The notes below the pieces were generated by a model that ran no database searches, was not told the DNA's origin, and saw only the letters and a list, made by a program, of their open reading frames with translations. The position numbers were made by a program, and so were the translations under genes. Positions 1 through 64,000 of a DNA stretch of 64,000 nucleotides are shown in pieces. Every line of letters starts with the position of its first letter. The stretch's first letter is position 1. The stretch comes from Sphingomonas sp. 67-36 (lineage in GTDB: Bacteria; Pseudomonadota; Alphaproteobacteria; Sphingomonadales; Sphingomonadaceae), in assembly GCA_001897375.1 (NCBI GenBank), contig MKSU01000001.1:1-64000 (forward strand), read 5' to 3'.

Positions 1-40
1 ATCGCTCAAATTCAGGCTCCTTCGCAGCCGCCTGAATCAT
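1..40 (-). CDS. 5' end of a gene, possibly a Rieske oxygenase paralogue (partial)
   Basis: Only the first 13 codons are inside the window: an ATG at 40 followed by a peptide beginning MIQAAAKEPEF. The ATG overlaps the stop of the upstream enoyl-CoA hydratase fragment as ATGA, which suggests translational coupling. The 18 bases around this start (GATTATGATTCAGGCGGC) are identical to those at the start of the Rieske oxygenase whose ATG is at 7429, and that protein also begins MIQAAA. I infer a related Rieske alpha subunit, but the fragment is too short to show any domain. Confidence 0.35.
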   Translation of the reverse strand, partial: MIQAAAKEPEFER

Positions 41-321
41 AATCCCCACCTCATATCAATGGGTCCTGACCCTAGATAGCCGTCGGACGATTCGGGCATG
101 GCGTGGATCGCCGGCATTTCCTCGATATCGGCACCCGCCGTGAAACAGCCGCCCGATCCGGTGATGATGATCACCCCGACGCGGTCATCCCGGTCCGCAC
201 GATCGACGAGCTGCCCGAGCTGCGCCCACATAGCGGCGGTCAGCGCATTGCGCTTTTCGGGCCGATCGAGAGTGATCGTCGCGATGCCGCCAGCGATCGT
301 CATCTTGATGGGGTCGCTCAC
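37..321 (-). pseudogene. truncated enoyl-CoA hydratase (N-terminal fragment)
   Basis: The first 70 or so residues are a clear crotonase-fold N-terminus: a TITLDRPEKRNAL segment followed by GSGGCFTAGADIEEM, the first oxyanion-hole region. A normal family member has about 260 residues. Here the reading frame runs into about 22 unrelated residues and stops at residue 94, so the second half, including the second oxyanion loop and active-site acids, is missing. The gene follows the CoA-transferase by 25 bases on the same strand and its stop overlaps the next start. I infer an internal deletion that joined the 5' part of this gene to the leader of the next one. Confidence 0.75.
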
Positions 322-346
322 CGGCCGCTCCGTCCGCTACTCACCA

Positions 347-1564
347 CTATTCATCGCCCGCGGGTGCACCGATGATGCCCTCGGTGAGCAGGGCATGCAG
401 CCTTTCCTCGCCGATCCCCACGCTCCTGAGGACATCGAGCGTATGCGTACCGAGCGCCGGCGCTGGCCAAGACGGGCCAGGCGCGCCGCCGCCTTCGTCG
501 CGAACCGGTGTGTTGATGACCTTGAACGCCGTGCCGTCCTGCTCGAGCGTTCGCCACATGTCGCGCGCGATGAACTGGGCGTCGGACATCGTCTGGCTCA
601 GGTCGTTGATCGGCCCGCATGGGATACCCAGCGCACGGAGCGCGCCGAGCCAGTCCTCCCGTCCCCGCGTCAGGAAGCGTGGCGCCAGCGTCGCGTCGAG
701 CAACTCGCGATTGTCGTAGCGGGCGCTTTCCGAGGCAAAGCGCGGATCGTTGAGGAGGTTGGGCGCCTCCAGCAGCAGGCAAAGCTCCCGCCATCGGGTA
801 TGCAATCCGGCGACGTTGATCCAATGTCCGCCGGCGCATTCATAGGCGCGATAAGGCGCAACCAGCCGGTGCGCGCTGCCCAAGGGTCCCGGGACGATCC
901 CCGTGGCCTGATAGTCGGCGGCTTCCCACACCGACCACGCTAACACCGAGTCGGTCAGCGCGACGTCGATCACGGTCCCCTTGCCGGTGGCGCGCGCGCG
1001 CTGCAATGCTGCGAGCATGCCGATCACGGCCCACATGCCGCCGCCCAGGTCGGCGATGGGAAAGCCCGCCTTGACGGGATCCTCGCCCGGCATGCCTGTC
1101 ACGCTCATCAGGCCGCACTGGCCCTGGGCGACCAGATCGACGCCGGGCTCCTCGGCCATCGGTCCGGTCTTGCCGAAGCCCGATATCGAGCAATAAACGA
1201 TATGGGGAAAACGGCGGAGGACGCTATCGCCGTCGAGGTCGTACTTCTTCAGCACGCCGGGACGGAAATTCTCCACCACGATGTCGGCTTCCCCGGTCAT
1301 CTTCTTGACCAGGGCGGACCCTTGCGGATCCTTGATGTCTATCGCGGTGGTATATTTGCCGCAATGGATCATCTGAAACGGGTAGGCGATGCTGTTGGCG
1401 CTGCCCCGAAGGCGCATGAGATCGCTCTGCAGGGGTTCGACTTTGATCATCCTGGCGCCGAGGTCGCTGAGAATGGCGCCTGCATAGGGGCCGACCAATG
1501 CATGGCCGAGCTCGATCACCAGATACGCCTTGTTCGTTGCCGTGGACGAAGCTTCCCGATCCAT
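347..1564 (-). CDS. CaiB/BaiF family III CoA-transferase
   Basis: A 405-residue family III CoA-transferase, the usual length for a one-domain member. It would move CoA between an acyl-CoA donor and a carboxylic acid in the cytoplasm. The N-terminal Rossmann-like part carries GPYAGAILSDLGARMIKVE and VVENFRPGVL. The nucleophilic aspartate is present near residue 143 in the context EPGVDLVAQG. The ATG at 1564 was chosen because an AGGAGG sits six bases upstream; an in-frame ATG at 1582 lacks this. It heads a minus-strand unit with the truncated hydratase, behind the promoter at 1605-1634. The substrate is not recognisable. Confidence 0.92.
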   Translation of the reverse strand: MDREASSTATNKAYLVIELGHALVGPYAGAILSDLGARMIKVEPLQSDLMRLRGSANSIAYPFQMIHCGKYTTAIDIKDPQGSALVKKMTGEADIVVENFRPGVLKKYDLDGDSVLRRFPHIVYCSISGFGKTGPMAEEPGVDLVAQGQCGLMSVTGMPGEDPVKAGFPIADLGGGMWAVIGMLAALQRARATGKGTVIDVALTDSVLAWSVWEAADYQATGIVPGPLGSAHRLVAPYRAYECAGGHWINVAGLHTRWRELCLLLEAPNLLNDPRFASESARYDNRELLDATLAPRFLTRGREDWLGALRALGIPCGPINDLSQTMSDAQFIARDMWRTLEQDGTAFKVINTPVRDEGGGAPGPSWPAPALGTHTLDVLRSVGIGEERLHALLTEGIIGAPAGDE

Positions 1565-1604
1565 TGAAGCCTCCTGCGCCACTGCTCGAACTCTGTCGGA
1601 TAAA

Positions 1605-1634
1605 TTAAATAACGTTGTTGGAATAATGTGTCAA
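1605..1634 (-). promoter_or_regulatory. sigma70-type promoter with shared putative operator
   Basis: On the minus strand there is TTGACA (1634-1629), a 17-base spacer and TATTTA (1611-1606), upstream of the CoA-transferase. The 30-base block matches the promoter at 7453-7482 at 25 positions, including the spacer core AATAACGTTGT. Conservation of the spacer as well as the -35 and -10 boxes suggests a bound regulator. The hexamers and alignment are seen directly; regulation is inferred. Confidence 0.65.
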
Positions 1635-1695
1635 CAACGCCTCGGGCCGGCTCCGCACGAGGGACCCGCTTGCGAAACGCGGGCGAAAGAGCGCG

Positions 1696-2445
1696 TCACT
1701 CGCCGGGCGATCGCGGGGCGGTGCGCAGCCTGTCGAGTGCTGTAATCGTGTCGTCGGTAGTGACCAATTGGGCCAGGTAAAAACCCATCAGCCGTTCGGC
1801 ATCGGCCTGATCTTCGTCGCAGAGCGCGCCCGTGCAGTCGGTGGCCAGGTACTGTCGATAGCCGAGATCGAACCCGCTCGCGACGCTCAGCATGACGCAG
1901 GCGTTGGTCACCACGCCGGCATATATCAGGGTGTCGATGCCGAGACGCTTCAGTATGAAATCGAGATCGGAGCCGGCGAACGCGCCGGAGCCGGTCTTGA
2001 CAATCGACAGGTCCGCTGCCGTAGCGCATACTTCCGGTATCGGTGCACAGGCCGGTGACCCGTCGCGTGCATCTGCCGCGCGCACGAAGGGGCGCAGCGC
2101 CGGCACGATATCGCAAAACGCGGGATGGCGACTGGCGAGCCGCGCGTGAACGATCTGGATCTTCGTGTTTCTCGCAGCCGCCACCAACCGCGCCACGTTT
2201 GGCAAGACGACCCTTTCGCAGCGTTCGACGATGTAATCCGCTCTCTTTGCGGAATGCTGTCGGATCGACTGTATCGATGGACCGTCCGGCGCCACTTGCC
2301 AGTCGATCAGGTCGATTAGCACGACGGCAGTTCGTTCGGGCACGACGCCGAACCACGCGTCATCGGCGCGATATTGCGGGGCATTGTACCAATGGTCTTG
2401 CTGTGTTTCGGGCAGCGCCCTTATGGGTTGATTGAGTACGGGCAT
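1696..2445 (-). CDS. isochorismatase-like cysteine hydrolase
   Basis: A 249-residue member of the isochorismatase/nicotinamidase superfamily. The three catalytic residues are visible: Asp in AVVLIDLIDW near residue 45, Lys in SIVKTGSGAF near 150, and Cys in VVTNACVMLS near 183, preceded by the family's cis-peptide region. Such enzymes hydrolyse amides, carbamoyl groups or a vinyl ether; the substrate here is unknown. The ATG at 2445 was chosen because AAAGGAG lies just upstream. An earlier in-frame ATG at 2478 lacks that support. It is divergent from a TetR gene starting 256 bases away. Confidence 0.9.
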   Translation of the reverse strand: MPVLNQPIRALPETQQDHWYNAPQYRADDAWFGVVPERTAVVLIDLIDWQVAPDGPSIQSIRQHSAKRADYIVERCERVVLPNVARLVAAARNTKIQIVHARLASRHPAFCDIVPALRPFVRAADARDGSPACAPIPEVCATAADLSIVKTGSGAFAGSDLDFILKRLGIDTLIYAGVVTNACVMLSVASGFDLGYRQYLATDCTGALCDEDQADAERLMGFYLAQLVTTDDTITALDRLRTAPRSPGE

Positions 2446-2701
2446 TGTTGCTCCTTTCCCCGATCCGGCAAGAGACATGCATGATTAGCTGACGATTCCC
2501 GGGCGCTAGCCACCGGCTGACCGCAGCGACGAGCCATCGTCCGCCGCGGCCACGAGGCGGACACGAAGCTCGGCCCGCGGGGCCGGGCGAAATGCGGCGA
2601 TCGGGCGACGGGACCTGGCAGCTGCATCGGCGCTGCGGAGCCACGCTCTTGTCATTTTCTGCGCGCACTGCGAAGCTACCACTATAGTCCAGGGAGATTA
2701 T

Positions 2702-3268
2702 ATGGCCCGGCCAAAGACTATTCATATCGATCGGAAAAAAGTGATCGATGAGACCATCAAAATATTGGAACATCATGGTCTCGAGGGGTTCAATTTGCGC
2801 AAGTTGGCGCACAATCTCGCTGCGCATCCATCGTCGGTGTACCATTATTTCGACGGCCGGGCGTCTATACTCAGCGCGGCTGCCGGCCACGTTCTTCGCG
2901 AAATCGAAGTGCCCCAGCCGAATGACGACTGGCAGGAATGGGCGGTCGACGTCACCATGAACTATTGGAAGACCCTGGCGAGAAGGCCATTTGTGATTCC
3001 TATATTGCTCGCCGGTTATGAGCCCGCCACCGAAGTCCGGGCCCGGCTCGGCGCGATGATGGACGGGGTCGGGATCGATCCCGACCGGCAGGTCGAGATC
3101 AATCGCGCGGTCGAAGCGTGCGTGTTCGGGTTCGTGATGGAATATGCCGCCAAGGGCGCGGGCGACGCGCGCGCGGCGGAGGTCAAATCCGACCAGACCG
3201 CGGCCATGTTGCGCAAGATCCTGACCTTCATCTTTGCCGGACTGCCTGATCTCAATGCTGCCGGCTAG
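2702..3268 (+). CDS. TetR/AcrR-family transcriptional regulator
   Basis: A 188-residue one-component repressor. Residues 8-55 form the helix-turn-helix: a helix with KVIDETIKILEHHGLEGFNLRKLA followed by the recognition segment HPSSVYHYFDGRASIL. The C-terminal half is an alpha-helical ligand-binding domain without a recognised subgroup. GGGAG precedes the ATG. It diverges from the isochorismatase-like gene and its last codons overlap the end of the convergent APH gene by four bases. The target is probably one of these neighbours, inferred only from position. Confidence 0.92.
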   Translation: MARPKTIHIDRKKVIDETIKILEHHGLEGFNLRKLAHNLAAHPSSVYHYFDGRASILSAAAGHVLREIEVPQPNDDWQEWAVDVTMNYWKTLARRPFVIPILLAGYEPATEVRARLGAMMDGVGIDPDRQVEINRAVEACVFGFVMEYAAKGAGDARAAEVKSDQTAAMLRKILTFIFAGLPDLNAAG

Positions 3269-4248
3269 AGCCGGACCGGTATCGGTGGGAACCCCATCTC
3301 GTCGAGCAATGCGGTGTCGCCCTGCGCCCAGCGCAGCGATGCTTCCACGCGCTTGAGTGGTGCCGCGAAGATGGCCTCGTTCACCGGGCTGGCCGTGGCC
3401 CTGAACAGTTCCGCGAGCATCGCCGCCTTGCAGAATTGGGCAAACCGGAAATATTCGATCCCGCCGGCATCATAGGATTGGCCGGAGGCCGCGATGTAGG
3501 GCCGGTACCAATCGAGGATATCGCCGCCGCCGCCCCGGATATAGGTCCGGAAGTAGATAGCGGCGAGATCTTCCATCGGGTCGCCGGGATGGGCCATTTC
3601 CCAGTCGATCAGCGCTATGAAACGATCGCCGTCGAACATGAAGTTGCCGGGACCGGCATCGCCATGGACGAGCACGCGTTTCGATGGCGCTCCGGGCTTG
3701 TTCGCCCGGAGCCAGTCGATCCCGGCGTCGATGATCGAATTCGGCCGGCAATGCTGCCGGTAGGGCGCGAGATATTCGTCCAGGTCGCCCGGCAAGCCTG
3801 CCGGCCCGTCGGTCGCGGATGTGGGAACGGCGCTGTCGGTGGCGTGAAGCCGGGCCAAGCAGGCGGCAAAGCTGCGCGTCAACGCGGGCTTGGCCGTGCC
3901 GGCCTCGTTAAAATCCGCGATGCCGCCGCATTTCTCCATGATCAGCGAAGCGCCGTCGTCGCTGATCGCGAAAATCTCCGGGACCGCCAGTCCGGATTTG
4001 AACAGCGCGTCGATCAACCGGCCTTCATGGGTAATGCTTTTTGTCGTGATCAGCGAGAAGGGCCCGTTCCCGTCATCGTGCCGGACGATATAGTCCTTCG
4101 ACTTGCCGGCGCGGTCGATCACCTCGGCCGTCCAGATCATGCGCGAAAAGCCGATGCTGTCCCGCTTGTGCTCCATCTTGCTGACGGCGACGCCCATCGC
4201 ATTCTCGACGAACGCGATCAGGGTCTGGCGAATGCTGTCGATGTCCAT
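3265..4248 (-). CDS. APH-fold phosphotransferase family protein
   Basis: A 327-residue aminoglycoside-phosphotransferase/choline-kinase-fold protein. The catalytic loop is intact: His195-Gly-Asp197 in LVHGDAGPGNF with Asn202, and the metal-binding Asp215 in ALIDWEMAHPGDPMEDLA. The AGGGGAG upstream of the ATG at 4248 supports this start over a longer one at 4338. In catabolic clusters such proteins are unlikely to be antibiotic-resistance enzymes; homologous domains in ACAD10 and ACAD11 phosphorylate hydroxyacyl-CoA. A similar role here is inference. The gene follows an enoyl-CoA hydratase on the same strand and resembles the APH gene at 43477. Confidence 0.9.
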   Translation of the reverse strand: MDIDSIRQTLIAFVENAMGVAVSKMEHKRDSIGFSRMIWTAEVIDRAGKSKDYIVRHDDGNGPFSLITTKSITHEGRLIDALFKSGLAVPEIFAISDDGASLIMEKCGGIADFNEAGTAKPALTRSFAACLARLHATDSAVPTSATDGPAGLPGDLDEYLAPYRQHCRPNSIIDAGIDWLRANKPGAPSKRVLVHGDAGPGNFMFDGDRFIALIDWEMAHPGDPMEDLAAIYFRTYIRGGGGDILDWYRPYIAASGQSYDAGGIEYFRFAQFCKAAMLAELFRATASPVNEAIFAAPLKRVEASLRWAQGDTALLDEMGFPPIPVRL

Positions 4249-4334
4249 GCGGCTCCCCTGCAAGTCGGATTTCGAAGGTATGATCCGACTTGGGGTCGTC
4301 AGCGATCTGTCCCTGGTCATGGCGTGCCGGCCGG

Positions 4335-5120
4335 TCATCCGGCGGCATCCTGTTGTTCACCGCGGCCGTCGGCGGCCAGGAATTCTTCGAAAATCCCGCC
4401 GCCGCGGTAGCGCGATGGCGCCGCGATCATCATGACCTGTTCGGCGTGATATTGCGCTTCCAGTCCCTTGCCGATGCTGGCCGTCAGGAGCGCTTTCACC
4501 GATAGAGCGCCCTGTGGCGGGTTCGCCGCCACCGATTCCGCTAGCTCGATCGCCTTGGCGATGACCTGATCCTCGGGCACCAGGTGATTGAGCAGCCCGA
4601 TCCTGAGACATTCCTGGGCATCGACCGCGCGGCCGGTCAGCAGGATTTCCTTCGCCATCGGCATGCCGACGATCGCTGGCAACGTCCAGGTGGCGTTCGC
4701 CGAGCCATAACGAGTAGCGGTTACGCGGAAATTGGTCGCCGGCCCGCCGATGCGAATGTCCGAAGCGGCGGCGATCAGCGCGCCGACGCCGTGCGCGACG
4801 CCATTGATCGCGCAGATCACCACCTTGGGATGCGTCGCGATCTCCCATAGCAGGGGATCGCGTTCGACGATCGACGCGATTATCGTCTTTCGATCGAAAT
4901 CAGCCATCTCATGGATGTCGTACCCCGCCGAGAAAGCGGCGACTCCCGCGCCGCATAGGATGACGGTCCGGATCGTGTCGTCGTCGCCCGCCATCGCCAT
5001 CACTTCGCGCAGGCGCGCGCTTGTAGGGAGGTCGACGGCATTGAGCTTTTCAGGCCGGTTGATCGTCACCTGAAGTGCGCCGGATGGCAGGCGGTCCAGA
5101 AGGACGGCAGCGTCGGTCAT
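4335..5120 (-). CDS. enoyl-CoA hydratase/isomerase family protein
   Basis: A 261-residue crotonase-fold protein. The first oxyanion region is AAFSAGYDIHEMADF and the second is AINGVAHGVGALIAAASDIRIG. Where hydratases usually have a P-E-x-x-x-G segment, this one reads TRYGSANATWTLPAI, so at least one catalytic glutamate seems to be absent; it may be an isomerase, hydrolase or another crotonase-fold enzyme. The ATG at 5120 follows a weak GGGA. It sits between the DUF7064-type gene and the APH gene, all on the minus strand. Confidence 0.88.
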   Translation of the reverse strand: MTDAAVLLDRLPSGALQVTINRPEKLNAVDLPTSARLREVMAMAGDDDTIRTVILCGAGVAAFSAGYDIHEMADFDRKTIIASIVERDPLLWEIATHPKVVICAINGVAHGVGALIAAASDIRIGGPATNFRVTATRYGSANATWTLPAIVGMPMAKEILLTGRAVDAQECLRIGLLNHLVPEDQVIAKAIELAESVAANPPQGALSVKALLTASIGKGLEAQYHAEQVMMIAAPSRYRGGGIFEEFLAADGRGEQQDAAG

Positions 5121-5182
5121 GCAGTTATTCCCGATGTCATTGTCATTATATCTCAGGCGCGACGCCGGCGTTCCGCGGAACG

Positions 5183-6145
5183 TTAGATCGGCGTCTGGCC
5201 TGCCAGGCCGAGCGTCGCCACTTCCCAGTCGGGCGGCCCCTTGAAGTTGTTGCTGCATTCCAGGATGCCGCGCCCGACGCGGCCGCCGCATTCGAACACC
5301 GCCGTGCCGTGCGTCAGGAACGAATCGTGGAACGGATAGACGCTGCATGGCGCGACGACCTTTCCGCGGACGCGGTAGCACCGTCCTTCGACGTCCCACA
5401 CCTCCGCTTCGCACCCTTCCGGACTGTAGCTGTCGTCGCCGACCGTCATGTGAATCCGCGTCCGGGAACTGGCATTCACGACGCGTCCATCCCGCAGGAT
5501 ATAGCTGGCCTTCACCATCGAGCCCTGCTCGGTCATGTTCTGCAGGATCATGATGCAGAAGTCGGGACCGAACGACGCGACCAGCCACCGCGTGCCGAGC
5601 GGAATGCCCGTCCTCGGGCCCCAGGAATGATCCATGAAGCCGTCGCCCCACAGCTCGATCCGGCGACCCTCGAATTCCCCCGTCACGGTCGCGCGGCCCA
5701 TCGTGTTGTAATGGCCCTTGGCGAGCACGCTGCCGGAGCCCGGCGTGGAGAGGGTGTGCATCATCGGCGGCACGAACGGCCGCCAGTCGAGCGTCAGGCT
5801 GAGGTCGGGGCGGGTGACCGTGACCTGATACCGTTCGAGCGGATCGATCGTGCTCACCGCGACGTCGCCGATGGTGATGCCGGTAATGTGCCCGGCGGGC
5901 AGCGGCACTCCCCACAGCATGCGCCGGTCGACCATGCGGCCGTCGAGCGCCGTCCAGGTGTAGATGCTCGCGGTCTTGCGATTGGGATGCATGCCGAGCC
6001 GGTAGAAACCGCCCGATGCCGAGTCCGCGTCATGCCAGGTGAATAGCGAACTCTCCTGCCAATTCTCTTCCGGTCCGGGCGCGTGGTTGTCGTTGTCGAT
6101 CGCCAAGGCGAACTTGGGGACAGCCGCAATATCGTGACTCATCAT
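5183..6145 (-). CDS. DUF7064-type protein with DHSWG motif
   Basis: A 320-residue protein of unknown function, first of three paralogues in this window. It shares with the others an N-terminal NWQESSLF block, GHYNTMGRATVTGEFEG in the middle, and DGFMDHSWGPR at 168-178. The DHSWG motif and overall length recall the AttH/CrtC-like, lipocalin-related carotenoid hydratase family; I name that as a possible relationship, not an assignment. There is no signal peptide or membrane segment, so it is probably cytoplasmic. It is the most divergent of the three: after DHSWG it has GIPLGTRW where the others have NHFPASKW. It lies 45 bases downstream of the Rieske gene. Confidence 0.85.
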   Translation of the reverse strand: MMSHDIAAVPKFALAIDNDNHAPGPEENWQESSLFTWHDADSASGGFYRLGMHPNRKTASIYTWTALDGRMVDRRMLWGVPLPAGHITGITIGDVAVSTIDPLERYQVTVTRPDLSLTLDWRPFVPPMMHTLSTPGSGSVLAKGHYNTMGRATVTGEFEGRRIELWGDGFMDHSWGPRTGIPLGTRWLVASFGPDFCIMILQNMTEQGSMVKASYILRDGRVVNASSRTRIHMTVGDDSYSPEGCEAEVWDVEGRCYRVRGKVVAPCSVYPFHDSFLTHGTAVFECGGRVGRGILECSNNFKGPPDWEVATLGLAGQTPI

Positions 6146-6190
6146 TTTCTCTCGCGCCCAGTGTTCTGATCAACGGTATCAGGGAAGTCG

Positions 6191-7429
6191 TCAGGTCTCG
6201 CCCAGGTCCTTCGCAAGCTGGCGATGGATATGCTGCGCGGGAATTTCGCCGCGGCCGTACAGGAAATCCGGGCCGATCGCGGTCAAGGCATTTTCCTGGA
6301 TATATTCTTCCATCGGCCAGTCTTCTTCTAGAAGCGCCGGGCCGAGCAGATTCCAGCTCTTCTCCAGCCGGGCGATCGCCGCCGCGTCGGCATCCGCGGA
6401 CGTCAGGAACCGGATATCGACATCGCAGCGCGCCGGGTTCGACGCGTCGGGCCAGACGGTCCAGAATTCGAGATGGTCGGGCGCGGTGATGATCCAGGAA
6501 TTGGGATAAAGCAGCAAGTTGGTCGCGAAATAGCGGCGCGGGTCGGACATGGTCTCCCCCGCCTTGATCTTTTCCAGCAGCCGGGTGCGCGCATTGATCA
6601 ATTGCCCGTGCCGTCCGTAATCGAGCCAGACCGTCGCCTTGCTGTGGATGATCTTGGCGACGGTGTCGGGATGCAGAAACGGCGGGTGCAGCACGTCGAA
6701 GACGCCATCGAGAACGAGCTTCCAGTTGATCGGCAGCGAGAAGGTCCTCTGCAGGCCGACCACCGACCCGGCGAGCTTCAGCGCGTCGAGCTGGCGGTCG
6801 ACCTCATCGCCGAGATACGCCGCCATATCCGGCGGGGTCGTGCTGGACAGGTCGACCCACAGGAAGTTGTGTCGCTCGGCAACGCCGAATTCGGTCAGCG
6901 CCTTCTGGTCGGCGCACACCTCGCCATAAGCGCGCCGGAACGGCACCGATCGCAATGCACCGGTGCGATCGAAGCCCCAGCCGTGATATTTGCACATGAA
7001 CCCGCGCGCGTTGCCGCAGCTTTCGAGCTCGACCTTGCCGCCGCGGTGCGGGCACCGGTTGAGATAGGCCCGCGCGCTCATATCGTTCTGCCGGACGACC
7101 AGGAGCTGCGAATCCATCACCTTGCGCGTGAAGAAATCGCCCGGCTTGGGAATTTCGGTCGACAGCCCGACGATCAGCGGGAGCGTCCGGAAAAGCGCGC
7201 ACTCGCGCGCCGCGCGATCGCGGCTGGTAAAATTCTCGAGCGGGACGCGCAGATCGTCCTCGGCTAGATCCGTCGTACCGTTCGTCAGGTGATCGATCAT
7301 GCGCTGGACGTCATGTTGTTCCAGCCCCGACGCGATTTCGGCCTGATCGGCAATCACAGTCACCGCGAATCCTCCCTGTACCCATTTGATCGCGGGCAGT
7401 TGCCGCGCGCCGGCCGCCGCCTGAATCAT
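6191..7429 (-). CDS. Rieske [2Fe-2S] oxygenase alpha subunit
   Basis: A 412-residue aromatic-ring-hydroxylase-type oxygenase. The Rieske centre is complete: Cys126-x-His128 and Cys146-x2-His149. The mononuclear iron site is visible as GVFDVLHPPFLH with His248 and His253, and a candidate Asp ligand lies in LLEEDWPMEEY near the C-terminus. No ferredoxin or reductase gene is nearby, so electrons must come from elsewhere. The ATG at 7429 is preferred over an in-frame TTG at 7435. No good Shine-Dalgarno is present, and the promoter's -10 box lies only about 25 bases upstream, so the leader is very short. Confidence 0.92.
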   Translation of the reverse strand: MIQAAAGARQLPAIKWVQGGFAVTVIADQAEIASGLEQHDVQRMIDHLTNGTTDLAEDDLRVPLENFTSRDRAARECALFRTLPLIVGLSTEIPKPGDFFTRKVMDSQLLVVRQNDMSARAYLNRCPHRGGKVELESCGNARGFMCKYHGWGFDRTGALRSVPFRRAYGEVCADQKALTEFGVAERHNFLWVDLSSTTPPDMAAYLGDEVDRQLDALKLAGSVVGLQRTFSLPINWKLVLDGVFDVLHPPFLHPDTVAKIIHSKATVWLDYGRHGQLINARTRLLEKIKAGETMSDPRRYFATNLLLYPNSWIITAPDHLEFWTVWPDASNPARCDVDIRFLTSADADAAAIARLEKSWNLLGPALLEEDWPMEEYIQENALTAIGPDFLYGRGEIPAQHIHRQLAKDLGET

Positions 7430-7452
7430 AATCAAACTAAGTTGGATGTTGA

Positions 7453-7482
7453 TTTAATAACGTTGTAGGATTAACGAGTCAA
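7453..7482 (-). promoter_or_regulatory. sigma70-type promoter, twin of the one at 1605
   Basis: The minus strand carries TTGACT (7482-7477), a 17-base spacer and TATTAA (7459-7454) just upstream of the Rieske gene. The block matches 1605-1634 at 25 of 30 positions with identical spacing, and the shared core AATAACGTTGT lies in the spacer. This suggests that the CoA-transferase and Rieske/DUF7064 units answer to the same regulator, perhaps one of the TetR proteins in this window. Confidence 0.65.
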
Positions 7483-7564
7483 TCGAAGCGAACTACCCGG
7501 CGGGATCGCGCTTTTTGGGCGATGACGATGCGACAAGGGCAGGGCTTTTTGGGAGGCCTGAAGC

Positions 7565-9115
7565 GTGCAGAGCGTTAACGATTTTCTTCGCTATTGGGCG
7601 ACGATCCGACCCAACCGCGATGTGGCGGTCTGCGGCGATCGCCGGCTCGGCTGGGGTGGCTTGCTGCGCGATTCCGGGGCGGTCGCCGCCACCTTGCAGG
7701 GCATGGGCGTCAGCAAGGGCGACCGGGTCGGATTGATGCTCGACAATTCTCTCGAATGGGTCGTCGCGTATCTCGGCATCTTGCAGGCGGGCGCGGTGCT
7801 GGTGCCGCTCAATCCGCGTTACGGCAATTTCGAAGTCCGGGCGATCGAGGAGGATGCCGAATGCGTGGTGCTCATCTCGCAGGCCTCGCTCGGGCTGGCG
7901 CTGGGCGACAGGTTCAGCGTCGATGGCGACGGAGTGCTGATCTGCCCGCGCAACGCGGTAGGGCAGGGCTGCGTTACGCTCGAGGAGTCGCTGGCCGCCG
8001 GGGGCGAGCCCGAATATGTTCGTCTGACCCGCGGGGACCTCGCGGCGATCTGCTATACGTCGGGCACGACCGGCCTGCCCAAGGGCGCGATGTACGCCCA
8101 TGGCGGCATCATCGATAATGTCTTCGCGCAGGCGCTGGCGCAAAACCTGACCTCGGAGGAGCGGGCGCTGATCGTGGCGCCGCTGGCATTCACCGGCGCG
8201 GTCATTTGCATCCTGACGCTGATGCTCGTGCTCGGCGGCTGTTCGGTGATCGAGCGGAGCTTCGAACCGGAACGCGTGCTGCCGATCATTACCGGGGAGC
8301 GCATCACGCATCTCTGCGGCGTCCCCGCAATCTGGGAGCGTATTGCCCGCCTCGACGATTTTGAAACCGCCGATTTCTCTGGAATGAAACTGGGCCTGAC
8401 CGGCGGTGCGCCGGTGCCGGCGCACCTGATCTCGCTTTTCCTCCAGCGCGGGCTCGTCATCCGTCAGACCTATGGCTGCACGGAGGGTGGCGGGATGAAC
8501 GCGGTGACGTCGCTATGGGCGGCGCTCGAACGTCCGCACACGTGCGGCGAAGCCCTGATCAGTTCCGGCCTGATGATCGCCGGTCCGGACGGCAATGCGG
8601 TGCCGGGCAACGAGATCGGGGAGATCTGGCTGCGCGGTCCGCAGACTATGATCGGCTATTGGCGCAAGCCGGAAGCGACTGCCGAAGCCTTTTCGGGCGA
8701 GTGGTTCAAGACCGGCGACCTGGGCCGGATCGACGATCGGGGGCAATTGATCGTCGTCGACCGCAAGAAGAACATGGTCATCTCGGGCGGCGTGAACATC
8801 TACCCGGCCGAGATCGAGCGGGCGATGTCGATGATCGGCGGGATCATCGACGTGGCCGTGTTTGGGATCAAGGACGCGGAATGGGGCGAGAAGGTCGTGG
8901 CGGTCGTGTTCCTCGCCCCGGCCGCCGTCCTGACCGATATCGAGGCCGAGGCCAGCCGGCTGCTCGGAAGCTTCAAGGTGCCGCGAAGCATCGTCCAGAG
9001 CCCGACGCCATTGCCTCGCACTGCCACCAACAAGGTTTCCCGGCAGGACCTGCCGGCTATCTACCAGCAACTGACCGGCCAGAGCATCGAAGCCTTGGCG
9101 GCCAGCGTCGCCTAG
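7565..9115 (+). CDS. acyl-CoA ligase (AMP-binding, class I adenylate-forming)
   Basis: A 516-residue adenylate-forming ligase that would activate a carboxylic acid to its CoA thioester through an acyl-AMP. The ATP loop CYTSGTTGLPKG starts near residue 163. QTYGCTEGGG, WFKTGDLGRID, and KKNMVISGGVNIYPAEIE follow in the usual order, and the catalytic lysine is in TATNKVS near 490. The start is a GTG with GGGAGG 11 bases upstream. It begins a plus-strand unit with the nitronate-monooxygenase-like and hydrolase genes and is divergent from the Rieske oxygenase. Confidence 0.93.
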   Translation: MQSVNDFLRYWATIRPNRDVAVCGDRRLGWGGLLRDSGAVAATLQGMGVSKGDRVGLMLDNSLEWVVAYLGILQAGAVLVPLNPRYGNFEVRAIEEDAECVVLISQASLGLALGDRFSVDGDGVLICPRNAVGQGCVTLEESLAAGGEPEYVRLTRGDLAAICYTSGTTGLPKGAMYAHGGIIDNVFAQALAQNLTSEERALIVAPLAFTGAVICILTLMLVLGGCSVIERSFEPERVLPIITGERITHLCGVPAIWERIARLDDFETADFSGMKLGLTGGAPVPAHLISLFLQRGLVIRQTYGCTEGGGMNAVTSLWAALERPHTCGEALISSGLMIAGPDGNAVPGNEIGEIWLRGPQTMIGYWRKPEATAEAFSGEWFKTGDLGRIDDRGQLIVVDRKKNMVISGGVNIYPAEIERAMSMIGGIIDVAVFGIKDAEWGEKVVAVVFLAPAAVLTDIEAEASRLLGSFKVPRSIVQSPTPLPRTATNKVSRQDLPAIYQQLTGQSIEALAASVA

Positions 9116-9130
9116 CCTGGCGGCTTGGCG

Positions 9131-10105
9131 ATGCACGAGCTGACAACGCCAGGTACGGTCAGCCGCAGCGATCTGCGCGGCCGGTGGCGTCTGGCGCTGC
9201 CGGCCATCGCGGCGCCGATGTTCCTGGTATCGGGATACGACCTCGTGCTGGCCGCCTGCACAGCCGGCGTGGTGGGGGCGTTTCCCACGGTCAACGTCGG
9301 CGATGGAGACACGCTCCGTACGTTTCTCTCGCGTCTCGGCCAGGCATTGGAAGGGGGCAAGGCCGCGCCGGCCTGCCCCAATCTCGTGATGCGGGATCCG
9401 CGCACGCCTGAGCATCTGCGCGTCTTGGCCGACATGTCGCCTGAAATCCTGATCACCAGCGTGGGTTCGCCGCGCCCGGCAATCGCCGCCTTGCGCGATC
9501 GCGGCACCTTTATTTTCGCCGACGTCGCCACGTTGAAACATGCCGAGCAAGCGATCGCGGACGGCGTGGATGGCCTGGTGTTGCTGACGGCGGGAGCCGG
9601 CGGGAATTCGGGCTGGCTCAACCCGTTCGCCTTCGTGCGCGAGGTGCGGACCATGTTCGACGGGCCGATCGCCATCGCCGGCGGCATGATCGATGGCCGC
9701 GCGATCCGGGCGGCGGAATTGCTGGGCTGCGATCTCGCTTATGTCGGGACGCGATTCATCGCCGCCGCGGAGAGCATGGCGAGCGAGCGTTATCGCGACA
9801 TGCTGGTGGCGTCGTCGATGGACGATGTCGTCACCACCAAGGCCTTTACCGGGCTCGATGCGAATATCCTGCGACCGTCGATTGTCGCGGCCGGGCTCGA
9901 TCCGGGCGCGCTCGAGGAGTCGATCAGCGCGCAAGACGCGAAGCTCGCTTATGGCGCCGGGGACGGTCCGCGGCGTTGGCGCGATATCTGGTCGGCGGGG
10001 CACACGGTGTCCGGAGTCCACAAGGTGATGCCGTTGCGTGAGATCGTCGACCAGATCGCCGAGGAATATCGCCAGTCTGACCCAGTCGAGCGCGCGAGAG
10101 TTTGA
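9131..10105 (+). CDS. nitronate monooxygenase-like flavoprotein
   Basis: A TIM-barrel FMN protein of the 2-nitropropane dioxygenase/nitronate monooxygenase family, 324 residues. Visible features are the N-terminal LPAIAAPMFLVSGYDLVLAA, LVLLTAGAGGNSGWLNPFAF near the middle, and the phosphate-binding segments IAIAGGMIDGRAI and CDLAYVGTRFIAA. In CoA catabolic clusters such proteins often act as flavin-dependent oxidoreductases on non-nitro substrates, so the name should be read as family only. The ATG at 9131 was chosen; a TTG six bases earlier is also in frame. Its stop overlaps the start of the next gene (TGATG). Confidence 0.88.
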   Translation: MHELTTPGTVSRSDLRGRWRLALPAIAAPMFLVSGYDLVLAACTAGVVGAFPTVNVGDGDTLRTFLSRLGQALEGGKAAPACPNLVMRDPRTPEHLRVLADMSPEILITSVGSPRPAIAALRDRGTFIFADVATLKHAEQAIADGVDGLVLLTAGAGGNSGWLNPFAFVREVRTMFDGPIAIAGGMIDGRAIRAAELLGCDLAYVGTRFIAAAESMASERYRDMLVASSMDDVVTTKAFTGLDANILRPSIVAAGLDPGALEESISAQDAKLAYGAGDGPRRWRDIWSAGHTVSGVHKVMPLREIVDQIAEEYRQSDPVERARV

Positions 10106-11016
10106 TGGCTCGGCTCGATCACATCGTGCTCGTTCACGGTGCGGCCCATGGCGCCTGGTGCTGGGAAGACGTGGTGCCGCTGCTCGAGGCGCGCAGCTTT
10201 CGCGTGACGGCGGTCGACCTGCCTGGCCTGGGTCAGGATCCGACGCCGCCCGGTCAGGTAACCTTGCAGCATTATATCGACTGCGTCGCCGCCGCGCTTC
10301 GATCGGTTTCGTGCCGGGCCTTGCTGGTCGGCCATTCGATGGGCGGCATTGCCATTTCGGGCGCGGCGGAGGCGGTACCCGAGAAGGTCGGCAAGCTTCT
10401 GTATGTCGCCGCGGTCCTGCCGGCCGCCGGCACTGCAGTCGGCGGGATCGACCTCGGCCCCGATTCCGCCCAGCAGGCGATCATCGAAAGCGAGGAGGAA
10501 GGTGCGTTCGCCTTCGATCCGCAGAAAGCCGCAGCGGTTTTCTATGGCCGATGCCCGCCTGACAAAGCGGCCCGCGCCATCGCCCGGCTTCGTCCGCAGA
10601 CAATAGCGCCGATCGCCGAGACGTTGACGCTTACCGCCGCTCGCGGGGGTGCGATTCCGAAATCCTATCTTCTCTGTACCGCTGACCGGGCCTTTCCTCC
10701 TCGCATCCAGCGCAGCCTGTGCGAGCGCGTGTCCGACATGGAACGCATCCATCTCGCGACGGATCATTCGCCATTCTATTCGGCTCCCGGCGCGCTCTCG
10801 GTGATCATCGTCGACCAGGCGTGCCCTTCGCCTTGCACCAACGATCACCCGTTGCCGGCCGGGCTGCTTTCGGCTGGCGGAATTCGCCGCAGCCGTGCGC
10901 CGTTCGATCACGGCCCGGCGGTGTTCGGGCGCGACTGCACACCCATTGGCTCACTTTACATTAATTGTTCAATCGACAAGCGACAGCAATTGACATTGCC
11001 GCGGTCAGGATATTAG
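10105..11016 (+). CDS. alpha/beta hydrolase with aberrant C-terminal tail
   Basis: An alpha/beta-hydrolase fold esterase-like protein. The oxyanion segment VLVHGAAHGAWCW, nucleophile elbow LLVGHSMGGIA, an acid in CTADRAFPP and the catalytic His in TDHSPFYSAP are in the expected order. Related proteins normally end about ten residues after this His, near 240. Here the frame continues for about 65 more residues of low-complexity, unrelated sequence that also contains a promoter-like element (10955-10974), so the original stop was probably lost. The ATG overlaps the preceding stop. Confidence 0.82.
   Translation: MARLDHIVLVHGAAHGAWCWEDVVPLLEARSFRVTAVDLPGLGQDPTPPGQVTLQHYIDCVAAALRSVSCRALLVGHSMGGIAISGAAEAVPEKVGKLLYVAAVLPAAGTAVGGIDLGPDSAQQAIIESEEEGAFAFDPQKAAAVFYGRCPPDKAARAIARLRPQTIAPIAETLTLTAARGGAIPKSYLLCTADRAFPPRIQRSLCERVSDMERIHLATDHSPFYSAPGALSVIIVDQACPSPCTNDHPLPAGLLSAGGIRRSRAPFDHGPAVFGRDCTPIGSLYINCSIDKRQQLTLPRSGY
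10955..10974. promoter_or_regulatory. putative operator-like element before the TonB receptor
   Basis: This AT-rich stretch begins TTTACA and ends TTGTTCAATCG. The last 11 bases also occur in the operator region at 49287-49313, and TTTACA recurs at 43408-43414. It lies inside the aberrant tail of the hydrolase, upstream of the TonB receptor. A half-site ATGATACA, the arm of the perfect dyad at 35273, occurs further on at 11148-11155. Function is inferred from recurrence only. Confidence 0.3.
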
Positions 11017-11250
11017 TTAGTCGCTTGATGAATTTCAGGGCGGCTCAACGAATCTCCTTCAGCGGGCCGGGGAGTGAAAGAAAAAATCGATATACGCACC
11101 GACTGCCGCCCGTTCATCGAAGGCGTTGCGGCATTGGGCGTTTGAAGATGATACAAGTTACTAAAAATGAAAGATAATAACTAGGTTTTCGCCGGATTTG
11201 AAAAGATATGCGCGCCGGATTCACTGGCGGTACTGGGGAGGAGTAGCGAG

Positions 11251-13689
11251 ATGAAGATCGAGTCGAGCCTGCTAGCGATTGTGCTCTCATTGGCTGCATC
11301 GCCAGCTATGGCAAAAAGCGCACCCGCCAATGGTGGCGATACCCAGCCGAAAGCGAGCAACGATGCCGCAGCGGCGCCCGCGCCAACCGATACCCGAGAT
11401 GACATCATCGTGACCGCGCGCAGGCGAGACGAACGATTGCTCGACGTGCCAGTTTCGGTCCAGGCAATCGCTGGCGACAAACTCAGCATGTATCAGGTCA
11501 GTTCGGTTTCCGATCTGTCTACCCAAATACCGTCGCTGGTGGCGGGCAAGGCGTCGTCCGGCGCCGCGGTCAGCATTTTCCTGCGCGGCGTCGGCTCCTC
11601 GGCAAGCAACGCCGGCTTCGATCAGTCGGTGTCGTTCGTGATCGACGGCCTGGCCATGAGCCGCGGGCGCGAAATCGCCTTGCCGCAGTTCGATATCCAG
11701 CGGGTCGAGGTGCTCGAGGGGCCGCAGGCGCTTTACTTCGGCAAGAACACGACGGGCGGGCTGATCAGCATCACCAGCAACAGCCCCACCAACAAGTTCG
11801 AGGCCGGTGTGCGCGGCGGCTATGAATTCAACGCCCGTCAACGATATGTCGAGGGTTACGTGTCCGGGCCTCTCTCCGACACACTGAAGGTGCGCTTGGC
11901 GGGCCGCTATTCGAAGAGTGACGGCGCCTTGACCAACACCGCCTTCCCGACCAGCAACCCGATCGCCAATGCGGGACCGGTGTTCCGTCCCTCGGATCGC
12001 CGCGGCAGGGCCGAGATTCTGGGTCTGCGCGGCACCGTCCTATGGGAGCCGTCATCGAACCTGAAGTTCGAGTTGAAGGGCGGATATTCGAGCGATCAGG
12101 ATGGCGGCGGCTCGGACAATTACGAGCGCCTCTGCGGTGGCGGCCGTACCACGCCCTATCCCGGGAACGGCAAGCCGGCGAGCCCCAATGCCGATTGCGT
12201 CGTCAACGGCCGTAACGATCTGGTCGGTATCCCGGTCGCGGTCGCGACATCCAATTTCGATAACGCGCGTGATGGGCGGTTATACGGCGACTTCAAATCG
12301 GACTATGTCGTCCTGAATTCGACGCTGACCAGCGATCCGTTCGATGTCACGTCGATCACCGGTTATTATCATTATCGCAACGTCCAGTTGAACAACGTGT
12401 CGGGCGAAGCGATTCCGGCGGCGTTCACCGAGCTGAACGAATTCAAGCAATTTTCGGAAGAGCTTCGCTTCCAGTCGAAGTTCGAGGGGCCGTTCAATGT
12501 CATGTTCGGCGCGTATTACGCGCACGGCGATCTGATCTATAATAACAACAGCTACATCTTCGACGTCCCCAAGGATCCCGTTACGGGCACCTATGTGACT
12601 TTCAAGCGCTATAGCGGGTTCCAGAGCAATTCGCTGTCGGCGTTCCTGCAGGGAACGCTCGATTTCGGCACCGGCTTCCAGCTTTCGGGCGGCGCTCGTT
12701 ACTCTATCGAAGAGCGCAATTCCTATTCGACCGCCGGGGCGGGCAATTCGCTGCTCGCAGCGAACTTCTTCCCGGCCGGTACCGGGCTCACCGACCGGTA
12801 TCGCGACAGCAATCTCTCGCCCGAGGCAACGCTACGCTACAAGCCGTCGAGCGACCTGATGTTCTATGCCGCGTACAAGCAGGGCTTCAAAACGGGCGGC
12901 TTCAACATTTCCCAGGTGCTCAACCTGACGGCCACCGCGGCAAAGGCCCGCTTCCGTTCGGAAAAGGCGCATGGCGAGGAAATCGGCGCGAAGATGCAAC
13001 TCTTCTCTCGGACGCTCAGTCTCAACGTGACCGCATATAATTACATCTACACCGACCTGCAGGTGCAGTTCCTCGACCCGATCAGCATCAGCCTGATTTC
13101 CGGGAACGTCGGCAAGCTGATCACCCGCGGCGTCGAGGGGGATTTCAACTGGCGGACGCCGGCCGACAATTTCAGCATCCGTGGCGCGCTCGCCTATAAT
13201 GACGCGAAATATCAGGATTATATCGGGCAGTGTTACCCGGGCCAGACGCTGGCGCAGGGCTGCAACCTCAGTGGTCCGAATCCGGGTCAGGTGTATAGCG
13301 GCCGCACGGCGCCGAAGGCGCCGCATCTGACCGGACGGATCGGCTTCGCTTACGAACAGCCGGTCACCAACTCGGGCATGAAACTCGTGCTGAATTCCGA
13401 CCTGACCTATACCTCGAAATACAATTATTCCGACAGTCTCGAGCCATTCGCCATCCAGAAGGCCTTCGCGAAATGGGATGCGTCGCTGTCCCTGGTATCG
13501 GGCGACGGGCGCTGGACCTTCTCGGTGATCGGCCGGAACCTGACCAACAAGCTGGCGGTCATCAACTCGAACCAGATGCCGTTCACCGGCGGCACGGGCA
13601 CCGGCACGGCGGCAGGCATTCCGTCCGATCTGGACGTCTATGTCGAGAATCCGCGTGAGGTGTTCGTGGAGGCGAAATTCAAATTCTGA
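11251..13689 (+). CDS. TonB-dependent outer-membrane receptor
   Basis: An 812-residue outer-membrane active transporter. Residues 1-21 are a signal peptide ending PAMA. A TonB-box-like DDIIVTARR follows near 50, then the plug domain (VPVSVQAIAGDKL, FLRGVGSS, VEVLEGPQALYFGKNTTGG) and a long beta-barrel ending in phenylalanine, as required for outer-membrane insertion. GGGGAGGAG precedes the ATG. Sphingomonads use such receptors for hydrophobic or bulky substrates as well as siderophores. Location among catabolic genes favours import of the pathway substrate, which is inference. A hairpin terminator follows. Confidence 0.95.
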   Translation: MKIESSLLAIVLSLAASPAMAKSAPANGGDTQPKASNDAAAAPAPTDTRDDIIVTARRRDERLLDVPVSVQAIAGDKLSMYQVSSVSDLSTQIPSLVAGKASSGAAVSIFLRGVGSSASNAGFDQSVSFVIDGLAMSRGREIALPQFDIQRVEVLEGPQALYFGKNTTGGLISITSNSPTNKFEAGVRGGYEFNARQRYVEGYVSGPLSDTLKVRLAGRYSKSDGALTNTAFPTSNPIANAGPVFRPSDRRGRAEILGLRGTVLWEPSSNLKFELKGGYSSDQDGGGSDNYERLCGGGRTTPYPGNGKPASPNADCVVNGRNDLVGIPVAVATSNFDNARDGRLYGDFKSDYVVLNSTLTSDPFDVTSITGYYHYRNVQLNNVSGEAIPAAFTELNEFKQFSEELRFQSKFEGPFNVMFGAYYAHGDLIYNNNSYIFDVPKDPVTGTYVTFKRYSGFQSNSLSAFLQGTLDFGTGFQLSGGARYSIEERNSYSTAGAGNSLLAANFFPAGTGLTDRYRDSNLSPEATLRYKPSSDLMFYAAYKQGFKTGGFNISQVLNLTATAAKARFRSEKAHGEEIGAKMQLFSRTLSLNVTAYNYIYTDLQVQFLDPISISLISGNVGKLITRGVEGDFNWRTPADNFSIRGALAYNDAKYQDYIGQCYPGQTLAQGCNLSGPNPGQVYSGRTAPKAPHLTGRIGFAYEQPVTNSGMKLVLNSDLTYTSKYNYSDSLEPFAIQKAFAKWDASLSLVSGDGRWTFSVIGRNLTNKLAVINSNQMPFTGGTGTGTAAGIPSDLDVYVENPREVFVEAKFKF

Positions 13690-13731
13690 CGCTGCCTACA
13701 CTGAATCGTTGACGGAAAATGACATTGTCGT

Positions 13732-13776
13732 CCCGATGATGCCGCTTCCGGCGGATCATCGGGGCGCAATGTTTTT
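13732..13776 (+). terminator. rho-independent terminator after the TonB receptor
   Basis: CCCGATGAT (13732-13740) pairs with ATCATCGGG (13755-13763), and inside this GCCG pairs with CGGC around a CTTC loop, leaving only two unpaired bases on the right arm. A run of five T follows at 13772-13776. It lies 42 bases after the receptor stop and could also serve the convergent dehydrogenase gene. Confidence 0.8.
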
Positions 13777-13858
13777 GTTGGTTAGGCCCGGACCCGGCAC
13801 CTGTCGGGTGTCCGTCGACACTCCCCCGATGGCGCCTTGCCGGCGCCATCCCGGTTTC

Positions 13859-14851
13859 TCAGAGCGCTACTTGGACCTTGTTCTGGCGGTTCGGTGCCAG
13901 CAGCGTTTCGAAAACGTCCGGAAGGGCGTCGAGCGGGACGACGTTGCTGACCATTTCTCGGACATCGACATTTCCGTGATGCAGGGTCGTCGCGGTCTCG
14001 ACAAAATCGCCTGTCGTATAACCGATCGGGAAGTGCAGGGTGACCGCCTTGCGGCCGGCCGAGGCGGGCGCGATCGGTTCGGGTAGCGGGCTCGAGCCGA
14101 GCGACACGACCCTGCTGGCGAACGCACCAAGATCGATCGCTTGTTGCAGGAGGCCGGGAGCGCCGGTGCATTCGAACACCGCCGCGGGCTTGTCGCCAAG
14201 GTCGTCGATATTGTTGAAGGCAACGACGCGATCGGCGCCGAAGCGCTGCGCGGCCGGCGCGCGCCGATCGGAGCGTGACAGCACGGTTATCTGTCCGGCG
14301 CCCATCCGCCGCGCCCAATAGATGACAGCCAGCGCGATCGTCCCGGCGCCGATGATGAGGACCGGGTCGCCGGCGCGAATTGCCGCGCAACGGACGGCAT
14401 AGCGACCCACGGCCAGCGGTTCGACCAGGGCGCCCTCGGCTGGATCGAACCCTTCGGGAAGCGGGACGGCGCAGGATGCGGGCATCGCTGCATATTCGGC
14501 AAAGCCGCCCATAACATGCCGGCCGTTGGGGCACAGTATCGGGTGATCGTTGCGGCATGCCGGACAATCACCGCAACCCGCGCCCGGATAGGCGGCGATC
14601 CGCTCGCCGATACGGGCCATTTCGACATCGGCCCCGACATCGACGATGCGGCCCGAATATTCGTGCCCCAGGATATGGCCGGCCGGGTGCAGGCGGGGAG
14701 CACCCTTTCGGGTGCGCAGGTCGCTGCCGCAAATGCCGCAACGTTCGACCTGGACCAGCACGTCACCGGCAGCCAGGCGCGGGATCGGCCGCTCTTCGAT
14801 GACCAGCCGCTGGCTGGAACCATACGAGATGGCGGCCTTCATCATAGTCAT
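13859..14851 (-). CDS. zinc-dependent medium-chain alcohol dehydrogenase
   Basis: A 330-residue medium-chain dehydrogenase. The catalytic zinc site includes Cys in RCGICGSDLRTRKG and GHEYSG; the structural zinc lobe is GCGDCPACRNDHPILC. The nucleotide-binding turn is LIIGAGTIALAVIYWARRMGA. Such enzymes oxidise alcohols or polyols with NAD(P). The ATG at 14851 overlaps the TetR stop (TGATG), so the two are co-transcribed, although ATGs at 14845 and 14842 are possible alternatives. The regulator just upstream presumably controls it. Confidence 0.92.
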   Translation of the reverse strand: MTMMKAAISYGSSQRLVIEERPIPRLAAGDVLVQVERCGICGSDLRTRKGAPRLHPAGHILGHEYSGRIVDVGADVEMARIGERIAAYPGAGCGDCPACRNDHPILCPNGRHVMGGFAEYAAMPASCAVPLPEGFDPAEGALVEPLAVGRYAVRCAAIRAGDPVLIIGAGTIALAVIYWARRMGAGQITVLSRSDRRAPAAQRFGADRVVAFNNIDDLGDKPAAVFECTGAPGLLQQAIDLGAFASRVVSLGSSPLPEPIAPASAGRKAVTLHFPIGYTTGDFVETATTLHHGNVDVREMVSNVVPLDALPDVFETLLAPNRQNKVQVAL

Positions 14852-15492
14852 CAGGGCGTCAGGCCCTTGAGGAACACGGTCGACATCAGATCGATGAAGC
14901 GTTGCTTGATGGCAGGCGTGATTTCCCGGACGCCGAGCGTGGTCTGCACGGAATAGCTGGCGAAGAACATGTGGTCCGCGGCGCCGACCAGTGCGTAATA
15001 GAGCAGGCCGGGATCGACGTCTTGTAGCGTCCCTTCCGCCACGCCCTGCGCGATGATCGAGCGATATGCCTCCATCATCGGCCGGATAAAGGCCCTGGCG
15101 ATCCGCGCGCTGATCTCCGGATTGGCGGATTCGCTGACATAATGGATCAGCCTGTTGAGATAGGGCGAGCGCTGGTAGCTGTTAATGATCCCCTGGATGT
15201 GGATCTGCAGCTTGCGTGCGGCGGGCATGTCCATCGCGACCAGTTCGGATAAGGCGCGCATCGCGGCTTCGGCGTCGCGATCGAGCAGTGCCAGGAACAG
15301 GCCTTCCTTGTCGCCGAAATAATATTTGACCATCGCGCTGTTGACGCCCGAGCGCTTGGAGATCTCACTGAGTGAGGCTTCGATCCGCGTGGCTTCGGAA
15401 AGGATTTCGGCGGTCGCGTCGAGCAACGCGGTCATCGAGGATGACCGCCGATCTCCACGCGTCGTCGAAACCAGAGCCACGCTTCCTGCCAT
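14851..15492 (-). CDS. TetR/AcrR-family transcriptional regulator
   Basis: A 213-residue regulator when started at the ATG at 15492; the open frame continues to a TTG at 15561 without support. The helix-turn-helix spans LLDATAEILSEATRIEASLSEISKRSGVNSAMVKYYFGDKEG. The C-terminal domain contains IHYVSESANPEISARIARAFIRPMMEAY, a pattern common in TetR proteins of fatty-acid and CoA catabolism. It overlaps the alcohol dehydrogenase start. An inverted repeat, TTAATCGATTAA, at 15613-15624 lies upstream and may be its operator. Confidence 0.9.
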   Translation of the reverse strand: MAGSVALVSTTRGDRRSSSMTALLDATAEILSEATRIEASLSEISKRSGVNSAMVKYYFGDKEGLFLALLDRDAEAAMRALSELVAMDMPAARKLQIHIQGIINSYQRSPYLNRLIHYVSESANPEISARIARAFIRPMMEAYRSIIAQGVAEGTLQDVDPGLLYYALVGAADHMFFASYSVQTTLGVREITPAIKQRFIDLMSTVFLKGLTP

Positions 15493-15612
15493 CCTGGGCC
15501 CCTTCAATGGATACTTCCCCCGACCTGCGCTGACATATTGGGCCGACGAGCTCGATGTCAAACAGGCTGATAGTGTTTCGACGTGGACAGGGCGACTTCG
15601 GCCGTTCTAAAA

Positions 15613-15624
15613 TTAATCGATTAA
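15613..15624. promoter_or_regulatory. palindrome TTAATCGATTAA, putative operator
   Basis: A perfect 12-base palindrome about 120 bases upstream of the TetR start. Related versions appear at 18247-18260 (GTCAATTGATTAAC) and 18455-18468 (ATTAAGCGATTAAC). All three lie in intergenic DNA near minus-strand degradation genes. Short AT-rich palindromes can arise by chance, but such sequence is unusual in this GC-rich region. Confidence 0.4.
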
Positions 15625-15735
15625 CGAATATATTGGAGACCCTACCCGCTGCGTGGAGATGCTGCAACCTTGGTGCGGGCATTCATCGTCGGGAGACGGT
15701 CCGTGGGCATGATCGAGCCGTCATGGTCGTCCGCG

Positions 15736-16781
15736 TCAGCCTCCCATGGCGATCTGCCGTGCCTTGGCGGTGAGGATGTCCATGTTCGCGATCATCGTTC
15801 TCGCCTCCGCGGAGGACGCATTGCCTCGCAGCAGGCGGCCTTTGATACCATAAATGATCGCTGCCAGCCGGAACAAGGTTGAAGACGATGTAGAAGTCGA
15901 GGTTGGCGATGCCTTCGCGCGCCGTCCTGCGGCAATAGGCCGCCACATACGCCGCCTCGTTCGGCAGGCCGAGCGCCGCGAGATCGCGATCGGCCAGGCC
16001 CCAGCCTGTCGACGAATCGACCCGATACATCATCAGGTTGTAGGCGAAATCGACCAAGGGGTGGCCGAGCGTCGACAATTCCCAGTCGAGCACCACGACG
16101 ACGCGCGGCGCGACCGGATCGAAGATCATGTTGTCGATACGAAATCGCCATGCACGATGGCGGCTTGGTCATCGTCTGGTGCATGGGCAGGCAGCCATTC
16201 GACCAGGAAATCGAGATCGGGCAGGGCCCGGCCAGGGTGTCTTCCCCCATATTGCCGCGACCAGCGTTCGATCTGGCGATGAAGGTAACGCTCCGGCGGT
16301 CCGTAATCGCCGAGCCCCAGCGCAACCGGGTCGAGCGCATGGAGCGCGGCGATCGTCGCGCCCATGGCGTCCTGATAGGCGTGCTTGTCTCCGGGATCGA
16401 CGCCGGGAAAGTTCCCGTCCCAGAAGATCCGGCCTTCGACCAGTTCCATGACTAGAACCATGCACCGATCACCGAGGTGTCGGTGCGAAGCGCGTGGACG
16501 TGCGGCACCGGAAAGCCGGCGCCTTCCAGCGCCTGCATCACCCGGGCCTCGCGGTCCACGGCATGGGTACCTTTCAGCAATTGGCCGCCGGGCTGGCGCC
16601 GCATCACATAGGCGCCGCGGGGCGTCGTCAGCCGGAAGGTCGGGTTGGATTGCCAGCTACTGAACTGCGCGACGTCGAGCGGCCCCCGGAAGCCCTCGAC
16701 ATGGACCGCCATCCAGCGCTCCAGCGCGGCAACATCGAAGCGAACATTGTCGCGAACCACGATCGTCCCGCCGCGGGTCAT
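15736..16781 (-). pseudogene. APH-fold phosphotransferase (ACAD10/11-like kinase), three frameshifts
   Basis: Three frames together encode a full-length, roughly 345-residue APH-fold protein. The N-terminal part has WQSNPTFRLTTPRGAYVMRR and ends at a stop at 16452; the second frame resumes with VMELVEGRIFWD and runs to AAIVHGDF; the third resumes with NMIFDPVAPR, has VLDWELSTLGHPLVDFAYN, and then shifts again before RLAAIIYGIKGRLLRGNASS. The shifts fit a lost base near 16455, a lost base near 16140 and an extra T near 15878. The start overlaps the acyl-CoA dehydrogenase stop (ATGA). Sequencing error or true decay are both possible. Confidence 0.85.
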
Positions 16782-17604
16782 GCGTCGGCGTCTGCCAGGG
16801 CATCGCGCTTGATCTTCCTGGCGAGGCTCCATTTGTGGACTTCGGTGGGGCCATCGTAAATGCGAAAGGCGCGGATTTCGCGAAACACCTGCTCGACGAT
16901 CGTGTTTCCCGAAACCCCGGTTCCGTTCATCACCTGGACGCAGCGGTCGGCCACCCGCATCAGGGTCTCTGATACCGCTACTTTCGTCATCGAGCTTTCG
17001 GTGCCGCCGGCGGCGCTGGTATCCAGTATCCCGGCGCACCAGTCGATCATCAGTTCGGTCTGCTTGAGAGCGATCAGGTTTTCCGCAAGCATGAACCCGA
17101 CCCCCTCATGGTCGATCAGCGCCTTGCCGAACGCCTTGCGCTTGACGGCATAGGCTGTAGCGATCTCATGCGCCCGGGTCGCAGCGCCGTGCCAGCGCAT
17201 ACAATGGGTTAGCCGGGCCGGAGCGAGACGGATCTGGGCAAGCGTGAAACCGTCGCCCGGCTCGCCGAGGATCTGATCCGCCGCCACTCGCAGCCCGTCG
17301 ATCGCGATCACCGCGTGGCCGCCGGGCATGGAGCTGTCGATCGTGTCGAGCACGCGCTCGACCCGGATTGCCGAGTCGAGGAGGTCGACCAGGAACAAGG
17401 TCGCACCCGCTTCGGCCTTCGCCATGATGATCCCGACGCTCGCGCCGACCGCGCCGGTGCCAGCGCCCGGCGGATCCCCTCATCCAGCGCTTGCCGCACG
17501 GCGTGGCCCAACGCGTTCACCGGCGGCGAGTTTATCGCCAAGACAGCGATGCCCTCCTCCAATGTGCAGCGCGCAATCGGTGGCGTCGTGATCATATTCG
17601 TCAT
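16778..17604 (-). pseudogene. chimeric remnant: FadJ-like 5' end joined to acyl-CoA dehydrogenase 3' half
   Basis: From 17604 to about 17465 the sequence encodes the first 45 residues of a hydratase/3-hydroxyacyl-CoA dehydrogenase type protein (MTNMITTPP, then INSPPVNALGHAVRQALDEG). From about 17450 to the stop at 16778 another frame encodes the second half of an acyl-CoA dehydrogenase: ATLFLVDLLDSA, LAPARLTHCMRWHGAATRAHE, GVSGNTIVEQVFREIRAFRIYDGPTEVHKW. The N-terminal half of the dehydrogenase and most of the FadJ-like protein are missing, so a deletion fused the two. The flavin domain's C-terminal part and the RIYDGPTEVHK tail are intact. The stop overlaps the start of the APH gene. Confidence 0.8.
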
Positions 17605-17656
17605 TTTGGTCCCGAATAGAGGCGGGCGATTGGCAGCCGGTGCGTCCCGCCGCGTC

Positions 17657-18215
17657 TCAGCGGCCGGTGAACCGCGCTGGTCGCTTTTCCAGGAAGGCGG
17701 CGATGCCCTCGCCGGCATCGGCGCTGCAGCCGGCGGTTCGCAGCTCCTGGCGTTCATGCTGCAGCGTCTCGTCCCACGGCGCGTCGATCGCTTTCCACAT
17801 CATCCGCCGGGTTTGCGCCAGGCTCGACGGCCCCGCAGCCAGCAATTGCGCCAGCGCTAGCGCGTCGGTTTCGAGCTGCGCATCCGCAACGACCCGGTTG
17901 ACCAATCCCCATTCCAGGGCACGTGCTGCCGGCAACCGCTGACCGAGCAACGTCGTCTCCATCGCACGCGGGCGCCCGATCGTGCGCGCGAGCAGGTAGG
18001 ACGAACCCCCGTCCGGGACGAGGCCGATGCGGCAGAATGCCTGGAGGAAGCAAGCGTCCTCGCTGGCGACGATCATCACCGGCGAGCGCAAGCGAGCAGC
18101 CAACGCCGGCGGCCGCTCCCCGGACCGCGCTGATCCATAAGATCGTCAAGTCGCGCAACCGCGTCATCAACGGGTTGATGTGCGATCTCGACAGATAGGA
18201 GGGGGAAAGGTCCAT
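17657..18215 (-). pseudogene. enoyl-CoA hydratase remnant, 5' truncated and frameshifted
   Basis: The C-terminal 150 residues of a crotonase-fold enzyme (EDACFLQAFCRIGLVPDGGSSYLL to AAFLEKRPARFTGR) are in one frame up to about 18085. The preceding part, HINPLMTRLRDLTILWISAVRGAAAGVGCSLALAGD, is in another frame, implying a small indel at about 18080. The first 65 or so residues with the first oxyanion site are absent; sequence upstream of 18215 shows no resemblance. The gene once belonged to the same minus-strand unit as the acyl-CoA dehydrogenase and APH remnants. Confidence 0.8.
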
Positions 18216-18246
18216 CCCCGCCCCTTGCCATTGGGCCAAAAAATAA

Positions 18247-18260
18247 GTCAATTGATTAAC
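18247..18260. promoter_or_regulatory. palindromic element GTCAATTGATTAAC
   Basis: An imperfect dyad of the GTTAATCGATTAAC type in the gap between the hydratase remnant and the GFA gene. A second member of the family is at 18455-18468, just 20 bases before the GFA start. The gap 18216-18488 otherwise shows no gene. A pair of such sites in a divergent intergenic region is typical of operators, but this is inference. Confidence 0.35.
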
Positions 18261-18454
18261 TGGCGCAGATGCCTGCCCGAATCGCGCGCGTGGGTTCAAG
18301 GATCGCCGCGATTCGCCGGTCCGGGCCGAGGCTGGGCCGCCGATGGCGCACCAGGAAAGCGATACGATCTCCTGCATGGTCGCGTACTCCGCCCGCCTCG
18401 AAACACATTTACAAACGCGAGCAAACGAATAAAGCAAGATCGAATCGTAGTGCA

Positions 18455-18468
18455 ATTAAGCGATTAAC
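18455..18468. promoter_or_regulatory. palindromic element ATTAAGCGATTAAC
   Basis: Imperfect dyad related to the palindrome at 15613 and the one at 18247. It ends 20 bases upstream of the GFA gene start and is followed by AT-rich sequence with AAAGGG as a possible ribosome-binding site. It may control the plus-strand unit that begins with the GFA gene. Confidence 0.35.
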
Positions 18469-18488
18469 AAATAAAGGGACGCGGGCCT

Positions 18489-18914
18489 ATGGCGGAGGAA
18501 TTGCCCCTTACAGGTGGATGCAATTGCGATCGGATACGCTACGCGCTCGATGCCGAGCCCATTATCGTCGCTGCCTGCCATTGTGTGAATTGCCGGAAGC
18601 AATCCGGTGCGGCCTATTCGGTCAATCTCGTGATGCCCGCCCGCGCCGTGACGATCATCGGAGAGCTGGCCCGGTATGAGGATCGCGGCAACGAGAGCGG
18701 CCAGGCGGTGCTGCGCGAATTCTGTGGCACCTGCGGTTCGCCGATTCGGTCGCAGCCGATGGCCACGCCGAAAATAGTCGCGATAAAAGCGGGCACGCTC
18801 GACGATCCCGGCCCCTATCCGCCCGCAATCCATATCTGGACCTGCTCCGCGCTCGGCTGGGTCGACATTCCGGCGGGCATGCCGCAATTCCAGAAGAGTC
18901 CGCCGGGGGCATGA
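18489..18914 (+). CDS. GFA/CENP-V family zinc-binding protein
   Basis: A 141-residue protein of the glutathione-dependent formaldehyde-activating (Gfa)/CENP-V fold. The zinc-binding cysteines are visible in GGCNCDRIRY, AACHCVNCRKQSGA and FCGTCGSPIRS. The fold binds zinc and sometimes glutathione; many members have unknown activity. AAAGGG lies upstream of the ATG. Its last four bases overlap the start of the two-domain CoA-transferase, so the two are translationally coupled. Confidence 0.9.
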   Translation: MAEELPLTGGCNCDRIRYALDAEPIIVAACHCVNCRKQSGAAYSVNLVMPARAVTIIGELARYEDRGNESGQAVLREFCGTCGSPIRSQPMATPKIVAIKAGTLDDPGPYPPAIHIWTCSALGWVDIPAGMPQFQKSPPGA

Positions 18915-21187
18915 CGGCTTCCGACCCGGCGCCGCTTGCCGGCATCCGCATCGTCGATGCCGTGGTCGGGCCTCTTGCCCCGATTACACGCTATCTGGCC
19001 GACCTTGGCGCGCGGGTCGAACGGTTCGCGCCGATCGACCATGGCCTGCGCGACCGGGTCGCCAATATCGGCAAGTTACGCGGCGGCGATACGCTGGCGT
19101 CCGACGATTTCGCGATAGCGGTCGAACGCGCGCACATCGTTGTGGCCAGCGCCGGGCAAGCCGTGGATCCGCTCGAGCTGCGGCGAGACAGGCCGGCTTT
19201 GGTCACGATGACGGTCAGCGACTTCGGTACCGCCAATGCCTTGTCGGACTGGCGGGCGACCGGGCCGGTCCTCCATGCCTTATCCGGAGAGCTGTCGCGA
19301 TCCGGCATCCGCGGACGTGCACCGCTGCTGCCGCCGGGCGATCTGGCATATCAATGCGCCGCCGCACAGGCAGCATTCGTACTCGCATCGGGTCTCTATC
19401 GCGCGCTCGAAGGCGGCGTGGGCGTCCATTATGATTTTTCGGCGCTCGACGGCGCCGTCCAGGCGCTCGATCCCGGTTACGGCATCAGCGGCAGCGCGAC
19501 GATGGGAAGACCCGCGGGGATGCTATCGCGCGATCGGCCCGCGCAGGGGCTGCAATATCCGATCCTGCCGTGCGCCGACGGCTTCGTTCGTATCTGCCTG
19601 CTGGCGAAGCGGCAGTGGCGCGGCATGTTCGACTGGCTGGGCAAACCCGAACAATTCGCTGGACCCGAGTTCGACAGTATCGCCCATCGCTACAAGTCGC
19701 GCGAACTCATCCCGTTCATCGCCGCCTTTTTCGCGGATCGCTCGCGGCACGATCTCGAACGCGAGGGACAGCGGCATGGGGTGCCAATCGCAGCGGTCAT
19801 GTCGCTGGAAGAGTTCGTCACCAGCGACCAGGTGCGCGGGCGCAACGCACTGACCAGCCGCGACGGCATCAGCGTGCCGAACGGTGTGATGATGATCGAC
19901 GGGCAGCGCATGAATTCGAGCGAGCCGGCCATCGAATGTGACGTGCCGGTCTCCGCGGTCGGTGTCGGTCGACCGTTCGAGAAGCTCAAGGTGCTCGACC
20001 TGGGCATCATCGTAGTCGGGGCGGAGCAGGGGCGGTTGCTTGCCGATCTCGGTGCCGACGTGGTCAAGGTCGAGAGCCGCGCTTTTCCCGACGGTAATCG
20101 GCAATCCTATTTGTCGCATGGCATGTCGATCAGTTTCGCCGCCGGACACCGCAACAAGCGCAGCCTGGGTCTCGACCTCCGCCATCCGGACGGGCGAGCC
20201 CTGTTCCTCGAACTGGTGCGGCAGGCGGACGTGCTGTGCTCCAATTTCAAGCCTCATACGCTCGCGAAGCTGGGGCTCGGCCCCGAACTGCTCGCCGAGG
20301 TCAATCCACGCCTGATCATGTCGGAAAGCTCGGCGTTCGGGGCGAGCGGGCCGTGGCAGGACCGCATGGGATACGGCCCACTCGTTCGCGCCGCGACCGG
20401 CCTGACGCTCGCCTGGCGCTATCCCCACGATCCGGCCAGCTTCAGCGATGCCATTACCATCTATCCCGACCATGTCGCGGGGCGGATTGCGGCGCTCGGG
20501 GTCGTCGCGTTGCTGATCCGGCGCTTGCGCACGCAGCAGGGCGGACGGTCCGAGGTGTCGCAAGCGGAAGTGATATTGTCGCACTTTGCCGCCGAGGTCG
20601 CGGCGCTCGGCGATACAGCGGAATCGGTTGACGCGCACGATGCGCCGTGGGGCGCCTTTCCGGCACAGGGCGACGACGAATGGTGCGTCGTCACGGTGCG
20701 GGACGATGCCGACTGGCGTGCGCTTTGTGCGATCATCGGGGCCGATCCGAGCGCTTATCCTGGGCCGGCCGACCGGATCGCGGCACGCCCGACGATCGAC
20801 CACATGTTATGGCAGTGGCTGGTCGATCGTCCGCCGGCAGAAGCGGCCAGGATGCTGCAGGCAGCGGGCGTTCCGGCGGCGCCGATGCTCCGCCTCGCCG
20901 ATCTTCCCAAATTTCCTTATTATCGCGAGCGTGGTTTCTATCGCGTCGAGCGCCATCCCTGGCTGCGCGAGCCGGTGATCGCCGAGAATTATGTCGGGGC
21001 CAGCCATGATCTCCCGCTGCCCGACGACCGGCCGGCGCCATTGGCAGGCGAACACACCCGGGATGTGATCGCCGAGTGGCTGGGTCTCGATGCCGCGACG
21101 ATCGAGACGCTATGCCGGAACGGCGTGCTAGAACCCCTATCGGACGAAACGCGGGCGGCGGCGACGAGCCACGTGGAGGCGGTATGA
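18911..21187 (+). CDS. two-domain family III CoA-transferase lacking the Asp in both halves
   Basis: A 758-residue tandem fusion of two CaiB/BaiF domains (about 1-345 and 355-740), nearly twice the single-domain length. The second domain is the more canonical, with LKVLDLGIIVVGAEQGRLLADLGADVVKVE and SNFKPHTLAKLG. At the position of the nucleophilic aspartate the first domain has Gly118 (ATGPVLHALSG) and the second Gly489 (GYGPLVRAATG). Either the reaction uses another residue or the protein has a different role. It overlaps its neighbours on both sides (ATGA at the 3' end), placing it in one operon with the GFA and hydrolase genes. Confidence 0.9.
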   Translation: MTASDPAPLAGIRIVDAVVGPLAPITRYLADLGARVERFAPIDHGLRDRVANIGKLRGGDTLASDDFAIAVERAHIVVASAGQAVDPLELRRDRPALVTMTVSDFGTANALSDWRATGPVLHALSGELSRSGIRGRAPLLPPGDLAYQCAAAQAAFVLASGLYRALEGGVGVHYDFSALDGAVQALDPGYGISGSATMGRPAGMLSRDRPAQGLQYPILPCADGFVRICLLAKRQWRGMFDWLGKPEQFAGPEFDSIAHRYKSRELIPFIAAFFADRSRHDLEREGQRHGVPIAAVMSLEEFVTSDQVRGRNALTSRDGISVPNGVMMIDGQRMNSSEPAIECDVPVSAVGVGRPFEKLKVLDLGIIVVGAEQGRLLADLGADVVKVESRAFPDGNRQSYLSHGMSISFAAGHRNKRSLGLDLRHPDGRALFLELVRQADVLCSNFKPHTLAKLGLGPELLAEVNPRLIMSESSAFGASGPWQDRMGYGPLVRAATGLTLAWRYPHDPASFSDAITIYPDHVAGRIAALGVVALLIRRLRTQQGGRSEVSQAEVILSHFAAEVAALGDTAESVDAHDAPWGAFPAQGDDEWCVVTVRDDADWRALCAIIGADPSAYPGPADRIAARPTIDHMLWQWLVDRPPAEAARMLQAAGVPAAPMLRLADLPKFPYYRERGFYRVERHPWLREPVIAENYVGASHDLPLPDDRPAPLAGEHTRDVIAEWLGLDAATIETLCRNGVLEPLSDETRAAATSHVEAV

Positions 21188-22041
21188 CCGACATCGCCGC
21201 AAACTTCGCGACGGCGGAATTCCGCATGAGCGACGGGCTGGTCATCGTTGCCGATGTCGGCGGTCCGCCGGGTGCGCCGACGGTCGCGCTCATGCATGGC
21301 GGCGGGCAGACGCGAGGAAGCTGGGTCGGGGCGATGCAGGCATTGCTCGCCCAGGGGTATCGCGTGATCAATTTCGATGCGCGCGGGCACGGCGAAAGCG
21401 GCTGGATGTCGAAAGGCGCGTATTCGTTGTCGCGGCGCGCGCAGGATCTGGGTGAAGTGCTGCAAGACGCGACAGGGCCGGTCGCGCTGGTCGGCGCCTC
21501 GATGGGCGGTGCCACAGCAATCTATGCGGTCGGCGAGCATGTCTGCGATCCCGCCGCAGTCGTTCTGGTCGACATCGTACCGCAGCCCGAAGAGGAAGGT
21601 GTCGACAGGATCAAGGCGTTCATGCGCGGGAATCCGGCGGGCTTTTCCTCGATCGAGGAGGCGGCGGACGCGGTCGCCGCGTACAATCCGAACCGGCCGC
21701 GGCCGACGAACATCGCGGGGCTGATGCGCAACCTGCGCGAACGGGACGGGCGGCTGTTCTGGCATTGGGACCCCCGCATCCTCGAAGACGCCGACCGGGA
21801 TTTCCGTACCCAGCAGATGGTCGCCTATGCCGCGGACCTGGTGATGCCGACGTTGCTCGTACGCGGCCTCGCCTCGGACGTAGTCAGCGATGACAGCATC
21901 GCACGCTTCCGCGCGGTATTGCCGACGCTCACTGTCGTCGATGTGAGCGGCGCTGGGCATATGGTCGCGGGCGATCGCAACGATGCGTTCAACGCTGCTG
22001 CCATCGGCTTTCTCCGGCGGCACATGCCGCCGCGCAAGTGA
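21184..22041 (+). CDS. alpha/beta hydrolase
   Basis: A 285-residue alpha/beta hydrolase. VALMHGGGQTRGSW forms the oxyanion turn, NFDARGHGESG is the usual strand-4 motif, the nucleophile elbow is LVGASMGGATA, and the catalytic His is in VSGAGHMVAGDRND. Substrate could be an ester, lactone or a C-C bond (meta-cleavage type); the sequence does not decide. The ATG overlaps the CoA-transferase stop. Ten bases after its stop the first SDR begins. Confidence 0.92.
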   Translation: MTDIAANFATAEFRMSDGLVIVADVGGPPGAPTVALMHGGGQTRGSWVGAMQALLAQGYRVINFDARGHGESGWMSKGAYSLSRRAQDLGEVLQDATGPVALVGASMGGATAIYAVGEHVCDPAAVVLVDIVPQPEEEGVDRIKAFMRGNPAGFSSIEEAADAVAAYNPNRPRPTNIAGLMRNLRERDGRLFWHWDPRILEDADRDFRTQQMVAYAADLVMPTLLVRGLASDVVSDDSIARFRAVLPTLTVVDVSGAGHMVAGDRNDAFNAAAIGFLRRHMPPRK

Positions 22042-22051
22042 GGAAGTCGAT

Positions 22052-22819
22052 ATGGGGAAATCCGATCTGCCGCTGAATGGTCAGACCGCGCTGGTAACGG
22101 GGGCGTCGTCGGGGATCGGCCGTCGCTTTGCGGCGATCCTGGCGGCGGTGGGGGCGAAGGTGGTCGTCGCCGCCCGGCGCACCGATCGACTGGCGGCGCT
22201 CGTCGCGGAAATCGAAGGGGAGGGCGGCATGGCCGCAGCCGTCGAACTCGATGTCGCCGACCCCGACAGCATCGCGGCCGCGATTGATGCGGCAGAGCGC
22301 GCGTTCGGACGGATCACCATCCTGATAAACAATGCCGGCGTCGCCGATGTCGCGGATGCGACCGACATCGGGCTTGCAGCGATCGACCATATGACAACCG
22401 TCAATCTGCGCGGTCCGTTTCTGCTCGCTCGCGAAGTGGCTAGGCGGCTGATCGCCGATGGCGCGCCGGGGCGGATCGTCAACGTATCGTCGATCGTCGC
22501 TTACACCTATGATGGTCACGTCCCGGTCGCCTATTACGCGATGACGAAAGCGGCGATCGTGCGCATGACCGAGGTCCTGGCGGTCGAATGGGCGAAGTAC
22601 TTCATCAACGTGAATGCGATCGCACCGGGCTTCGTCGTCACCGAGATGAACCAGGAGGTCGTCGAGGAAAAGGGCGTGGCGTTGGCCAGCCGGCGCGCGC
22701 GCGGACGGCTGACTCAACCGGCCAATCTGGACTCGACGCTGCTCTATCTGGTGTCGCCCGACAGCGGGTACGTCACCGGCTCGTGCATTCGCCTGGACGA
22801 TGGCCAGATGCCGCGGTGA
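22052..22819 (+). CDS. short-chain dehydrogenase/reductase
   Basis: A 255-residue classical SDR. The cofactor turn is TALVTGASSGIGRR, NNAG follows as ILINNAGVADVA, the catalytic Ser is in NVSSIVAYTYDG and the Tyr/Lys pair in AYYAMTKAA. Basic residues after the second strand (AARRTDRL) favour NADPH. GAGGAAG lies just upstream of the ATG. It is likely an alcohol or 3-hydroxyacyl-CoA oxidoreductase, next to a second SDR and an aldehyde dehydrogenase. Confidence 0.92.
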   Translation: MGKSDLPLNGQTALVTGASSGIGRRFAAILAAVGAKVVVAARRTDRLAALVAEIEGEGGMAAAVELDVADPDSIAAAIDAAERAFGRITILINNAGVADVADATDIGLAAIDHMTTVNLRGPFLLAREVARRLIADGAPGRIVNVSSIVAYTYDGHVPVAYYAMTKAAIVRMTEVLAVEWAKYFINVNAIAPGFVVTEMNQEVVEEKGVALASRRARGRLTQPANLDSTLLYLVSPDSGYVTGSCIRLDDGQMPR

Positions 22820-22874
22820 AGGAAGTTAATCGATCGGTTGGCGTTGTGCTGCGTGCGTTCGAATGGGAGATGGC

Positions 22875-23648
22875 ATGATTGGGGTCGATGTCGATCTGGC
22901 GGGGCGCATCGCGCTTGTTACCGGCGCGTCCTCGGGGATCGGCAGACAGCTTGCGCTAAGCCTGGCGCGCGGCAAGGCGCGTGTCGTGCTGGCGGCGCAC
23001 CGAACCGGGCTGCTCGACGCCGTCAAGGCCGACATCGAGGCGGCCGGAGGCGAAGCGCTGTCGGTCGCCATGGACGTGTCGGACGAGGGCTCGATCATCG
23101 CCGCGTTCGATGCCGCCGAGGCGGCCTTCGGATCGGTTGACAGCGTCGTCGCCAATGCCGGGCTGGCGATCGGCGGCAGCGCCCTGGGCATCAAGGCGGA
23201 GGATTTCGACCGTGTGGTCGACGTCAACCTGCGCGGCGTGTTCCTTACCGCGCGTGAGGGCGCGCGACGCATGATCGCGTCCGGCGCGCCCGAGCGTGGC
23301 CATGGCCGGATCGTGCTGATTTCCTCGATCACCGCCAATTACGTGACGGCCGGACAGGTAACCTATTCTGCAAGCAAGGCCGCGGTCCAGCAGATGGGCC
23401 GCGTGATGGCCAAGGACTGGGCGGGCAAGGGCGTCAACGTCAACGTCGTTTGCCCCGGTTACATCCGCACCGACCTGAACGACGATTATCTCGACCGCGA
23501 CAAGGGCCGGACGATGATCGCTGGTTTTCCGCGCCCGCGCGTCATGACGATCGACGTGCTCGATCCAATGATCCTGTATCTCTGCTCGGACGCGAGCGCA
23601 CAGGTGACGGGCAGCGTCTTCACGATCGATGACGGTCAGTCGTTATGA
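22875..23648 (+). CDS. short-chain dehydrogenase/reductase
   Basis: A 257-residue classical SDR with IALVTGASSGIGRQ, VVANAGLAIGG, LISSITANYVTAG and the active-site VTYSASKAAVQQ. The C-terminal VTGSVFTIDDGQSL matches SDRs of beta-oxidation clusters. The ATG at 22875 is preferred because GGGAG lies at normal distance; an in-frame ATG at 22863 is also possible. The stop overlaps the start of the EthD-like gene. A GTTAATCGATCGGT element lies at 22825-22838 in the short gap before it. Confidence 0.92.
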   Translation: MIGVDVDLAGRIALVTGASSGIGRQLALSLARGKARVVLAAHRTGLLDAVKADIEAAGGEALSVAMDVSDEGSIIAAFDAAEAAFGSVDSVVANAGLAIGGSALGIKAEDFDRVVDVNLRGVFLTAREGARRMIASGAPERGHGRIVLISSITANYVTAGQVTYSASKAAVQQMGRVMAKDWAGKGVNVNVVCPGYIRTDLNDDYLDRDKGRTMIAGFPRPRVMTIDVLDPMILYLCSDASAQVTGSVFTIDDGQSL

Positions 23649-24007
23649 TCAAGATGATCTTTTGCCTGCGGCGTAAGCCCGGCCTGACCCGCGAGGAGTT
23701 CCAGCGATATTGGCTCGAGGAGCACGCGCCCAAGGTGCGGGCAGCCGTCGAGAAGATCGGCATGGTCCGCTACGTCCAGTCGCACAGCCATGACAGCGCG
23801 ATGGGTGCGGCTGCCGCCCGCGCCCGGGGCACGGCCGACGAGTATGACGGGGTCATGGAAGGCTGGTGGGAATCCGAGGAGCAAGCGCGCGCTGCCTTCG
23901 TCGCCAATGGGCCGGACGCCGCGCTCATGCTGCTCGACGACGAGCGCCGCTTCATCGACCTCGAACGCTCCACGATCTTCATGACGCGGGAGCACGTCAT
24001 TTTTTGA
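23645..24007 (+). CDS. EthD-like small protein
   Basis: A 120-residue dimeric alpha/beta-barrel (ferredoxin-like) protein of the EthD family: an N-terminal MIKMIFCLRRKPGLTREEFQRYWLEEHAP with the typical W-x2-x-HAP end, and a second half with DEYDGVMEGWW. EthD-like proteins occur beside degradation genes with a poorly understood, possibly enzyme-like, role. The ATG overlaps the SDR stop as ATGA, so it is translated with the SDR. Confidence 0.88.
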   Translation: MIKMIFCLRRKPGLTREEFQRYWLEEHAPKVRAAVEKIGMVRYVQSHSHDSAMGAAAARARGTADEYDGVMEGWWESEEQARAAFVANGPDAALMLLDDERRFIDLERSTIFMTREHVIF

Positions 24008-24054
24008 ACCGATGACGCGCGTTCGGCGGCGCGGGCAGTGGGAAGGAGTGCAGG

Positions 24055-25512
24055 ATGGATTTCGACAGCCGCTACGTCATGACGATCGACGGCGCCGACG
24101 CGATGGGCGAGGGCACGATCGACGTGATCAATCCGGCGACCGGCCAGCCCTTCGCCGCCGCGCCGCGCGCGACCGCCGCCGACGTCGACGCGGCGGTGGC
24201 CGCGGCGCGCAGGGCGTTGCCTGCCTGGCGCGGGTTGGCGATGGCGGAGCGCAAGGCCAAGCTGGTCGAGATGGGGAACGCCATCGCCGCGAATGCCGCG
24301 GAGCTGGCGGCGCTGTTCACGCGCGAACAGGGACGGCCGCTGGCGATGGCGCTGGGGGAAATCAAGCAGTCCGCTTATTGGCTGAAGGCGACGGCGAAGC
24401 TCGACCTGCCCGTCGACGTGACCGAGGACGGCGATACGCGCCGCGTCGAAGTGCATCACGAGCCGCTCGGCGTCGTCGCGGCGATCGTACCGTGGAATTT
24501 CCCGGTCCTGCTGGCGATCTGGAAGATCGCGCCGGCCTTGCTCGCCGGGAACACGATGGTGGTGAAGCCGTCGCCGTTCACGCCGCTGTGCACGCTCAAG
24601 CTCGGCGAGCTGTTCCGCGACATCCTGCCGGCGGGCGTGTTGAACGTCGTCAGCGGCGGGGATGAGCTCGGCCCGCTGATCACCGCGCATCCGGGAATCG
24701 ACAAGATCAGCTTCACGGGGTCCACCGCGACTGGGAAAAAGGTGATGGAATCGGCGGCGCGCGACCTCAAGCGGATCACGCTCGAACTCGGCGGCAACGA
24801 CGCGGCGATCGTCCTGCCCGACTGCGATGTCGACGAGATCGCGACGCAAATCTTCTTCGGTGCATTCTACAATAGCGCGCAGGTCTGCATCGCCACGAAG
24901 CGGCTCTACATCCACGAGGACATTTATGACGCGCTGCGTAACCGGCTGCACGAGATGGCGCAGCGCAGCGTCGTCGGCGACGGCGCGGCGGAAGGCACGA
25001 CCTTCGGCCCGATCCAGAACGAGCCGCAATATCGGCGCGTGCTGGCGCTGATGGAGGAGGCGCGGGCGAACGGCCTGACGCTGCTGCAGGGGAGCGACGT
25101 GCCGCAACGGGGCTATTTCGTGCCGCTGACGCTGGTCGACAATCCGCCCGAAGACAGCGGCGTGGTGCAGGAGGAGGCGTTCGGACCGATCCTGCCGTTG
25201 CTCAGGTTCAGCGACCTCGACGAGGTGATCGATCGCGCCAATGCGTCCGAATACGGGCTGGCCGGCGCGGTCTGGTCCAAGGATATCGATGCGGCCATCG
25301 CGGTGGCGCGGCGAGTCGAGACAGGCACGGTGTGGATCAACCAGAACATGCAGAGTACGCCGTTCACGCCCTTTGCCGGGTTCAAACAGTCGGGCTTTGG
25401 GGTTGAGAACGGCCTGCCTGGCCTGCTCGAATTCACGCAGCCCAAGGCGATCTACATTCCGAAGGCCGGTGCGCAGGTGCCGTCGATGGTCGCGCCGGCG
25501 GGTAATCGATGA
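24055..25512 (+). CDS. aldehyde dehydrogenase
   Basis: A 485-residue NAD(P)-dependent aldehyde dehydrogenase. VVAAIVPWNFPVLLAIWKIAPALLAGNTMVVKP is the family core; the catalytic Glu244 is in TLELGGND and Cys278 in NSAQVCIATK. KISFTGSTATGKKV holds the cofactor. It would oxidise an aldehyde to the acid made from the SDR products. GGAAGGAG lies upstream. Its stop overlaps the probable ATG of the thiolase-like gene. Confidence 0.93.
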   Translation: MDFDSRYVMTIDGADAMGEGTIDVINPATGQPFAAAPRATAADVDAAVAAARRALPAWRGLAMAERKAKLVEMGNAIAANAAELAALFTREQGRPLAMALGEIKQSAYWLKATAKLDLPVDVTEDGDTRRVEVHHEPLGVVAAIVPWNFPVLLAIWKIAPALLAGNTMVVKPSPFTPLCTLKLGELFRDILPAGVLNVVSGGDELGPLITAHPGIDKISFTGSTATGKKVMESAARDLKRITLELGGNDAAIVLPDCDVDEIATQIFFGAFYNSAQVCIATKRLYIHEDIYDALRNRLHEMAQRSVVGDGAAEGTTFGPIQNEPQYRRVLALMEEARANGLTLLQGSDVPQRGYFVPLTLVDNPPEDSGVVQEEAFGPILPLLRFSDLDEVIDRANASEYGLAGAVWSKDIDAAIAVARRVETGTVWINQNMQSTPFTPFAGFKQSGFGVENGLPGLLEFTQPKAIYIPKAGAQVPSMVAPAGNR

Positions 25513-25605
25513 TGCGCGCCCGAACACACGCCCGTCATCATCGGCATCGGCGAATGGATCGATCGTCCGACGAGCGCGGCTGACGCGCTGGAGCCGGTCG
25601 AGCTG

Positions 25606-29749
<4,144 letters not shown>

Positions 29750-30532
29750 AGCGCGGTGCCATCCGGATGCCGCCGTCGAGGCGCACGTCCTCGCCATTGA
29801 AATAGCCGAATTCGATCATCGTCAGCGCGAGCCGGGTATATTCCTCCGGATTGCCGAGGCGCTTGGGGAAGGGAACCGACGCCGCCAGCGCATCCTTTAC
29901 GGGTTGCGGCGCGCTGTTCATCAACGGCGTGTTGAAGATGCCGGGAAGGATCGTGTTGACGCGGATGCCCTCGCTCATCAGGTCGCGTGCCATCGGCAGC
30001 GTGAGGGCGACGACGCCGCCTTTCGACGCCGAATAGGCGGCTTGGCCCATCTGGCCGTCCTCCGCGGCGACCGAGGCGGTAATGACGATGGCACCACGAT
30101 CCTGATCGTCCGACAGCGTGTCGAGCGTCAGCATACCGGCGGCCGACAGCGAGGCACAGCGAAACGTGCCGACCAGATTGATCTGGATGACGCGATCGAA
30201 CATGTCGAGCGGGAAGGAGTTGATCGAACGTCTTCCTTCGCGCGGCTCGCGGTTTTGATCGCTGCGCCGACGCCCGCACAACAAACCAGCACGCGTTTCT
30301 GCCCATGCGCCGCACGCGCTTTCTCGAAGGCGGCGACGACGCTGCCCTGATCGGTTACGTCGACCTGGCAGAAGATGCCGCCGATGTCAGCCGCAACGGC
30401 TTCGCCCTTGTCGGCTTGGAGATTGAAGATCGCCACCTTCGCGTCTTTTGCGGCGAGCGCACGCGCCGTCGCCTCGCCCAATCCGGAAGCGCCGCCGGTG
30501 ACGACTGCGGCGATATTCTCGTTCAGTTCCAT
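29750..30532 (-). pseudogene. short-chain dehydrogenase (HSD10-like), one frameshift
   Basis: Starts MELNENIAAVVTGGASGLGEATARAL at 30532. The first frame carries the Rossmann fold and VLVCCAGVGAA, and loses register after TASRAKED near 30235. The second frame continues with SINSFPLDMFDRVIQINLVGTFR, ITASVAAEDGQMGQAAYSASKGG and RVNTILPGIFNTPLM, typical of 3-hydroxy-2-methylbutyryl-CoA dehydrogenase-like SDRs. The original stop is also missing: the frame reads through into the acyl-CoA dehydrogenase start, where a single lost base in TAATG would account for the TATG seen. It belongs to the thiolase-SDR-ACAD unit. Confidence 0.82.
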
Positions 30533-30555
30533 TGCTTGCCCCTGTTCGTTGAAAT

Positions 30556-31812
30556 TCAGGCGTCGATACGCTCGACGATGATCGCGGGCGCCATGCCCCC
30601 GCCGCGCACATGGTGACGAGGCCGTAGCGGTCGCCGGTACGCTCGAGTTCATCGACGATCGTGCCGATGAAGATCGCGCCGGTCGCGCCGATCGGATGAC
30701 CCAGGGCGATCGATCCGCCGTTGACGTTGACCTTCGAGCGATCGAGGTCGAGATCGCGCATGAATTTCTCCGCGACGACGGCAAAGGCCTCGTTGATCTC
30801 CCACAGGTCGATATCGTCGACAGTCAGCCCGGCGCTCTTCAATACCTTGCGCGCGGCGGGGACGGGGGCGTTGAGCATCAGGGTAGGATCTTCCCCGACA
30901 TCGGCGGTGGCGACGATCCTCGAACGCGGCTTCAGACCGTGCTTTTCGGCATAGTCGCGCGAGGCGATGAGCACCGCGGCGGCACCGTCGGCCACCCCCA
31001 CGAGCTACCCGCATGATGGACGGGGACGATATCGAGATCGGGGTAGCGCCGGTTGATCTGCTTGCGAAAAGTCGTGCCCTGTTCGTCATAGAACATGCCC
31101 AGCAAGGTGGTGAAGGCGGGATTGAGCGCGGCCAGTCCTTCCGCCGTGGTTTCCGGCCGGGGATATTCATCGCGATCGAGCACCACATTGCCGTCGGCGT
31201 CGCGCACCGGAACGATCGACTTGTCGAACCGGCCCGCGGCAATCGCCGCCGCGGCTTTGCGCTGGCTGTCGAGACCGACCGCGTCGAGCGCTTCGCGGAC
31301 GATTCCCTCCATAGATGCGATCGCGTCGGCGCAGACTCCCTGGTGCGATTGTGGGTGCAGCGCGCCCAGTGTTTCGTTGTGCGAGCCCATCAAGGTGAGT
31401 AGCTGTCTGGTCGCAGCATCCTGCGCGGCGATCGCGCCGGTATAGCTCATCATCTCGGTCCCGCCGGCGATGACCAGATCTTCCATCCCGCTCATCACCT
31501 GCGCAGCGGCGAAATTGACCGCCGTGATGCCGCCGCCGCAAAAGCGGTCGAGGGTCACGCCGCTGACGGTGTTGTCATATCCAGCGGACAAGGCGGCCAT
31601 CCGCGCGAGGTCGCCGCCTGCTTGCCGCGCTGGGTCGAGGTCGACCAGATGACGTCCTGTACGTCGGCAGTGTCGAGATTGTTGCGATCGGCGATCGCGC
31701 GCAACACCGTCGCCGCCAGTTCCTGCGGGTGGATGTGGGCGAGCGCGCCCTTGCCGACCTTGCCGATACCGCGCGGCGTGCGGACGGCGTCGATGATGAG
31801 TGCTTCTGCCAT
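30556..31812 (-). pseudogene. acetyl-CoA acyltransferase (thiolase), three frameshifts
   Basis: A complete thiolase of about 415 residues is spread over three frames. First: MAEALIIDAVRTPRGIGKVGKG up to TQRGKQ. Second, from about 31600: AALSAGYDNTVSGVTLDRFCGGGITAVNFAAAQV with the nucleophilic cysteine. Third, from about 31005: DGAAAVLIASRDYAEKHGLKPRSRIVATADVG, NEAFAVVAEKFM, GGSIALGHPIGATGA with the catalytic His, then MCAAG, where a final shift (one G short in a run of G) breaks the C-terminal cysteine motif region. The corrected end is the TGA at 30556-30558. It heads the minus-strand unit with the SDR and ACAD. Confidence 0.85.
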
Positions 31813-31844
31813 GGTTTTCTCTTGATCGAGGAGATGCGGATAAA

Positions 31845-31862
31845 GTTGATCGAATGATTAAC
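31845..31862. promoter_or_regulatory. putative operator, GTTGATC-GAAT-GATTAAC
   Basis: An imperfect dyad with 7-base arms and a 4-base spacer between the thiolase start and the DUF7064-type gene. Read on the minus strand it matches 13 of 18 bases with an element at 32935-32952, on the other side of that gene. Two copies flanking one gene suggests that both promoters bind the same regulator. Confidence 0.4.
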
Positions 31863-31876
31863 TTTGCGGCTGGCGC

Positions 31877-32851
31877 TCAATGGGATGCGTTGAGCCAGAT
31901 GCCGGAAGGATCGAGTTCGTAGCGTTCTTGGTATACGCCCGGGATCGCGCGAGGCGGCGAGTTCTCCAGCAATCCGCGGCCCGGACGGCCCTCGAAATCG
32001 AAGCTGGCCAGCGCATGGACGCAGAATTTGCCGTGAAGGAACGGATAGATGCTTTCGGGTCCCGAAGTCGTGCCGGTAAACCGGAACAGGCGGCCATCCT
32101 CGTCCTTCACGCGAAAGTCGCAGGCGCTGGGCGTCATCCAGTCGTCACGGATGCCGAAACCGGTTTCGTAATCGTCGGTCAGCTTGCGGAGCTTACCGTC
32201 GACGGCGACGTAGCCGAGCAGATGCTTGCTCCCGCCATCGAGGCTCATGACTGGAAAGGCTTGGACGAACGTCTCGGGATCGAATGCGGCGAAAATCCAC
32301 TTGGAGGCCGGAAAGTGATTTTTCCGTTCGCCCCAGCTATGATCCATATAGCCATAGGCATCGACGTCGACGCGGCCGCCATCGGTTTCGATAAAGCCGG
32401 TGGCGTGGCCGATCGCGTTGTAATGACCGGCCGCGAAACTCGCACCTTTGACCGCCGAATGGATCATGATCGGCCAGAAGAACGGCCGCCAGGTCACTTC
32501 CATGCGATAGTTGGGGCGATCGACGCTGAGGCGATATTCCTCCATCGGGCGGATCGTCTCGAAGCGGAGTTCTGCGACGACCGTATTGTTTACGTCGCCC
32601 GCGGGCATTGGCTGTCCGGGGCGGAATTGCTTGTCGTCGAGCACCAGCGTCTGCGCCGAAGTCCAGTAATAGGCGTTGCCGTGTCCGAGATGGGGATGGC
32701 GGCCGATCCGGTAGTAGCCGATCACGCCGTTTTTCGCGTCGCACATCATGAAGAACGCGCTTTCCTGCCACCATTGCTGATCGGTCGATACGTGATTGGC
32801 ATGGTCGCCGATCAGAGCCGGCTCGAACGCGCTGCTCATATGAAGACGCAT
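31877..32851 (-). CDS. DUF7064-type protein with DHSWG motif
   Basis: A 324-residue paralogue of the proteins at 5183 and 44511. It has WWQESAFFMMCD, GHYNAIGHATGFIETDG, YGYMDHSWGERKNHF with DHSWG at 170-174, and PFLHGKFCVH near the end. The ATG at 32851 was chosen because GGAG lies seven bases upstream. The protein at 44511 is much closer to it than to the one at 5183. Function is unknown; similarity of the motif to AttH/CrtC-like hydratases is the only hint. It lies between the thiolase unit and the divergent aldo/keto reductase. Confidence 0.86.
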   Translation of the reverse strand: MRLHMSSAFEPALIGDHANHVSTDQQWWQESAFFMMCDAKNGVIGYYRIGRHPHLGHGNAYYWTSAQTLVLDDKQFRPGQPMPAGDVNNTVVAELRFETIRPMEEYRLSVDRPNYRMEVTWRPFFWPIMIHSAVKGASFAAGHYNAIGHATGFIETDGGRVDVDAYGYMDHSWGERKNHFPASKWIFAAFDPETFVQAFPVMSLDGGSKHLLGYVAVDGKLRKLTDDYETGFGIRDDWMTPSACDFRVKDEDGRLFRFTGTTSGPESIYPFLHGKFCVHALASFDFEGRPGRGLLENSPPRAIPGVYQERYELDPSGIWLNASH

Positions 32852-32934
32852 GGAAACTCCAGCATGGGCTGTTGCGCGCAAGATCGCGCGCCGCATGTTT
32901 TGCATACGGCACCGCTTGCGGGTATTGCAAGCTA

Positions 32935-32952
32935 ACTAATCGTTCGACTAAC
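32935..32952. promoter_or_regulatory. second copy of the 31845-type element
   Basis: ACTAATCGTTCGACTAAC in the divergent gap between the DUF7064-type gene and the aldo/keto reductase. It matches the reverse complement of 31845-31862 at 13 of 18 positions. Its own symmetry is weaker, so it is identified by similarity to the first site. It could serve either flanking gene. Confidence 0.35.
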
Positions 32953-33001
32953 ATTTTTGGCGGGCAGGGGTGGGCCTGTTTCGCAAGGGAGAGTGGCGGC
33001 G

Positions 33002-34036
33002 ATGCAATATGATCTGATCGGCCGGACAGGCGTCATGGTGTCGCGCATGTCGCTGGGGGCCTGGACATTCACCGATAACGATCAATCGATGCCGCATGTC
33101 TCGAAAGTCGATCCGGCGTTGGCCGACCGGCTGGTCGGCGAAGCGATCGACGCCGGGATCAATTTCTTCGATACCGCAGATCGCTACGCCAATGGTGATT
33201 CGGAGATTGTCCTCGGCCGAACGCTGAAGGCGCGGCGCAACGACGCGTTGATCGCGACCAAGGTGGGCATCCGCAATGGCAGTGCCCTGACGGCCACCGG
33301 CCTATCGCGACGGCACATTCGCATGGCGCTCGAAGCCAGCCTGAAGCGGCTGGGAACCGATTGGATCGACTTCTACATCGTCCACCGCGACGACCCCTTC
33401 ACACCGATCGAAGAGACGCTGGCTGCGCTCGACGAAGTCGTCCGCGCAGGCCTCGTACGCTATATCGGATTTTCGAACTGGCCGGCCTGGAAAGCTGCCG
33501 CGGCAATCACCCTGCAACGGGCCAATGGGCTCGCCGAATTCTGCCACGGCCAGGTCCATTACTCGCTGGTCAGCCGCGACGTCGAATATGATTATCTACC
33601 GATGGCGCGCCACTTCGGCATCGGCACGACGGTTTGGAGCCCGCTGGCGATGGGCTTCCTGAGCGGCAAGACCTCGAGCAGCCAAGGGGGCGAGCCGCCG
33701 CGGCACGAAATCCACAATTTCATTCCGTTCGCGGAGGATATCGGCGCCGCGACGATCGCCAGCCTGCGTGCCATCGCCGATTCCCGCGGCGTGTCGCCGT
33801 CGCAGGTCAGCCTGGCATGGCTGCTGGCAAAGCAGGTCAGCTCGGTGATCCTCGGCGTTACCAAGCAAGCTCATTTGCACGATAGCCTGAAGGCGATCGA
33901 TCTCACGCTGACGCCGGGCGAACTCGCCGAACTCGACCGGGTGAGCGCGATCCGGCCTCCCTATCCGTTGTGGCACAACCTCAAGGTCGGAGATCCGCCG
34001 GCCAGCAAGGCGATGGCCCACCGCGCCGGCCGCTGA
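33002..34036 (+). CDS. aldo/keto reductase (potassium-channel beta-like)
   Basis: A 344-residue (beta/alpha)8 NADPH-dependent reductase. The tetrad is visible: Asp57 and Tyr62 in FFDTADRYANGD, Lys87 in IATKVG, and His128 in IDFYIVHRDDP. GFSNW and SVILGVTKQAHLHDSL are the usual cofactor-side motifs. GGGAGAG lies upstream of the ATG at 33002. It would reduce a ketone or aldehyde, or run in the oxidative direction in a catabolic pathway. It is alone on the plus strand and ends towards the Rieske gene. Confidence 0.92.
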   Translation: MQYDLIGRTGVMVSRMSLGAWTFTDNDQSMPHVSKVDPALADRLVGEAIDAGINFFDTADRYANGDSEIVLGRTLKARRNDALIATKVGIRNGSALTATGLSRRHIRMALEASLKRLGTDWIDFYIVHRDDPFTPIEETLAALDEVVRAGLVRYIGFSNWPAWKAAAAITLQRANGLAEFCHGQVHYSLVSRDVEYDYLPMARHFGIGTTVWSPLAMGFLSGKTSSSQGGEPPRHEIHNFIPFAEDIGAATIASLRAIADSRGVSPSQVSLAWLLAKQVSSVILGVTKQAHLHDSLKAIDLTLTPGELAELDRVSAIRPPYPLWHNLKVGDPPASKAMAHRAGR

Positions 34037-34089
34037 GGCGAGGAAATGCCGCTGGCGATGGCCGCCGGCGGCGCGATGTCCGGCAATGA

Positions 34090-35232
34090 TCAGCTCAACT
34101 GTGCTTCGAGATTGTCGTGGAACAGCCGAATCGTCTGCTCGAGGCCGCCGAGCAGGATATGGCTGACCGCACCCGTTTCGAGTCCCTGCTGGCCAAGCGC
34201 GGCGGCGCGGAAATCCTCGCCGTCGAACACCTGGTCGATCAGGTCGAACGATCGCTGGTAATGGCTTTCCCGCTCGGGCGTTTCGGCCGGCCCGTCAGTC
34301 AACATGATCAGTTCGACGCTGGATTTGCCGGTCGCCCGGGGGACCATGAACATCAGGCTGACATAGGTCGGACTGGTGATCAGAATCCCGTTTGGGAAGA
34401 GCTGATAGGCAATCACGGTCTTGTTGCGGACGGAACCGTAGGTCGTGCCGACCTGCTGATCGAAATTGCCGCGCGCCGTCATCATACGGATGTGCGGGCC
34501 GACCGGCTGGAACATCATCGGCGTTTCGGTGAAGAACTTGCCCGCCGATTGTGCGTGCAGCCGCGTGACGTGATAACCCTCCAGGAACGCGTCCACGATC
34601 AGCTTCCAATTGGCTTGCACCTCGTACGTCTTCGACGCGAAAATGTGCATCCGGTCCAGGCCGATGCCGGCCAGGTCGCGGGCCAATGGCCCCGTGACGG
34701 TCGAGAAGTCGTAGATACGATGCTGATCGAGCCCGACCCAGATCAACCCGCCGGCCTCGGCGCTGGGCAGCTCGATCAAATTATGCGCCGCGCGATCGAA
34801 GTCGGTGAAGCTGTTCTGCCGCGGTACGCCGACGAGCTCGCCGTTCAACGCATAGGCCCAGGCGTGATACGGGCAGACGAGGCGCGGGGCGCTGGTCGGT
34901 TCGCGCTCTTCGCACAGCAGGGTGCCGCGGTGGCGGCAGACGTTGAGAAACGCTCGTGCGACGCCGTCCTTGGCGCGGGTCACGATGATCGGCTGGCCGT
35001 AAAGGTCGCGGCGCGCGACCATCCCCGACTTGATCAACGCCGAGGCAGCGATCGGAACCGGGCAGTTCTGGAATATCTCATCCCATTCGCGGTCGAAACG
35101 GTGCGAATCGATATAGGCGCTGGCGTGGACGCCGGATCGGTCCGTCGGAAACTCGGGCTTGTTCGGGTCCGGCAGCTCGCGCAGCATCGCGACCTGATCT
35201 TCCGTCAGCACACATTCGCCCAGATCGCTCAC
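34090..35232 (-). CDS. Rieske [2Fe-2S] oxygenase alpha subunit
   Basis: A 380-residue Rieske oxygenase. Cys99-x-His101 and Cys120-x2-His123 bind the cluster; LEGYHVTRLH with His221 and His226 binds the mononuclear iron, with a candidate Asp in VFDGEDFRAAALG. It is a clear paralogue of the protein at 37459 (shared VCPYHAW/VCPFHAW, GELVGVPRQ and ANWKL). Homotrimeric, single-component oxygenases of this type hydroxylate or demethylate diverse substrates. It is divergent from a TetR gene, with a perfect operator dyad in between. Confidence 0.92.
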   Translation of the reverse strand: MSDLGECVLTEDQVAMLRELPDPNKPEFPTDRSGVHASAYIDSHRFDREWDEIFQNCPVPIAASALIKSGMVARRDLYGQPIIVTRAKDGVARAFLNVCRHRGTLLCEEREPTSAPRLVCPYHAWAYALNGELVGVPRQNSFTDFDRAAHNLIELPSAEAGGLIWVGLDQHRIYDFSTVTGPLARDLAGIGLDRMHIFASKTYEVQANWKLIVDAFLEGYHVTRLHAQSAGKFFTETPMMFQPVGPHIRMMTARGNFDQQVGTTYGSVRNKTVIAYQLFPNGILITSPTYVSLMFMVPRATGKSSVELIMLTDGPAETPERESHYQRSFDLIDQVFDGEDFRAAALGQQGLETGAVSHILLGGLEQTIRLFHDNLEAQLS

Positions 35233-35272
35233 CGGCCCCTCCTTCTCATGTTTGCGACGCGCCTAATTAACA

Positions 35273-35293
35273 ATGATACAAAAACTGTATCAT
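35273..35293. promoter_or_regulatory. perfect dyad ATGATACA-n5-TGTATCAT, probable TetR operator
   Basis: Two 8-base arms with complete symmetry around a 5-base spacer, placed between the divergent Rieske (start 35232) and TetR (start 35397) genes. The position, size and symmetry match TetR operators. The arm TGTATCAT occurs again at 40171-40178 upstream of an SDR operon, and ATGATACA at 11148-11155 upstream of a TonB receptor, so the same protein may act there. Confidence 0.7.
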
Positions 35294-35396
35294 GACAAGT
35301 TCGGGCTTGGCAATGCCCTCTTGGCTTGATCTCTCCACGCACATCGCCAAGAACGATGCGCGCCGTGACCAGCGGCGGAGGGATATTGGAGACGGC

Positions 35397-36050
35397 ATGG
35401 CGGCGCGCAAAGCAGGGGACCGGGCCAAATCCGACGATCTGCCGACCATGGATCGCATTGTCGCCGCCGCCTATCGGTGTTTCGACAAGTTCGGCATCCG
35501 CAAGACGACGATTGACGACGTGGCCGGCGCATCGGGGCTCTCGCGGCCGACCATCTATCGCTATTTCGCCGGCAAGGACGATATCGTGCGCCACATCTGC
35601 GCGCTCGAAATCCGCAAGGTGAACGACGAGTTGCGCCGCCGGATCTCGCGCGCTGGCAGCTATGTCGACCTGCTAACCGAAAGCCTGCTGCTAACCACGC
35701 GGATCGCGGCCGGGAACGAATTCATTCGCATCCTCATCGAGACGTCGGACATCACGTCGCGCGGCGCCCATCCTGATTCGGCGGACTATCCGGAGGTGCG
35801 TTCGGTCTGGCACAGCCTGCTGCAGCAGGGGATCAGGTCGGGCGAACTGGCCGACGATCTGTCGAAGGAGGACATCGCGGCCTGGTTGGCGCTGTCCGAG
35901 ACGATGCTGCTGATGAAGGTCGACGCGGTCGCCTATACCGATGCCCAGTTGCGCGCCTTTATCAAGCGCTTCGTCGTGGCGCCAATCGTCGCCGATCCGG
36001 CCGTGATCTGCGGGCAGCGGGCGAAACCGGGAAAGCGGGCGTCCGACTAG
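35397..36050 (+). CDS. TetR/AcrR-family transcriptional regulator
   Basis: A 217-residue regulator when started at the ATG at 35397, which has GGAG six bases upstream; an in-frame ATG at 35292 overlaps the operator dyad and is unlikely. The helix-turn-helix spans IVAAAYRCFDKFGIRKTTIDDVAGASGLSRPTIYRYFAGKDD. The ligand domain includes LTESLLLTTRIAAGNEFIRILIETSD. It is a paralogue of the regulator at 48646, sharing RKTTIDD, YRYFA and LTESLLL. It probably represses its divergent Rieske neighbour and its own gene. Confidence 0.92.
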   Translation: MAARKAGDRAKSDDLPTMDRIVAAAYRCFDKFGIRKTTIDDVAGASGLSRPTIYRYFAGKDDIVRHICALEIRKVNDELRRRISRAGSYVDLLTESLLLTTRIAAGNEFIRILIETSDITSRGAHPDSADYPEVRSVWHSLLQQGIRSGELADDLSKEDIAAWLALSETMLLMKVDAVAYTDAQLRAFIKRFVVAPIVADPAVICGQRAKPGKRASD

Positions 36051-36100
36051 CATAAGGGCGCGGAAGTCCCGTTGGACGCAGCGGCGACTCTCGCCGCCCG

Positions 36101-36165
36101 TCACTGTGTCACTTGGTCACTTGACACAGGACAAATGACACTTCACGATAATTGTAAATCGACCG
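36101..36165 (+). promoter_or_regulatory. P450 promoter region with dyad and TCACT repeats
   Basis: TGTGTCA (36105-36111) and TGACACA (36122-36128) form a perfect 7-base dyad around a 10-base spacer, and TCACT recurs at 36101, 36110 and 36118. Further on, TTTACAATT (minus strand, 36158-36150) matches the start of the elements at 43408 and partly 49287. The P450 starts 38 bases after the region. This arrangement looks like two overlapping regulatory sites, but binding is inferred. Confidence 0.45.
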
Positions 36166-36202
36166 AAGATCGATCGACCCGAGATTCGCCAGGAGGGGTT
36201 GC

Positions 36203-37429
36203 GTGCCGACCATCGAGATCCCCAACCATGTTCCGGCCGAACGGGTCTTCGATGTCGATCTGTTCGACGATGCGTTGACGACCGATGCGCACACCCGGCT
36301 CGCCGAATTCCGGGGTTGCTATCCGGATGTGTTCTACACGCCGCGCAATGGCGGGCACTGGATCGTGCAGCGCCAGGACCTGATCAACGCGGTGGTCAGC
36401 AGGACCGACCAATTTTCCTCTCGCCAGCAGCAATTGCCGCCGATCGAACCGGCGATCGAGCTGTTCCCGCTCACGCTGGATCCGCCCGAAAGCATTCCGT
36501 ACCGGCTTGCTCTCATGCGGCATTTCGGGGCGAAGCATATCAACGCGATGAAGGACGACATCCGCGCGCTGACCATCGACCTGCTCGACCGGATCGATCC
36601 GGGCCAGCCGTTCGAATTCGTTCGCGCGCTGGGGGCCGGCCTCCCGGTCACGGTATTCATGAAGCTGATGGGCCTGCCGCTTGAGCAGTTCGACCAGTTC
36701 CGCAACCTGGTGATGGAATATTTCTCGCTGATCCCGGACGAGCGGCGCGTCGAATTGTACCTGCAGATCGACGGAATGATGAAGTCGTTGATCGACGAGC
36801 GGCGCACCAGCCCGGGTGACGACCTGATGAGCAGGCTGCTCGGCGAGGAGATCAACGGCGCCCCGTTCTCCGATGCGGACATGAACAAGGTCGCGAACCT
36901 TCTGTTCATGGCGGGAATGGATACGGTCGCGAACGCGGCGGCGCACATGTTCTATTACCTGTCGAGTCGGGCCGAGGTGCAGCGTGCGCTGGCCGCCGAC
37001 AGCGATCTCATTCCCAAGTTCGTCGAGGAAAGCCTGCGCATGTACGGCGTGGTCAATACGCCGCGGCAAGTGCGCCGGGATACGGAACTCGACGGCGTCG
37101 CGATGAGGCGGGGCGACATGGTCGTCGCGATGCTGACCCTGGCCGGCCGCGACGAACGGATCGTCGACAATCCGGATGCCTTCGATCTGTCCAGGACGTC
37201 GCATCCGCACATGACGTTCGGCGGCGGGCCGCATGTCTGCGTCGGCCAGCATCTCGCGCGGCTCGAACTTCGCATCCTGGTAGAGGAGTGGTTCAAACGG
37301 TTCGGCGCGTTCCGCGTCGAGCCGGGGTTCGACGTCAAATTCCATCCCTGGATCGTCATCCAGTTGGCCAATTTGCGCCTTCAGGTCACCGAGATGGCGT
37401 CGGCGGGACGCGAGCTCGAAACGGCCTGA
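36203..37429 (+). CDS. cytochrome P450 (CYP101/CYP111-like)
   Basis: A 408-residue soluble bacterial P450. The oxygen-binding helix has AGMDT at 237-241, the ExxR motif is EESLR at 275-279, and the haem loop FGGGPHVCVGQHLA has its cysteine at 346. The QHLAR ending of the haem loop is typical of the camphor- and terpene-hydroxylating CYP101/CYP111 groups, but family assignment needs alignment. The GTG start has AGGAGGGG upstream. No ferredoxin or ferredoxin reductase is nearby. It opens a plus-strand unit with a Rieske oxygenase and an acyl-CoA ligase. Confidence 0.93.
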   Translation: MPTIEIPNHVPAERVFDVDLFDDALTTDAHTRLAEFRGCYPDVFYTPRNGGHWIVQRQDLINAVVSRTDQFSSRQQQLPPIEPAIELFPLTLDPPESIPYRLALMRHFGAKHINAMKDDIRALTIDLLDRIDPGQPFEFVRALGAGLPVTVFMKLMGLPLEQFDQFRNLVMEYFSLIPDERRVELYLQIDGMMKSLIDERRTSPGDDLMSRLLGEEINGAPFSDADMNKVANLLFMAGMDTVANAAAHMFYYLSSRAEVQRALAADSDLIPKFVEESLRMYGVVNTPRQVRRDTELDGVAMRRGDMVVAMLTLAGRDERIVDNPDAFDLSRTSHPHMTFGGGPHVCVGQHLARLELRILVEEWFKRFGAFRVEPGFDVKFHPWIVIQLANLRLQVTEMASAGRELETA

Positions 37430-37458
37430 TCGCGTCTATATTTACACTTGGAGCTGGG

Positions 37459-38634
37459 ATGACCATGGCATCGTCCGTCGCAAATGAGCGCGTGATTCCG
37501 ACGCTGGATAGCCTGACGCCGGGGCAGATCAACGCCATTCGCCGTATTCCGCCGCACGAGGCCGCCAAGCCGACGCCGGCGAACGTAACGCGTCCCACCT
37601 CGATCTTCTTCAGCGAGGAGCGCTACGCACAGGAGCAGGCGCGGATTTTCCGCCGGTTGCCGGTGCCGGTCATGCTGTCGGCGGCGTTGGCGCCCGGCGT
37701 CGCGATCGCCAATGACGCCTATGGCATCTCGCTCATCCTGACGCGCACCAAGAACGGCACCGCGCGCGCTTTCCTCAACACCTGCCAGCACAAGGGTTCA
37801 AAGCTTCTCGAGGACGAGCAGCCGCACAAGGTCCCTCGCCTGGTCTGCCCGTTCCACGCCTGGAGCTATGGGCTGGATGGCGAACTGGTCGGTGTCCCGA
37901 GACAGGAAATCTTCTCCGATTTCTGCAAGGCGAACTACAAATTGGCGGAGCTACCCTGCCGCGATGCCGGCGGGTTCATCTGGGTCCATCTCGACCGGCA
38001 TTCGGCAGGCGATTTCTCGACCCTGAACGGCGAGATCGTGGGGGACCTAGAGGCGCTCAACCTCCACCACATGCATGTCTATCACCAGGAAAGCTTCGAC
38101 CTGAAGGCCAATTGGAAACTGGTGCTCGAGCCATTCATGGAGCCTTACCATGTTCAGCGCCTGCATGCGAAATCGGTCGCACCGCTGTTTGCCGACGTGC
38201 CGAGCGTCGTCGACATGCTCGACCACCATATCCGCATCATTACCGGCAAGGTTCAGTTCGAACCGGCGATCCTCGACGTGCCGGGCGAGAACATCCATAA
38301 AACGGTGACGCACGCTTACATCGTGTTCCCGAACATCTCGATCATCACCAGCCCCTATTACATCAGCGTGATGATCATCGTGCCGCAGGGCGTCGACCGC
38401 TCGCGCGTCGAATATTCGATGCTGACACGCGAAGCGCCGGACAATCCGAAGGCTCATCAACTCTTCGCCGATTCCTTGAGGATCGTGCTGGATGTCTTCG
38501 GCAACGAGGATTTCCGCGCGGCGGTTATCTCCCAGGCCGGGCTGGCCGCGGGCGGGCTCGACAAGATGACCTATGGCGGCCTCGAGGACGTGATTCCCAA
38601 ATATTATGAAGTGTTGGAAGCCGAACTGGGTTGA
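37459..38634 (+). CDS. Rieske [2Fe-2S] oxygenase alpha subunit
   Basis: A 391-residue oxygenase with Cys109-x-His111 and Cys130-x2-His133 for the cluster, and EPYHVQRLH (His231, His236) for the iron. It is a paralogue of the protein at 34090. GGAG precedes the ATG at 37459; an ATG six bases later is also possible. It is separated from the P450 by 29 bases and from the ligase by 19 bases, so the three are presumably one operon. Two oxygenases in tandem point to successive hydroxylations, which is inferred. Confidence 0.93.
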   Translation: MTMASSVANERVIPTLDSLTPGQINAIRRIPPHEAAKPTPANVTRPTSIFFSEERYAQEQARIFRRLPVPVMLSAALAPGVAIANDAYGISLILTRTKNGTARAFLNTCQHKGSKLLEDEQPHKVPRLVCPFHAWSYGLDGELVGVPRQEIFSDFCKANYKLAELPCRDAGGFIWVHLDRHSAGDFSTLNGEIVGDLEALNLHHMHVYHQESFDLKANWKLVLEPFMEPYHVQRLHAKSVAPLFADVPSVVDMLDHHIRIITGKVQFEPAILDVPGENIHKTVTHAYIVFPNISIITSPYYISVMIIVPQGVDRSRVEYSMLTREAPDNPKAHQLFADSLRIVLDVFGNEDFRAAVISQAGLAAGGLDKMTYGGLEDVIPKYYEVLEAELG

Positions 38635-38653
38635 TGAGAGGATTGGCGCGCGC

Positions 38654-40156
38654 ATGCCGAATACGATCGATGGCGTTCTTGACTGGTGGGCGGCGAACCG
38701 CGCGGAAGTTGCCGCGGTCAGGTCGGGCGACGACACACTGAACTATGCCGAGTTGCGCCAATGGTCGCTGCACGCCGCGGCGTTTCTCGCGGAGCGGGGG
38801 CTGACGGCTGGCGACCGGCTGTGCATCCAGGCGCCGAACAGCTTCGAATATATCGCGGCGATGCTCGGCGCGATCCGGCTCGGAGCCATCGCCGTGCCGA
38901 TAAACCCGCGCATCCATCCGCGCGAGCGCAACGACCTGATCGGCGATTTCGAGCCCCGACTGCTGATCGTCGACACGGCTGCCGACGCCGGGGCGTTGCC
39001 CGAGGATGTGCAGGCCCTGCCGATCGAAGCGATCCGCGCGCTGCGGACGGCAAGCGGCGAGGCCGATCCGCCACGCGGCGTCGATGAGGACGCGATCGTG
39101 GGGATCATCTCCACCAGCGGATCGACCAGCCGGCCCAAGGGGGTGATGTATTCGAACCGCACGGTGATCGCCGCCGCCATGCAGATGCTGGTGCAGGAAC
39201 CCTATTGCGGTGAGGGAGCGCGCGTACTGGTCTATCCGTCGATCAGCACGTCGGCCGGTTTCCTGCCGGTGTTCCAGATCCTAGTGTTCGGCGGCACGAT
39301 CTATCTCGGCGGGGCGTTCGAGCCGGAGGCGGCGCTCAAGATCATCGAAAGCGAGCGCATCACGATGATGATGTGCTCGACCATCTTCTTCGAACATTGC
39401 GCGGCGACCTCGATCTTCCCGTCGACCGACGTGTCGAGCCTGCGCGCGGCACTGACGGGCGGGTCGCCGGTGTCGCGCGAGCTGCAGCGCGTGTGGACCG
39501 AAAAAGGTGCGGTGCTGCGGCAGATTTACGGGCAGACCGAATGCAGCGGCTTCGCGACGTTTCAGTCGGCCGAGGACTCGCGCACCTTCCCCGACAAGTG
39601 CGGCCGCGGCGGGCCGTTCACGGATATCGCCATCATGCGTGCCGACGGGACCCCTGCGCCCCATGGCGAGCCCGGCGAGATCCTGTTGCGCGGGCCGACG
39701 ATCATGCGCGGCTACTGGCGCGCGCCCGAAGCGACGGCGGCGGTGCTCAAGGATGACTGGCTGCACACGGGCGATCTCGGCATGCTCGACGAGCGCGGCA
39801 ATCTAAGCTTCATCGACCGGCTGAAGGACGTGATCAAATCGGGCGGCTATCAGATTTCGGCGACCGAGCTCGAGGCGATCATCAATGAGATTCCGGCGGT
39901 GGAATCGGTCGCGGTGATCGCCGTGCCCGACGAGCGGTTCGGCGAGACGCCGATGGCGATCGTCTATGGCCAGGGTAGCGTGACCATCGCCGACGTGCTC
40001 GAGCACTGCGGCAACTCGATCGCCCGGTACAAGATCCCGCGCTACGTCGTGATCGAGGACGCGCCGCTGCCGCGGCTGGCGACGGGCAAGGTCGCAAAGG
40101 CCGAAATCCGCAACAAGTACAAACATGCGCATGAGATGCTCGATCAAGTGCGCTGA
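38654..40156 (+). CDS. acyl-CoA ligase (AMP-binding)
   Basis: A 500-residue adenylate-forming ligase. The ATP loop is STSGSTSRPKGVMYSN near residue 155, followed by RQIYGQTECSG, DDWLHTGDLGMLDERG, RLKDVIKSGGYQISATELE and the C-terminal RLATGKVAK with the catalytic lysine. It resembles the ligase at 7565 and fatty-acid/aromatic acid CoA ligases. It would activate the acid produced upstream in the pathway. The ATG at 38654 has GAGAGGA upstream. Confidence 0.93.
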   Translation: MPNTIDGVLDWWAANRAEVAAVRSGDDTLNYAELRQWSLHAAAFLAERGLTAGDRLCIQAPNSFEYIAAMLGAIRLGAIAVPINPRIHPRERNDLIGDFEPRLLIVDTAADAGALPEDVQALPIEAIRALRTASGEADPPRGVDEDAIVGIISTSGSTSRPKGVMYSNRTVIAAAMQMLVQEPYCGEGARVLVYPSISTSAGFLPVFQILVFGGTIYLGGAFEPEAALKIIESERITMMMCSTIFFEHCAATSIFPSTDVSSLRAALTGGSPVSRELQRVWTEKGAVLRQIYGQTECSGFATFQSAEDSRTFPDKCGRGGPFTDIAIMRADGTPAPHGEPGEILLRGPTIMRGYWRAPEATAAVLKDDWLHTGDLGMLDERGNLSFIDRLKDVIKSGGYQISATELEAIINEIPAVESVAVIAVPDERFGETPMAIVYGQGSVTIADVLEHCGNSIARYKIPRYVVIEDAPLPRLATGKVAKAEIRNKYKHAHEMLDQVR

Positions 40157-40162
40157 CATTTG

Positions 40163-40181
40163 ACAATGTTTGTATCATTGT
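40163..40181. promoter_or_regulatory. dyad ACAATG-n7-CATTGT upstream of the SDR operon
   Basis: A perfect 6-base dyad in the 53-base gap between the ligase and the SDR. Inside it lies TGTATCAT (40171-40178), the same octamer as the arm of the dyad at 35273. TTGACA at 40160-40165 can act as a -35 box. The region probably contains a second, regulated promoter for the SDR-ECH-DUF35-thiolase unit. Confidence 0.5.
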
Positions 40182-40209
40182 TCTAGACTTCCGGAATAGG
40201 AGACGGGAT

Positions 40210-41010
40210 GTGACGGCGTTGTCGGGTCAGGTTGCCATCGTCACTGGCGCGTCGCGTCAGCGCGGCATCGGCCGGGCGACGGCGCTCAAGCTCGCCTCGC
40301 AGGGGGCGGTGGTCGTCGCGGTGGGGCGGCGCCGTGCTGCGGACGGGAGTCCGAGGCATGGCGTGGAAGCGGTGGCCGAAGAAGCGGGCGGCAAGGCGCT
40401 CTACTGCGACATCACCGAGCCGGATGAGGTCGAGCGGCTGGTCGATGATGTGCTCGCGGCGTTCGGGCGGATCGATATCCTGGTCAACAATGCCGGGTCA
40501 TCCGATACCGCCGACCTGAAGCCGATCACGGAGCTCGATGACGCGGTGTGGAGCCGCGGCATGGCGACGAACGTCGAGGGAGCCTATCTGCTGACCAAGT
40601 TCGCAATGCGGCCCATGATCGCGCGGAAATCGGGGGCCATCGTCAACGTCGCCTCGCTGGCTGGGCGCCAGGGCATGGCCAATTACGGCGCCTATTGCGC
40701 GGCCAAGTTCGCCCTGATCGGACTTACCCAGCAGACGGCGCAGGAGGGTGGGCGGTACAATGTCCGCGTGAATTGCGTGTGCCCCGGCGCGACCGACACC
40801 GACATGCTGCAAGGTACGCTGGCACAATCGGCCGAACGCAGGGGCACCGATATTGCGGCGGTACGAGACGGCGTGGCGAAGAACACGGCGCTGCGGCGGA
40901 TCGGCGCGCCTGAGGAACTCGCCGCGGCGATCGCGTTCTTCGCGGGCCCGGAAGCCAGTTTCATTACCGGTCAGACGCTCAACGTCTGCGGCGGACAGCG
41001 GATGGATTGA
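40210..41010 (+). CDS. short-chain dehydrogenase/reductase
   Basis: A 266-residue classical SDR with VAIVTGASRQRGIGRA, ILVNNAGSSDT, NVASLAGRQGM and the active-site YCAAKFALIG. Arginines after the second strand (VGRRRAADG) suggest NADP. The GTG start has AGGAG upstream; the preceding ATG is followed directly by a stop and is not usable. It begins the SDR, hydratase, DUF35 and thiolase unit and may act as a 3-hydroxyacyl-CoA dehydrogenase. Confidence 0.92.
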   Translation: MTALSGQVAIVTGASRQRGIGRATALKLASQGAVVVAVGRRRAADGSPRHGVEAVAEEAGGKALYCDITEPDEVERLVDDVLAAFGRIDILVNNAGSSDTADLKPITELDDAVWSRGMATNVEGAYLLTKFAMRPMIARKSGAIVNVASLAGRQGMANYGAYCAAKFALIGLTQQTAQEGGRYNVRVNCVCPGATDTDMLQGTLAQSAERRGTDIAAVRDGVAKNTALRRIGAPEELAAAIAFFAGPEASFITGQTLNVCGGQRMD

Positions 41011-41018
41011 GCGCGGCG

Positions 41019-41795
41019 ATGAGCGACATCCTTTACAATGTCGAAGGCGGCGTCGCGATGGCGCAGATCAACCGGCCCGAACGACGCAACGCGCTGACCA
41101 CCGGCACGGCGAGCGAATTGTACGAGGTGCTGCTCAACGCTTCGCACGATTCCGCGGTTCGCGTGCTGGTGCTGCGCGGGGTGGGCAAGGATTTCTGCGC
41201 CGGAGCCGATATCGGTGCGGCGGCGAGCAAGGATGCGGGCGGCAAGGAACTGGACCGCGATATGCGGATCTACCAGATTTCCCGATTGCTCCATGAGATG
41301 CCCGCAGTGACGATCGCGGCGATCCGCGGCGGTTGCGCCGGCGCCGCGTTCGGCTGGGCGGCGGCGTGCGACCTGCGCATCGCCAGCGACGACGCGCGGA
41401 TCAACACCGCGTTCCTCGATGTCGGCGTGGCGGGGGACATGGCGGGGCCCTGGTTCCTGTCGCGCCTCGTGGGCACCGGGCGCGCGCGGGAGATGTACCT
41501 GCTACCGGGCAAGTGGGATGCGGCAGCGGCCGAGCGGATCGGGCTGGTCAACCGTGCAGTCCCGGCGGACGCGTTCGAGGATGACCTGGCCGCGCTGACG
41601 ACGCAGCTGGTACGGGCAGCGCCGCTGGCGCTGGCGGCGATGAAATCGAATTTCGTCGAGGCCGAGCGGCTCGGGCTCGACAGCTATCTTGCCCTTGAAT
41701 CCGAGCGGCACGAGCGGTTGCTCCACTCCGAGGACCGTAAGGAGGCGTTTCGTGCCTTCCTTGAGAAGCGGCCCGGCCGATTCCAGGGCGCCTGA
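41019..41795 (+). CDS. enoyl-CoA hydratase/isomerase family protein
   Basis: A 258-residue crotonase-fold enzyme. The first oxyanion segment is KDFCAGADIGAAA and the second AIRGGCAGAAFGWAAACDLRIAS. The segment after this, NTAFLDVGVAGDMAGPW, has Asp where many hydratases have the catalytic Glu, so hydration is likely but not certain; isomerase or hydrolase activity is possible. The ATG at 41019 is preferred over a TTG at 41007. It is nine bases downstream of the SDR stop. Confidence 0.9.
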   Translation: MSDILYNVEGGVAMAQINRPERRNALTTGTASELYEVLLNASHDSAVRVLVLRGVGKDFCAGADIGAAASKDAGGKELDRDMRIYQISRLLHEMPAVTIAAIRGGCAGAAFGWAAACDLRIASDDARINTAFLDVGVAGDMAGPWFLSRLVGTGRAREMYLLPGKWDAAAAERIGLVNRAVPADAFEDDLAALTTQLVRAAPLALAAMKSNFVEAERLGLDSYLALESERHERLLHSEDRKEAFRAFLEKRPGRFQGA

Positions 41796-41824
41796 GCGAT
41801 GATCCCCTATATCCTGGAGACAGT

Positions 41825-42241
41825 TTGTTGAGCGATACCGGCGACTTCCTCGCCACTGCCGACCAGCCTTTTTGGCGGGCGCTGGCGCAGGGGCGGCTGA
41901 CGATGCAGCATTGCACCTGCGGTCAATGGCATTGGCCGGCAGTGTGGCGCTGCGGCGAATGCGGCCGATACGACCCGGCCTGGGAGGAGATCGCCTTTGC
42001 CGGCACCGTGTTCAGTTGGCAAACGAGCACGCACCGCTTTGGCGGGACCGAGGGGATTGCGGTGCCCTATACGTCGGTGCTGGTCGAAGTGGCCGGAACG
42101 GGAGGGCGGCGGCTGCTCGGGCTGCTCGAAGGCGGTGACGGCAGCGACATGGCAATCGGTCAGCCCGTGACCGGACGCATGGAGCCGGTCGAGGTGCGCG
42201 GGGAAATGGTCCCCGGCATTCGTTGGCAGGTAGCGGCATGA
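41825..42241 (+). CDS. DUF35 OB-fold protein with zinc ribbon
   Basis: A 138-residue DUF35 protein: an N-terminal helix and rubredoxin-like zinc ribbon with cysteines at 30, 32, 43 and 46 (CTCGQ and CGECG), then the OB-fold (TVFSWQTSTHRFGG, PYTSVLVEV). DUF35 proteins bind acyl-CoA and form complexes with thiolase-like partners, as in the Ltp2-ChsH2 retro-aldolase of steroid side-chain degradation. Its stop overlaps the thiolase-like start as ATGA, so the pair is translated together. A TTG start at 41825 lies five bases after GGAGA. Confidence 0.9.
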   Translation: MLSDTGDFLATADQPFWRALAQGRLTMQHCTCGQWHWPAVWRCGECGRYDPAWEEIAFAGTVFSWQTSTHRFGGTEGIAVPYTSVLVEVAGTGGRRLLGLLEGGDGSDMAIGQPVTGRMEPVEVRGEMVPGIRWQVAA

Positions 42242-43407
42242 ACGCGGCACGGGGCATGAAGGGCGCGGCGGCCGCGGCGGGGGTCGGTATCCTCCAGTTC
42301 AAGCGCGGCATGTCGCCGGTCGGCGAAGGCGGTGCGGTGGTGCGTGCGATCGTCGCAGCGTGCGAGGATGCTGGGCTCGACCCGTCCGAGGTCGATGGGT
42401 TCGTCTCCTATGGCGACGATCACAACCAGCCCGACCGATTGATGGGTGACCTGGGCACCAGGGAATTGCGCTTCACCACGGCCGTTTGGGGCGGCGGAGC
42501 CGGCGGGTTGCTGGCGGCGTTCGAGCTCGCCGGCATGGCGATTGCCACCGGGCAGGCCGAAGCGGTGGTCGTCTATCGCGCATTGGTCCAAGGGACCAAC
42601 GGCCGGCTGTCGGCGGCCGTTGCGGCGCACCATCTGTCCAATCACATGGCGACGGCCGGCGTGGTCGCGCCGGCGCATATCTGCGGCCTCCGGGCACAGC
42701 GGATGATCGAGGAGCGGCATCTCCCGCAATCGGCGATCGAGGCGCTGGTCCGCGCGGATTATTATCATGCCTCGCGCAATCCGGACGCGGTCGCCTACGG
42801 CAATCATTTCACGCTCGACGATTATTACGCGTCGCGCCGCGTTGCTGGGCCGTTCCGGCTATACGATGCCTCGCGCGAGAATGACGGGGCAGGGGCGGTA
42901 CTGATGGTATCCGCCGAGCGCGCGCGCGACCTCAGGAAAAAACCGGTCTATCTGCTCGCTGCCGCCAGCGGGGCGCACAAGGGCTGGGGCGACACGATCG
43001 AGAATGACGACGATTATAGCGCGACGGGTTTCAAATCGATCGCCCGGCGATTGTGGGAGCGTACCGGTCTCGGGCCGCGGGATGTCGATGTCACGCAGCT
43101 CTACGAGAATTTCAGCCATCAGGGACTGTCGGCGCTGGTCGATCATGGGTTGACGACATGGGAATCGATGGCCGAGGACGTGGTCTTTGAAAACCTGATC
43201 GCGCCGAGCGGGTGGATGCCGGTGAACACCAGCGGCGGCAACCTAGCACAGGGATTCATCCACGGCATCAACGTGGTGATCGAAGGCGTCCGGCAATTGC
43301 GCGGCGAATCCGCCAACCCCGTTCCGGATGCGAAAATCTGCCTCGTTACCGGCGGACCGGGGTCGCCGATCAACAGCTCGGCGCTTTTCGCCAATGAGCT
43401 GGTGTGA
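42238..43407 (+). CDS. SCP-x/Ltp-like thiolase-fold protein without catalytic cysteines
   Basis: A 389-residue thiolase-fold protein. The N-terminal half has AVWGGGAGGLLAAFELAGMAI at 82-102, where thiolases carry the nucleophilic Cys, and there is none; the C-terminal motif is LVTGGPGSP (370-378) where thiolases have a second Cys. Tyr290 in VTQLYENFSHQ remains at a place where Ltp2-like aldolases have conserved aromatic residues. With the coupled DUF35 this points to an acyl-CoA retro-aldolase or acyl-transfer function rather than thiolysis. The reaction is inferred; the missing cysteines are seen directly. Confidence 0.9.
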   Translation: MNAARGMKGAAAAAGVGILQFKRGMSPVGEGGAVVRAIVAACEDAGLDPSEVDGFVSYGDDHNQPDRLMGDLGTRELRFTTAVWGGGAGGLLAAFELAGMAIATGQAEAVVVYRALVQGTNGRLSAAVAAHHLSNHMATAGVVAPAHICGLRAQRMIEERHLPQSAIEALVRADYYHASRNPDAVAYGNHFTLDDYYASRRVAGPFRLYDASRENDGAGAVLMVSAERARDLRKKPVYLLAAASGAHKGWGDTIENDDDYSATGFKSIARRLWERTGLGPRDVDVTQLYENFSHQGLSALVDHGLTTWESMAEDVVFENLIAPSGWMPVNTSGGNLAQGFIHGINVVIEGVRQLRGESANPVPDAKICLVTGGPGSPINSSALFANELV

Positions 43408-43433
43408 CTTTACAATTGACGATCGATGTAAAG
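43408..43433. promoter_or_regulatory. dyad CTTTACA-n12-TGTAAAG, putative operator
   Basis: Two perfect 7-base arms around a 12-base spacer in the 69-base gap before the APH gene. It contains ACAATTGACGAT (43412-43423), identical to 49291-49302 upstream of the SDR/ACAD unit, with a TGT at the same distance in both. The APH-DUF7064-GMC-ALDH unit and the SDR-ACAD-APH unit may thus share a regulator, perhaps the TetR at 48646 between them. Confidence 0.6.
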
Positions 43434-43476
43434 AAATTCAGGCTGACGGCATAATCAGGACAAGTGAGCGAGCAGG

Positions 43477-44508
43477 ATGACGGTGACGGCGCAAAATCTC
43501 CAGCAAGACGATGAAGCGGCGGACCTGCTCGATTGGATAGCGCGGGCCACGGGCGCGAAAGATCTGGTTGCCGAACGGCCGGCACCGATGGGGCGCTCGC
43601 GCGATATCTGGACGATCGAGGGGCGCTATCCGGACGGGGCGCGCCTGTCGTCGGTGGTGCGGCACGAGGTCGGATCGGGGCCGTGGTCGGGTACGACCTT
43701 TACCCTCGCACGCGAGGCCAGCGTGCTTCGGTCGCTCCAGCCTACGCCGGTCAAGGTGCCCGCGGTGATCGCGGTATCGGACGACGGCACGCGCATCCTG
43801 ATCGAACGCCTGGCGGGGACCGCCGAATTCAAGTTCGACGATCCGGCGATGCGCGCGAGCACGATCGACGATTTCTGTCTCAACCTCGCACGGCTGCATC
43901 TGGTCGACGAGCGTGACCTGGAGCTCGACCTGCCCCGGCCGGCAAATGTCGCCGAGCACGCGCATCTCGACCTGCGCGACTATGTGCATTCATACGAGAA
44001 ACTCTGCCCGCGCGCGGCCGGGGTCGACGCCGGTTTCGCCTGGCTGTTCGCCAACGCACCGAAACACGTACAGCGGACATCGTTGCTGCAGGGCGATTGC
44101 GGGCCGGGCAATTTCATGCACCAGGACGGCAAGCTGACCGGGCTGATCGATTGGGAGGCCGCGCATTTCGGCGATCCGATGGATGACTTGGCGATGCTGT
44201 GGTTCCGCATCTGCTTCATGGGCGGCGGCAACGACCTGGACGACTGGTACCAGCTCTATGCCAAGCATAGCGGGCTCGACGTCGATCTCGATGCGATCGC
44301 CTATTACCGCGTCGCGCTGCTGACGCGCTGGGCAATCGCGGTGCTGGTGCGCCAGGGGAACGAGCCGGTGCGCGACGACGCTAAGCGCGAACGCATGCTG
44401 TCGCTGATCACCACGGCATTGCGCGATCCGTACAACCGTGAAGGCCGCGCGGATGCGTTGCCGCCGGTCGTGTCGGGCGCGATCCCCACGCATCTTCGGG
44501 AGAGTTGA
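43477..44508 (+). CDS. APH-fold phosphotransferase family protein (QGD variant)
   Basis: A 343-residue APH-fold protein, closest to the one at 3265 by its GNFM and LIDWEAAHFGDPMDDLA segments. The catalytic loop reads LLQGDCGPGNF, with Gln205 in place of the usual His; the catalytic Asp207, Asn212 and metal-binding Asp225 are kept. Thus phosphotransfer is still plausible. The ATG directly follows the operator region. It is the first gene of the unit with a DUF7064-type protein, a GMC oxidoreductase and an aldehyde dehydrogenase. Confidence 0.9.
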   Translation: MTVTAQNLQQDDEAADLLDWIARATGAKDLVAERPAPMGRSRDIWTIEGRYPDGARLSSVVRHEVGSGPWSGTTFTLAREASVLRSLQPTPVKVPAVIAVSDDGTRILIERLAGTAEFKFDDPAMRASTIDDFCLNLARLHLVDERDLELDLPRPANVAEHAHLDLRDYVHSYEKLCPRAAGVDAGFAWLFANAPKHVQRTSLLQGDCGPGNFMHQDGKLTGLIDWEAAHFGDPMDDLAMLWFRICFMGGGNDLDDWYQLYAKHSGLDVDLDAIAYYRVALLTRWAIAVLVRQGNEPVRDDAKRERMLSLITTALRDPYNREGRADALPPVVSGAIPTHLRES

Positions 44509-44510
44509 AC

Positions 44511-45533
44511 ATGGCCGAACTGGATATGAGCGCGGCCTTTGCGAACGCCGATATCGCCGATCACGGGAACCATGTCCCGGGAGAGGACGATTGGTGGCAG
44601 GAAAGCGCATTCTTCAGCCTGTGCGATCCGAAGGCTGGAGTGATCGGCTATTTCCGCCTCGGGCGGCACCCCAATCTGGGCGTGGCCAACAGTTATTACT
44701 GGACGACGGCGGAAACGCTTGGACTGGACGACAAGCAGTTCATGCACGGCCAGCCGCTGCCCGACGGCGACGTCAACAACACCACCATCGCGGGACTGAC
44801 CGCCAGGGCGATCCGGCCGATGCAGGAATATCAGCTCACGGTGAATGGCGACGGCTATCGGCTCGAGGCCAATTGGCAGCCGCATTTCTGGCCGATCATG
44901 GTCCATACCGCGGTCAAGGGCGGTGCGGGCATCGCCAACAAAGGCGGTCATTACAATGCGCTGTGCCGCGTCACCGGGTATGTCGAGAAGGACGGCCAGC
45001 GGGTGGCGATCGATGCCTACGGTTTTCTCGACCATAGCTGGGGCGTCCGCAAAAACCATTTCCCCGCATCGAAATGGATTCAGGCGTTCGCCGACCCGGA
45101 AAACTTCGTCCAGTGCTTTCCGGTGTCGAGCGTCGATGGTGCCGGCCGCTTCCTCATCGGCTATGCCTGCCGCGACGGCAAGCTGCGCCAATTGACCAAC
45201 GATTTCGAAACCAATTTCACGATGCGGGAGGACTGGATCACGCCCGCGGCGTGCGATGCCCGCTTCGTCGATGAGGATGGCCGGACTTTCCACGTCAAGG
45301 GCAAGACCGTGGGACCGGAGAGCGTGTTCCCTTTCCTCCACGGCAAATTCTGTGTGCATGTGCTTGCCGAGTTCGATCTCGACGGCAAGCCGGCGATCGG
45401 CATGCTCGAGAACACCAACCCCTGGGCAATCCCGGCAATCTACACCGACCGCTACGGAATCGATGAGCGCAGCATGTGGACGCGGGCGCCAGGCGAGATT
45501 GTCGACGGGCCGGGCGCGACGGTCGACGGCTGA
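44511..45533 (+). CDS. DUF7064-type protein with DHSWG motif
   Basis: A 340-residue paralogue of 31877 and 5183. Conserved blocks are DDWWQESAFFSLCD near 26, GHYNALCRVTGYVEKDG, YGFLDHSWGVRKNHFPASKW with DHSWG at 174-178, and FPFLHGKFCVHV. No signal peptide or membrane span. It starts two bases after the APH stop. Similar motif order to AttH/CrtC-type hydratases suggests, without proof, a role in hydration or dehydration of an intermediate. Position between a kinase-like and a GMC gene fits an alcohol-forming step. Confidence 0.87.
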   Translation: MAELDMSAAFANADIADHGNHVPGEDDWWQESAFFSLCDPKAGVIGYFRLGRHPNLGVANSYYWTTAETLGLDDKQFMHGQPLPDGDVNNTTIAGLTARAIRPMQEYQLTVNGDGYRLEANWQPHFWPIMVHTAVKGGAGIANKGGHYNALCRVTGYVEKDGQRVAIDAYGFLDHSWGVRKNHFPASKWIQAFADPENFVQCFPVSSVDGAGRFLIGYACRDGKLRQLTNDFETNFTMREDWITPAACDARFVDEDGRTFHVKGKTVGPESVFPFLHGKFCVHVLAEFDLDGKPAIGMLENTNPWAIPAIYTDRYGIDERSMWTRAPGEIVDGPGATVDG

Positions 45534-45538
45534 ACGTA

Positions 45539-47161
45539 ATGGCCGAGGCAGCCGACTATGTCATCGTGGGCGGCGGCAGTGCCGGGATCGTGCTCGCGGC
45601 GCGGCTGACCGAGGACCCTGACATCCAGGTCGTGCTGATCGAGGCGGGTGGCGAGGCGACTGCCTGGCAGGTCCAGATTCCCGTCGGCTACGCCGCGATG
45701 ATGGGCAATCCGAAGTACGATTGGGGCTATATGCACGACCCCGATCCGTCGATCCGCGGGCGATCGCTGATGTGGTCCGCCGGGCGACTGCTCGGCGGGG
45801 GCAGTTCGCTCAACGGGCAGGTCTATAATCGCGGCACGCGCGAGGATTATGACCGCTGGGCGGCTGCCGGGGCGACCGGCTGGAACTGGGACGAATGCCT
45901 GCCCTATTTCCGCAAGGCCGAGGGTTATGTTGGGCCAAAACTGGACTCGCATGGCACCGACGGACCGCTGACGGTGGCGCCGATGCGCGATACGCATCCG
46001 GTGACCGGCCTGTTCGTGAAGGCTTGCGGTCAGGTCGGCATTCCCGCGCTCGACGATTATTGCGGCGGGAGCATGGACGGAGTCTGCGCGACGCTGGCGA
46101 CCCAGCGGGGCGGTCTGCGCTGCAGCGTCGAAAAGGCCTATCTGCGACCGATCCGCAAGCGATCCAACCTGCGGGTGATGACCGACGCGCAAGTCGACCG
46201 GATCATCACGCTCGATCGTCGCGCGGTCGGCGCGCAGGGGCGGCGCAAGGACGGGTCGAGCTTTCAGGTTTCGGCGCGGCGCGAGGTCGTGGTGGCGGCC
46301 GGCGCTATCGGGTCGCCCGCGCTGCTGATCCGGTCGGGCATCGGCCCGGTAGCGCAGGTGCGGGCGCTGGGTAGGCCGGTGGTGCTCGATCGCGCGGAGG
46401 TCGGGCATCATCTGCAGGAGCATCCCGGCATCGCGATCAACAAGCTGGTCAACGTTCCAACCTACAATAGCCAGACCGGCCCGATCGATGGGGTCAAGGC
46501 GCTCGCCAGGTTCGTGACGCAGCGCAAAGGCATGATGACGACGCCGGCGGTACAGGGCGTCGGGCTGGCGCGGACGCTGCCGGATCTCGCCGAGCCCGAC
46601 GTCCAGCTCCATTTCCTGCCGGTCAATTACAATAACGATCCCAATGTCGAGAATCCCGGCGTCGCGACGATGGCCGAGAAGCGGCCGGGAGTGACGATCA
46701 TCGCCAATGTCTGCCGCCCCTGGTCGCGCGGGCGGGTCTATCTCGATCCGGGCGGGCCGGGCGGAAAGATCCGCATCGCGCATCAGTTGATCGGCGATCC
46801 GCGCGACCAGCAGACCCTGGTCGATAGCTGCAAGCTGATCGAACGGATTTTTGGCGCGGCGGTGTGGCGCCACCTGTTCGTCGGCAATAGCGCGCCCGCC
46901 GACGTGCCGGTGAGTGATGCGGGCTGGCTCGACTATGTCCGAGACCGCACGGCGTTGTGTTATCATCCGGTAGGTACGTGCCGTATGGGCAGCGATGCCG
47001 CGGCGGTGGTCGACCCGTCGCTGCGCGTGAACGGGATCGACGGACTGCGGGTGGTCGACGCTTCGATCATGCCGCTGCTGCCCGGCGCCAACACCAATGC
47101 CACGGCGATCATGATCGGCGAGCGGGCGGCGGACATCATCAGGGGCAACCGGATCGGATGA
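45539..47161 (+). CDS. GMC-family FAD-dependent alcohol dehydrogenase
   Basis: A 540-residue glucose-methanol-choline oxidoreductase. The FAD-binding GGGSAGIVLAARLTED is at 11-26, the GMC signature GRLLGGGSSLNGQVYNRG follows near 85, and the active-site His476 (CYHPVGTCRMG) and the Asn in ANTNATAIMIGE near 518-520 are present. It resembles choline dehydrogenase and polyethylene-glycol/terpene alcohol dehydrogenases of sphingomonads. It would oxidise a primary alcohol to the aldehyde used by the next gene, whose ATG overlaps its stop. Confidence 0.93.
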   Translation: MAEAADYVIVGGGSAGIVLAARLTEDPDIQVVLIEAGGEATAWQVQIPVGYAAMMGNPKYDWGYMHDPDPSIRGRSLMWSAGRLLGGGSSLNGQVYNRGTREDYDRWAAAGATGWNWDECLPYFRKAEGYVGPKLDSHGTDGPLTVAPMRDTHPVTGLFVKACGQVGIPALDDYCGGSMDGVCATLATQRGGLRCSVEKAYLRPIRKRSNLRVMTDAQVDRIITLDRRAVGAQGRRKDGSSFQVSARREVVVAAGAIGSPALLIRSGIGPVAQVRALGRPVVLDRAEVGHHLQEHPGIAINKLVNVPTYNSQTGPIDGVKALARFVTQRKGMMTTPAVQGVGLARTLPDLAEPDVQLHFLPVNYNNDPNVENPGVATMAEKRPGVTIIANVCRPWSRGRVYLDPGGPGGKIRIAHQLIGDPRDQQTLVDSCKLIERIFGAAVWRHLFVGNSAPADVPVSDAGWLDYVRDRTALCYHPVGTCRMGSDAAAVVDPSLRVNGIDGLRVVDASIMPLLPGANTNATAIMIGERAADIIRGNRIG

Positions 47162-48594
47162 CCGCGTACGACAGATTGTTCATCGGCGGCGAATGGGTCG
47201 CACCGGCCGGCAGCAGCGCGCGGATCGAGGTCCGGTCGCCTTATGACGGGTCGCTGACCGGTAGCGTGCCGTCGGCGGTCGAGGAGGATATCGATCGCGC
47301 GGTGGCGGCGGCTCGCGAGGCCTTCGACACCGGACCGTGGCCGCACAGTTCGCCGCTCGAGCGGCAGGTGGTGCTGGCCAGGTTTGTCGAACTCTATGCC
47401 GCCCGCGCGCAGGAATTCGCCGCGCTGATCACGCGCGAAAATGGGTCGCCGATCCAGTTCACCGCCATGATCGGCGCGGTGGTCGGACTGCAGAGCCAGG
47501 CCTATCTGGCGGCCGCGAAGGACTTTGCGTGGGAAACGCGCCAGCCCGCTTTCCCGCAAGGCGAGGTGATTTGTCGCCGCGTACCGGTCGGCGTGGTAGC
47601 GGCGGTCGTGCCATGGAACGCGCCGCATCAATCGGCTTTGGTCAAGCTGTTCCCTGCGCTGCTCGCTGGGTGTACCGCCATCCTCAAGGTCGCGCCGGAA
47701 ACCGCGCTCGATGGGCAGGTGCTAGGCGATCTGTTCATGGAGGCGGGCTTGCCGCGCGGCGTGTTGAGCATCGTCGCGGCGGATCGTGCGGTCAGCGAAT
47801 ATCTCGTTGGTCATCCCGGCGTGGACAAGATCGCCTTCACCGGATCGACCGCCGCGGGACGGCAGATCGCGGCGATCGCCGGCGCGCAGTTGAAGCGCAT
47901 CAGCCTCGAGCTCGGCGGCAAATCGCCGGCGATCGTGCTGCCCGGCGCGGACCAGCAAGCGGTGATCGGCGCGGTGTGCGCCGGGTCGCTGGCCAATTCC
48001 GGGCAGACCTGTGTCGCGCAGACGCGTATCCTGGTGCCGCGCGGCGAGCACCATGCGTTCGCCGCCCGGCTCGCCGCAAAGATCGCGGCGATGCGGATCG
48101 GCGATCCGTCCGATCCCGCGACCGACATCGGCCCGTTGGTCTCCGAGCGGCAGCGGCAGCGTGTCGCAGACTATATCGATATCGGCATCGCCGAGAATGC
48201 GACGGTGGCGACCGGCGGGCCGGGAATGCCCGATGGCATCGACGGCGGCGCCTTTGTCCGGCCGACCGTCTTCGCCAATGTCGACAATGGCATGCGTATT
48301 GCGCGCGAGGAGATTTTCGGTCCCGTGCTGTGCGTCATTCCCTATGACACGGTCGAGGATGCAGTCCGCATCGCCAATGACAGCGCTTACGGGCTGGCCG
48401 GCGGCGTGTGGTCGGCCCAGCCGCAGGAGGCGATCGGCGTGGGACGGAGCCTGCGCACCGGCAACGTCTCGATCAATGGCGGCTTTGCCGGCTTCGGCGC
48501 ACCGTTCGGCGGGTTCAAGCAGAGCGGTGTCGGCCGCGAGTTCGGCGGGGAAGGTATCTCGGCCTATACCGAATGGCAAAGCATCGGCGTTTGA
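47158..48594 (+). CDS. aldehyde dehydrogenase
   Basis: A 478-residue aldehyde dehydrogenase. VVAAVVPWNAPHQSALVKLFPALLAGC is the cofactor region, KIAFTGSTAAGRQ follows, then the catalytic Glu in SLELGGKSP and Cys in NSGQTCVAQTR. FGGFKQSGVGREFGG closes the active site. Overlap with the GMC stop (ATGA) indicates the two enzymes act in sequence, alcohol to aldehyde to acid. The acid could then be activated by one of the CoA ligases. Confidence 0.93.
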   Translation: MTAYDRLFIGGEWVAPAGSSARIEVRSPYDGSLTGSVPSAVEEDIDRAVAAAREAFDTGPWPHSSPLERQVVLARFVELYAARAQEFAALITRENGSPIQFTAMIGAVVGLQSQAYLAAAKDFAWETRQPAFPQGEVICRRVPVGVVAAVVPWNAPHQSALVKLFPALLAGCTAILKVAPETALDGQVLGDLFMEAGLPRGVLSIVAADRAVSEYLVGHPGVDKIAFTGSTAAGRQIAAIAGAQLKRISLELGGKSPAIVLPGADQQAVIGAVCAGSLANSGQTCVAQTRILVPRGEHHAFAARLAAKIAAMRIGDPSDPATDIGPLVSERQRQRVADYIDIGIAENATVATGGPGMPDGIDGGAFVRPTVFANVDNGMRIAREEIFGPVLCVIPYDTVEDAVRIANDSAYGLAGGVWSAQPQEAIGVGRSLRTGNVSINGGFAGFGAPFGGFKQSGVGREFGGEGISAYTEWQSIGV

Positions 48595-48645
48595 CCGCTC
48601 TGCCTGGCTGACGTAGCCCCGCTCCCGGGGTTGATTGGAGCGAGA

Positions 48646-49278
48646 ATGTTGCATTCAGAGGGGCGGGTGCTGCCGACGCGGGCGGATGAGGGCGATGCGA
48701 ACGCCGCGGCGCGCGAGCGCATCGCGGCATCGTCGCGCAATTGCTTCGAACGCTATGGCGTCAGGAAGACGACGATCGACGATATCGCGTCGGACGCGGG
48801 TATCTCGCGCGGCAGCGTCTATCGCTATTTCGCGAACAAGGAGGATATCCTGCGATATGTGTCCGCCGGCGAGATCACGCGGGTCAATCGAGAGATCCGC
48901 AGCCGCTTGCCGCGGGTGGAGAATTACCAGGAATTGCTGACGGAATCGCTGCTGCTCGCAACGGTGGTCGGGCGCGACAACAAATATGTCCGCATGTTCG
49001 TCGAATCGATCGAATACACGGCAAAGAGCGCCGACCCCTCGACGCAGGAATATGTCGAGACCAGCGCCGTGTGGGCGCCGCTGATCGAATCCGCGATGAA
49101 GAAGGGCGAGTTCGCCGACGACCTGTCCCGGGGCGATATCGCGAGCTGGCTGATCCTGTCGGAAGCTTTGCTGTTCACCAAGGCGGATTCGCCCAACGTG
49201 ACCGAGGACGAACTACGCCGGTTCATCCGGCGCTTCGTGGTGATGCCGCTGTTTAACAAGGACCGGCGCGCGGGCTGA
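48646..49278 (+). CDS. TetR/AcrR-family transcriptional regulator
   Basis: A 210-residue regulator. The helix-turn-helix is ASSRNCFERYGVRKTTIDDIASDAGISRGSVYRYFANKED. The rest has ENYQELLTESLLLATVVGRDNKYVRMFVES and DDLSRGDIASWLILSEALL, shared with the regulator at 35397. GGAG lies five bases before the ATG at 48646. It sits between the APH-GMC-ALDH unit and the SDR-ACAD-APH unit, both preceded by the ACAATTGACGAT element, and is the natural candidate to bind it. Confidence 0.92.
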   Translation: MLHSEGRVLPTRADEGDANAAARERIAASSRNCFERYGVRKTTIDDIASDAGISRGSVYRYFANKEDILRYVSAGEITRVNREIRSRLPRVENYQELLTESLLLATVVGRDNKYVRMFVESIEYTAKSADPSTQEYVETSAVWAPLIESAMKKGEFADDLSRGDIASWLILSEALLFTKADSPNVTEDELRRFIRRFVVMPLFNKDRRAG

Positions 49279-49286
49279 TCCGCGGA

Positions 49287-49313
49287 ATTGACAATTGACG
49301 ATATTTGTTCAAT
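49287..49313 (+). promoter_or_regulatory. putative operator with ACAATTGACGAT core
   Basis: ATTGACAA and TTGTTCAAT form an imperfect dyad around a 10-base centre, nine bases after the TetR stop and 24 bases before the SDR start. The core ACAATTGACGAT is shared with 43412-43423, and TTGTTCAATCG with 10964-10974. Two overlapping TTGAC hexamers could serve as -35 boxes. Confidence 0.55.
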
Positions 49314-49337
49314 CGCTCTTTCAATAGGAGAGGGTGT

Positions 49338-50072
49338 TTGGACGAGCTGAACTTCACCGGCCGGACCGTGTGCGTCGTCGGCGGATCGAGTGGGATCGGT
49401 AACGGTATCGCCCAGGCGTTTCGCGGGCGAGGCGCGACCGTACACGTGACGGGCACGTGCGACGCCGCCGATTATGATGCCGAGCAGGGTAGCGATCTGA
49501 GCGGCTTGCACTATGCCCGGCTCGACCTGCTCGATCCCGGTGCCATCGAGGAATTCGCGCCGGCGTTCGACCGTCTCGACATGCTCGTCCTCAGCCAGGG
49601 AACGGTGCTCTACGGACGCCAGGAATTCGCCCGCGAGGGCTGGGATCGCGTCATGGCGGTCAATCTCGACAGCGTGATGGCCTGCGCAATGCGGTTCCGG
49701 CCGATGCTCGCCGCGAGCCGGGGCAGCCTGATAACCATCGGGTCGATCGTTGCGCTGAACACCAGCCGCGGCAACCCGGCCTATGCCGCGTCCAAGGCGG
49801 CGGTGCATCACCTGACCGCGACGCTGGGCGAAGCGTGGGCCGGCGAGGGCATCCGCGTCAACGGCATCGCACCGGGTCTGGTCAGCACCAAGCTGACCGC
49901 CGTGACGATGGACCATCCCAGGCGATCCGAAGCGGCCATCGCGAGCATTCCGCTCGGTCGCGCCGGGCAACCGGCGGACATTGCCGGTGTGGCGCTGTTC
50001 CTTGCCTCGCCGCTCGCCGCGTTCGTCGTCGGGCAGACGATCGTCGCCGATGGCGGGATGACCCTTAGCTAG
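49338..50072 (+). CDS. short-chain dehydrogenase/reductase
   Basis: A 244-residue SDR. The cofactor turn is VCVVGGSSGIGNGIAQAF, with LSQGTVLYGR in place of the usual NNAG, TIGSIVALNTSRG and the active-site AYAASKAAVHHL. The TTG start at 49338 has AGGAGAG upstream and begins DELNFTGR; a longer ATG start at 49305 would overlap the operator. It heads a unit with the acyl-CoA dehydrogenase and the APH gene, and could be the 3-hydroxyacyl-CoA dehydrogenase of that module. Confidence 0.9.
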   Translation: MDELNFTGRTVCVVGGSSGIGNGIAQAFRGRGATVHVTGTCDAADYDAEQGSDLSGLHYARLDLLDPGAIEEFAPAFDRLDMLVLSQGTVLYGRQEFAREGWDRVMAVNLDSVMACAMRFRPMLAASRGSLITIGSIVALNTSRGNPAYAASKAAVHHLTATLGEAWAGEGIRVNGIAPGLVSTKLTAVTMDHPRRSEAAIASIPLGRAGQPADIAGVALFLASPLAAFVVGQTIVADGGMTLS

Positions 50073-50087
50073 CCTTGAGGAACGGCC

Positions 50088-51311
50088 ATGCTTTTCGAAT
50101 TCGACGCCAAGACCCGCGAGCTGATCGACCGGCTGACCGGGTTCATGGACGCCCATGTCTATCCAGTCGAACAGGAAGTGCACGACTGGACAGGCGATCC
50201 TGCCAATCTGTGGCGGCCCTGGCCGGGGATCAGCGATCTGAAGAGCAAAGCGAAGGCGGCGGGACTGTGGAACCTGTTCCTGCCACACGAATATGGCGCC
50301 TTCAGCCCGGGTCTGAGCAATCTGCAATATGCGCCGCTCGCCGAGATCATGGGCCGCGTGCCATGGTCGTCCGAAGTCTTCAATTGCTCGGCACCCGACA
50401 CCGGCAACATGGAAGTGCTGGCGCGCTATGGTTCGCCCGGGCAGCAGGAGCGCTGGTTGCGTCCGCTGCTCGATGGGGACATCCGCTCCTGCTATGCCAT
50501 GACCGAGCCGCAAGTGGCGTCGTCGGATGCGACCAATCTCGAAACGACGATCGTCGCGGATGGCGACGATTATGTCGTCAATGGCCGCAAATGGTGGATT
50601 TCGGGTTTCATGGACCCGCGCGCGACCGTGCTGCTGGTGATGGGCAAGACGGTGATGGACGCGCCGCGCCACCAGCAGCATTCGACGATCATCGTGCCCA
50701 GGGACACACCGGGCATCAGCGTGGTGCGCACGACGAATGTGCTTGGCCGCAACCACTCGCCGGGGGGCGAGGCCGAACTGCTGTTCGACAACGTGCGCGT
50801 GCCGGCCGGTAATCTGATCCTCGGCGAAGGACGTGGGTTCGAGATCGCGCAGGGACGGCTGGGTCCCGGTCGTATCCATCATTGCATGCGGTCGATCGGC
50901 CAGGCGCAGCGGGCGCTGGAATATATGTGCCACCGCGTCGACGGCCGGGTCGCTTTCGGCCACAAGCTCGGCGAACAGAGCAGCATCCGCCAGGATGTCG
51001 CCAAATCGTTCTGCGAGATCGAGCAGGCGCGATTGCTGACGTTGAAGGCGGCCGATTTCATGGATCGCTACGGCAACAAGGTGGCGCGCGACATGATCGC
51101 CGCGATCAAGGTCGTAGCGCCGCAAATGGCGCAGAACGTGCTGGACCGGGCGATGCAGGCTCACGGCGCCATGGGCCTGTGCGACGATACGCCGATTGCC
51201 TATGCCTTCGCCGTCAACCGCTTCCTCCGGATAGCCGACGGCCCCGATGAAGTGCACATGGCGCAACTCGGCCGGCTGAAGATTGCCGAATATGCGAGCG
51301 CGGCGTGCTGA
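50088..51311 (+). CDS. acyl-CoA dehydrogenase (ACAD10/11-like)
   Basis: A 407-residue acyl-CoA dehydrogenase. Visible are [22 protein letters not shown] and [23 protein letters not shown] in the middle domain, [21 protein letters not shown] for FAD and CoA, and the C-terminal [34 protein letters not shown]. The W-W-I/T-S/T-G and [10 protein letters not shown] features are those of the ACAD10/ACAD11 subgroup. The stop overlaps the APH start by seven bases; in animals this dehydrogenase and the APH domain are one protein. It would make or process an enoyl-CoA from a branched or hydroxylated acyl-CoA. Confidence 0.93.
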
Positions 51312-52345
51312 CGGATGGGTGGCGGCCGCTGGTCGACGAGACCAGACTGGCGCGCTGGATGGATGCGCGCGGGCTGGGAAGCGGCCCCCTGTCGGATTTT
51401 CGGCTGTTGGGCGGCGGCACGCAGAACCTGCTTCTGCGCTTTTGCCGGGAGAATGCCGCCTACGTCCTGCGCCGTCCCTCGCACCATCCACGTCCCGAAG
51501 CCAATGAGACGATGCGGCGCGAAGCGCGCCTGCTTGCCGCGCTGAAGGACCAGCCGGTGCCGCATCCGGCGCTGATTGCCGCATGCGACGATCCGGATAT
51601 AGTCGGGGCGGCATTCTACCTGATGGAACCGGTCGATGGCGTGAACGTCGCGGTCGATCCGGCGCCGATCCATTGCCGGCCTGACGTCCAGCACGCGATG
51701 GGCCTGGCAATGGTCGATGCGATCGCCGTGCTCGGGGAGCTCGATCACCGCGGGCTCGGCCTCGGCACGTTCGGCAGGCCCGAAAGGTATCTCGAACGTC
51801 AGACGTCGCGCTGGACGCGGCAATTGGAAAGCTACGCGTCGTTTGCGGGGTGGCCGGGTACGGCGTCGTTGCCGGGCCTCGGCGATATCGCCGCCTGGCT
51901 TGCCGAGCGTCGTCCGCAAAGCTTTCGTCCGGGCATCATCCATGGCGATTATCACATCGCCAATATTCTGTTCGAGCCCGATCGCGCCAACGTTGCCGCG
52001 ATCGTCGACTGGGAACTGAGCACGATCGGCGATCCGCTGATCGACCTCGGCTGGATGCTTGCGACATGGGCAGGCGACGATGGTGCGCGACCAGTGGTCA
52101 GGGTTGAGCCATGGGTTGGTTATCCGACACCGGCGGAATTGATCGACCGCTATGCGGCGCAGTCGTCACGGTCGGTTGCGGCGATCGACTGGTACGTGGT
52201 CCTTGCATGTTACAAGCTCGGCATCATTCTCGAAGGCACGTTCGCTCGCGCCTGTGCGGGGTTGGCGGACCGCCAGACCGGTGAAGAACTGCACGCATTT
52301 GCCATCGCGCTGTTCTCGCGTGCGCTCGAACGGATGCACCGATGA
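51305..52345 (+). CDS. APH-fold kinase-like protein, partner of ACAD10/11-type dehydrogenase
   Basis: A 346-residue APH-fold protein with [13 protein letters not shown] as nucleotide loop, [13 protein letters not shown] (His213-Asp215, Asn220) and [20 protein letters not shown] (Asp235). The GTG start at 51305 overlaps the ACAD stop by seven bases. This is the domain pair found in ACAD10 and ACAD11, where the kinase phosphorylates a 4-hydroxyacyl-CoA and the dehydrogenase domain eliminates phosphate. Here the two are split. A frameshifted copy of the same pair occurs at 15736-17604. Confidence 0.92.
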
Positions 52346-52412
52346 CGGGTTCCGACACCGGGTTCTTGCCGCGGCCATCACGGTCGCCGCCGCGATCGGG
52401 AGGTGGGTTGGC

Positions 52413-53075
52413 GTGACGAGCGTTTCGGATGCCGTTTCAAGGCGAATGTCGGTCCGGGCCTTCCTGCCGGACTGCCCGCCCCCCGATGTGATCAAGGATC
52501 TGGTCCGGCGCGCCGCCCGCGCCCCCTCGGGCGGCAACCTCCAGCCATGGCATGTCGAGGTTCTCACGGGGGAACCGCTTGTCGGGCTTCTGGAGACCGT
52601 GAGGCGTCGGGCCCCGGATCCGCTGCCCGGCTACACCGTCTACCCTAACAAACTCTGGGAACCTTATCGCAGTCGCCGCTTCGAAAATGCCGAGGCGCTA
52701 TATTCGACCTTGTCCATCGCCCGAGAGGACAAGGCGGCACGGTTGGGGCAACTGGCGCGCAACGCCGAATTGTTCGGCGCGCCGGTGGGCGTTTTCCTGT
52801 TCATCGACCGCAGGATGGGTCCTCCGCAATGGGCGGATATTGGCATGTACCTGCAGACGCTGATGCTGCTCGCCGTGGAAAAAGGAATAGACACCTGTCC
52901 CCAGGAATTCTGGAGTCTTTACGCGTATAGCGTCGAGCGTTTTCTCGACATGCCCGAGCAATTGATGCTCTTTTGCGGGCTCGCCCTCGGCTATCGCGAC
53001 CGGGATGCTCCGATCAACACGCTGGCCACCAGTCGAGCGCCCACCGACGAATGGCTGCGATTGCGCGGGTTCTGA
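52413..53075 (+). CDS. nitroreductase-family flavoprotein
   Basis: A 220-residue FMN-dependent protein of the nitroreductase fold. The N-terminal SVRAFLPDCPPPDVIKDLVRRAARAPSGGNLQPWHVEVL carries the FMN-phosphate contacts, and the C-terminal FCGLALGYRDRDAPIN is the other FMN side. The GTG at 52413 has GGGAGG upstream. Members reduce nitro groups, quinones or enones; its location after the beta-oxidation module suggests an enoyl or quinone reductase role, which is inference. Confidence 0.9.
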   Translation: MTSVSDAVSRRMSVRAFLPDCPPPDVIKDLVRRAARAPSGGNLQPWHVEVLTGEPLVGLLETVRRRAPDPLPGYTVYPNKLWEPYRSRRFENAEALYSTLSIAREDKAARLGQLARNAELFGAPVGVFLFIDRRMGPPQWADIGMYLQTLMLLAVEKGIDTCPQEFWSLYAYSVERFLDMPEQLMLFCGLALGYRDRDAPINTLATSRAPTDEWLRLRGF

Positions 53076-53122
53076 ATAGCCGCCGCGCGGTTCCGGCGGC
53101 CTGCTGAAACAAGGTAGCGAAC

Positions 53123-54109
53123 ATGAAATCTGTTCAGGCGGAAAAGCTCGATTCGGTCGATGACTATCGGATGGTCGAGATCGACATCCCGGCCGTGGCC
53201 AGTGGCGACGTCCTGGTTCAGGTCGCCACCTGCGGCATGGGCTATGTCGATGCGCTGATCGCGCTCGGCCGCTATCAGGTCAAGCCGCCTTTGCCGTTTG
53301 TGCCTGGCCAGGAGATTGGTGGGACCGTCGTAGCAACAGGCGAGGGGGTGCAGACCGTCCGACACGGCGATCGAGTGATGGCCTTCGGCTTCGGCGGCGG
53401 TCTGGCCGAATACGTCGCCGCAAAGGAGAACATGGTCGCGCGCATTCCCGATGCCATGACGATGGAGGAAGCTGCGATCTTCCGGACCAATTACCTGACA
53501 GCCTTGCACGGCCTGGTCGACCGGGCCGCGATCGCCGCCGGCGAGTGCATGCTCGTCTTCGGCTCGGCCGGCGGTGTGGGGACTGCCGCGATCCAGATCG
53601 GGCGCATCCTGGGCGCCGAGATCATCGCCGCGGCATCGACCGAGACGAAACGCGCCTTCGCGTTGGCAAATGGCGCTCAGCAGACCATCGACACGGAGCC
53701 GGACGGGTGGCGGGACAGACTGAAGGCGCTGTGCGACCGCCAAGGGCCCACGGTGGTATTCGACCCCGTCTGTGGGCCCCTCTTCGAGCCGGCGTTCCGC
53801 GCGCAGGCCTGGGGTGGTCGCCATTTGGTCGTTGGGTTTGCCGGCGGCCTGATTCCAAGGCTTCCCGTCAATCTGTCGCTGATGAAAGGCGCCGCGCTGG
53901 TTGGGGTCGATGTGCGTCAGTTTCAATTGTTCGAGCCCGGACGGACGCGAGGCCATCTCATTCGCTTGCTTGAATGGGTCGAGGAAGGGCGCCTGTCGCC
54001 GCCGGTAGGAAAGATCTTTCCGTTTGGCGATTATGCCGCGGCAATGACTCACGGGCTGTCGGGGACCGGCTCAGGCAAGGCAGTGGTTCGTATTTCGGAC
54101 GATCTCTAG
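53123..54109 (+). CDS. NADPH:quinone oxidoreductase-like medium-chain reductase
   Basis: A 328-residue zinc-free medium-chain reductase. PFVPGQEIGGTVVATGEGV, FRTNYLTALHGLVDRAAIAAGECMLVFGSAGGVGTAAIQIGRILGAEIIAAAS and ISDDL at the end fit the quinone/enoyl reductase group; no zinc-binding cysteines are present. It may reduce an activated double bond of an intermediate. It starts 47 bases after the nitroreductase and is the last gene before the IS remnant. Confidence 0.92.
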   Translation: MKSVQAEKLDSVDDYRMVEIDIPAVASGDVLVQVATCGMGYVDALIALGRYQVKPPLPFVPGQEIGGTVVATGEGVQTVRHGDRVMAFGFGGGLAEYVAAKENMVARIPDAMTMEEAAIFRTNYLTALHGLVDRAAIAAGECMLVFGSAGGVGTAAIQIGRILGAEIIAAASTETKRAFALANGAQQTIDTEPDGWRDRLKALCDRQGPTVVFDPVCGPLFEPAFRAQAWGGRHLVVGFAGGLIPRLPVNLSLMKGAALVGVDVRQFQLFEPGRTRGHLIRLLEWVEEGRLSPPVGKIFPFGDYAAAMTHGLSGTGSGKAVVRISDDL

Positions 54110-54379
54110 ACTGTGCTGCCGGGGACAAGGCTTGCTTATTCAAAATGAGAGTCCAAAGCCGATTCTGGTCGGACAGGCCCATTGCATCGAGCCCTATCCT
54201 ATTCCACTTTTAATGACCATCGAGTACAACCAGAATTTATTAGACCGTGTAATCCGTGTCGGTCAGGTCGTGCATCGACCCCGGCCCGTACAGCAATTTC
54301 CATTTAGATGCCGGTTATCAAGAGTGCGATATCCGCCTAGATCACGGAAGTTCCGGCCGCCCTTGAAGTGGCACGAAGC

Positions 54380-55340
54380 GATGAGGTGTCCGAGGCACGG
54401 CGGCTGCGGACGCTCGAGGAGGAGAATGTCCGGCTGAAGAAGCTGCTGGCCGAAGCGATGCTCGACAACGTGGTGCTGAAGGATCTTGCATCAAAAAAAT
54501 GGTGACGCCCGGCGCTAAGCGGGAAGCCGTCGCCCATGCTCGTGAACTTCACGGGCTGAGCGAGCGTCGGGCGTGCGATCTGGTCGGGGTGAGCAGGCGA
54601 GTGATCCGATATCGATCGTCGCGGCCGGACGATGGTCCATTGCGGCAACGGTTGCGCGAGCTGGCGGCGGAGCGCCGCCGGTTCGGCTATCGGCGCCTCG
54701 GTTATCTGCTGGCGCGTGAGGTCATGAGGCCAACCACAAGAAGCTGCTGCGGATATATCGCGAGGAGAACCTGCGGGTCCGCCGTCGCGGTGGCTGCAAG
54801 CGGGCCTTGGGCACGCGGGCGCCGATGGTACTGCCGGATGGGCCAAACCAGCGCTGGTCGCTGGACTTCGTCTCTGACACCTTGACGTGCAGTCGGCGGT
54901 TCCGCATCCTGTGCGTGGTGGACGACTACTCGCGGGAATGCCTGGCGCTGGTGGCCGACACGTCGCTCTCGGGCGTACGGGTCGCTCGGGAATTGACACG
55001 GCTGATCGGGATGCTCGGCAAGCCGCATACGGTGGTCAGCGACAATGGCACCGAACTGACCTCGTCAGCCATCCTGCGCTGGTCGCAGGAGCGGCGGGTT
55101 GAGTGGCACTATATCGCGCCAGGCAAGCCGATGCAGAACGGCTTCGTCGAGAGCTTCAATGGTCGCCTGCGCGACGAATGCCTCAACGAGACCTTGTTCA
55201 CCTCGCTGGCCCACGCCCGGTTCGTGCTCGATGCCTGGCGGCACAATTACAACCACGTCAGACCACACTCGAAACTGGGCGGGAAGACCCCGCCGAGATC
55301 GCCGGCCAAACACCATGAAGGAGCTGGACTCTACCTCTGA
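54380..55340 (+). mobile_element. IS3-family insertion sequence remnant
   Basis: The 3' end of orfA (EVSEARRLRTLEEENVRLKKLL to KDLASKKW, stop at 54504) is followed by orfB. At the junction lies a run of seven A, the typical slippery site for programmed frameshifting in this family. OrfB starts VTPGAKREAVAHARELHG; the DDE residues are in [16 protein letters not shown] and [17 protein letters not shown]. The 5' two thirds of orfA are missing, and orfB carries a further one-base loss near 54723 ([10 protein letters not shown] is split). No clear inverted repeats were found, so the element is probably dead. It separates the catabolic cluster from the sulfatase locus. Confidence 0.85.
54499..55340 (+). 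pseudogene. IS3-family transposase orfB, frameshifted
   Basis: The transposase's N-terminal part (MVTPGAKREAV to LAREV) ends out of frame at about 54723; the catalytic part, from [16 protein letters not shown] to the stop at 55340, continues in another frame. All three DDE residues survive. A single missing G in the GAGGGTCAT type sequence would explain the break. The product would not be functional unless the read is wrong. Confidence 0.85.
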
Positions 55341-55697
55341 ATGGTAACAATCAGGGGAGCACGTCAGCCAGTATGGCCTCCACCTCAACACGCAGCGCCT
55401 TCGCGATCGCATCGGGAGTCCATTCCGGCTCAAGCGCATCTGGCGTTTCGCGACCGCAAAATCCCCTCGCGTCGGTTTGCGAAGCCCCGCCAATGGGGTG
55501 GGGACCGGCAATCCGAAGAAGGTATCAAACGCGTGATCGATCCAATCCCGTCCGCGCGGCTGCAAATCGAGCTTGAACACGAACCAGCGTAGCGCGGTCG
55601 GGCCCAGCCTATGCGCGAGGTTGGTGGCGGCGATGACCGAGCGTCGGCGTTCATTTGATACCGGAGACTGCCCCGCATACCTTTAAGTCAATCGACG
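55341..55697 (-). other. unrecognised minus-strand coding remnant next to the IS
   Basis: Between the IS and the next promoter a minus-strand frame reads RRSVIAATNLAHRLGPTALRWFVFKLDLQPRGRDWIDHAFDTFFGLPVPTPLAGL, with a one-base shift before EWTPDAIAKALRVEVEAILADVL. The residue composition is protein-like and not that of random frames, but I do not recognise the family and there is no start codon. It looks like the middle part of a gene cut by the IS or by deletion. No other feature was found in this stretch. Confidence 0.45.
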
Positions 55698-55721
55698 GAT
55701 TCTGCATTGACATGCAGAATC
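55698..55721 (+). promoter_or_regulatory. dyad GATTCTGCA-TTGACA-TGCAGAATC, promoter/operator of the TonB-sulfatase locus
   Basis: Two perfect 9-base arms enclose exactly the hexamer TTGACA, a consensus -35 box. TACCTT follows 16 bases after it as a fair -10. The TonB receptor starts about 90 bases downstream. A protein bound to this dyad would block RNA polymerase, so repression by a TetR-type regulator, such as the one at 61224, is likely. The dyad is seen directly; the rest is inference. Confidence 0.72.
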
Positions 55722-55809
55722 GATGCGCTACCTTGAAAACTGCACCATAGGATAAAAATGGGTGGGGTGACCCAGATTCCGCGGTGACATGGGAGAGGGA
55801 GCGGAAGCC

Positions 55810-58800
55810 GTGAAAAAGCAGTTCACCAGCATCTTGTTATCCGGCGCCAGCGCCGTATGGCTCGCGTCGCCTTCGCCAGCCGTCGCGCAAGTTGATGCGC
55901 CAAAGCCCGCGGTTGCGAATTCCGCCAACGCGCAGGCTTCGGCGGCGAACGATGCCTCTGGCGCGAACGATCAATCGGAGGTCGTCGTTACCGGTTCGCG
56001 CATTGTGCGCGACGGTTATACGGCGCCGACTCCGGTCACCGTCGCGACCACCGAGGAACTTGCGAAAACCACGCCTTCCAGCGTTCCGGACGCCCTGAAC
56101 AAGCTTCCGCAATTCTCGAACTCGCTGAGCCCGTCCAAGTCCGCAAATAACTTCTCGAATCTGCCGATCCACGGGAACGTGCTCAATCTGCGGGGGCTCG
56201 GCACGCCGAGCAACAATCCCAAAGGGCCGTTGCGCACGCTGATTCTGTTCGATGGCATCCGCGTTTCGCCGACGGAATATGTCGGCACGGTCGACACCAA
56301 TGTGCTGCCCGAACTGCTCATGCAACGTGTCGACGTGGTCACCGGCGGCGCTTCGGCGCAATGGGGATCGGATGCGGTCGCGGGGGTGGTCAATTTCGTT
56401 CTCGACAAGAAATTCACGGGCTTCAAGGGAGTTGCTCAAGCCGGAACTTCGCAACGCGGCGACAACGGTAATCAGCGTCTTGGCGCCGCCTGGGGTTCGG
56501 ATTTCGCCGGCGGCCGGGGGCATATCGAGCTGAGCGGCGAATACACCAACAATGAAGGCATGCTGCGCCGCGACCGGGATTTCTCCACGAAGGGCTACAA
56601 TTTCGTCGGGAGCGTGACCAGCACTTGCACGCTGGCGGCAAGCGGTCAGTCACGGACGTGCACCGCCGCTCCGGGCACCGCCGCCAATCCCTATATCGTC
56701 CTTCCCGATATCCGTATCTCGGCGCTTGCCGCCAATGGCCGCATCACCGCCGCCAGCAATGCGGGGAACCCGTTTGTCGGGCAGGTCATCAACAACGACG
56801 GAAGCACGCGCCCGTTCAACCTGGGTACTGCGGTCGGCACCACGGGCTTCCAGCAAGGCGGCGACGGGTATGCGATCCCGACCGACACCAATGCGATCGC
56901 GCCGCTTCGGAATTATTCGGGATTCGGACGTGTCAGCTATGAAGTGACCGACGGCATCACTGCTTTTGCCCAAGGCCTCTACGCGCGCAGCCAGTATCAC
57001 TATTTCACTCAGGGCAACTCGCTGGTTCCTCCGTCCGAGGCGGCGACGATCTACAAGGGCAACCCTTATCTATCGAGTGCTTTGAACGCGGCTCTGCCGA
57101 CCGCGAATGATTATTATACCGTCGGCCAGCAGGATGCCGGGCAGCCCAAGCCGATCGCGCGCGAGCAGACCGATTATTGGATGGTGACCGCTGGCCTGGA
57201 TGGCAAGATTTCCGGCCTGAACTGGCAACTTGCTTATACGCACGGCGATTCCGTGCATAACATGGCGAATAGCGGCCTCTATGATAACAGGAAACTATAT
57301 GCGGCGCTTGATGTCGTAACCAATCCGGCCAATGGGCAACCGACCTGCCGCGTGTTGCTCGATCCCAATTACGCATCGCAATATGCCGGCTGCCAACCCC
57401 TTGACGTGCTGCACGGCGATCCCTCGAAATCGACGCCCGCCGGATACGCTTATGCGACGGGGACGTCGCGATATCGCGCGACGTTCAGGCAGGATTCGGT
57501 TACCGCGAATCTCAGTGGCAGCCTGTTCGAATTGCCTGCCGGCCCGGTCGATTTCGCCGTCGGCGCCGAATATCGTCACCAGTCGCTGCTGCTGACCAGC
57601 AATGCCGATCCGGCGCTGTTGTCGGGGTCGACGGCGGCCGAAACGGCGGCGCTCCGCGCGCAATATTTCGCGGGCTTGCGCGGTGTGCCTTCGACCGCCC
57701 TGTTCTACTGGCTCACGAATGTCGGCTCGGGGGCCGGCAGCCTGGGCGTCAAGGAAGCCTATGGCGAACTCGCGGTGCCGATCCTGAAGGACGTGCCCTT
57801 CTTCCGCGAGCTGAGCGCGAACGGCGCGGTGCGCGTCACCGATTATTCGACGTCGGGCACGGTCACCACCTGGAAGGTCGGCGGCACGTGGAGGCCGATC
57901 CCGGAAATCCTGCTGCGCGGCACCTATTCGCACGATATCCGCGCGCCCAATCTCTATGAGCTCTATGCCGGCCCGCAGAGCGGCATCGGCATCGTGAACG
58001 ACGTGCAGAACGCCGCCAAGACCTACGGCAGCGGCGATAACGTCAACGCGAACACGGTGACTTCGGGCAACCCGAATCTGAAGCCGGAGAAGGCGAACAC
58101 CTATACGTTCGGCGGCGTCTTCTCGCCGGGTTTCCTGCCGGGCTTTTCGGCGGCGATAGATTATTACCACATCAAGGTTTCGGGCCTGATCGACTCCTTG
58201 TCGGCTCAGCAGATCCTGACCAACTGCCTGAACGCGGGCGGCTCGGGAGCGCCTGAATGCGCGCTGATCGATCGTGCGTCGCCGACCTCCTTCCCGTCGC
58301 TGGTCCGTCTCACGCCGGCGAACATCGCTTTCCTCACGACATCGGGCATCGACTTCGACGTGAGCTATCGCGCGGCGGTCGGTTCGGGCGCGCTGGGCAT
58401 CCGGCTGTACGCCAACTATCTCGATAAGTTCGACGCCCAGCAATATACGGGCGCGCCGATCTCCCATTATGCGGGCGTCAGCGTCGTCGGCAGCAACCCG
58501 CAGGGCTTTCCGCGGTGGCGCGCAAACCTGACGGTCGATTACACCAATGGTCCGCTCGGCATCACCTTCGGCGAGCAATATATCGGCAAGATGCGACTGG
58601 ATATTCCGGGCGGCAGCACGCCGATCCAGTTCGTCGATCCGAACGTCAAGCCGGTCTGGTATTCCGATCTGACACTGCGTTACACCGTGCCGTCGACGGG
58701 TGGAAACTTCGAGTTCTTCACGACCGTCAACAATCTGTTCGACAAGCAGCCGCCGATCATTCCGGGCACCGTTCCGGGCGTGAACCCGCCGACCAATATC

Positions 58801-58857
58801 GCGCTCTACGATATCGTCGGTCGTGCCTTTACCTTCGGCGCGCGCGTGAAGTTCTGA
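55810..58857 (+). CDS. TonB-dependent outer-membrane receptor
   Basis: A receptor of 1,015 residues from the GTG at 55810, which has GAGAGGGAG upstream and gives a signal peptide KKQFTSILLSGASAVWLASPSPAVAQ; an ATG at 55789 would add seven hydrophilic residues. The TonB-box region reads SEVVVTGSRI, the plug has LNLRGLGTPSNN, RTLILFDGIRV and VDVVTGGASAQWGSDAVAGVVNF, and the barrel ends with an aromatic residue (ARVKF). The receptor is long, with large loops typical of uptake of organic substrates. It is followed by an arylsulfatase, so it may import a sulfated organic compound. Confidence 0.94.
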   Translation: MKKQFTSILLSGASAVWLASPSPAVAQVDAPKPAVANSANAQASAANDASGANDQSEVVVTGSRIVRDGYTAPTPVTVATTEELAKTTPSSVPDALNKLPQFSNSLSPSKSANNFSNLPIHGNVLNLRGLGTPSNNPKGPLRTLILFDGIRVSPTEYVGTVDTNVLPELLMQRVDVVTGGASAQWGSDAVAGVVNFVLDKKFTGFKGVAQAGTSQRGDNGNQRLGAAWGSDFAGGRGHIELSGEYTNNEGMLRRDRDFSTKGYNFVGSVTSTCTLAASGQSRTCTAAPGTAANPYIVLPDIRISALAANGRITAASNAGNPFVGQVINNDGSTRPFNLGTAVGTTGFQQGGDGYAIPTDTNAIAPLRNYSGFGRVSYEVTDGITAFAQGLYARSQYHYFTQGNSLVPPSEAATIYKGNPYLSSALNAALPTANDYYTVGQQDAGQPKPIAREQTDYWMVTAGLDGKISGLNWQLAYTHGDSVHNMANSGLYDNRKLYAALDVVTNPANGQPTCRVLLDPNYASQYAGCQPLDVLHGDPSKSTPAGYAYATGTSRYRATFRQDSVTANLSGSLFELPAGPVDFAVGAEYRHQSLLLTSNADPALLSGSTAAETAALRAQYFAGLRGVPSTALFYWLTNVGSGAGSLGVKEAYGELAVPILKDVPFFRELSANGAVRVTDYSTSGTVTTWKVGGTWRPIPEILLRGTYSHDIRAPNLYELYAGPQSGIGIVNDVQNAAKTYGSGDNVNANTVTSGNPNLKPEKANTYTFGGVFSPGFLPGFSAAIDYYHIKVSGLIDSLSAQQILTNCLNAGGSGAPECALIDRASPTSFPSLVRLTPANIAFLTTSGIDFDVSYRAAVGSGALGIRLYANYLDKFDAQQYTGAPISHYAGVSVVGSNPQGFPRWRANLTVDYTNGPLGITFGEQYIGKMRLDIPGGSTPIQFVDPNVKPVWYSDLTLRYTVPSTGGNFEFFTTVNNLFDKQPPIIPGTVPGVNPPTNIALYDIVGRAFTFGARVKF

Positions 58858-58860
58858 TCG

Positions 58861-58891
58861 ATCGGGCGGTGGGATCATCTGCCGCCCCGAT
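58861..58891 (+). terminator. hairpin after the TonB receptor, partial terminator or processing site
   Basis: ATCGGG-CGG (58861-58869) pairs with CCGCCCCGAT (58882-58891) in a nine-pair stem with one bulged base and a 12-base loop. No T run follows, so complete termination is unlikely. It lies between the receptor stop and the sulfatase start and may lower sulfatase expression relative to the receptor. Confidence 0.45.
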
Positions 58892-58917
58892 TGCTTTGCA
58901 AGGGAATATCGGGGTTC

Positions 58918-61272
58918 ATGTCTGTCTTGCGTTGCAGCATCCGTCGCGCGCTTAACGGTGCCGCGCTCGCGCTACTTATGCAGAACGTGGCGAATGCGGC
59001 GACGCCTCCGTCCAATGCCGTTCAGAAGGTTTACGGACTCTCGCCTGAGCAATCCTCGCCGCCTTCCTGGCCACAGGAGCCGCGGCCTCCGGCGAGCGCC
59101 CCCAATATCCTCGTCATCCTGACCGATGATGTCGGCTTCGGCGCCAGCAGCACCTTCGGCGGTCCAGTGCCGACGCCGACGTTCGACGCGCTGGCGAAAG
59201 ACGGGCTTCGCTACAACCGCTTCCATACGACCGCGATATGCTCGCCGACCCGCGCGTCGCTGCTCACCGGCCGCAATCCGCAGGCGGTGGGGGTCGGCTA
59301 TGTAACCAACTGGGCGACCGGCTATGACGGCTACAACAGCGTCATACCGAAGAGCGCCGGCACGGTTGCCCAGGTGTTGAAGCAGGCCGGCTACAACACT
59401 GCCATGTTCGGCAAGGGCCATATCACGCCGGAATGGGAAATGAGCGAGGCCGGGCCGTTCGACCGCTGGCCAACCGGTCTCGGCTTCCAATATTATTACG
59501 GTTTCCTCGGGGCCGACACGAGCGCGTTCGAGCCGAGTCTAGTCGAGAACACCCGCCATGTGCAGGCGCCCAGCGATCAGCCGGGATACCATCTCGATCA
59601 CGATCTGGCCGATCACGCGATCGACTGGATCGCTCGCCAGCACGCCGCCGCCCCCGATCGTCCATGGTTCGTCTATTACGCGTCGGGCGCCGCCCATGCT
59701 CCCAATCATGCGCCGAAGGAATGGCTGGAGCGCTTTCGCGGCAAGTTCGACATGGGCTGGGACGCGTTGCGGGCCGAGAATGTGCGCGGCGAGAAAGCCG
59801 CAGGTGTGATCCCCGCCGATACCCAGGACGCGCCGCGCCCGAAGACGCTGCCGGCGTGGAACAGCCTCGGTTCCGACCAGAAGCGCCTCTACGCTCGATA
59901 TATGGAGGCATATGCCGCCTCGCTGGCCTATGCCGACAACCAGATCGGCCGTGTCATTCAAAGCCTCAGGGATAGCGGCCAGATCGACAACACGCTGATC
60001 GTCTATATCCAGGGCGACAACGGCAGCAGCGCCGAAGGCAGCTTTGACGGGAAGCTCTACGAGCAATCGGCGTTGAGCGGGGTCAAGGAAAGCCTCGATC
60101 GCACCGTCGCGCATATCGACGATATCGGAACGAGGAACGCCTATAATCTTTATCCCGGCGGTTGGGGCTGGGCGCTCAACGCGCCCTTCGCCTGGGCCAA
60201 GCGATACGGCTGGCATTTCGGCGGCACCCGCAATGCGATGGTGCTGAGCTGGCCGCACCACATCAAGGATCCCGGCGGGCTGCGCAGTCAGTTCCTGCAC
60301 GTCAGCGATATCATGCCGACCCTGCTCGACGTGGCCGGCGTCGCCGCGCCCGCGATGCTCGACGGCGTGCCGCAGCAGCCGATCACCGGCATCAGCGCGC
60401 GCTACACGTTCGACCAGCCCGCCGCGCCGTCCCGCCGCCGCGAACAGGTGTTCGGGATGTCCGAAAACCTCAGTCTCTACAAGGACGGCTGGGTCGCGGC
60501 GACGACGCCGATGGTCACGCCCTGGGAGAAGACGCCGCCGCCCCGCATCCCGGTCGAGCAGCGGCATTGGGAACTCTACGACATCGAGCATGATTTCAGC
60601 GAAGCGCACGATATCGCCGCCGCCAATCCCGATCGCCTCGCCCGAATGAAGGCGGAATTCTGGGCCGAGGCCGCGAAGGCCGGCATCCTGCCGATCCACA
60701 GCAGCGATGGTGGCCAGAAAGGTCGTCCCGATCTCAATCAGGGGCGACAGGTTTTCACCTATCCCGCGCCGATGACGCAGATTCCGGAATCTGCCGCGCC
60801 GCCCACCGTCGGTTCGTCGTTCGAGATAAGCGCGGATGTTGTCGTGGGGGCAAATGGCGGGCAGGGGGTGTTGCTTGCGCAGGGGGGGCGGTTCGGCGGC
60901 TACAGCTTCTTCCTGACCGACGGGCATCCGGCGTTCACCTACAATCTGACGCCCGCGCATGTGACCCGTCTCCTCGCGCCCCAGCCGCTGACTTCCGGGC
61001 CGCACAAGCTTTCGGCGCGCCTCGGTCTTGACCGTGAAACGCCGAAAAGCGGCGGCGTCCTCATCCTTGCGGTGGACGGTCACGAAGTCGGTCGCGTTCG
61101 GGTCGAGCAGACCTTCGCGCAGGTCATATCGCACACCGAGGGGATGGATGTCGGGAGTGATGCGATCAGCCCCGTCGACAGCAGCTACACCACTTCATCC
61201 AGCAAGTTTGACGGTGTCCTGCGTCAGTTGGTGGTGACCCTGGGTTCGGGAGCACCAACCGCCTCGCAATGA
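58918..61272 (+). CDS. arylsulfatase, periplasmic
   Basis: A 784-residue type I sulfatase. Residues 1-28 look like a signal peptide ending in an alanine-rich site (ANAA). NILVILTDDVGFGASSTFGG provides metal ligands Asp70 and Asp71; the signature CSPTRASLLTGRN starts at Cys108, the residue converted to formylglycine; GKGHITPEWE and GDNGSSAEG follow. The C-terminal 160 residues form the extra domain of large arylsulfatases. It would remove sulfate from an ester taken up by the upstream receptor. No formylglycine-generating enzyme gene is in the window. Confidence 0.92.
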   Translation: MSVLRCSIRRALNGAALALLMQNVANAATPPSNAVQKVYGLSPEQSSPPSWPQEPRPPASAPNILVILTDDVGFGASSTFGGPVPTPTFDALAKDGLRYNRFHTTAICSPTRASLLTGRNPQAVGVGYVTNWATGYDGYNSVIPKSAGTVAQVLKQAGYNTAMFGKGHITPEWEMSEAGPFDRWPTGLGFQYYYGFLGADTSAFEPSLVENTRHVQAPSDQPGYHLDHDLADHAIDWIARQHAAAPDRPWFVYYASGAAHAPNHAPKEWLERFRGKFDMGWDALRAENVRGEKAAGVIPADTQDAPRPKTLPAWNSLGSDQKRLYARYMEAYAASLAYADNQIGRVIQSLRDSGQIDNTLIVYIQGDNGSSAEGSFDGKLYEQSALSGVKESLDRTVAHIDDIGTRNAYNLYPGGWGWALNAPFAWAKRYGWHFGGTRNAMVLSWPHHIKDPGGLRSQFLHVSDIMPTLLDVAGVAAPAMLDGVPQQPITGISARYTFDQPAAPSRRREQVFGMSENLSLYKDGWVAATTPMVTPWEKTPPPRIPVEQRHWELYDIEHDFSEAHDIAAANPDRLARMKAEFWAEAAKAGILPIHSSDGGQKGRPDLNQGRQVFTYPAPMTQIPESAAPPTVGSSFEISADVVVGANGGQGVLLAQGGRFGGYSFFLTDGHPAFTYNLTPAHVTRLLAPQPLTSGPHKLSARLGLDRETPKSGGVLILAVDGHEVGRVRVEQTFAQVISHTEGMDVGSDAISPVDSSYTTSSSKFDGVLRQLVVTLGSGAPTASQ

Positions 61273-62000
61273 GTGAGGCTTGCAGCGGGTTGCGAAAGGA
61301 GGCCCGGAAATAAATCCGCGAAGAGATCGGGCGCCGTCGCGTCCTCGTTCGAGGGCGCGCAGAGCGCCGCGCGGGCAGCCGTGAGTGCGTCATCCAGAAC
61401 GGCCTTGAGCGACAGATCGCTCGCGTGCCGGCCAATATTGTCCCATCGCAGCAAGGCGTTCAGAAACATCAGGTTGCAAAGCATTACGCGTGCGCGCGCC
61501 AAAGTATCGGAGGTGCCCTCGACCTTGGCGGCCAATCTGGCGACAAGGTCATGGAGGGTCGGCGCGACCCGCTGTGTTTCCCTTGCTACTTCGGTCAGGC
61601 TTTCATGCCAGTGGCGCGTTACATATTGAACGAGAAACCCGGCATATGGGTGAGAGCCGTCTTCCGCCGCCAGTGAGACATGGGGGAGGCAGAGGATCTG
61701 CAACAATACCGCCGGCGCGGCCGCCACGCCCCGTTCTTCTGCTCGTGCAAGCATTTCCGAGCGAATCGGTTCAAGACATGCGATGCGATGGAAATAGATC
61801 GCGTTGAGCAGCGCGGCCTTCGACCCGAAATGATACTGGACGGCATTGTTGTTGCTCGTGCCCGCCGCCGTCGCGATCTCCCGCAGCGAGGTTGCGCCGA
61901 TCCCCTTCGTGGCGAACAGGCGCTCGGCGTTGAGGAGCAATCTGACCTGTGTCGGAGAAAAAGGCGGGAGAACAGCCGCCGAAGACTGCGTCGATGACAT
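61224..62000 (-). CDS. TetR/AcrR-family transcriptional regulator
   Basis: A 258-residue regulator. The helix-turn-helix is LLNAERLFATKGIGATSLREIATAAGTSNNNAVQYHFGSKAALLNAIYFHR, a variant with an insertion (SNNNAV) seen in TetR proteins of this size. The ligand domain is long and uncharacterised. It ends inside the 3' end of the sulfatase (49 bases of overlap), convergent with it. It is the best candidate regulator of the TonB-sulfatase unit and of the dyad at 55698. Confidence 0.9.
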   Translation of the reverse strand: MSSTQSSAAVLPPFSPTQVRLLLNAERLFATKGIGATSLREIATAAGTSNNNAVQYHFGSKAALLNAIYFHRIACLEPIRSEMLARAEERGVAAAPAVLLQILCLPHVSLAAEDGSHPYAGFLVQYVTRHWHESLTEVARETQRVAPTLHDLVARLAAKVEGTSDTLARARVMLCNLMFLNALLRWDNIGRHASDLSLKAVLDDALTAARAALCAPSNEDATAPDLFADLFPGLLSQPAASLTHCEAVGAPEPRVTTN

Positions 62001-62095
62001 CGAAAGAGCGTCTGTTGCGCGCGCGCCGGGGTGTCAAGGGTGCGGCCCGATGCAGGTTTGGGAGACGTTTCGGGAGACCGCCGGCCGCCCATGCC

Positions 62096-63496
62096 TCAGA
62101 GCAGCGAGTTGAACAGCCGGGCGATATTCTCGGCCACCTTGCGGCCCAGCGGCCGCTTGCGCCACGTCTCCGGTTCCACCACCTCGGATGCGGCGAGATA
62201 GCCGCTCTGGATCGATTCCAGCCTCGCGATCGACCCGGCATCGTAGAGCAGCAGGCTCGCCTCTTCGTTGAGCTGGAAGGAGCGCAGGTCGACATTGCTC
62301 GAACCGACGATCGCGAGGCGTCCGTCGATCCCGACATTCTTGGCGTGGAGGAGGAAGCCGCGATACAAATGGATACGGACCCCGGCACTCATGAGCCCGT
62401 CGTAATAGGAACTCTGCGACAGGTTCACGAGGCGCTGGTCGACGACCGCGGACAGGACGATGTCGATCTTCACCCCGCGCGCCACGGCCGTCCGCAGCGC
62501 TCCGAGCACATCCTCGTCCGGGATGAAATAGGGCGTCACGATGACCACGTGCTCGCATGCCTGGTGGATCTGCCAGACGAGGAGCGCCTCGAACCCTTCG
62601 ATCCGGTAGTCGGCGCCGCTCGGCAGGAGCTGCGCCACCGCATCGCCGGTCGCGGGCGCGACCGTCACGGGCTGATCGGGAAACACCCCGGTCTCAAGGC
62701 ACCAGTCGCCGCGCACCACCGCTTCCATCGCCGCGACCGCCGGTCCCGTCACCCGCGCGACCAGCTCGTGGTTCACCACGCCCGGCCGAAAATCCTTCGC
62801 GACGAGATTCTGCGAACCGGCGTAGCCGATCGCACCGTCGATCACGAACAGCTTGCGGTGGTTGCGCATGTCGCGGCGCGACCGATCGCGCAGCAGGCGC
62901 CAGGGGAGCGCCTCGCGCACATCGACGCCTTGCCCGCGCAGGAGGCGCAATGTCCCCTTGCGCCAGTGATGCGAGCCAACCGGATCGAACATCACCCGCG
63001 CTTCGACGCCGCGCTTTATCGCGCGGCCTAGCGCCTGCGCGATCCGCTGCCCGACCCGATCGTCGGCGAAGATATAGACGAGGATATGCACGAACCGTTC
63101 GGCGCGATCGATGTCCGCCTCCAGCCGGTCGATGACCTCGTCATAGGCGTCGATCAATTCGACCGTGTTGCCGCTGGTGGCGGGCATGTGGCCGAGGTGT
63201 GTGGCGAGATTGGCGATCGGTGCCTGAACATCGAGTTGCGGCTTGTGGCGCGCGAGGCGCTCGGCCGCTTCGGCGAAGAATGGCTGCAATGCCTTGAAAC
63301 GCTCCGCTCGCCACGCGGGAAAGCGCGGATTTCCGATGAGCAGATACAGCAACAGCCCCGGCACCGGCAGGAAGAAGATCAGCAGGAGCCATGCACGGGT
63401 CGCATTGGCCGATCTCCGTTGCGGGACCACGACGAGCGCGCCGATCCGGATCGCCCATTCGAGTGCGTACCAGAGGATTTCGGCCCGGTTCGACAT
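62096..63496 (-). CDS. cardiolipin synthase-like phospholipase D-family protein
   Basis: A 466-residue membrane-anchored phospholipase D-type protein. Two N-terminal hydrophobic segments (ILWYALEWAIRIGALVVV and WLLLIFFLPVPGLLLYLLIG) precede two HKD motifs: HRKLFVIDGAIGYAGSQN and HAKNVGIDGRLAIVGSSNVDLRS. This arrangement is that of bacterial cardiolipin synthases (ClsA type), which join two phosphatidylglycerols. AGGATAGAG precedes the ATG. It has no obvious link to the catabolic genes and marks the return to ordinary chromosome. Confidence 0.92.
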   Translation of the reverse strand: MSNRAEILWYALEWAIRIGALVVVPQRRSANATRAWLLLIFFLPVPGLLLYLLIGNPRFPAWRAERFKALQPFFAEAAERLARHKPQLDVQAPIANLATHLGHMPATSGNTVELIDAYDEVIDRLEADIDRAERFVHILVYIFADDRVGQRIAQALGRAIKRGVEARVMFDPVGSHHWRKGTLRLLRGQGVDVREALPWRLLRDRSRRDMRNHRKLFVIDGAIGYAGSQNLVAKDFRPGVVNHELVARVTGPAVAAMEAVVRGDWCLETGVFPDQPVTVAPATGDAVAQLLPSGADYRIEGFEALLVWQIHQACEHVVIVTPYFIPDEDVLGALRTAVARGVKIDIVLSAVVDQRLVNLSQSSYYDGLMSAGVRIHLYRGFLLHAKNVGIDGRLAIVGSSNVDLRSFQLNEEASLLLYDAGSIARLESIQSGYLAASEVVEPETWRKRPLGRKVAENIARLFNSLL

Positions 63497-63656
63497 TCTC
63501 TATCCTCTAGCGCTTGGGGCTTGGATCGCCTGTCTCAGAATGCCGTCGCGCGATTCCTCGGGGCGGGAAGATCGTCATGGCCGAGGAGCGAAAGCATCTC
63601 GCGCTCGACCGTGCGCCTCGAAGTCGAAGAAACCGCAGGCAACGCGCGATCAGCCG

Positions 63657-64000
63657 CTAGGCGGCCACCACGCGGACGGGGATCGACTTCGCGGCGGGCG
63701 TCCCGCTGATCCGATCGTAATAATCGAGCGGCAGCAACGGGTTCAGCTCGGGATAATAGCCCGCGACCGCGCCGCGCGACATTGGATAGTCGATCACCGT
63801 GAGCGCCTCGACCCGCCGCCGCACGCCGTCGCGGCTGATCGTCTCCAGCGCGACCTGCGCGCGCGGCGCAATGCCCCGCGCGATCCGGTCCTCCTCGTTC
63901 ATGAAGAGAACCATGCGATCGTTGTACACGCCGCGATAGCGATCGTTGTAGCTGTAGATCGTGGTGTTGAACTGGTCGTGCGAGCGCACCGTCGCGAGCC
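63657..64000 (-). CDS. molybdopterin oxidoreductase, C-terminal part (partial)
   Basis: Only the last 114 codons are present; the gene continues beyond the right edge. SHDQFNTTIYSYNDRYRGVYNDRMVLFMNEEDRIARGI is the C-terminal molybdopterin-dinucleotide-binding domain, and YPMSRGAVAGYYPELNPLLPL resembles the FdhF/YdeP-type formate-dehydrogenase-like alpha subunits. The stop is TAG at 63659-63657. The 160 bases between it and the cardiolipin synthase-like gene contain nothing recognised. Confidence 0.85.
   Translation of the reverse strand, partial: LATVRSHDQFNTTIYSYNDRYRGVYNDRMVLFMNEEDRIARGIAPRAQVALETISRDGVRRRVEALTVIDYPMSRGAVAGYYPELNPLLPLDYYDRISGTPAAKSIPVRVVAA

Follow-up and report, generated by a model that had tools for sequence, protein, structure and literature searches.

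An SDR-ACAD-APH gene trio in Sphingomonas sp. 67-36, a proposed ATP-driven dehydration module with an LvaA-like kinase of a separate branch

An SDR gene, an ACAD gene and an APH-type kinase gene form one unit at 49305-52345 of the window (the whole 64,000-nucleotide stretch of DNA that was analysed). We read this trio, with a probability of about 0.62, as an ATP-driven dehydration module that feeds a C4-oxygenated, CoA-bound acid into beta-oxidation. By analogy it would work like LvaD, LvaA and LvaC of Pseudomonas putida, but with a kinase of a separate branch. The SDR-ACAD-APH trio is the true unit and is larger than the gene pair of the first-pass annotation. The features on which the reading is built are as follows, with residues equated by alignment.

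48631-49278, plus strand: TetR-type regulator gene directly upstream of the trio (TetR_N, E 5.1e-14)
49305-50072, plus strand: SDR gene, third member of the trio (adh_short_C2, E 1.9e-51)
50088-51311, plus strand: ACAD open reading frame, ATG start, 407 aa
50856-50891, plus strand: phosphate-pocket motif R257, R262, H265 and R268 (ACAD11 R626, R631, H634 and R637)
51237-51239, plus strand: D384, catalytic base (ACAD11 D753)
51305-52345, plus strand: APH-type kinase open reading frame, GTG start, 346 aa
51797-51964, plus strand: kinase residues R165 (ACAD11 R176), D215 (D220) and N220 (N225)

The seven-base overlap of the ACAD and kinase genes, noted earlier, is confirmed: the reading frames 50088-51311 and 51305-52345 share gtgctga, with the kinase GTG inside the ACAD stop region. 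This overlap suggests translational coupling of the two genes, and overlaps of four bases are seen in two relatives (L162, L164). Between the end of the SDR gene and the start of the ACAD are 15 bases, and a TTG at 49338, behind aggagagg, was judged by eye to be a better SDR start than 49305. The ACAD matches the Pfam models Acyl-CoA_dh_N, _M and _1 (E 5.6e-11, 1.4e-20 and 1.5e-33) and the kinase matches APH (PF01636, E 4e-37). The TetR-type gene is a possible regulator of the trio. Elsewhere in the source genome, the sole other SDR copy above 40% (61% identity) sits in a second trio, at C2:123896-126907.

In the proposed mechanism, the SDR, a proposed 4-oxo/4-hydroxyacyl-CoA oxidoreductase, would interconvert the 4-oxo- and 4-hydroxyacyl-CoA. 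The kinase, judging by its fold, residues and linkage, would phosphorylate the hydroxyl and turn it into a leaving group. The ACAD is a proposed 4-phosphoacyl-CoA phosphate-eliminating enzyme, in which D384 would, by analogy, remove the C2 proton while the hydride is parked on FAD. The phosphate held by R257, H265 and R268 would then be expelled and the hydride given back, so that no electron acceptor would be needed. For ACAD10 the authors give the same account, with a hydride parked on FAD and then returned and no need for an electron acceptor (PMC11342911). The product would be a 2-enoyl-CoA formed without net oxidation, as others have measured for ACAD10/11 and reported for LvaC, and the later steps may fall to the hydratase, SDR and thiolase-like genes at 40210-43407, which share the strand of the trio. 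Such kinase-then-elimination chemistry was already put forward by the first-pass annotation; it stands as the best reading, with the kinase motifs intact and the ACAD inside the ACAD11 clade, while the activity itself is predicted.

The two proteins had been regarded as the two halves of animal ACAD10/ACAD11, and this is upheld by PDB matches, by the pocket residues and by the kept kinase residues D220, N225 and R176. The best PDB matches of the ACAD are 4hr3, 8v3u, 8v3v and 2wbi (E 5.6e-123 to 2.5e-120), where 8v3u and 8v3v are mouse ACAD11 and 2wbi is human ACAD11; the next ACAD follows at 2.1e-37, and identity to mouse ACAD11 is about 51%. The ACAD11 cryo-EM paper names D753 as the base, R626, H634 and R637 as the 4-phosphate pocket and R631 as common to ACADs (PMC12440821). 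Among 68 ACAD11-type rows (66 of the 125 collected ACADs and two PDB chains), R626, R631 and D753 are kept in 68/68, and H634 and R637 in 67/68 each. The single exception, from Halioglobus pacificus (L125), has a kinase nearby, Tyr for H634 and Gly for R637; this ACAD may have changed function. In ordinary ACADs of the source genome, the D753 column holds mostly E, G or A. The full signature is present in six of the 20 source-genome ACAD matches with a locus, taken from 31 matches, and missing from the other 14. Among the six are a broken ACAD, of which a piece lies at 16.8 kb, and a distant one at C17:204612. This distant ACAD (C17:204612-205730, L197) is 33-35% identical to the window ACAD and has the full phosphate-pocket signature; neither a kinase nor an SDR of the type in the Pseudomonas-type cluster L238 was found in the 14 kb of its locus that were inspected.

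In a careful tree of 34 ACADs, with the signature columns included in the alignment, 23 signature rows are separated from 11 ordinary source-genome ACADs (bootstrap 99, SH-aLRT 97), and this split is present in 200/200 bootstrap trees. The signature ACADs form three branches, each supported at 100/99. The ACAD10/11-type branch has 13 rows, with the window ACAD and mouse ACAD11. The B branch has seven, from plasmids of Variovorax, Caulobacter, Massilia and Rhodococcus and from Pseudomonas-type genomes, and the C branch has three, with the source-genome ACAD C17:204612. For a B-branch protein, the best solved relatives are 4hr3 and ACAD11 (9.5e-75 to 4.7e-67), with the next at 6.3e-42. The window ACAD, which groups with ACAD11 and apart from ordinary ACADs, is on these sequence comparisons assigned to the ACAD10/11 type. 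An ACAD phylogeny far from ACAD10/11 had been named beforehand as one result that would overturn the idea, and the ACAD lies inside the ACAD11 clade.

The kinase has the catalytic Asp and Asn, the CoA-contact Arg and a helix Glu with a neighbouring Arg (R72-E73). In the ACAD11 kinase, R176 contacts CoA and D220 is catalytic according to the paper, which also gives R86 as a CoA contact (PMC12440821). R86 found no place in the alignment: the numbering that fits D220 puts the Arg beside the helix Glu at 84. R72-E73, R165, D215, N220 and D235 are invariant in the 30 kinases of the branch to which the window kinase belongs. Identity is 49-59% within this branch, 25-33% to 26 kinases of other lineages and 28% to the ACAD11 kinase (identities and residue counts cover 48 kinases, the window kinase and the PDB chains). 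In the kinase tree, all 23 of the 23 rows from trio loci fall in one branch (SH-aLRT 99), and the sister branch (SH-aLRT 91) holds the ACAD11, 3dxp and 9o56 kinases. This tree and that of the ACAD11 clade are quick trees, and long outgroups are misplaced inside the ACAD11 branch of the kinase tree in two of six cases. The window kinase lies outside the branch of the ACAD11 kinase and is therefore named LvaA-like rather than an ACAD11 kinase proper. By sequence, ACAD11 ranks third among PDB matches after 9o56 and 3dxp. The kinase model (pLDDT 92.9, pTM 0.90) matches the fold of 3dxp best, followed, among the matches listed, by the 25-hydroxysteroid kinase and Rv3168; the 25-hydroxysteroid kinase is second to 3dxp in both fold lists and matches by sequence at E 4.3e-6. 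The ACAD11 kinase chain is not among the best 50 fold matches in either list, which is not evidence against kinship.

Pairing of such ACADs with kinases is more than chance in the family. ACADs of the window type (E<=1e-80) occur in 76 of 99 family genomes, the source genome counted. An APH match (E<=1e-20) lies within 5 kb of the ACAD at 69 of 102 places in these 99 genomes, and none lies there at 33/102; four of the 102 places are in the source genome. In three inspected loci of the commoner lineage (L071, L073, L075), a Zn-alcohol dehydrogenase of about 360 aa stands between ACAD and kinase; it is again a keto/hydroxy enzyme, which counts for our preferred reading. The window kinase type is rarer, with 6/398 phylum genomes (E<=1e-55, source genome included) and 8/119 genomes of a genus inferred as Pseudomonas (44-54% identity). 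A 16S primer matched 15/398 genomes, 13 in one family and two in another, and the genus name Pseudomonas is therefore our inference. On plasmids, the window kinase type was found in 20 records at 46% identity or more, from Sphingomonas, Sulfitobacter, Variovorax, Caulobacter, Massilia, Cupriavidus, Rhodococcus and Nonomuraea. These are the 20 full-length rows (H61-H80) of 217 records, and 11 of them entered the locus set below via the kinase.

To this set 48 loci were taken, and L062, without a kinase of the window type, was dropped, leaving 47. Within 7 kb of the kinase, a full-signature ACAD is present in 41 and an SDR ortholog (at least 45%) in 33, while six loci have no signature ACAD and 14 have no SDR. 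Identity to the window ACAD is 50% or more for 26 of the 41 signature ACADs and only 32-41% for 15. As 23 of the loci (window included) had been found via the ACAD, the 24 found via the kinase alone were counted separately: a signature ACAD is present in 18 of these, 15 of the distant kind, and an SDR in 10. The six kinase-found loci without a signature ACAD are L165, L167, L169, L199, L246 and L247, and some of the 24 resemble one another (L231, L232, L233 and L248; L163 and L170). The 13 other ACADs met around these kinases are without the signature, which follows from how they were counted; ACADs were sought with three signature-type queries, and ordinary ACADs are therefore under-counted in the set.

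The window order SDR-ACAD-APH recurs in eight loci (L161, L162, L164, L230-L233 and L248), all with a distant ACAD, and the orders APH-SDR-ACAD and SDR-APH-ACAD are also found. In L068-L070, the ACAD beside kinase and SDR comes from elsewhere in the ACAD11 clade. Together with the counts above, this indicates that the kinase tends to keep its SDR while one ACAD lineage is exchanged for another, in most cases one with the same pocket. L237 and L238 have an SDR and a kinase of the commoner type flanking a distant signature ACAD. The Pseudomonas-type loci L230-L233 and Massilia have, immediately upstream of their SDR, a CoA transferase of about 740-760 aa (PF02515 tested on L231 alone), which could be doing the job of LvaE. 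Separately, 13 Pseudomonas-family loci (L180-L192) have an ACAD11-type ACAD (57-59%) without any kinase match nearby. Within the genus inferred as Pseudomonas, such an ACAD is found in 116/119 genomes and a kinase match in 117/119, mostly one each, and the L180-L192 ACADs may belong to an unlinked pair or have another use.

All called genes from 36203 to 54109 are on the plus strand, in the order P450, Rieske oxygenase, AMP-ligase, SDR, enoyl-CoA hydratase, small ORF, thiolase-like gene, APH, DUF7064, GMC, aldehyde dehydrogenase, TetR, SDR, ACAD, APH, nitroreductase and quinone oxidoreductase. The genes of the wider neighbourhood that matter here are the following.

3265-4338, minus strand: further kinase gene
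5183-6145, minus strand: DUF7064/DUF7065 gene, 32% identical to the 44505 protein
6191-7435, minus strand: Rieske oxygenase gene
31877-32905, minus strand: DUF7064/DUF7065 gene, 61% identical to the 44505 protein
34090-35232, minus strand: Rieske oxygenase gene
36203-37429, plus strand: P450 gene
37288-38634, plus strand: Rieske oxygenase gene
38606-40156, plus strand: AMP-ligase gene nearest to the trio, about 11 kb upstream
43477-44508, plus strand: APH kinase gene of a second pair
44505-45533, plus strand: DUF7064/DUF7065 gene of the second pair
45476-47161, plus strand: GMC gene

The P450, Rieske and GMC genes that the first-pass annotation had tied to the pair are present, but their functional link to it is conjectural; the trio relatives inspected have varied genes around them. 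No acyl-CoA ligase adjoins the trio, which counts against our preferred reading. Also weighing against that reading are the missing LvaB-like gene, the low identity and separate branch of the kinase, R86, the L125 ACAD, and the loci and places given above that have no signature ACAD, no SDR or no kinase. Downstream of the trio kinase are nitroreductase and quinone oxidoreductase genes (52152-54109). Genes of both kinds adjoin the kinase of Rhodococcus sp. 008 (L165), and one for a quinone oxidoreductase adjoins the trio on plasmid pJE1. In the open-access literature, no joint mention of plasmid pJE1 and Sphingomonas was found. Further on, an integrase-core (rve) piece is followed by TonB receptor and sulfatase genes (54807-61272), possibly the edge of a mobile catabolic island.

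The kinase gene at 43477 and the DUF7064/DUF7065 gene at 44505 overlap by four bases and are a possible second ATP-driven dehydration pair, to judge from sequence resemblance. The 44505 protein appears to be distantly related to the 25-phosphosteroid lyase: it matches 9fzn at E 8.7e-4 alone and at 2.4e-6 as a three-sequence profile, in the N-terminal half only. The 31877 copy alone gave no match at 0.01. The kinase side speaks against a full match: the 25-hydroxysteroid kinase is not listed at 0.001 for the 43477 kinase, though it is matched weakly (4.6e-4) by the 3265 kinase; these two window kinases pair in the kinase tree (SH-aLRT 97). The Rv3169 family model also matches at the 43477-45533 pair. 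Rv3169 neighbours Rv3168, an APH of known structure. A DUF7064 protein (E<=1e-15) was found in 1/59 family genomes, the source genome, with all three copies in the window and none in the 58 others, and none was found on plasmids at 1e-12. Given the match of the 44505 protein to the lyase, the window may hold, 9 kb or less apart, kinase/phosphate-eliminase pairs of two kinds; their service to one pathway is a guess.

Parts of the window are broken. At 15754-17458 on the minus strand, kinase pieces in several frames lie beside an incomplete C-branch ACAD, which has the signature and is 77% identical to the C17 ACAD; these are, by their sequence resemblance, the apparent remains of a third kinase-ACAD pair. 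Broken or frame-shifted pieces at about 27839-31812 resemble four genes of the Pseudomonas-type cluster L238, among them its SDR and ACAD, with the ORF 28980-30284 reading as SDR plus ACAD. Decay seems to have set in over part of the island.

This decay raises the question of whether the trio is itself a non-working leftover, since broken kinase and ACAD pieces (15754-17458) and broken SDR, ACAD and thiolase-like pieces (about 27.8-31.8 kb) share the window with it. We consider this improbable, as the three trio reading frames are full length and free of stops, with every tested active-site residue kept. Hardly credible is the notion that the kinase acts on a small molecule or drug, beside an ordinary dehydrogenase in an incidental neighbourhood. 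The APH family does include resistance kinases, and NCBIfam APH(3') gives a weak match, but its 26.8 bits compare with a cut-off of 205, and the 23.1 bits for Mph(F) with one of 650. A drug-resistance kinase was rejected on these scores, far under the curated cut-offs, and an ordinary dehydrogenase on the presence of the phosphate-pocket signature. Pocket and Asp base are missing from 14/20 source-genome ACAD matches, and the linkage to a signature ACAD in 41/47 loci likewise speaks against incidental neighbours.

A rather unlikely alternative, though one with several observations in its favour, keeps the kinase-then-eliminase chemistry and changes the substrate: the hydroxyl would sit on a CoA ester that is cyclic or branched, such as a piece of a terpenoid or steroid made with the neighbouring oxygenases, and not on a straight-chain 4-hydroxy fatty acid. 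Specificity would then be set by the separate kinase branch together with its SDR. Favouring it are the position of the kinase apart from that of ACAD11, the 25-hydroxysteroid kinases as second-best folds among the matches listed, the many oxygenase genes around the trio here and in Massilia (P450s), and the 25-phosphosteroid-lyase-like gene 5 kb upstream. The reading of the trio as a module for C4-oxygenated acids is still preferred. More tentatively, and with considerable doubt, the observations may be joined: phosphate-eliminating ACADs would form a three-branch superclade (ACAD10/11-LvaC and two branches only 32-41% identical to the window ACAD) whose members are interchangeable for one kinase branch. 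The island would use ATP-driven dehydration twice, through the pair at 43477-45533 and the trio at 49305-52345 with their unrelated eliminases, each removing its own hydroxyl from a single isoprenoid- or steroid-like substrate in a bacterium that is also equipped with oxygenases.

The suggestion that the pair is an undescribed catabolic device was rejected, because in bacteria kinase and ACAD are already described as the products of separate genes, as the literature shows for LvaA/LvaC (PMC6692424, PMC12440821, PMC11342911) and for a Burkholderia pair (PMC11342911). The kinase-plus-ACAD route for 4-hydroxy acids dates from 2017 in bacteria and from only 2024-2025 for the mammalian enzymes (PMC11342911, PMC12440821). 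Not noticed in the first-pass annotation were the SDR, the position of the kinase in a branch of its own, the replacement of one ACAD partner by another, and the pair at 43477-45533. The chemistry is known from bacteria and mammals; the kinase branch and the wider partner set look unstudied, and nothing was found in the open-access literature on a kinase branch with its own SDR or on the two further ACAD branches, to which this locus points. The five-residue signature offers a simple rule that separates such ACADs from ordinary dehydrogenases of the same annotation. Should one substrate be shared by both pairs of the window, ATP-driven dehydration would prove a broader catabolic tactic than now thought.

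The closest known system is the lva cluster of P. putida KT2440 (Rand 2017), in which levulinate is reported to be converted to a beta-oxidation intermediate by LvaE, LvaD, LvaA (together with LvaB) and LvaC; levulinyl-CoA is reduced by the SDR LvaD, phosphorylation is the task of LvaA and elimination that of LvaC (PMC6692424). Like the window, it clusters an SDR, an APH-type kinase and an ACAD, each with a gene of its own, and the proposed steps are the same. Unlike it, the trio has no adjoining lvaB or lvaE and a different gene order, and no LvaB-like small gene lies among its members (gaps 15 and -7 bases). A P. citronellolis cluster is described as lacking lvaB and carrying a gene for a histidine phosphatase (PMC6692424). 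No lva-like cluster was recognised in the loci fetched from the search of 119 genomes of the genus inferred as Pseudomonas.

Two other systems share part of this logic. Sterolibacterium denitrificans has a 25-hydroxysteroid kinase and a 25-phosphosteroid lyase (9fsg, 9ft5, 9fzn), an APH-fold kinase and an elimination that give ATP-dependent dehydration of an alcohol, like the trio; however, the substrate is a tertiary steroid alcohol, there is no CoA ester and the lyase is not an ACAD. According to PMC8449060, the kinase phosphorylates the tertiary alcohol before phosphate is eliminated, and the lyase gene was unknown in 2021. The lyase side is resembled by the window pair 43477-45533 and not by the trio. 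Mammalian ACAD10 and ACAD11 join kinase and ACAD in one protein, and in vitro the domains of ACAD10 are reported to be replaceable by the Burkholderia pair (PMC11342911). The ACAD pocket and base, the kinase fold and the catalytic residues are alike in the window proteins, which differ in being encoded by two genes with the ACAD first, in having no HAD domain and in a kinase off the ACAD11 kinase branch. Since the two-gene bacterial form is already published, the window locus is a variant of it.
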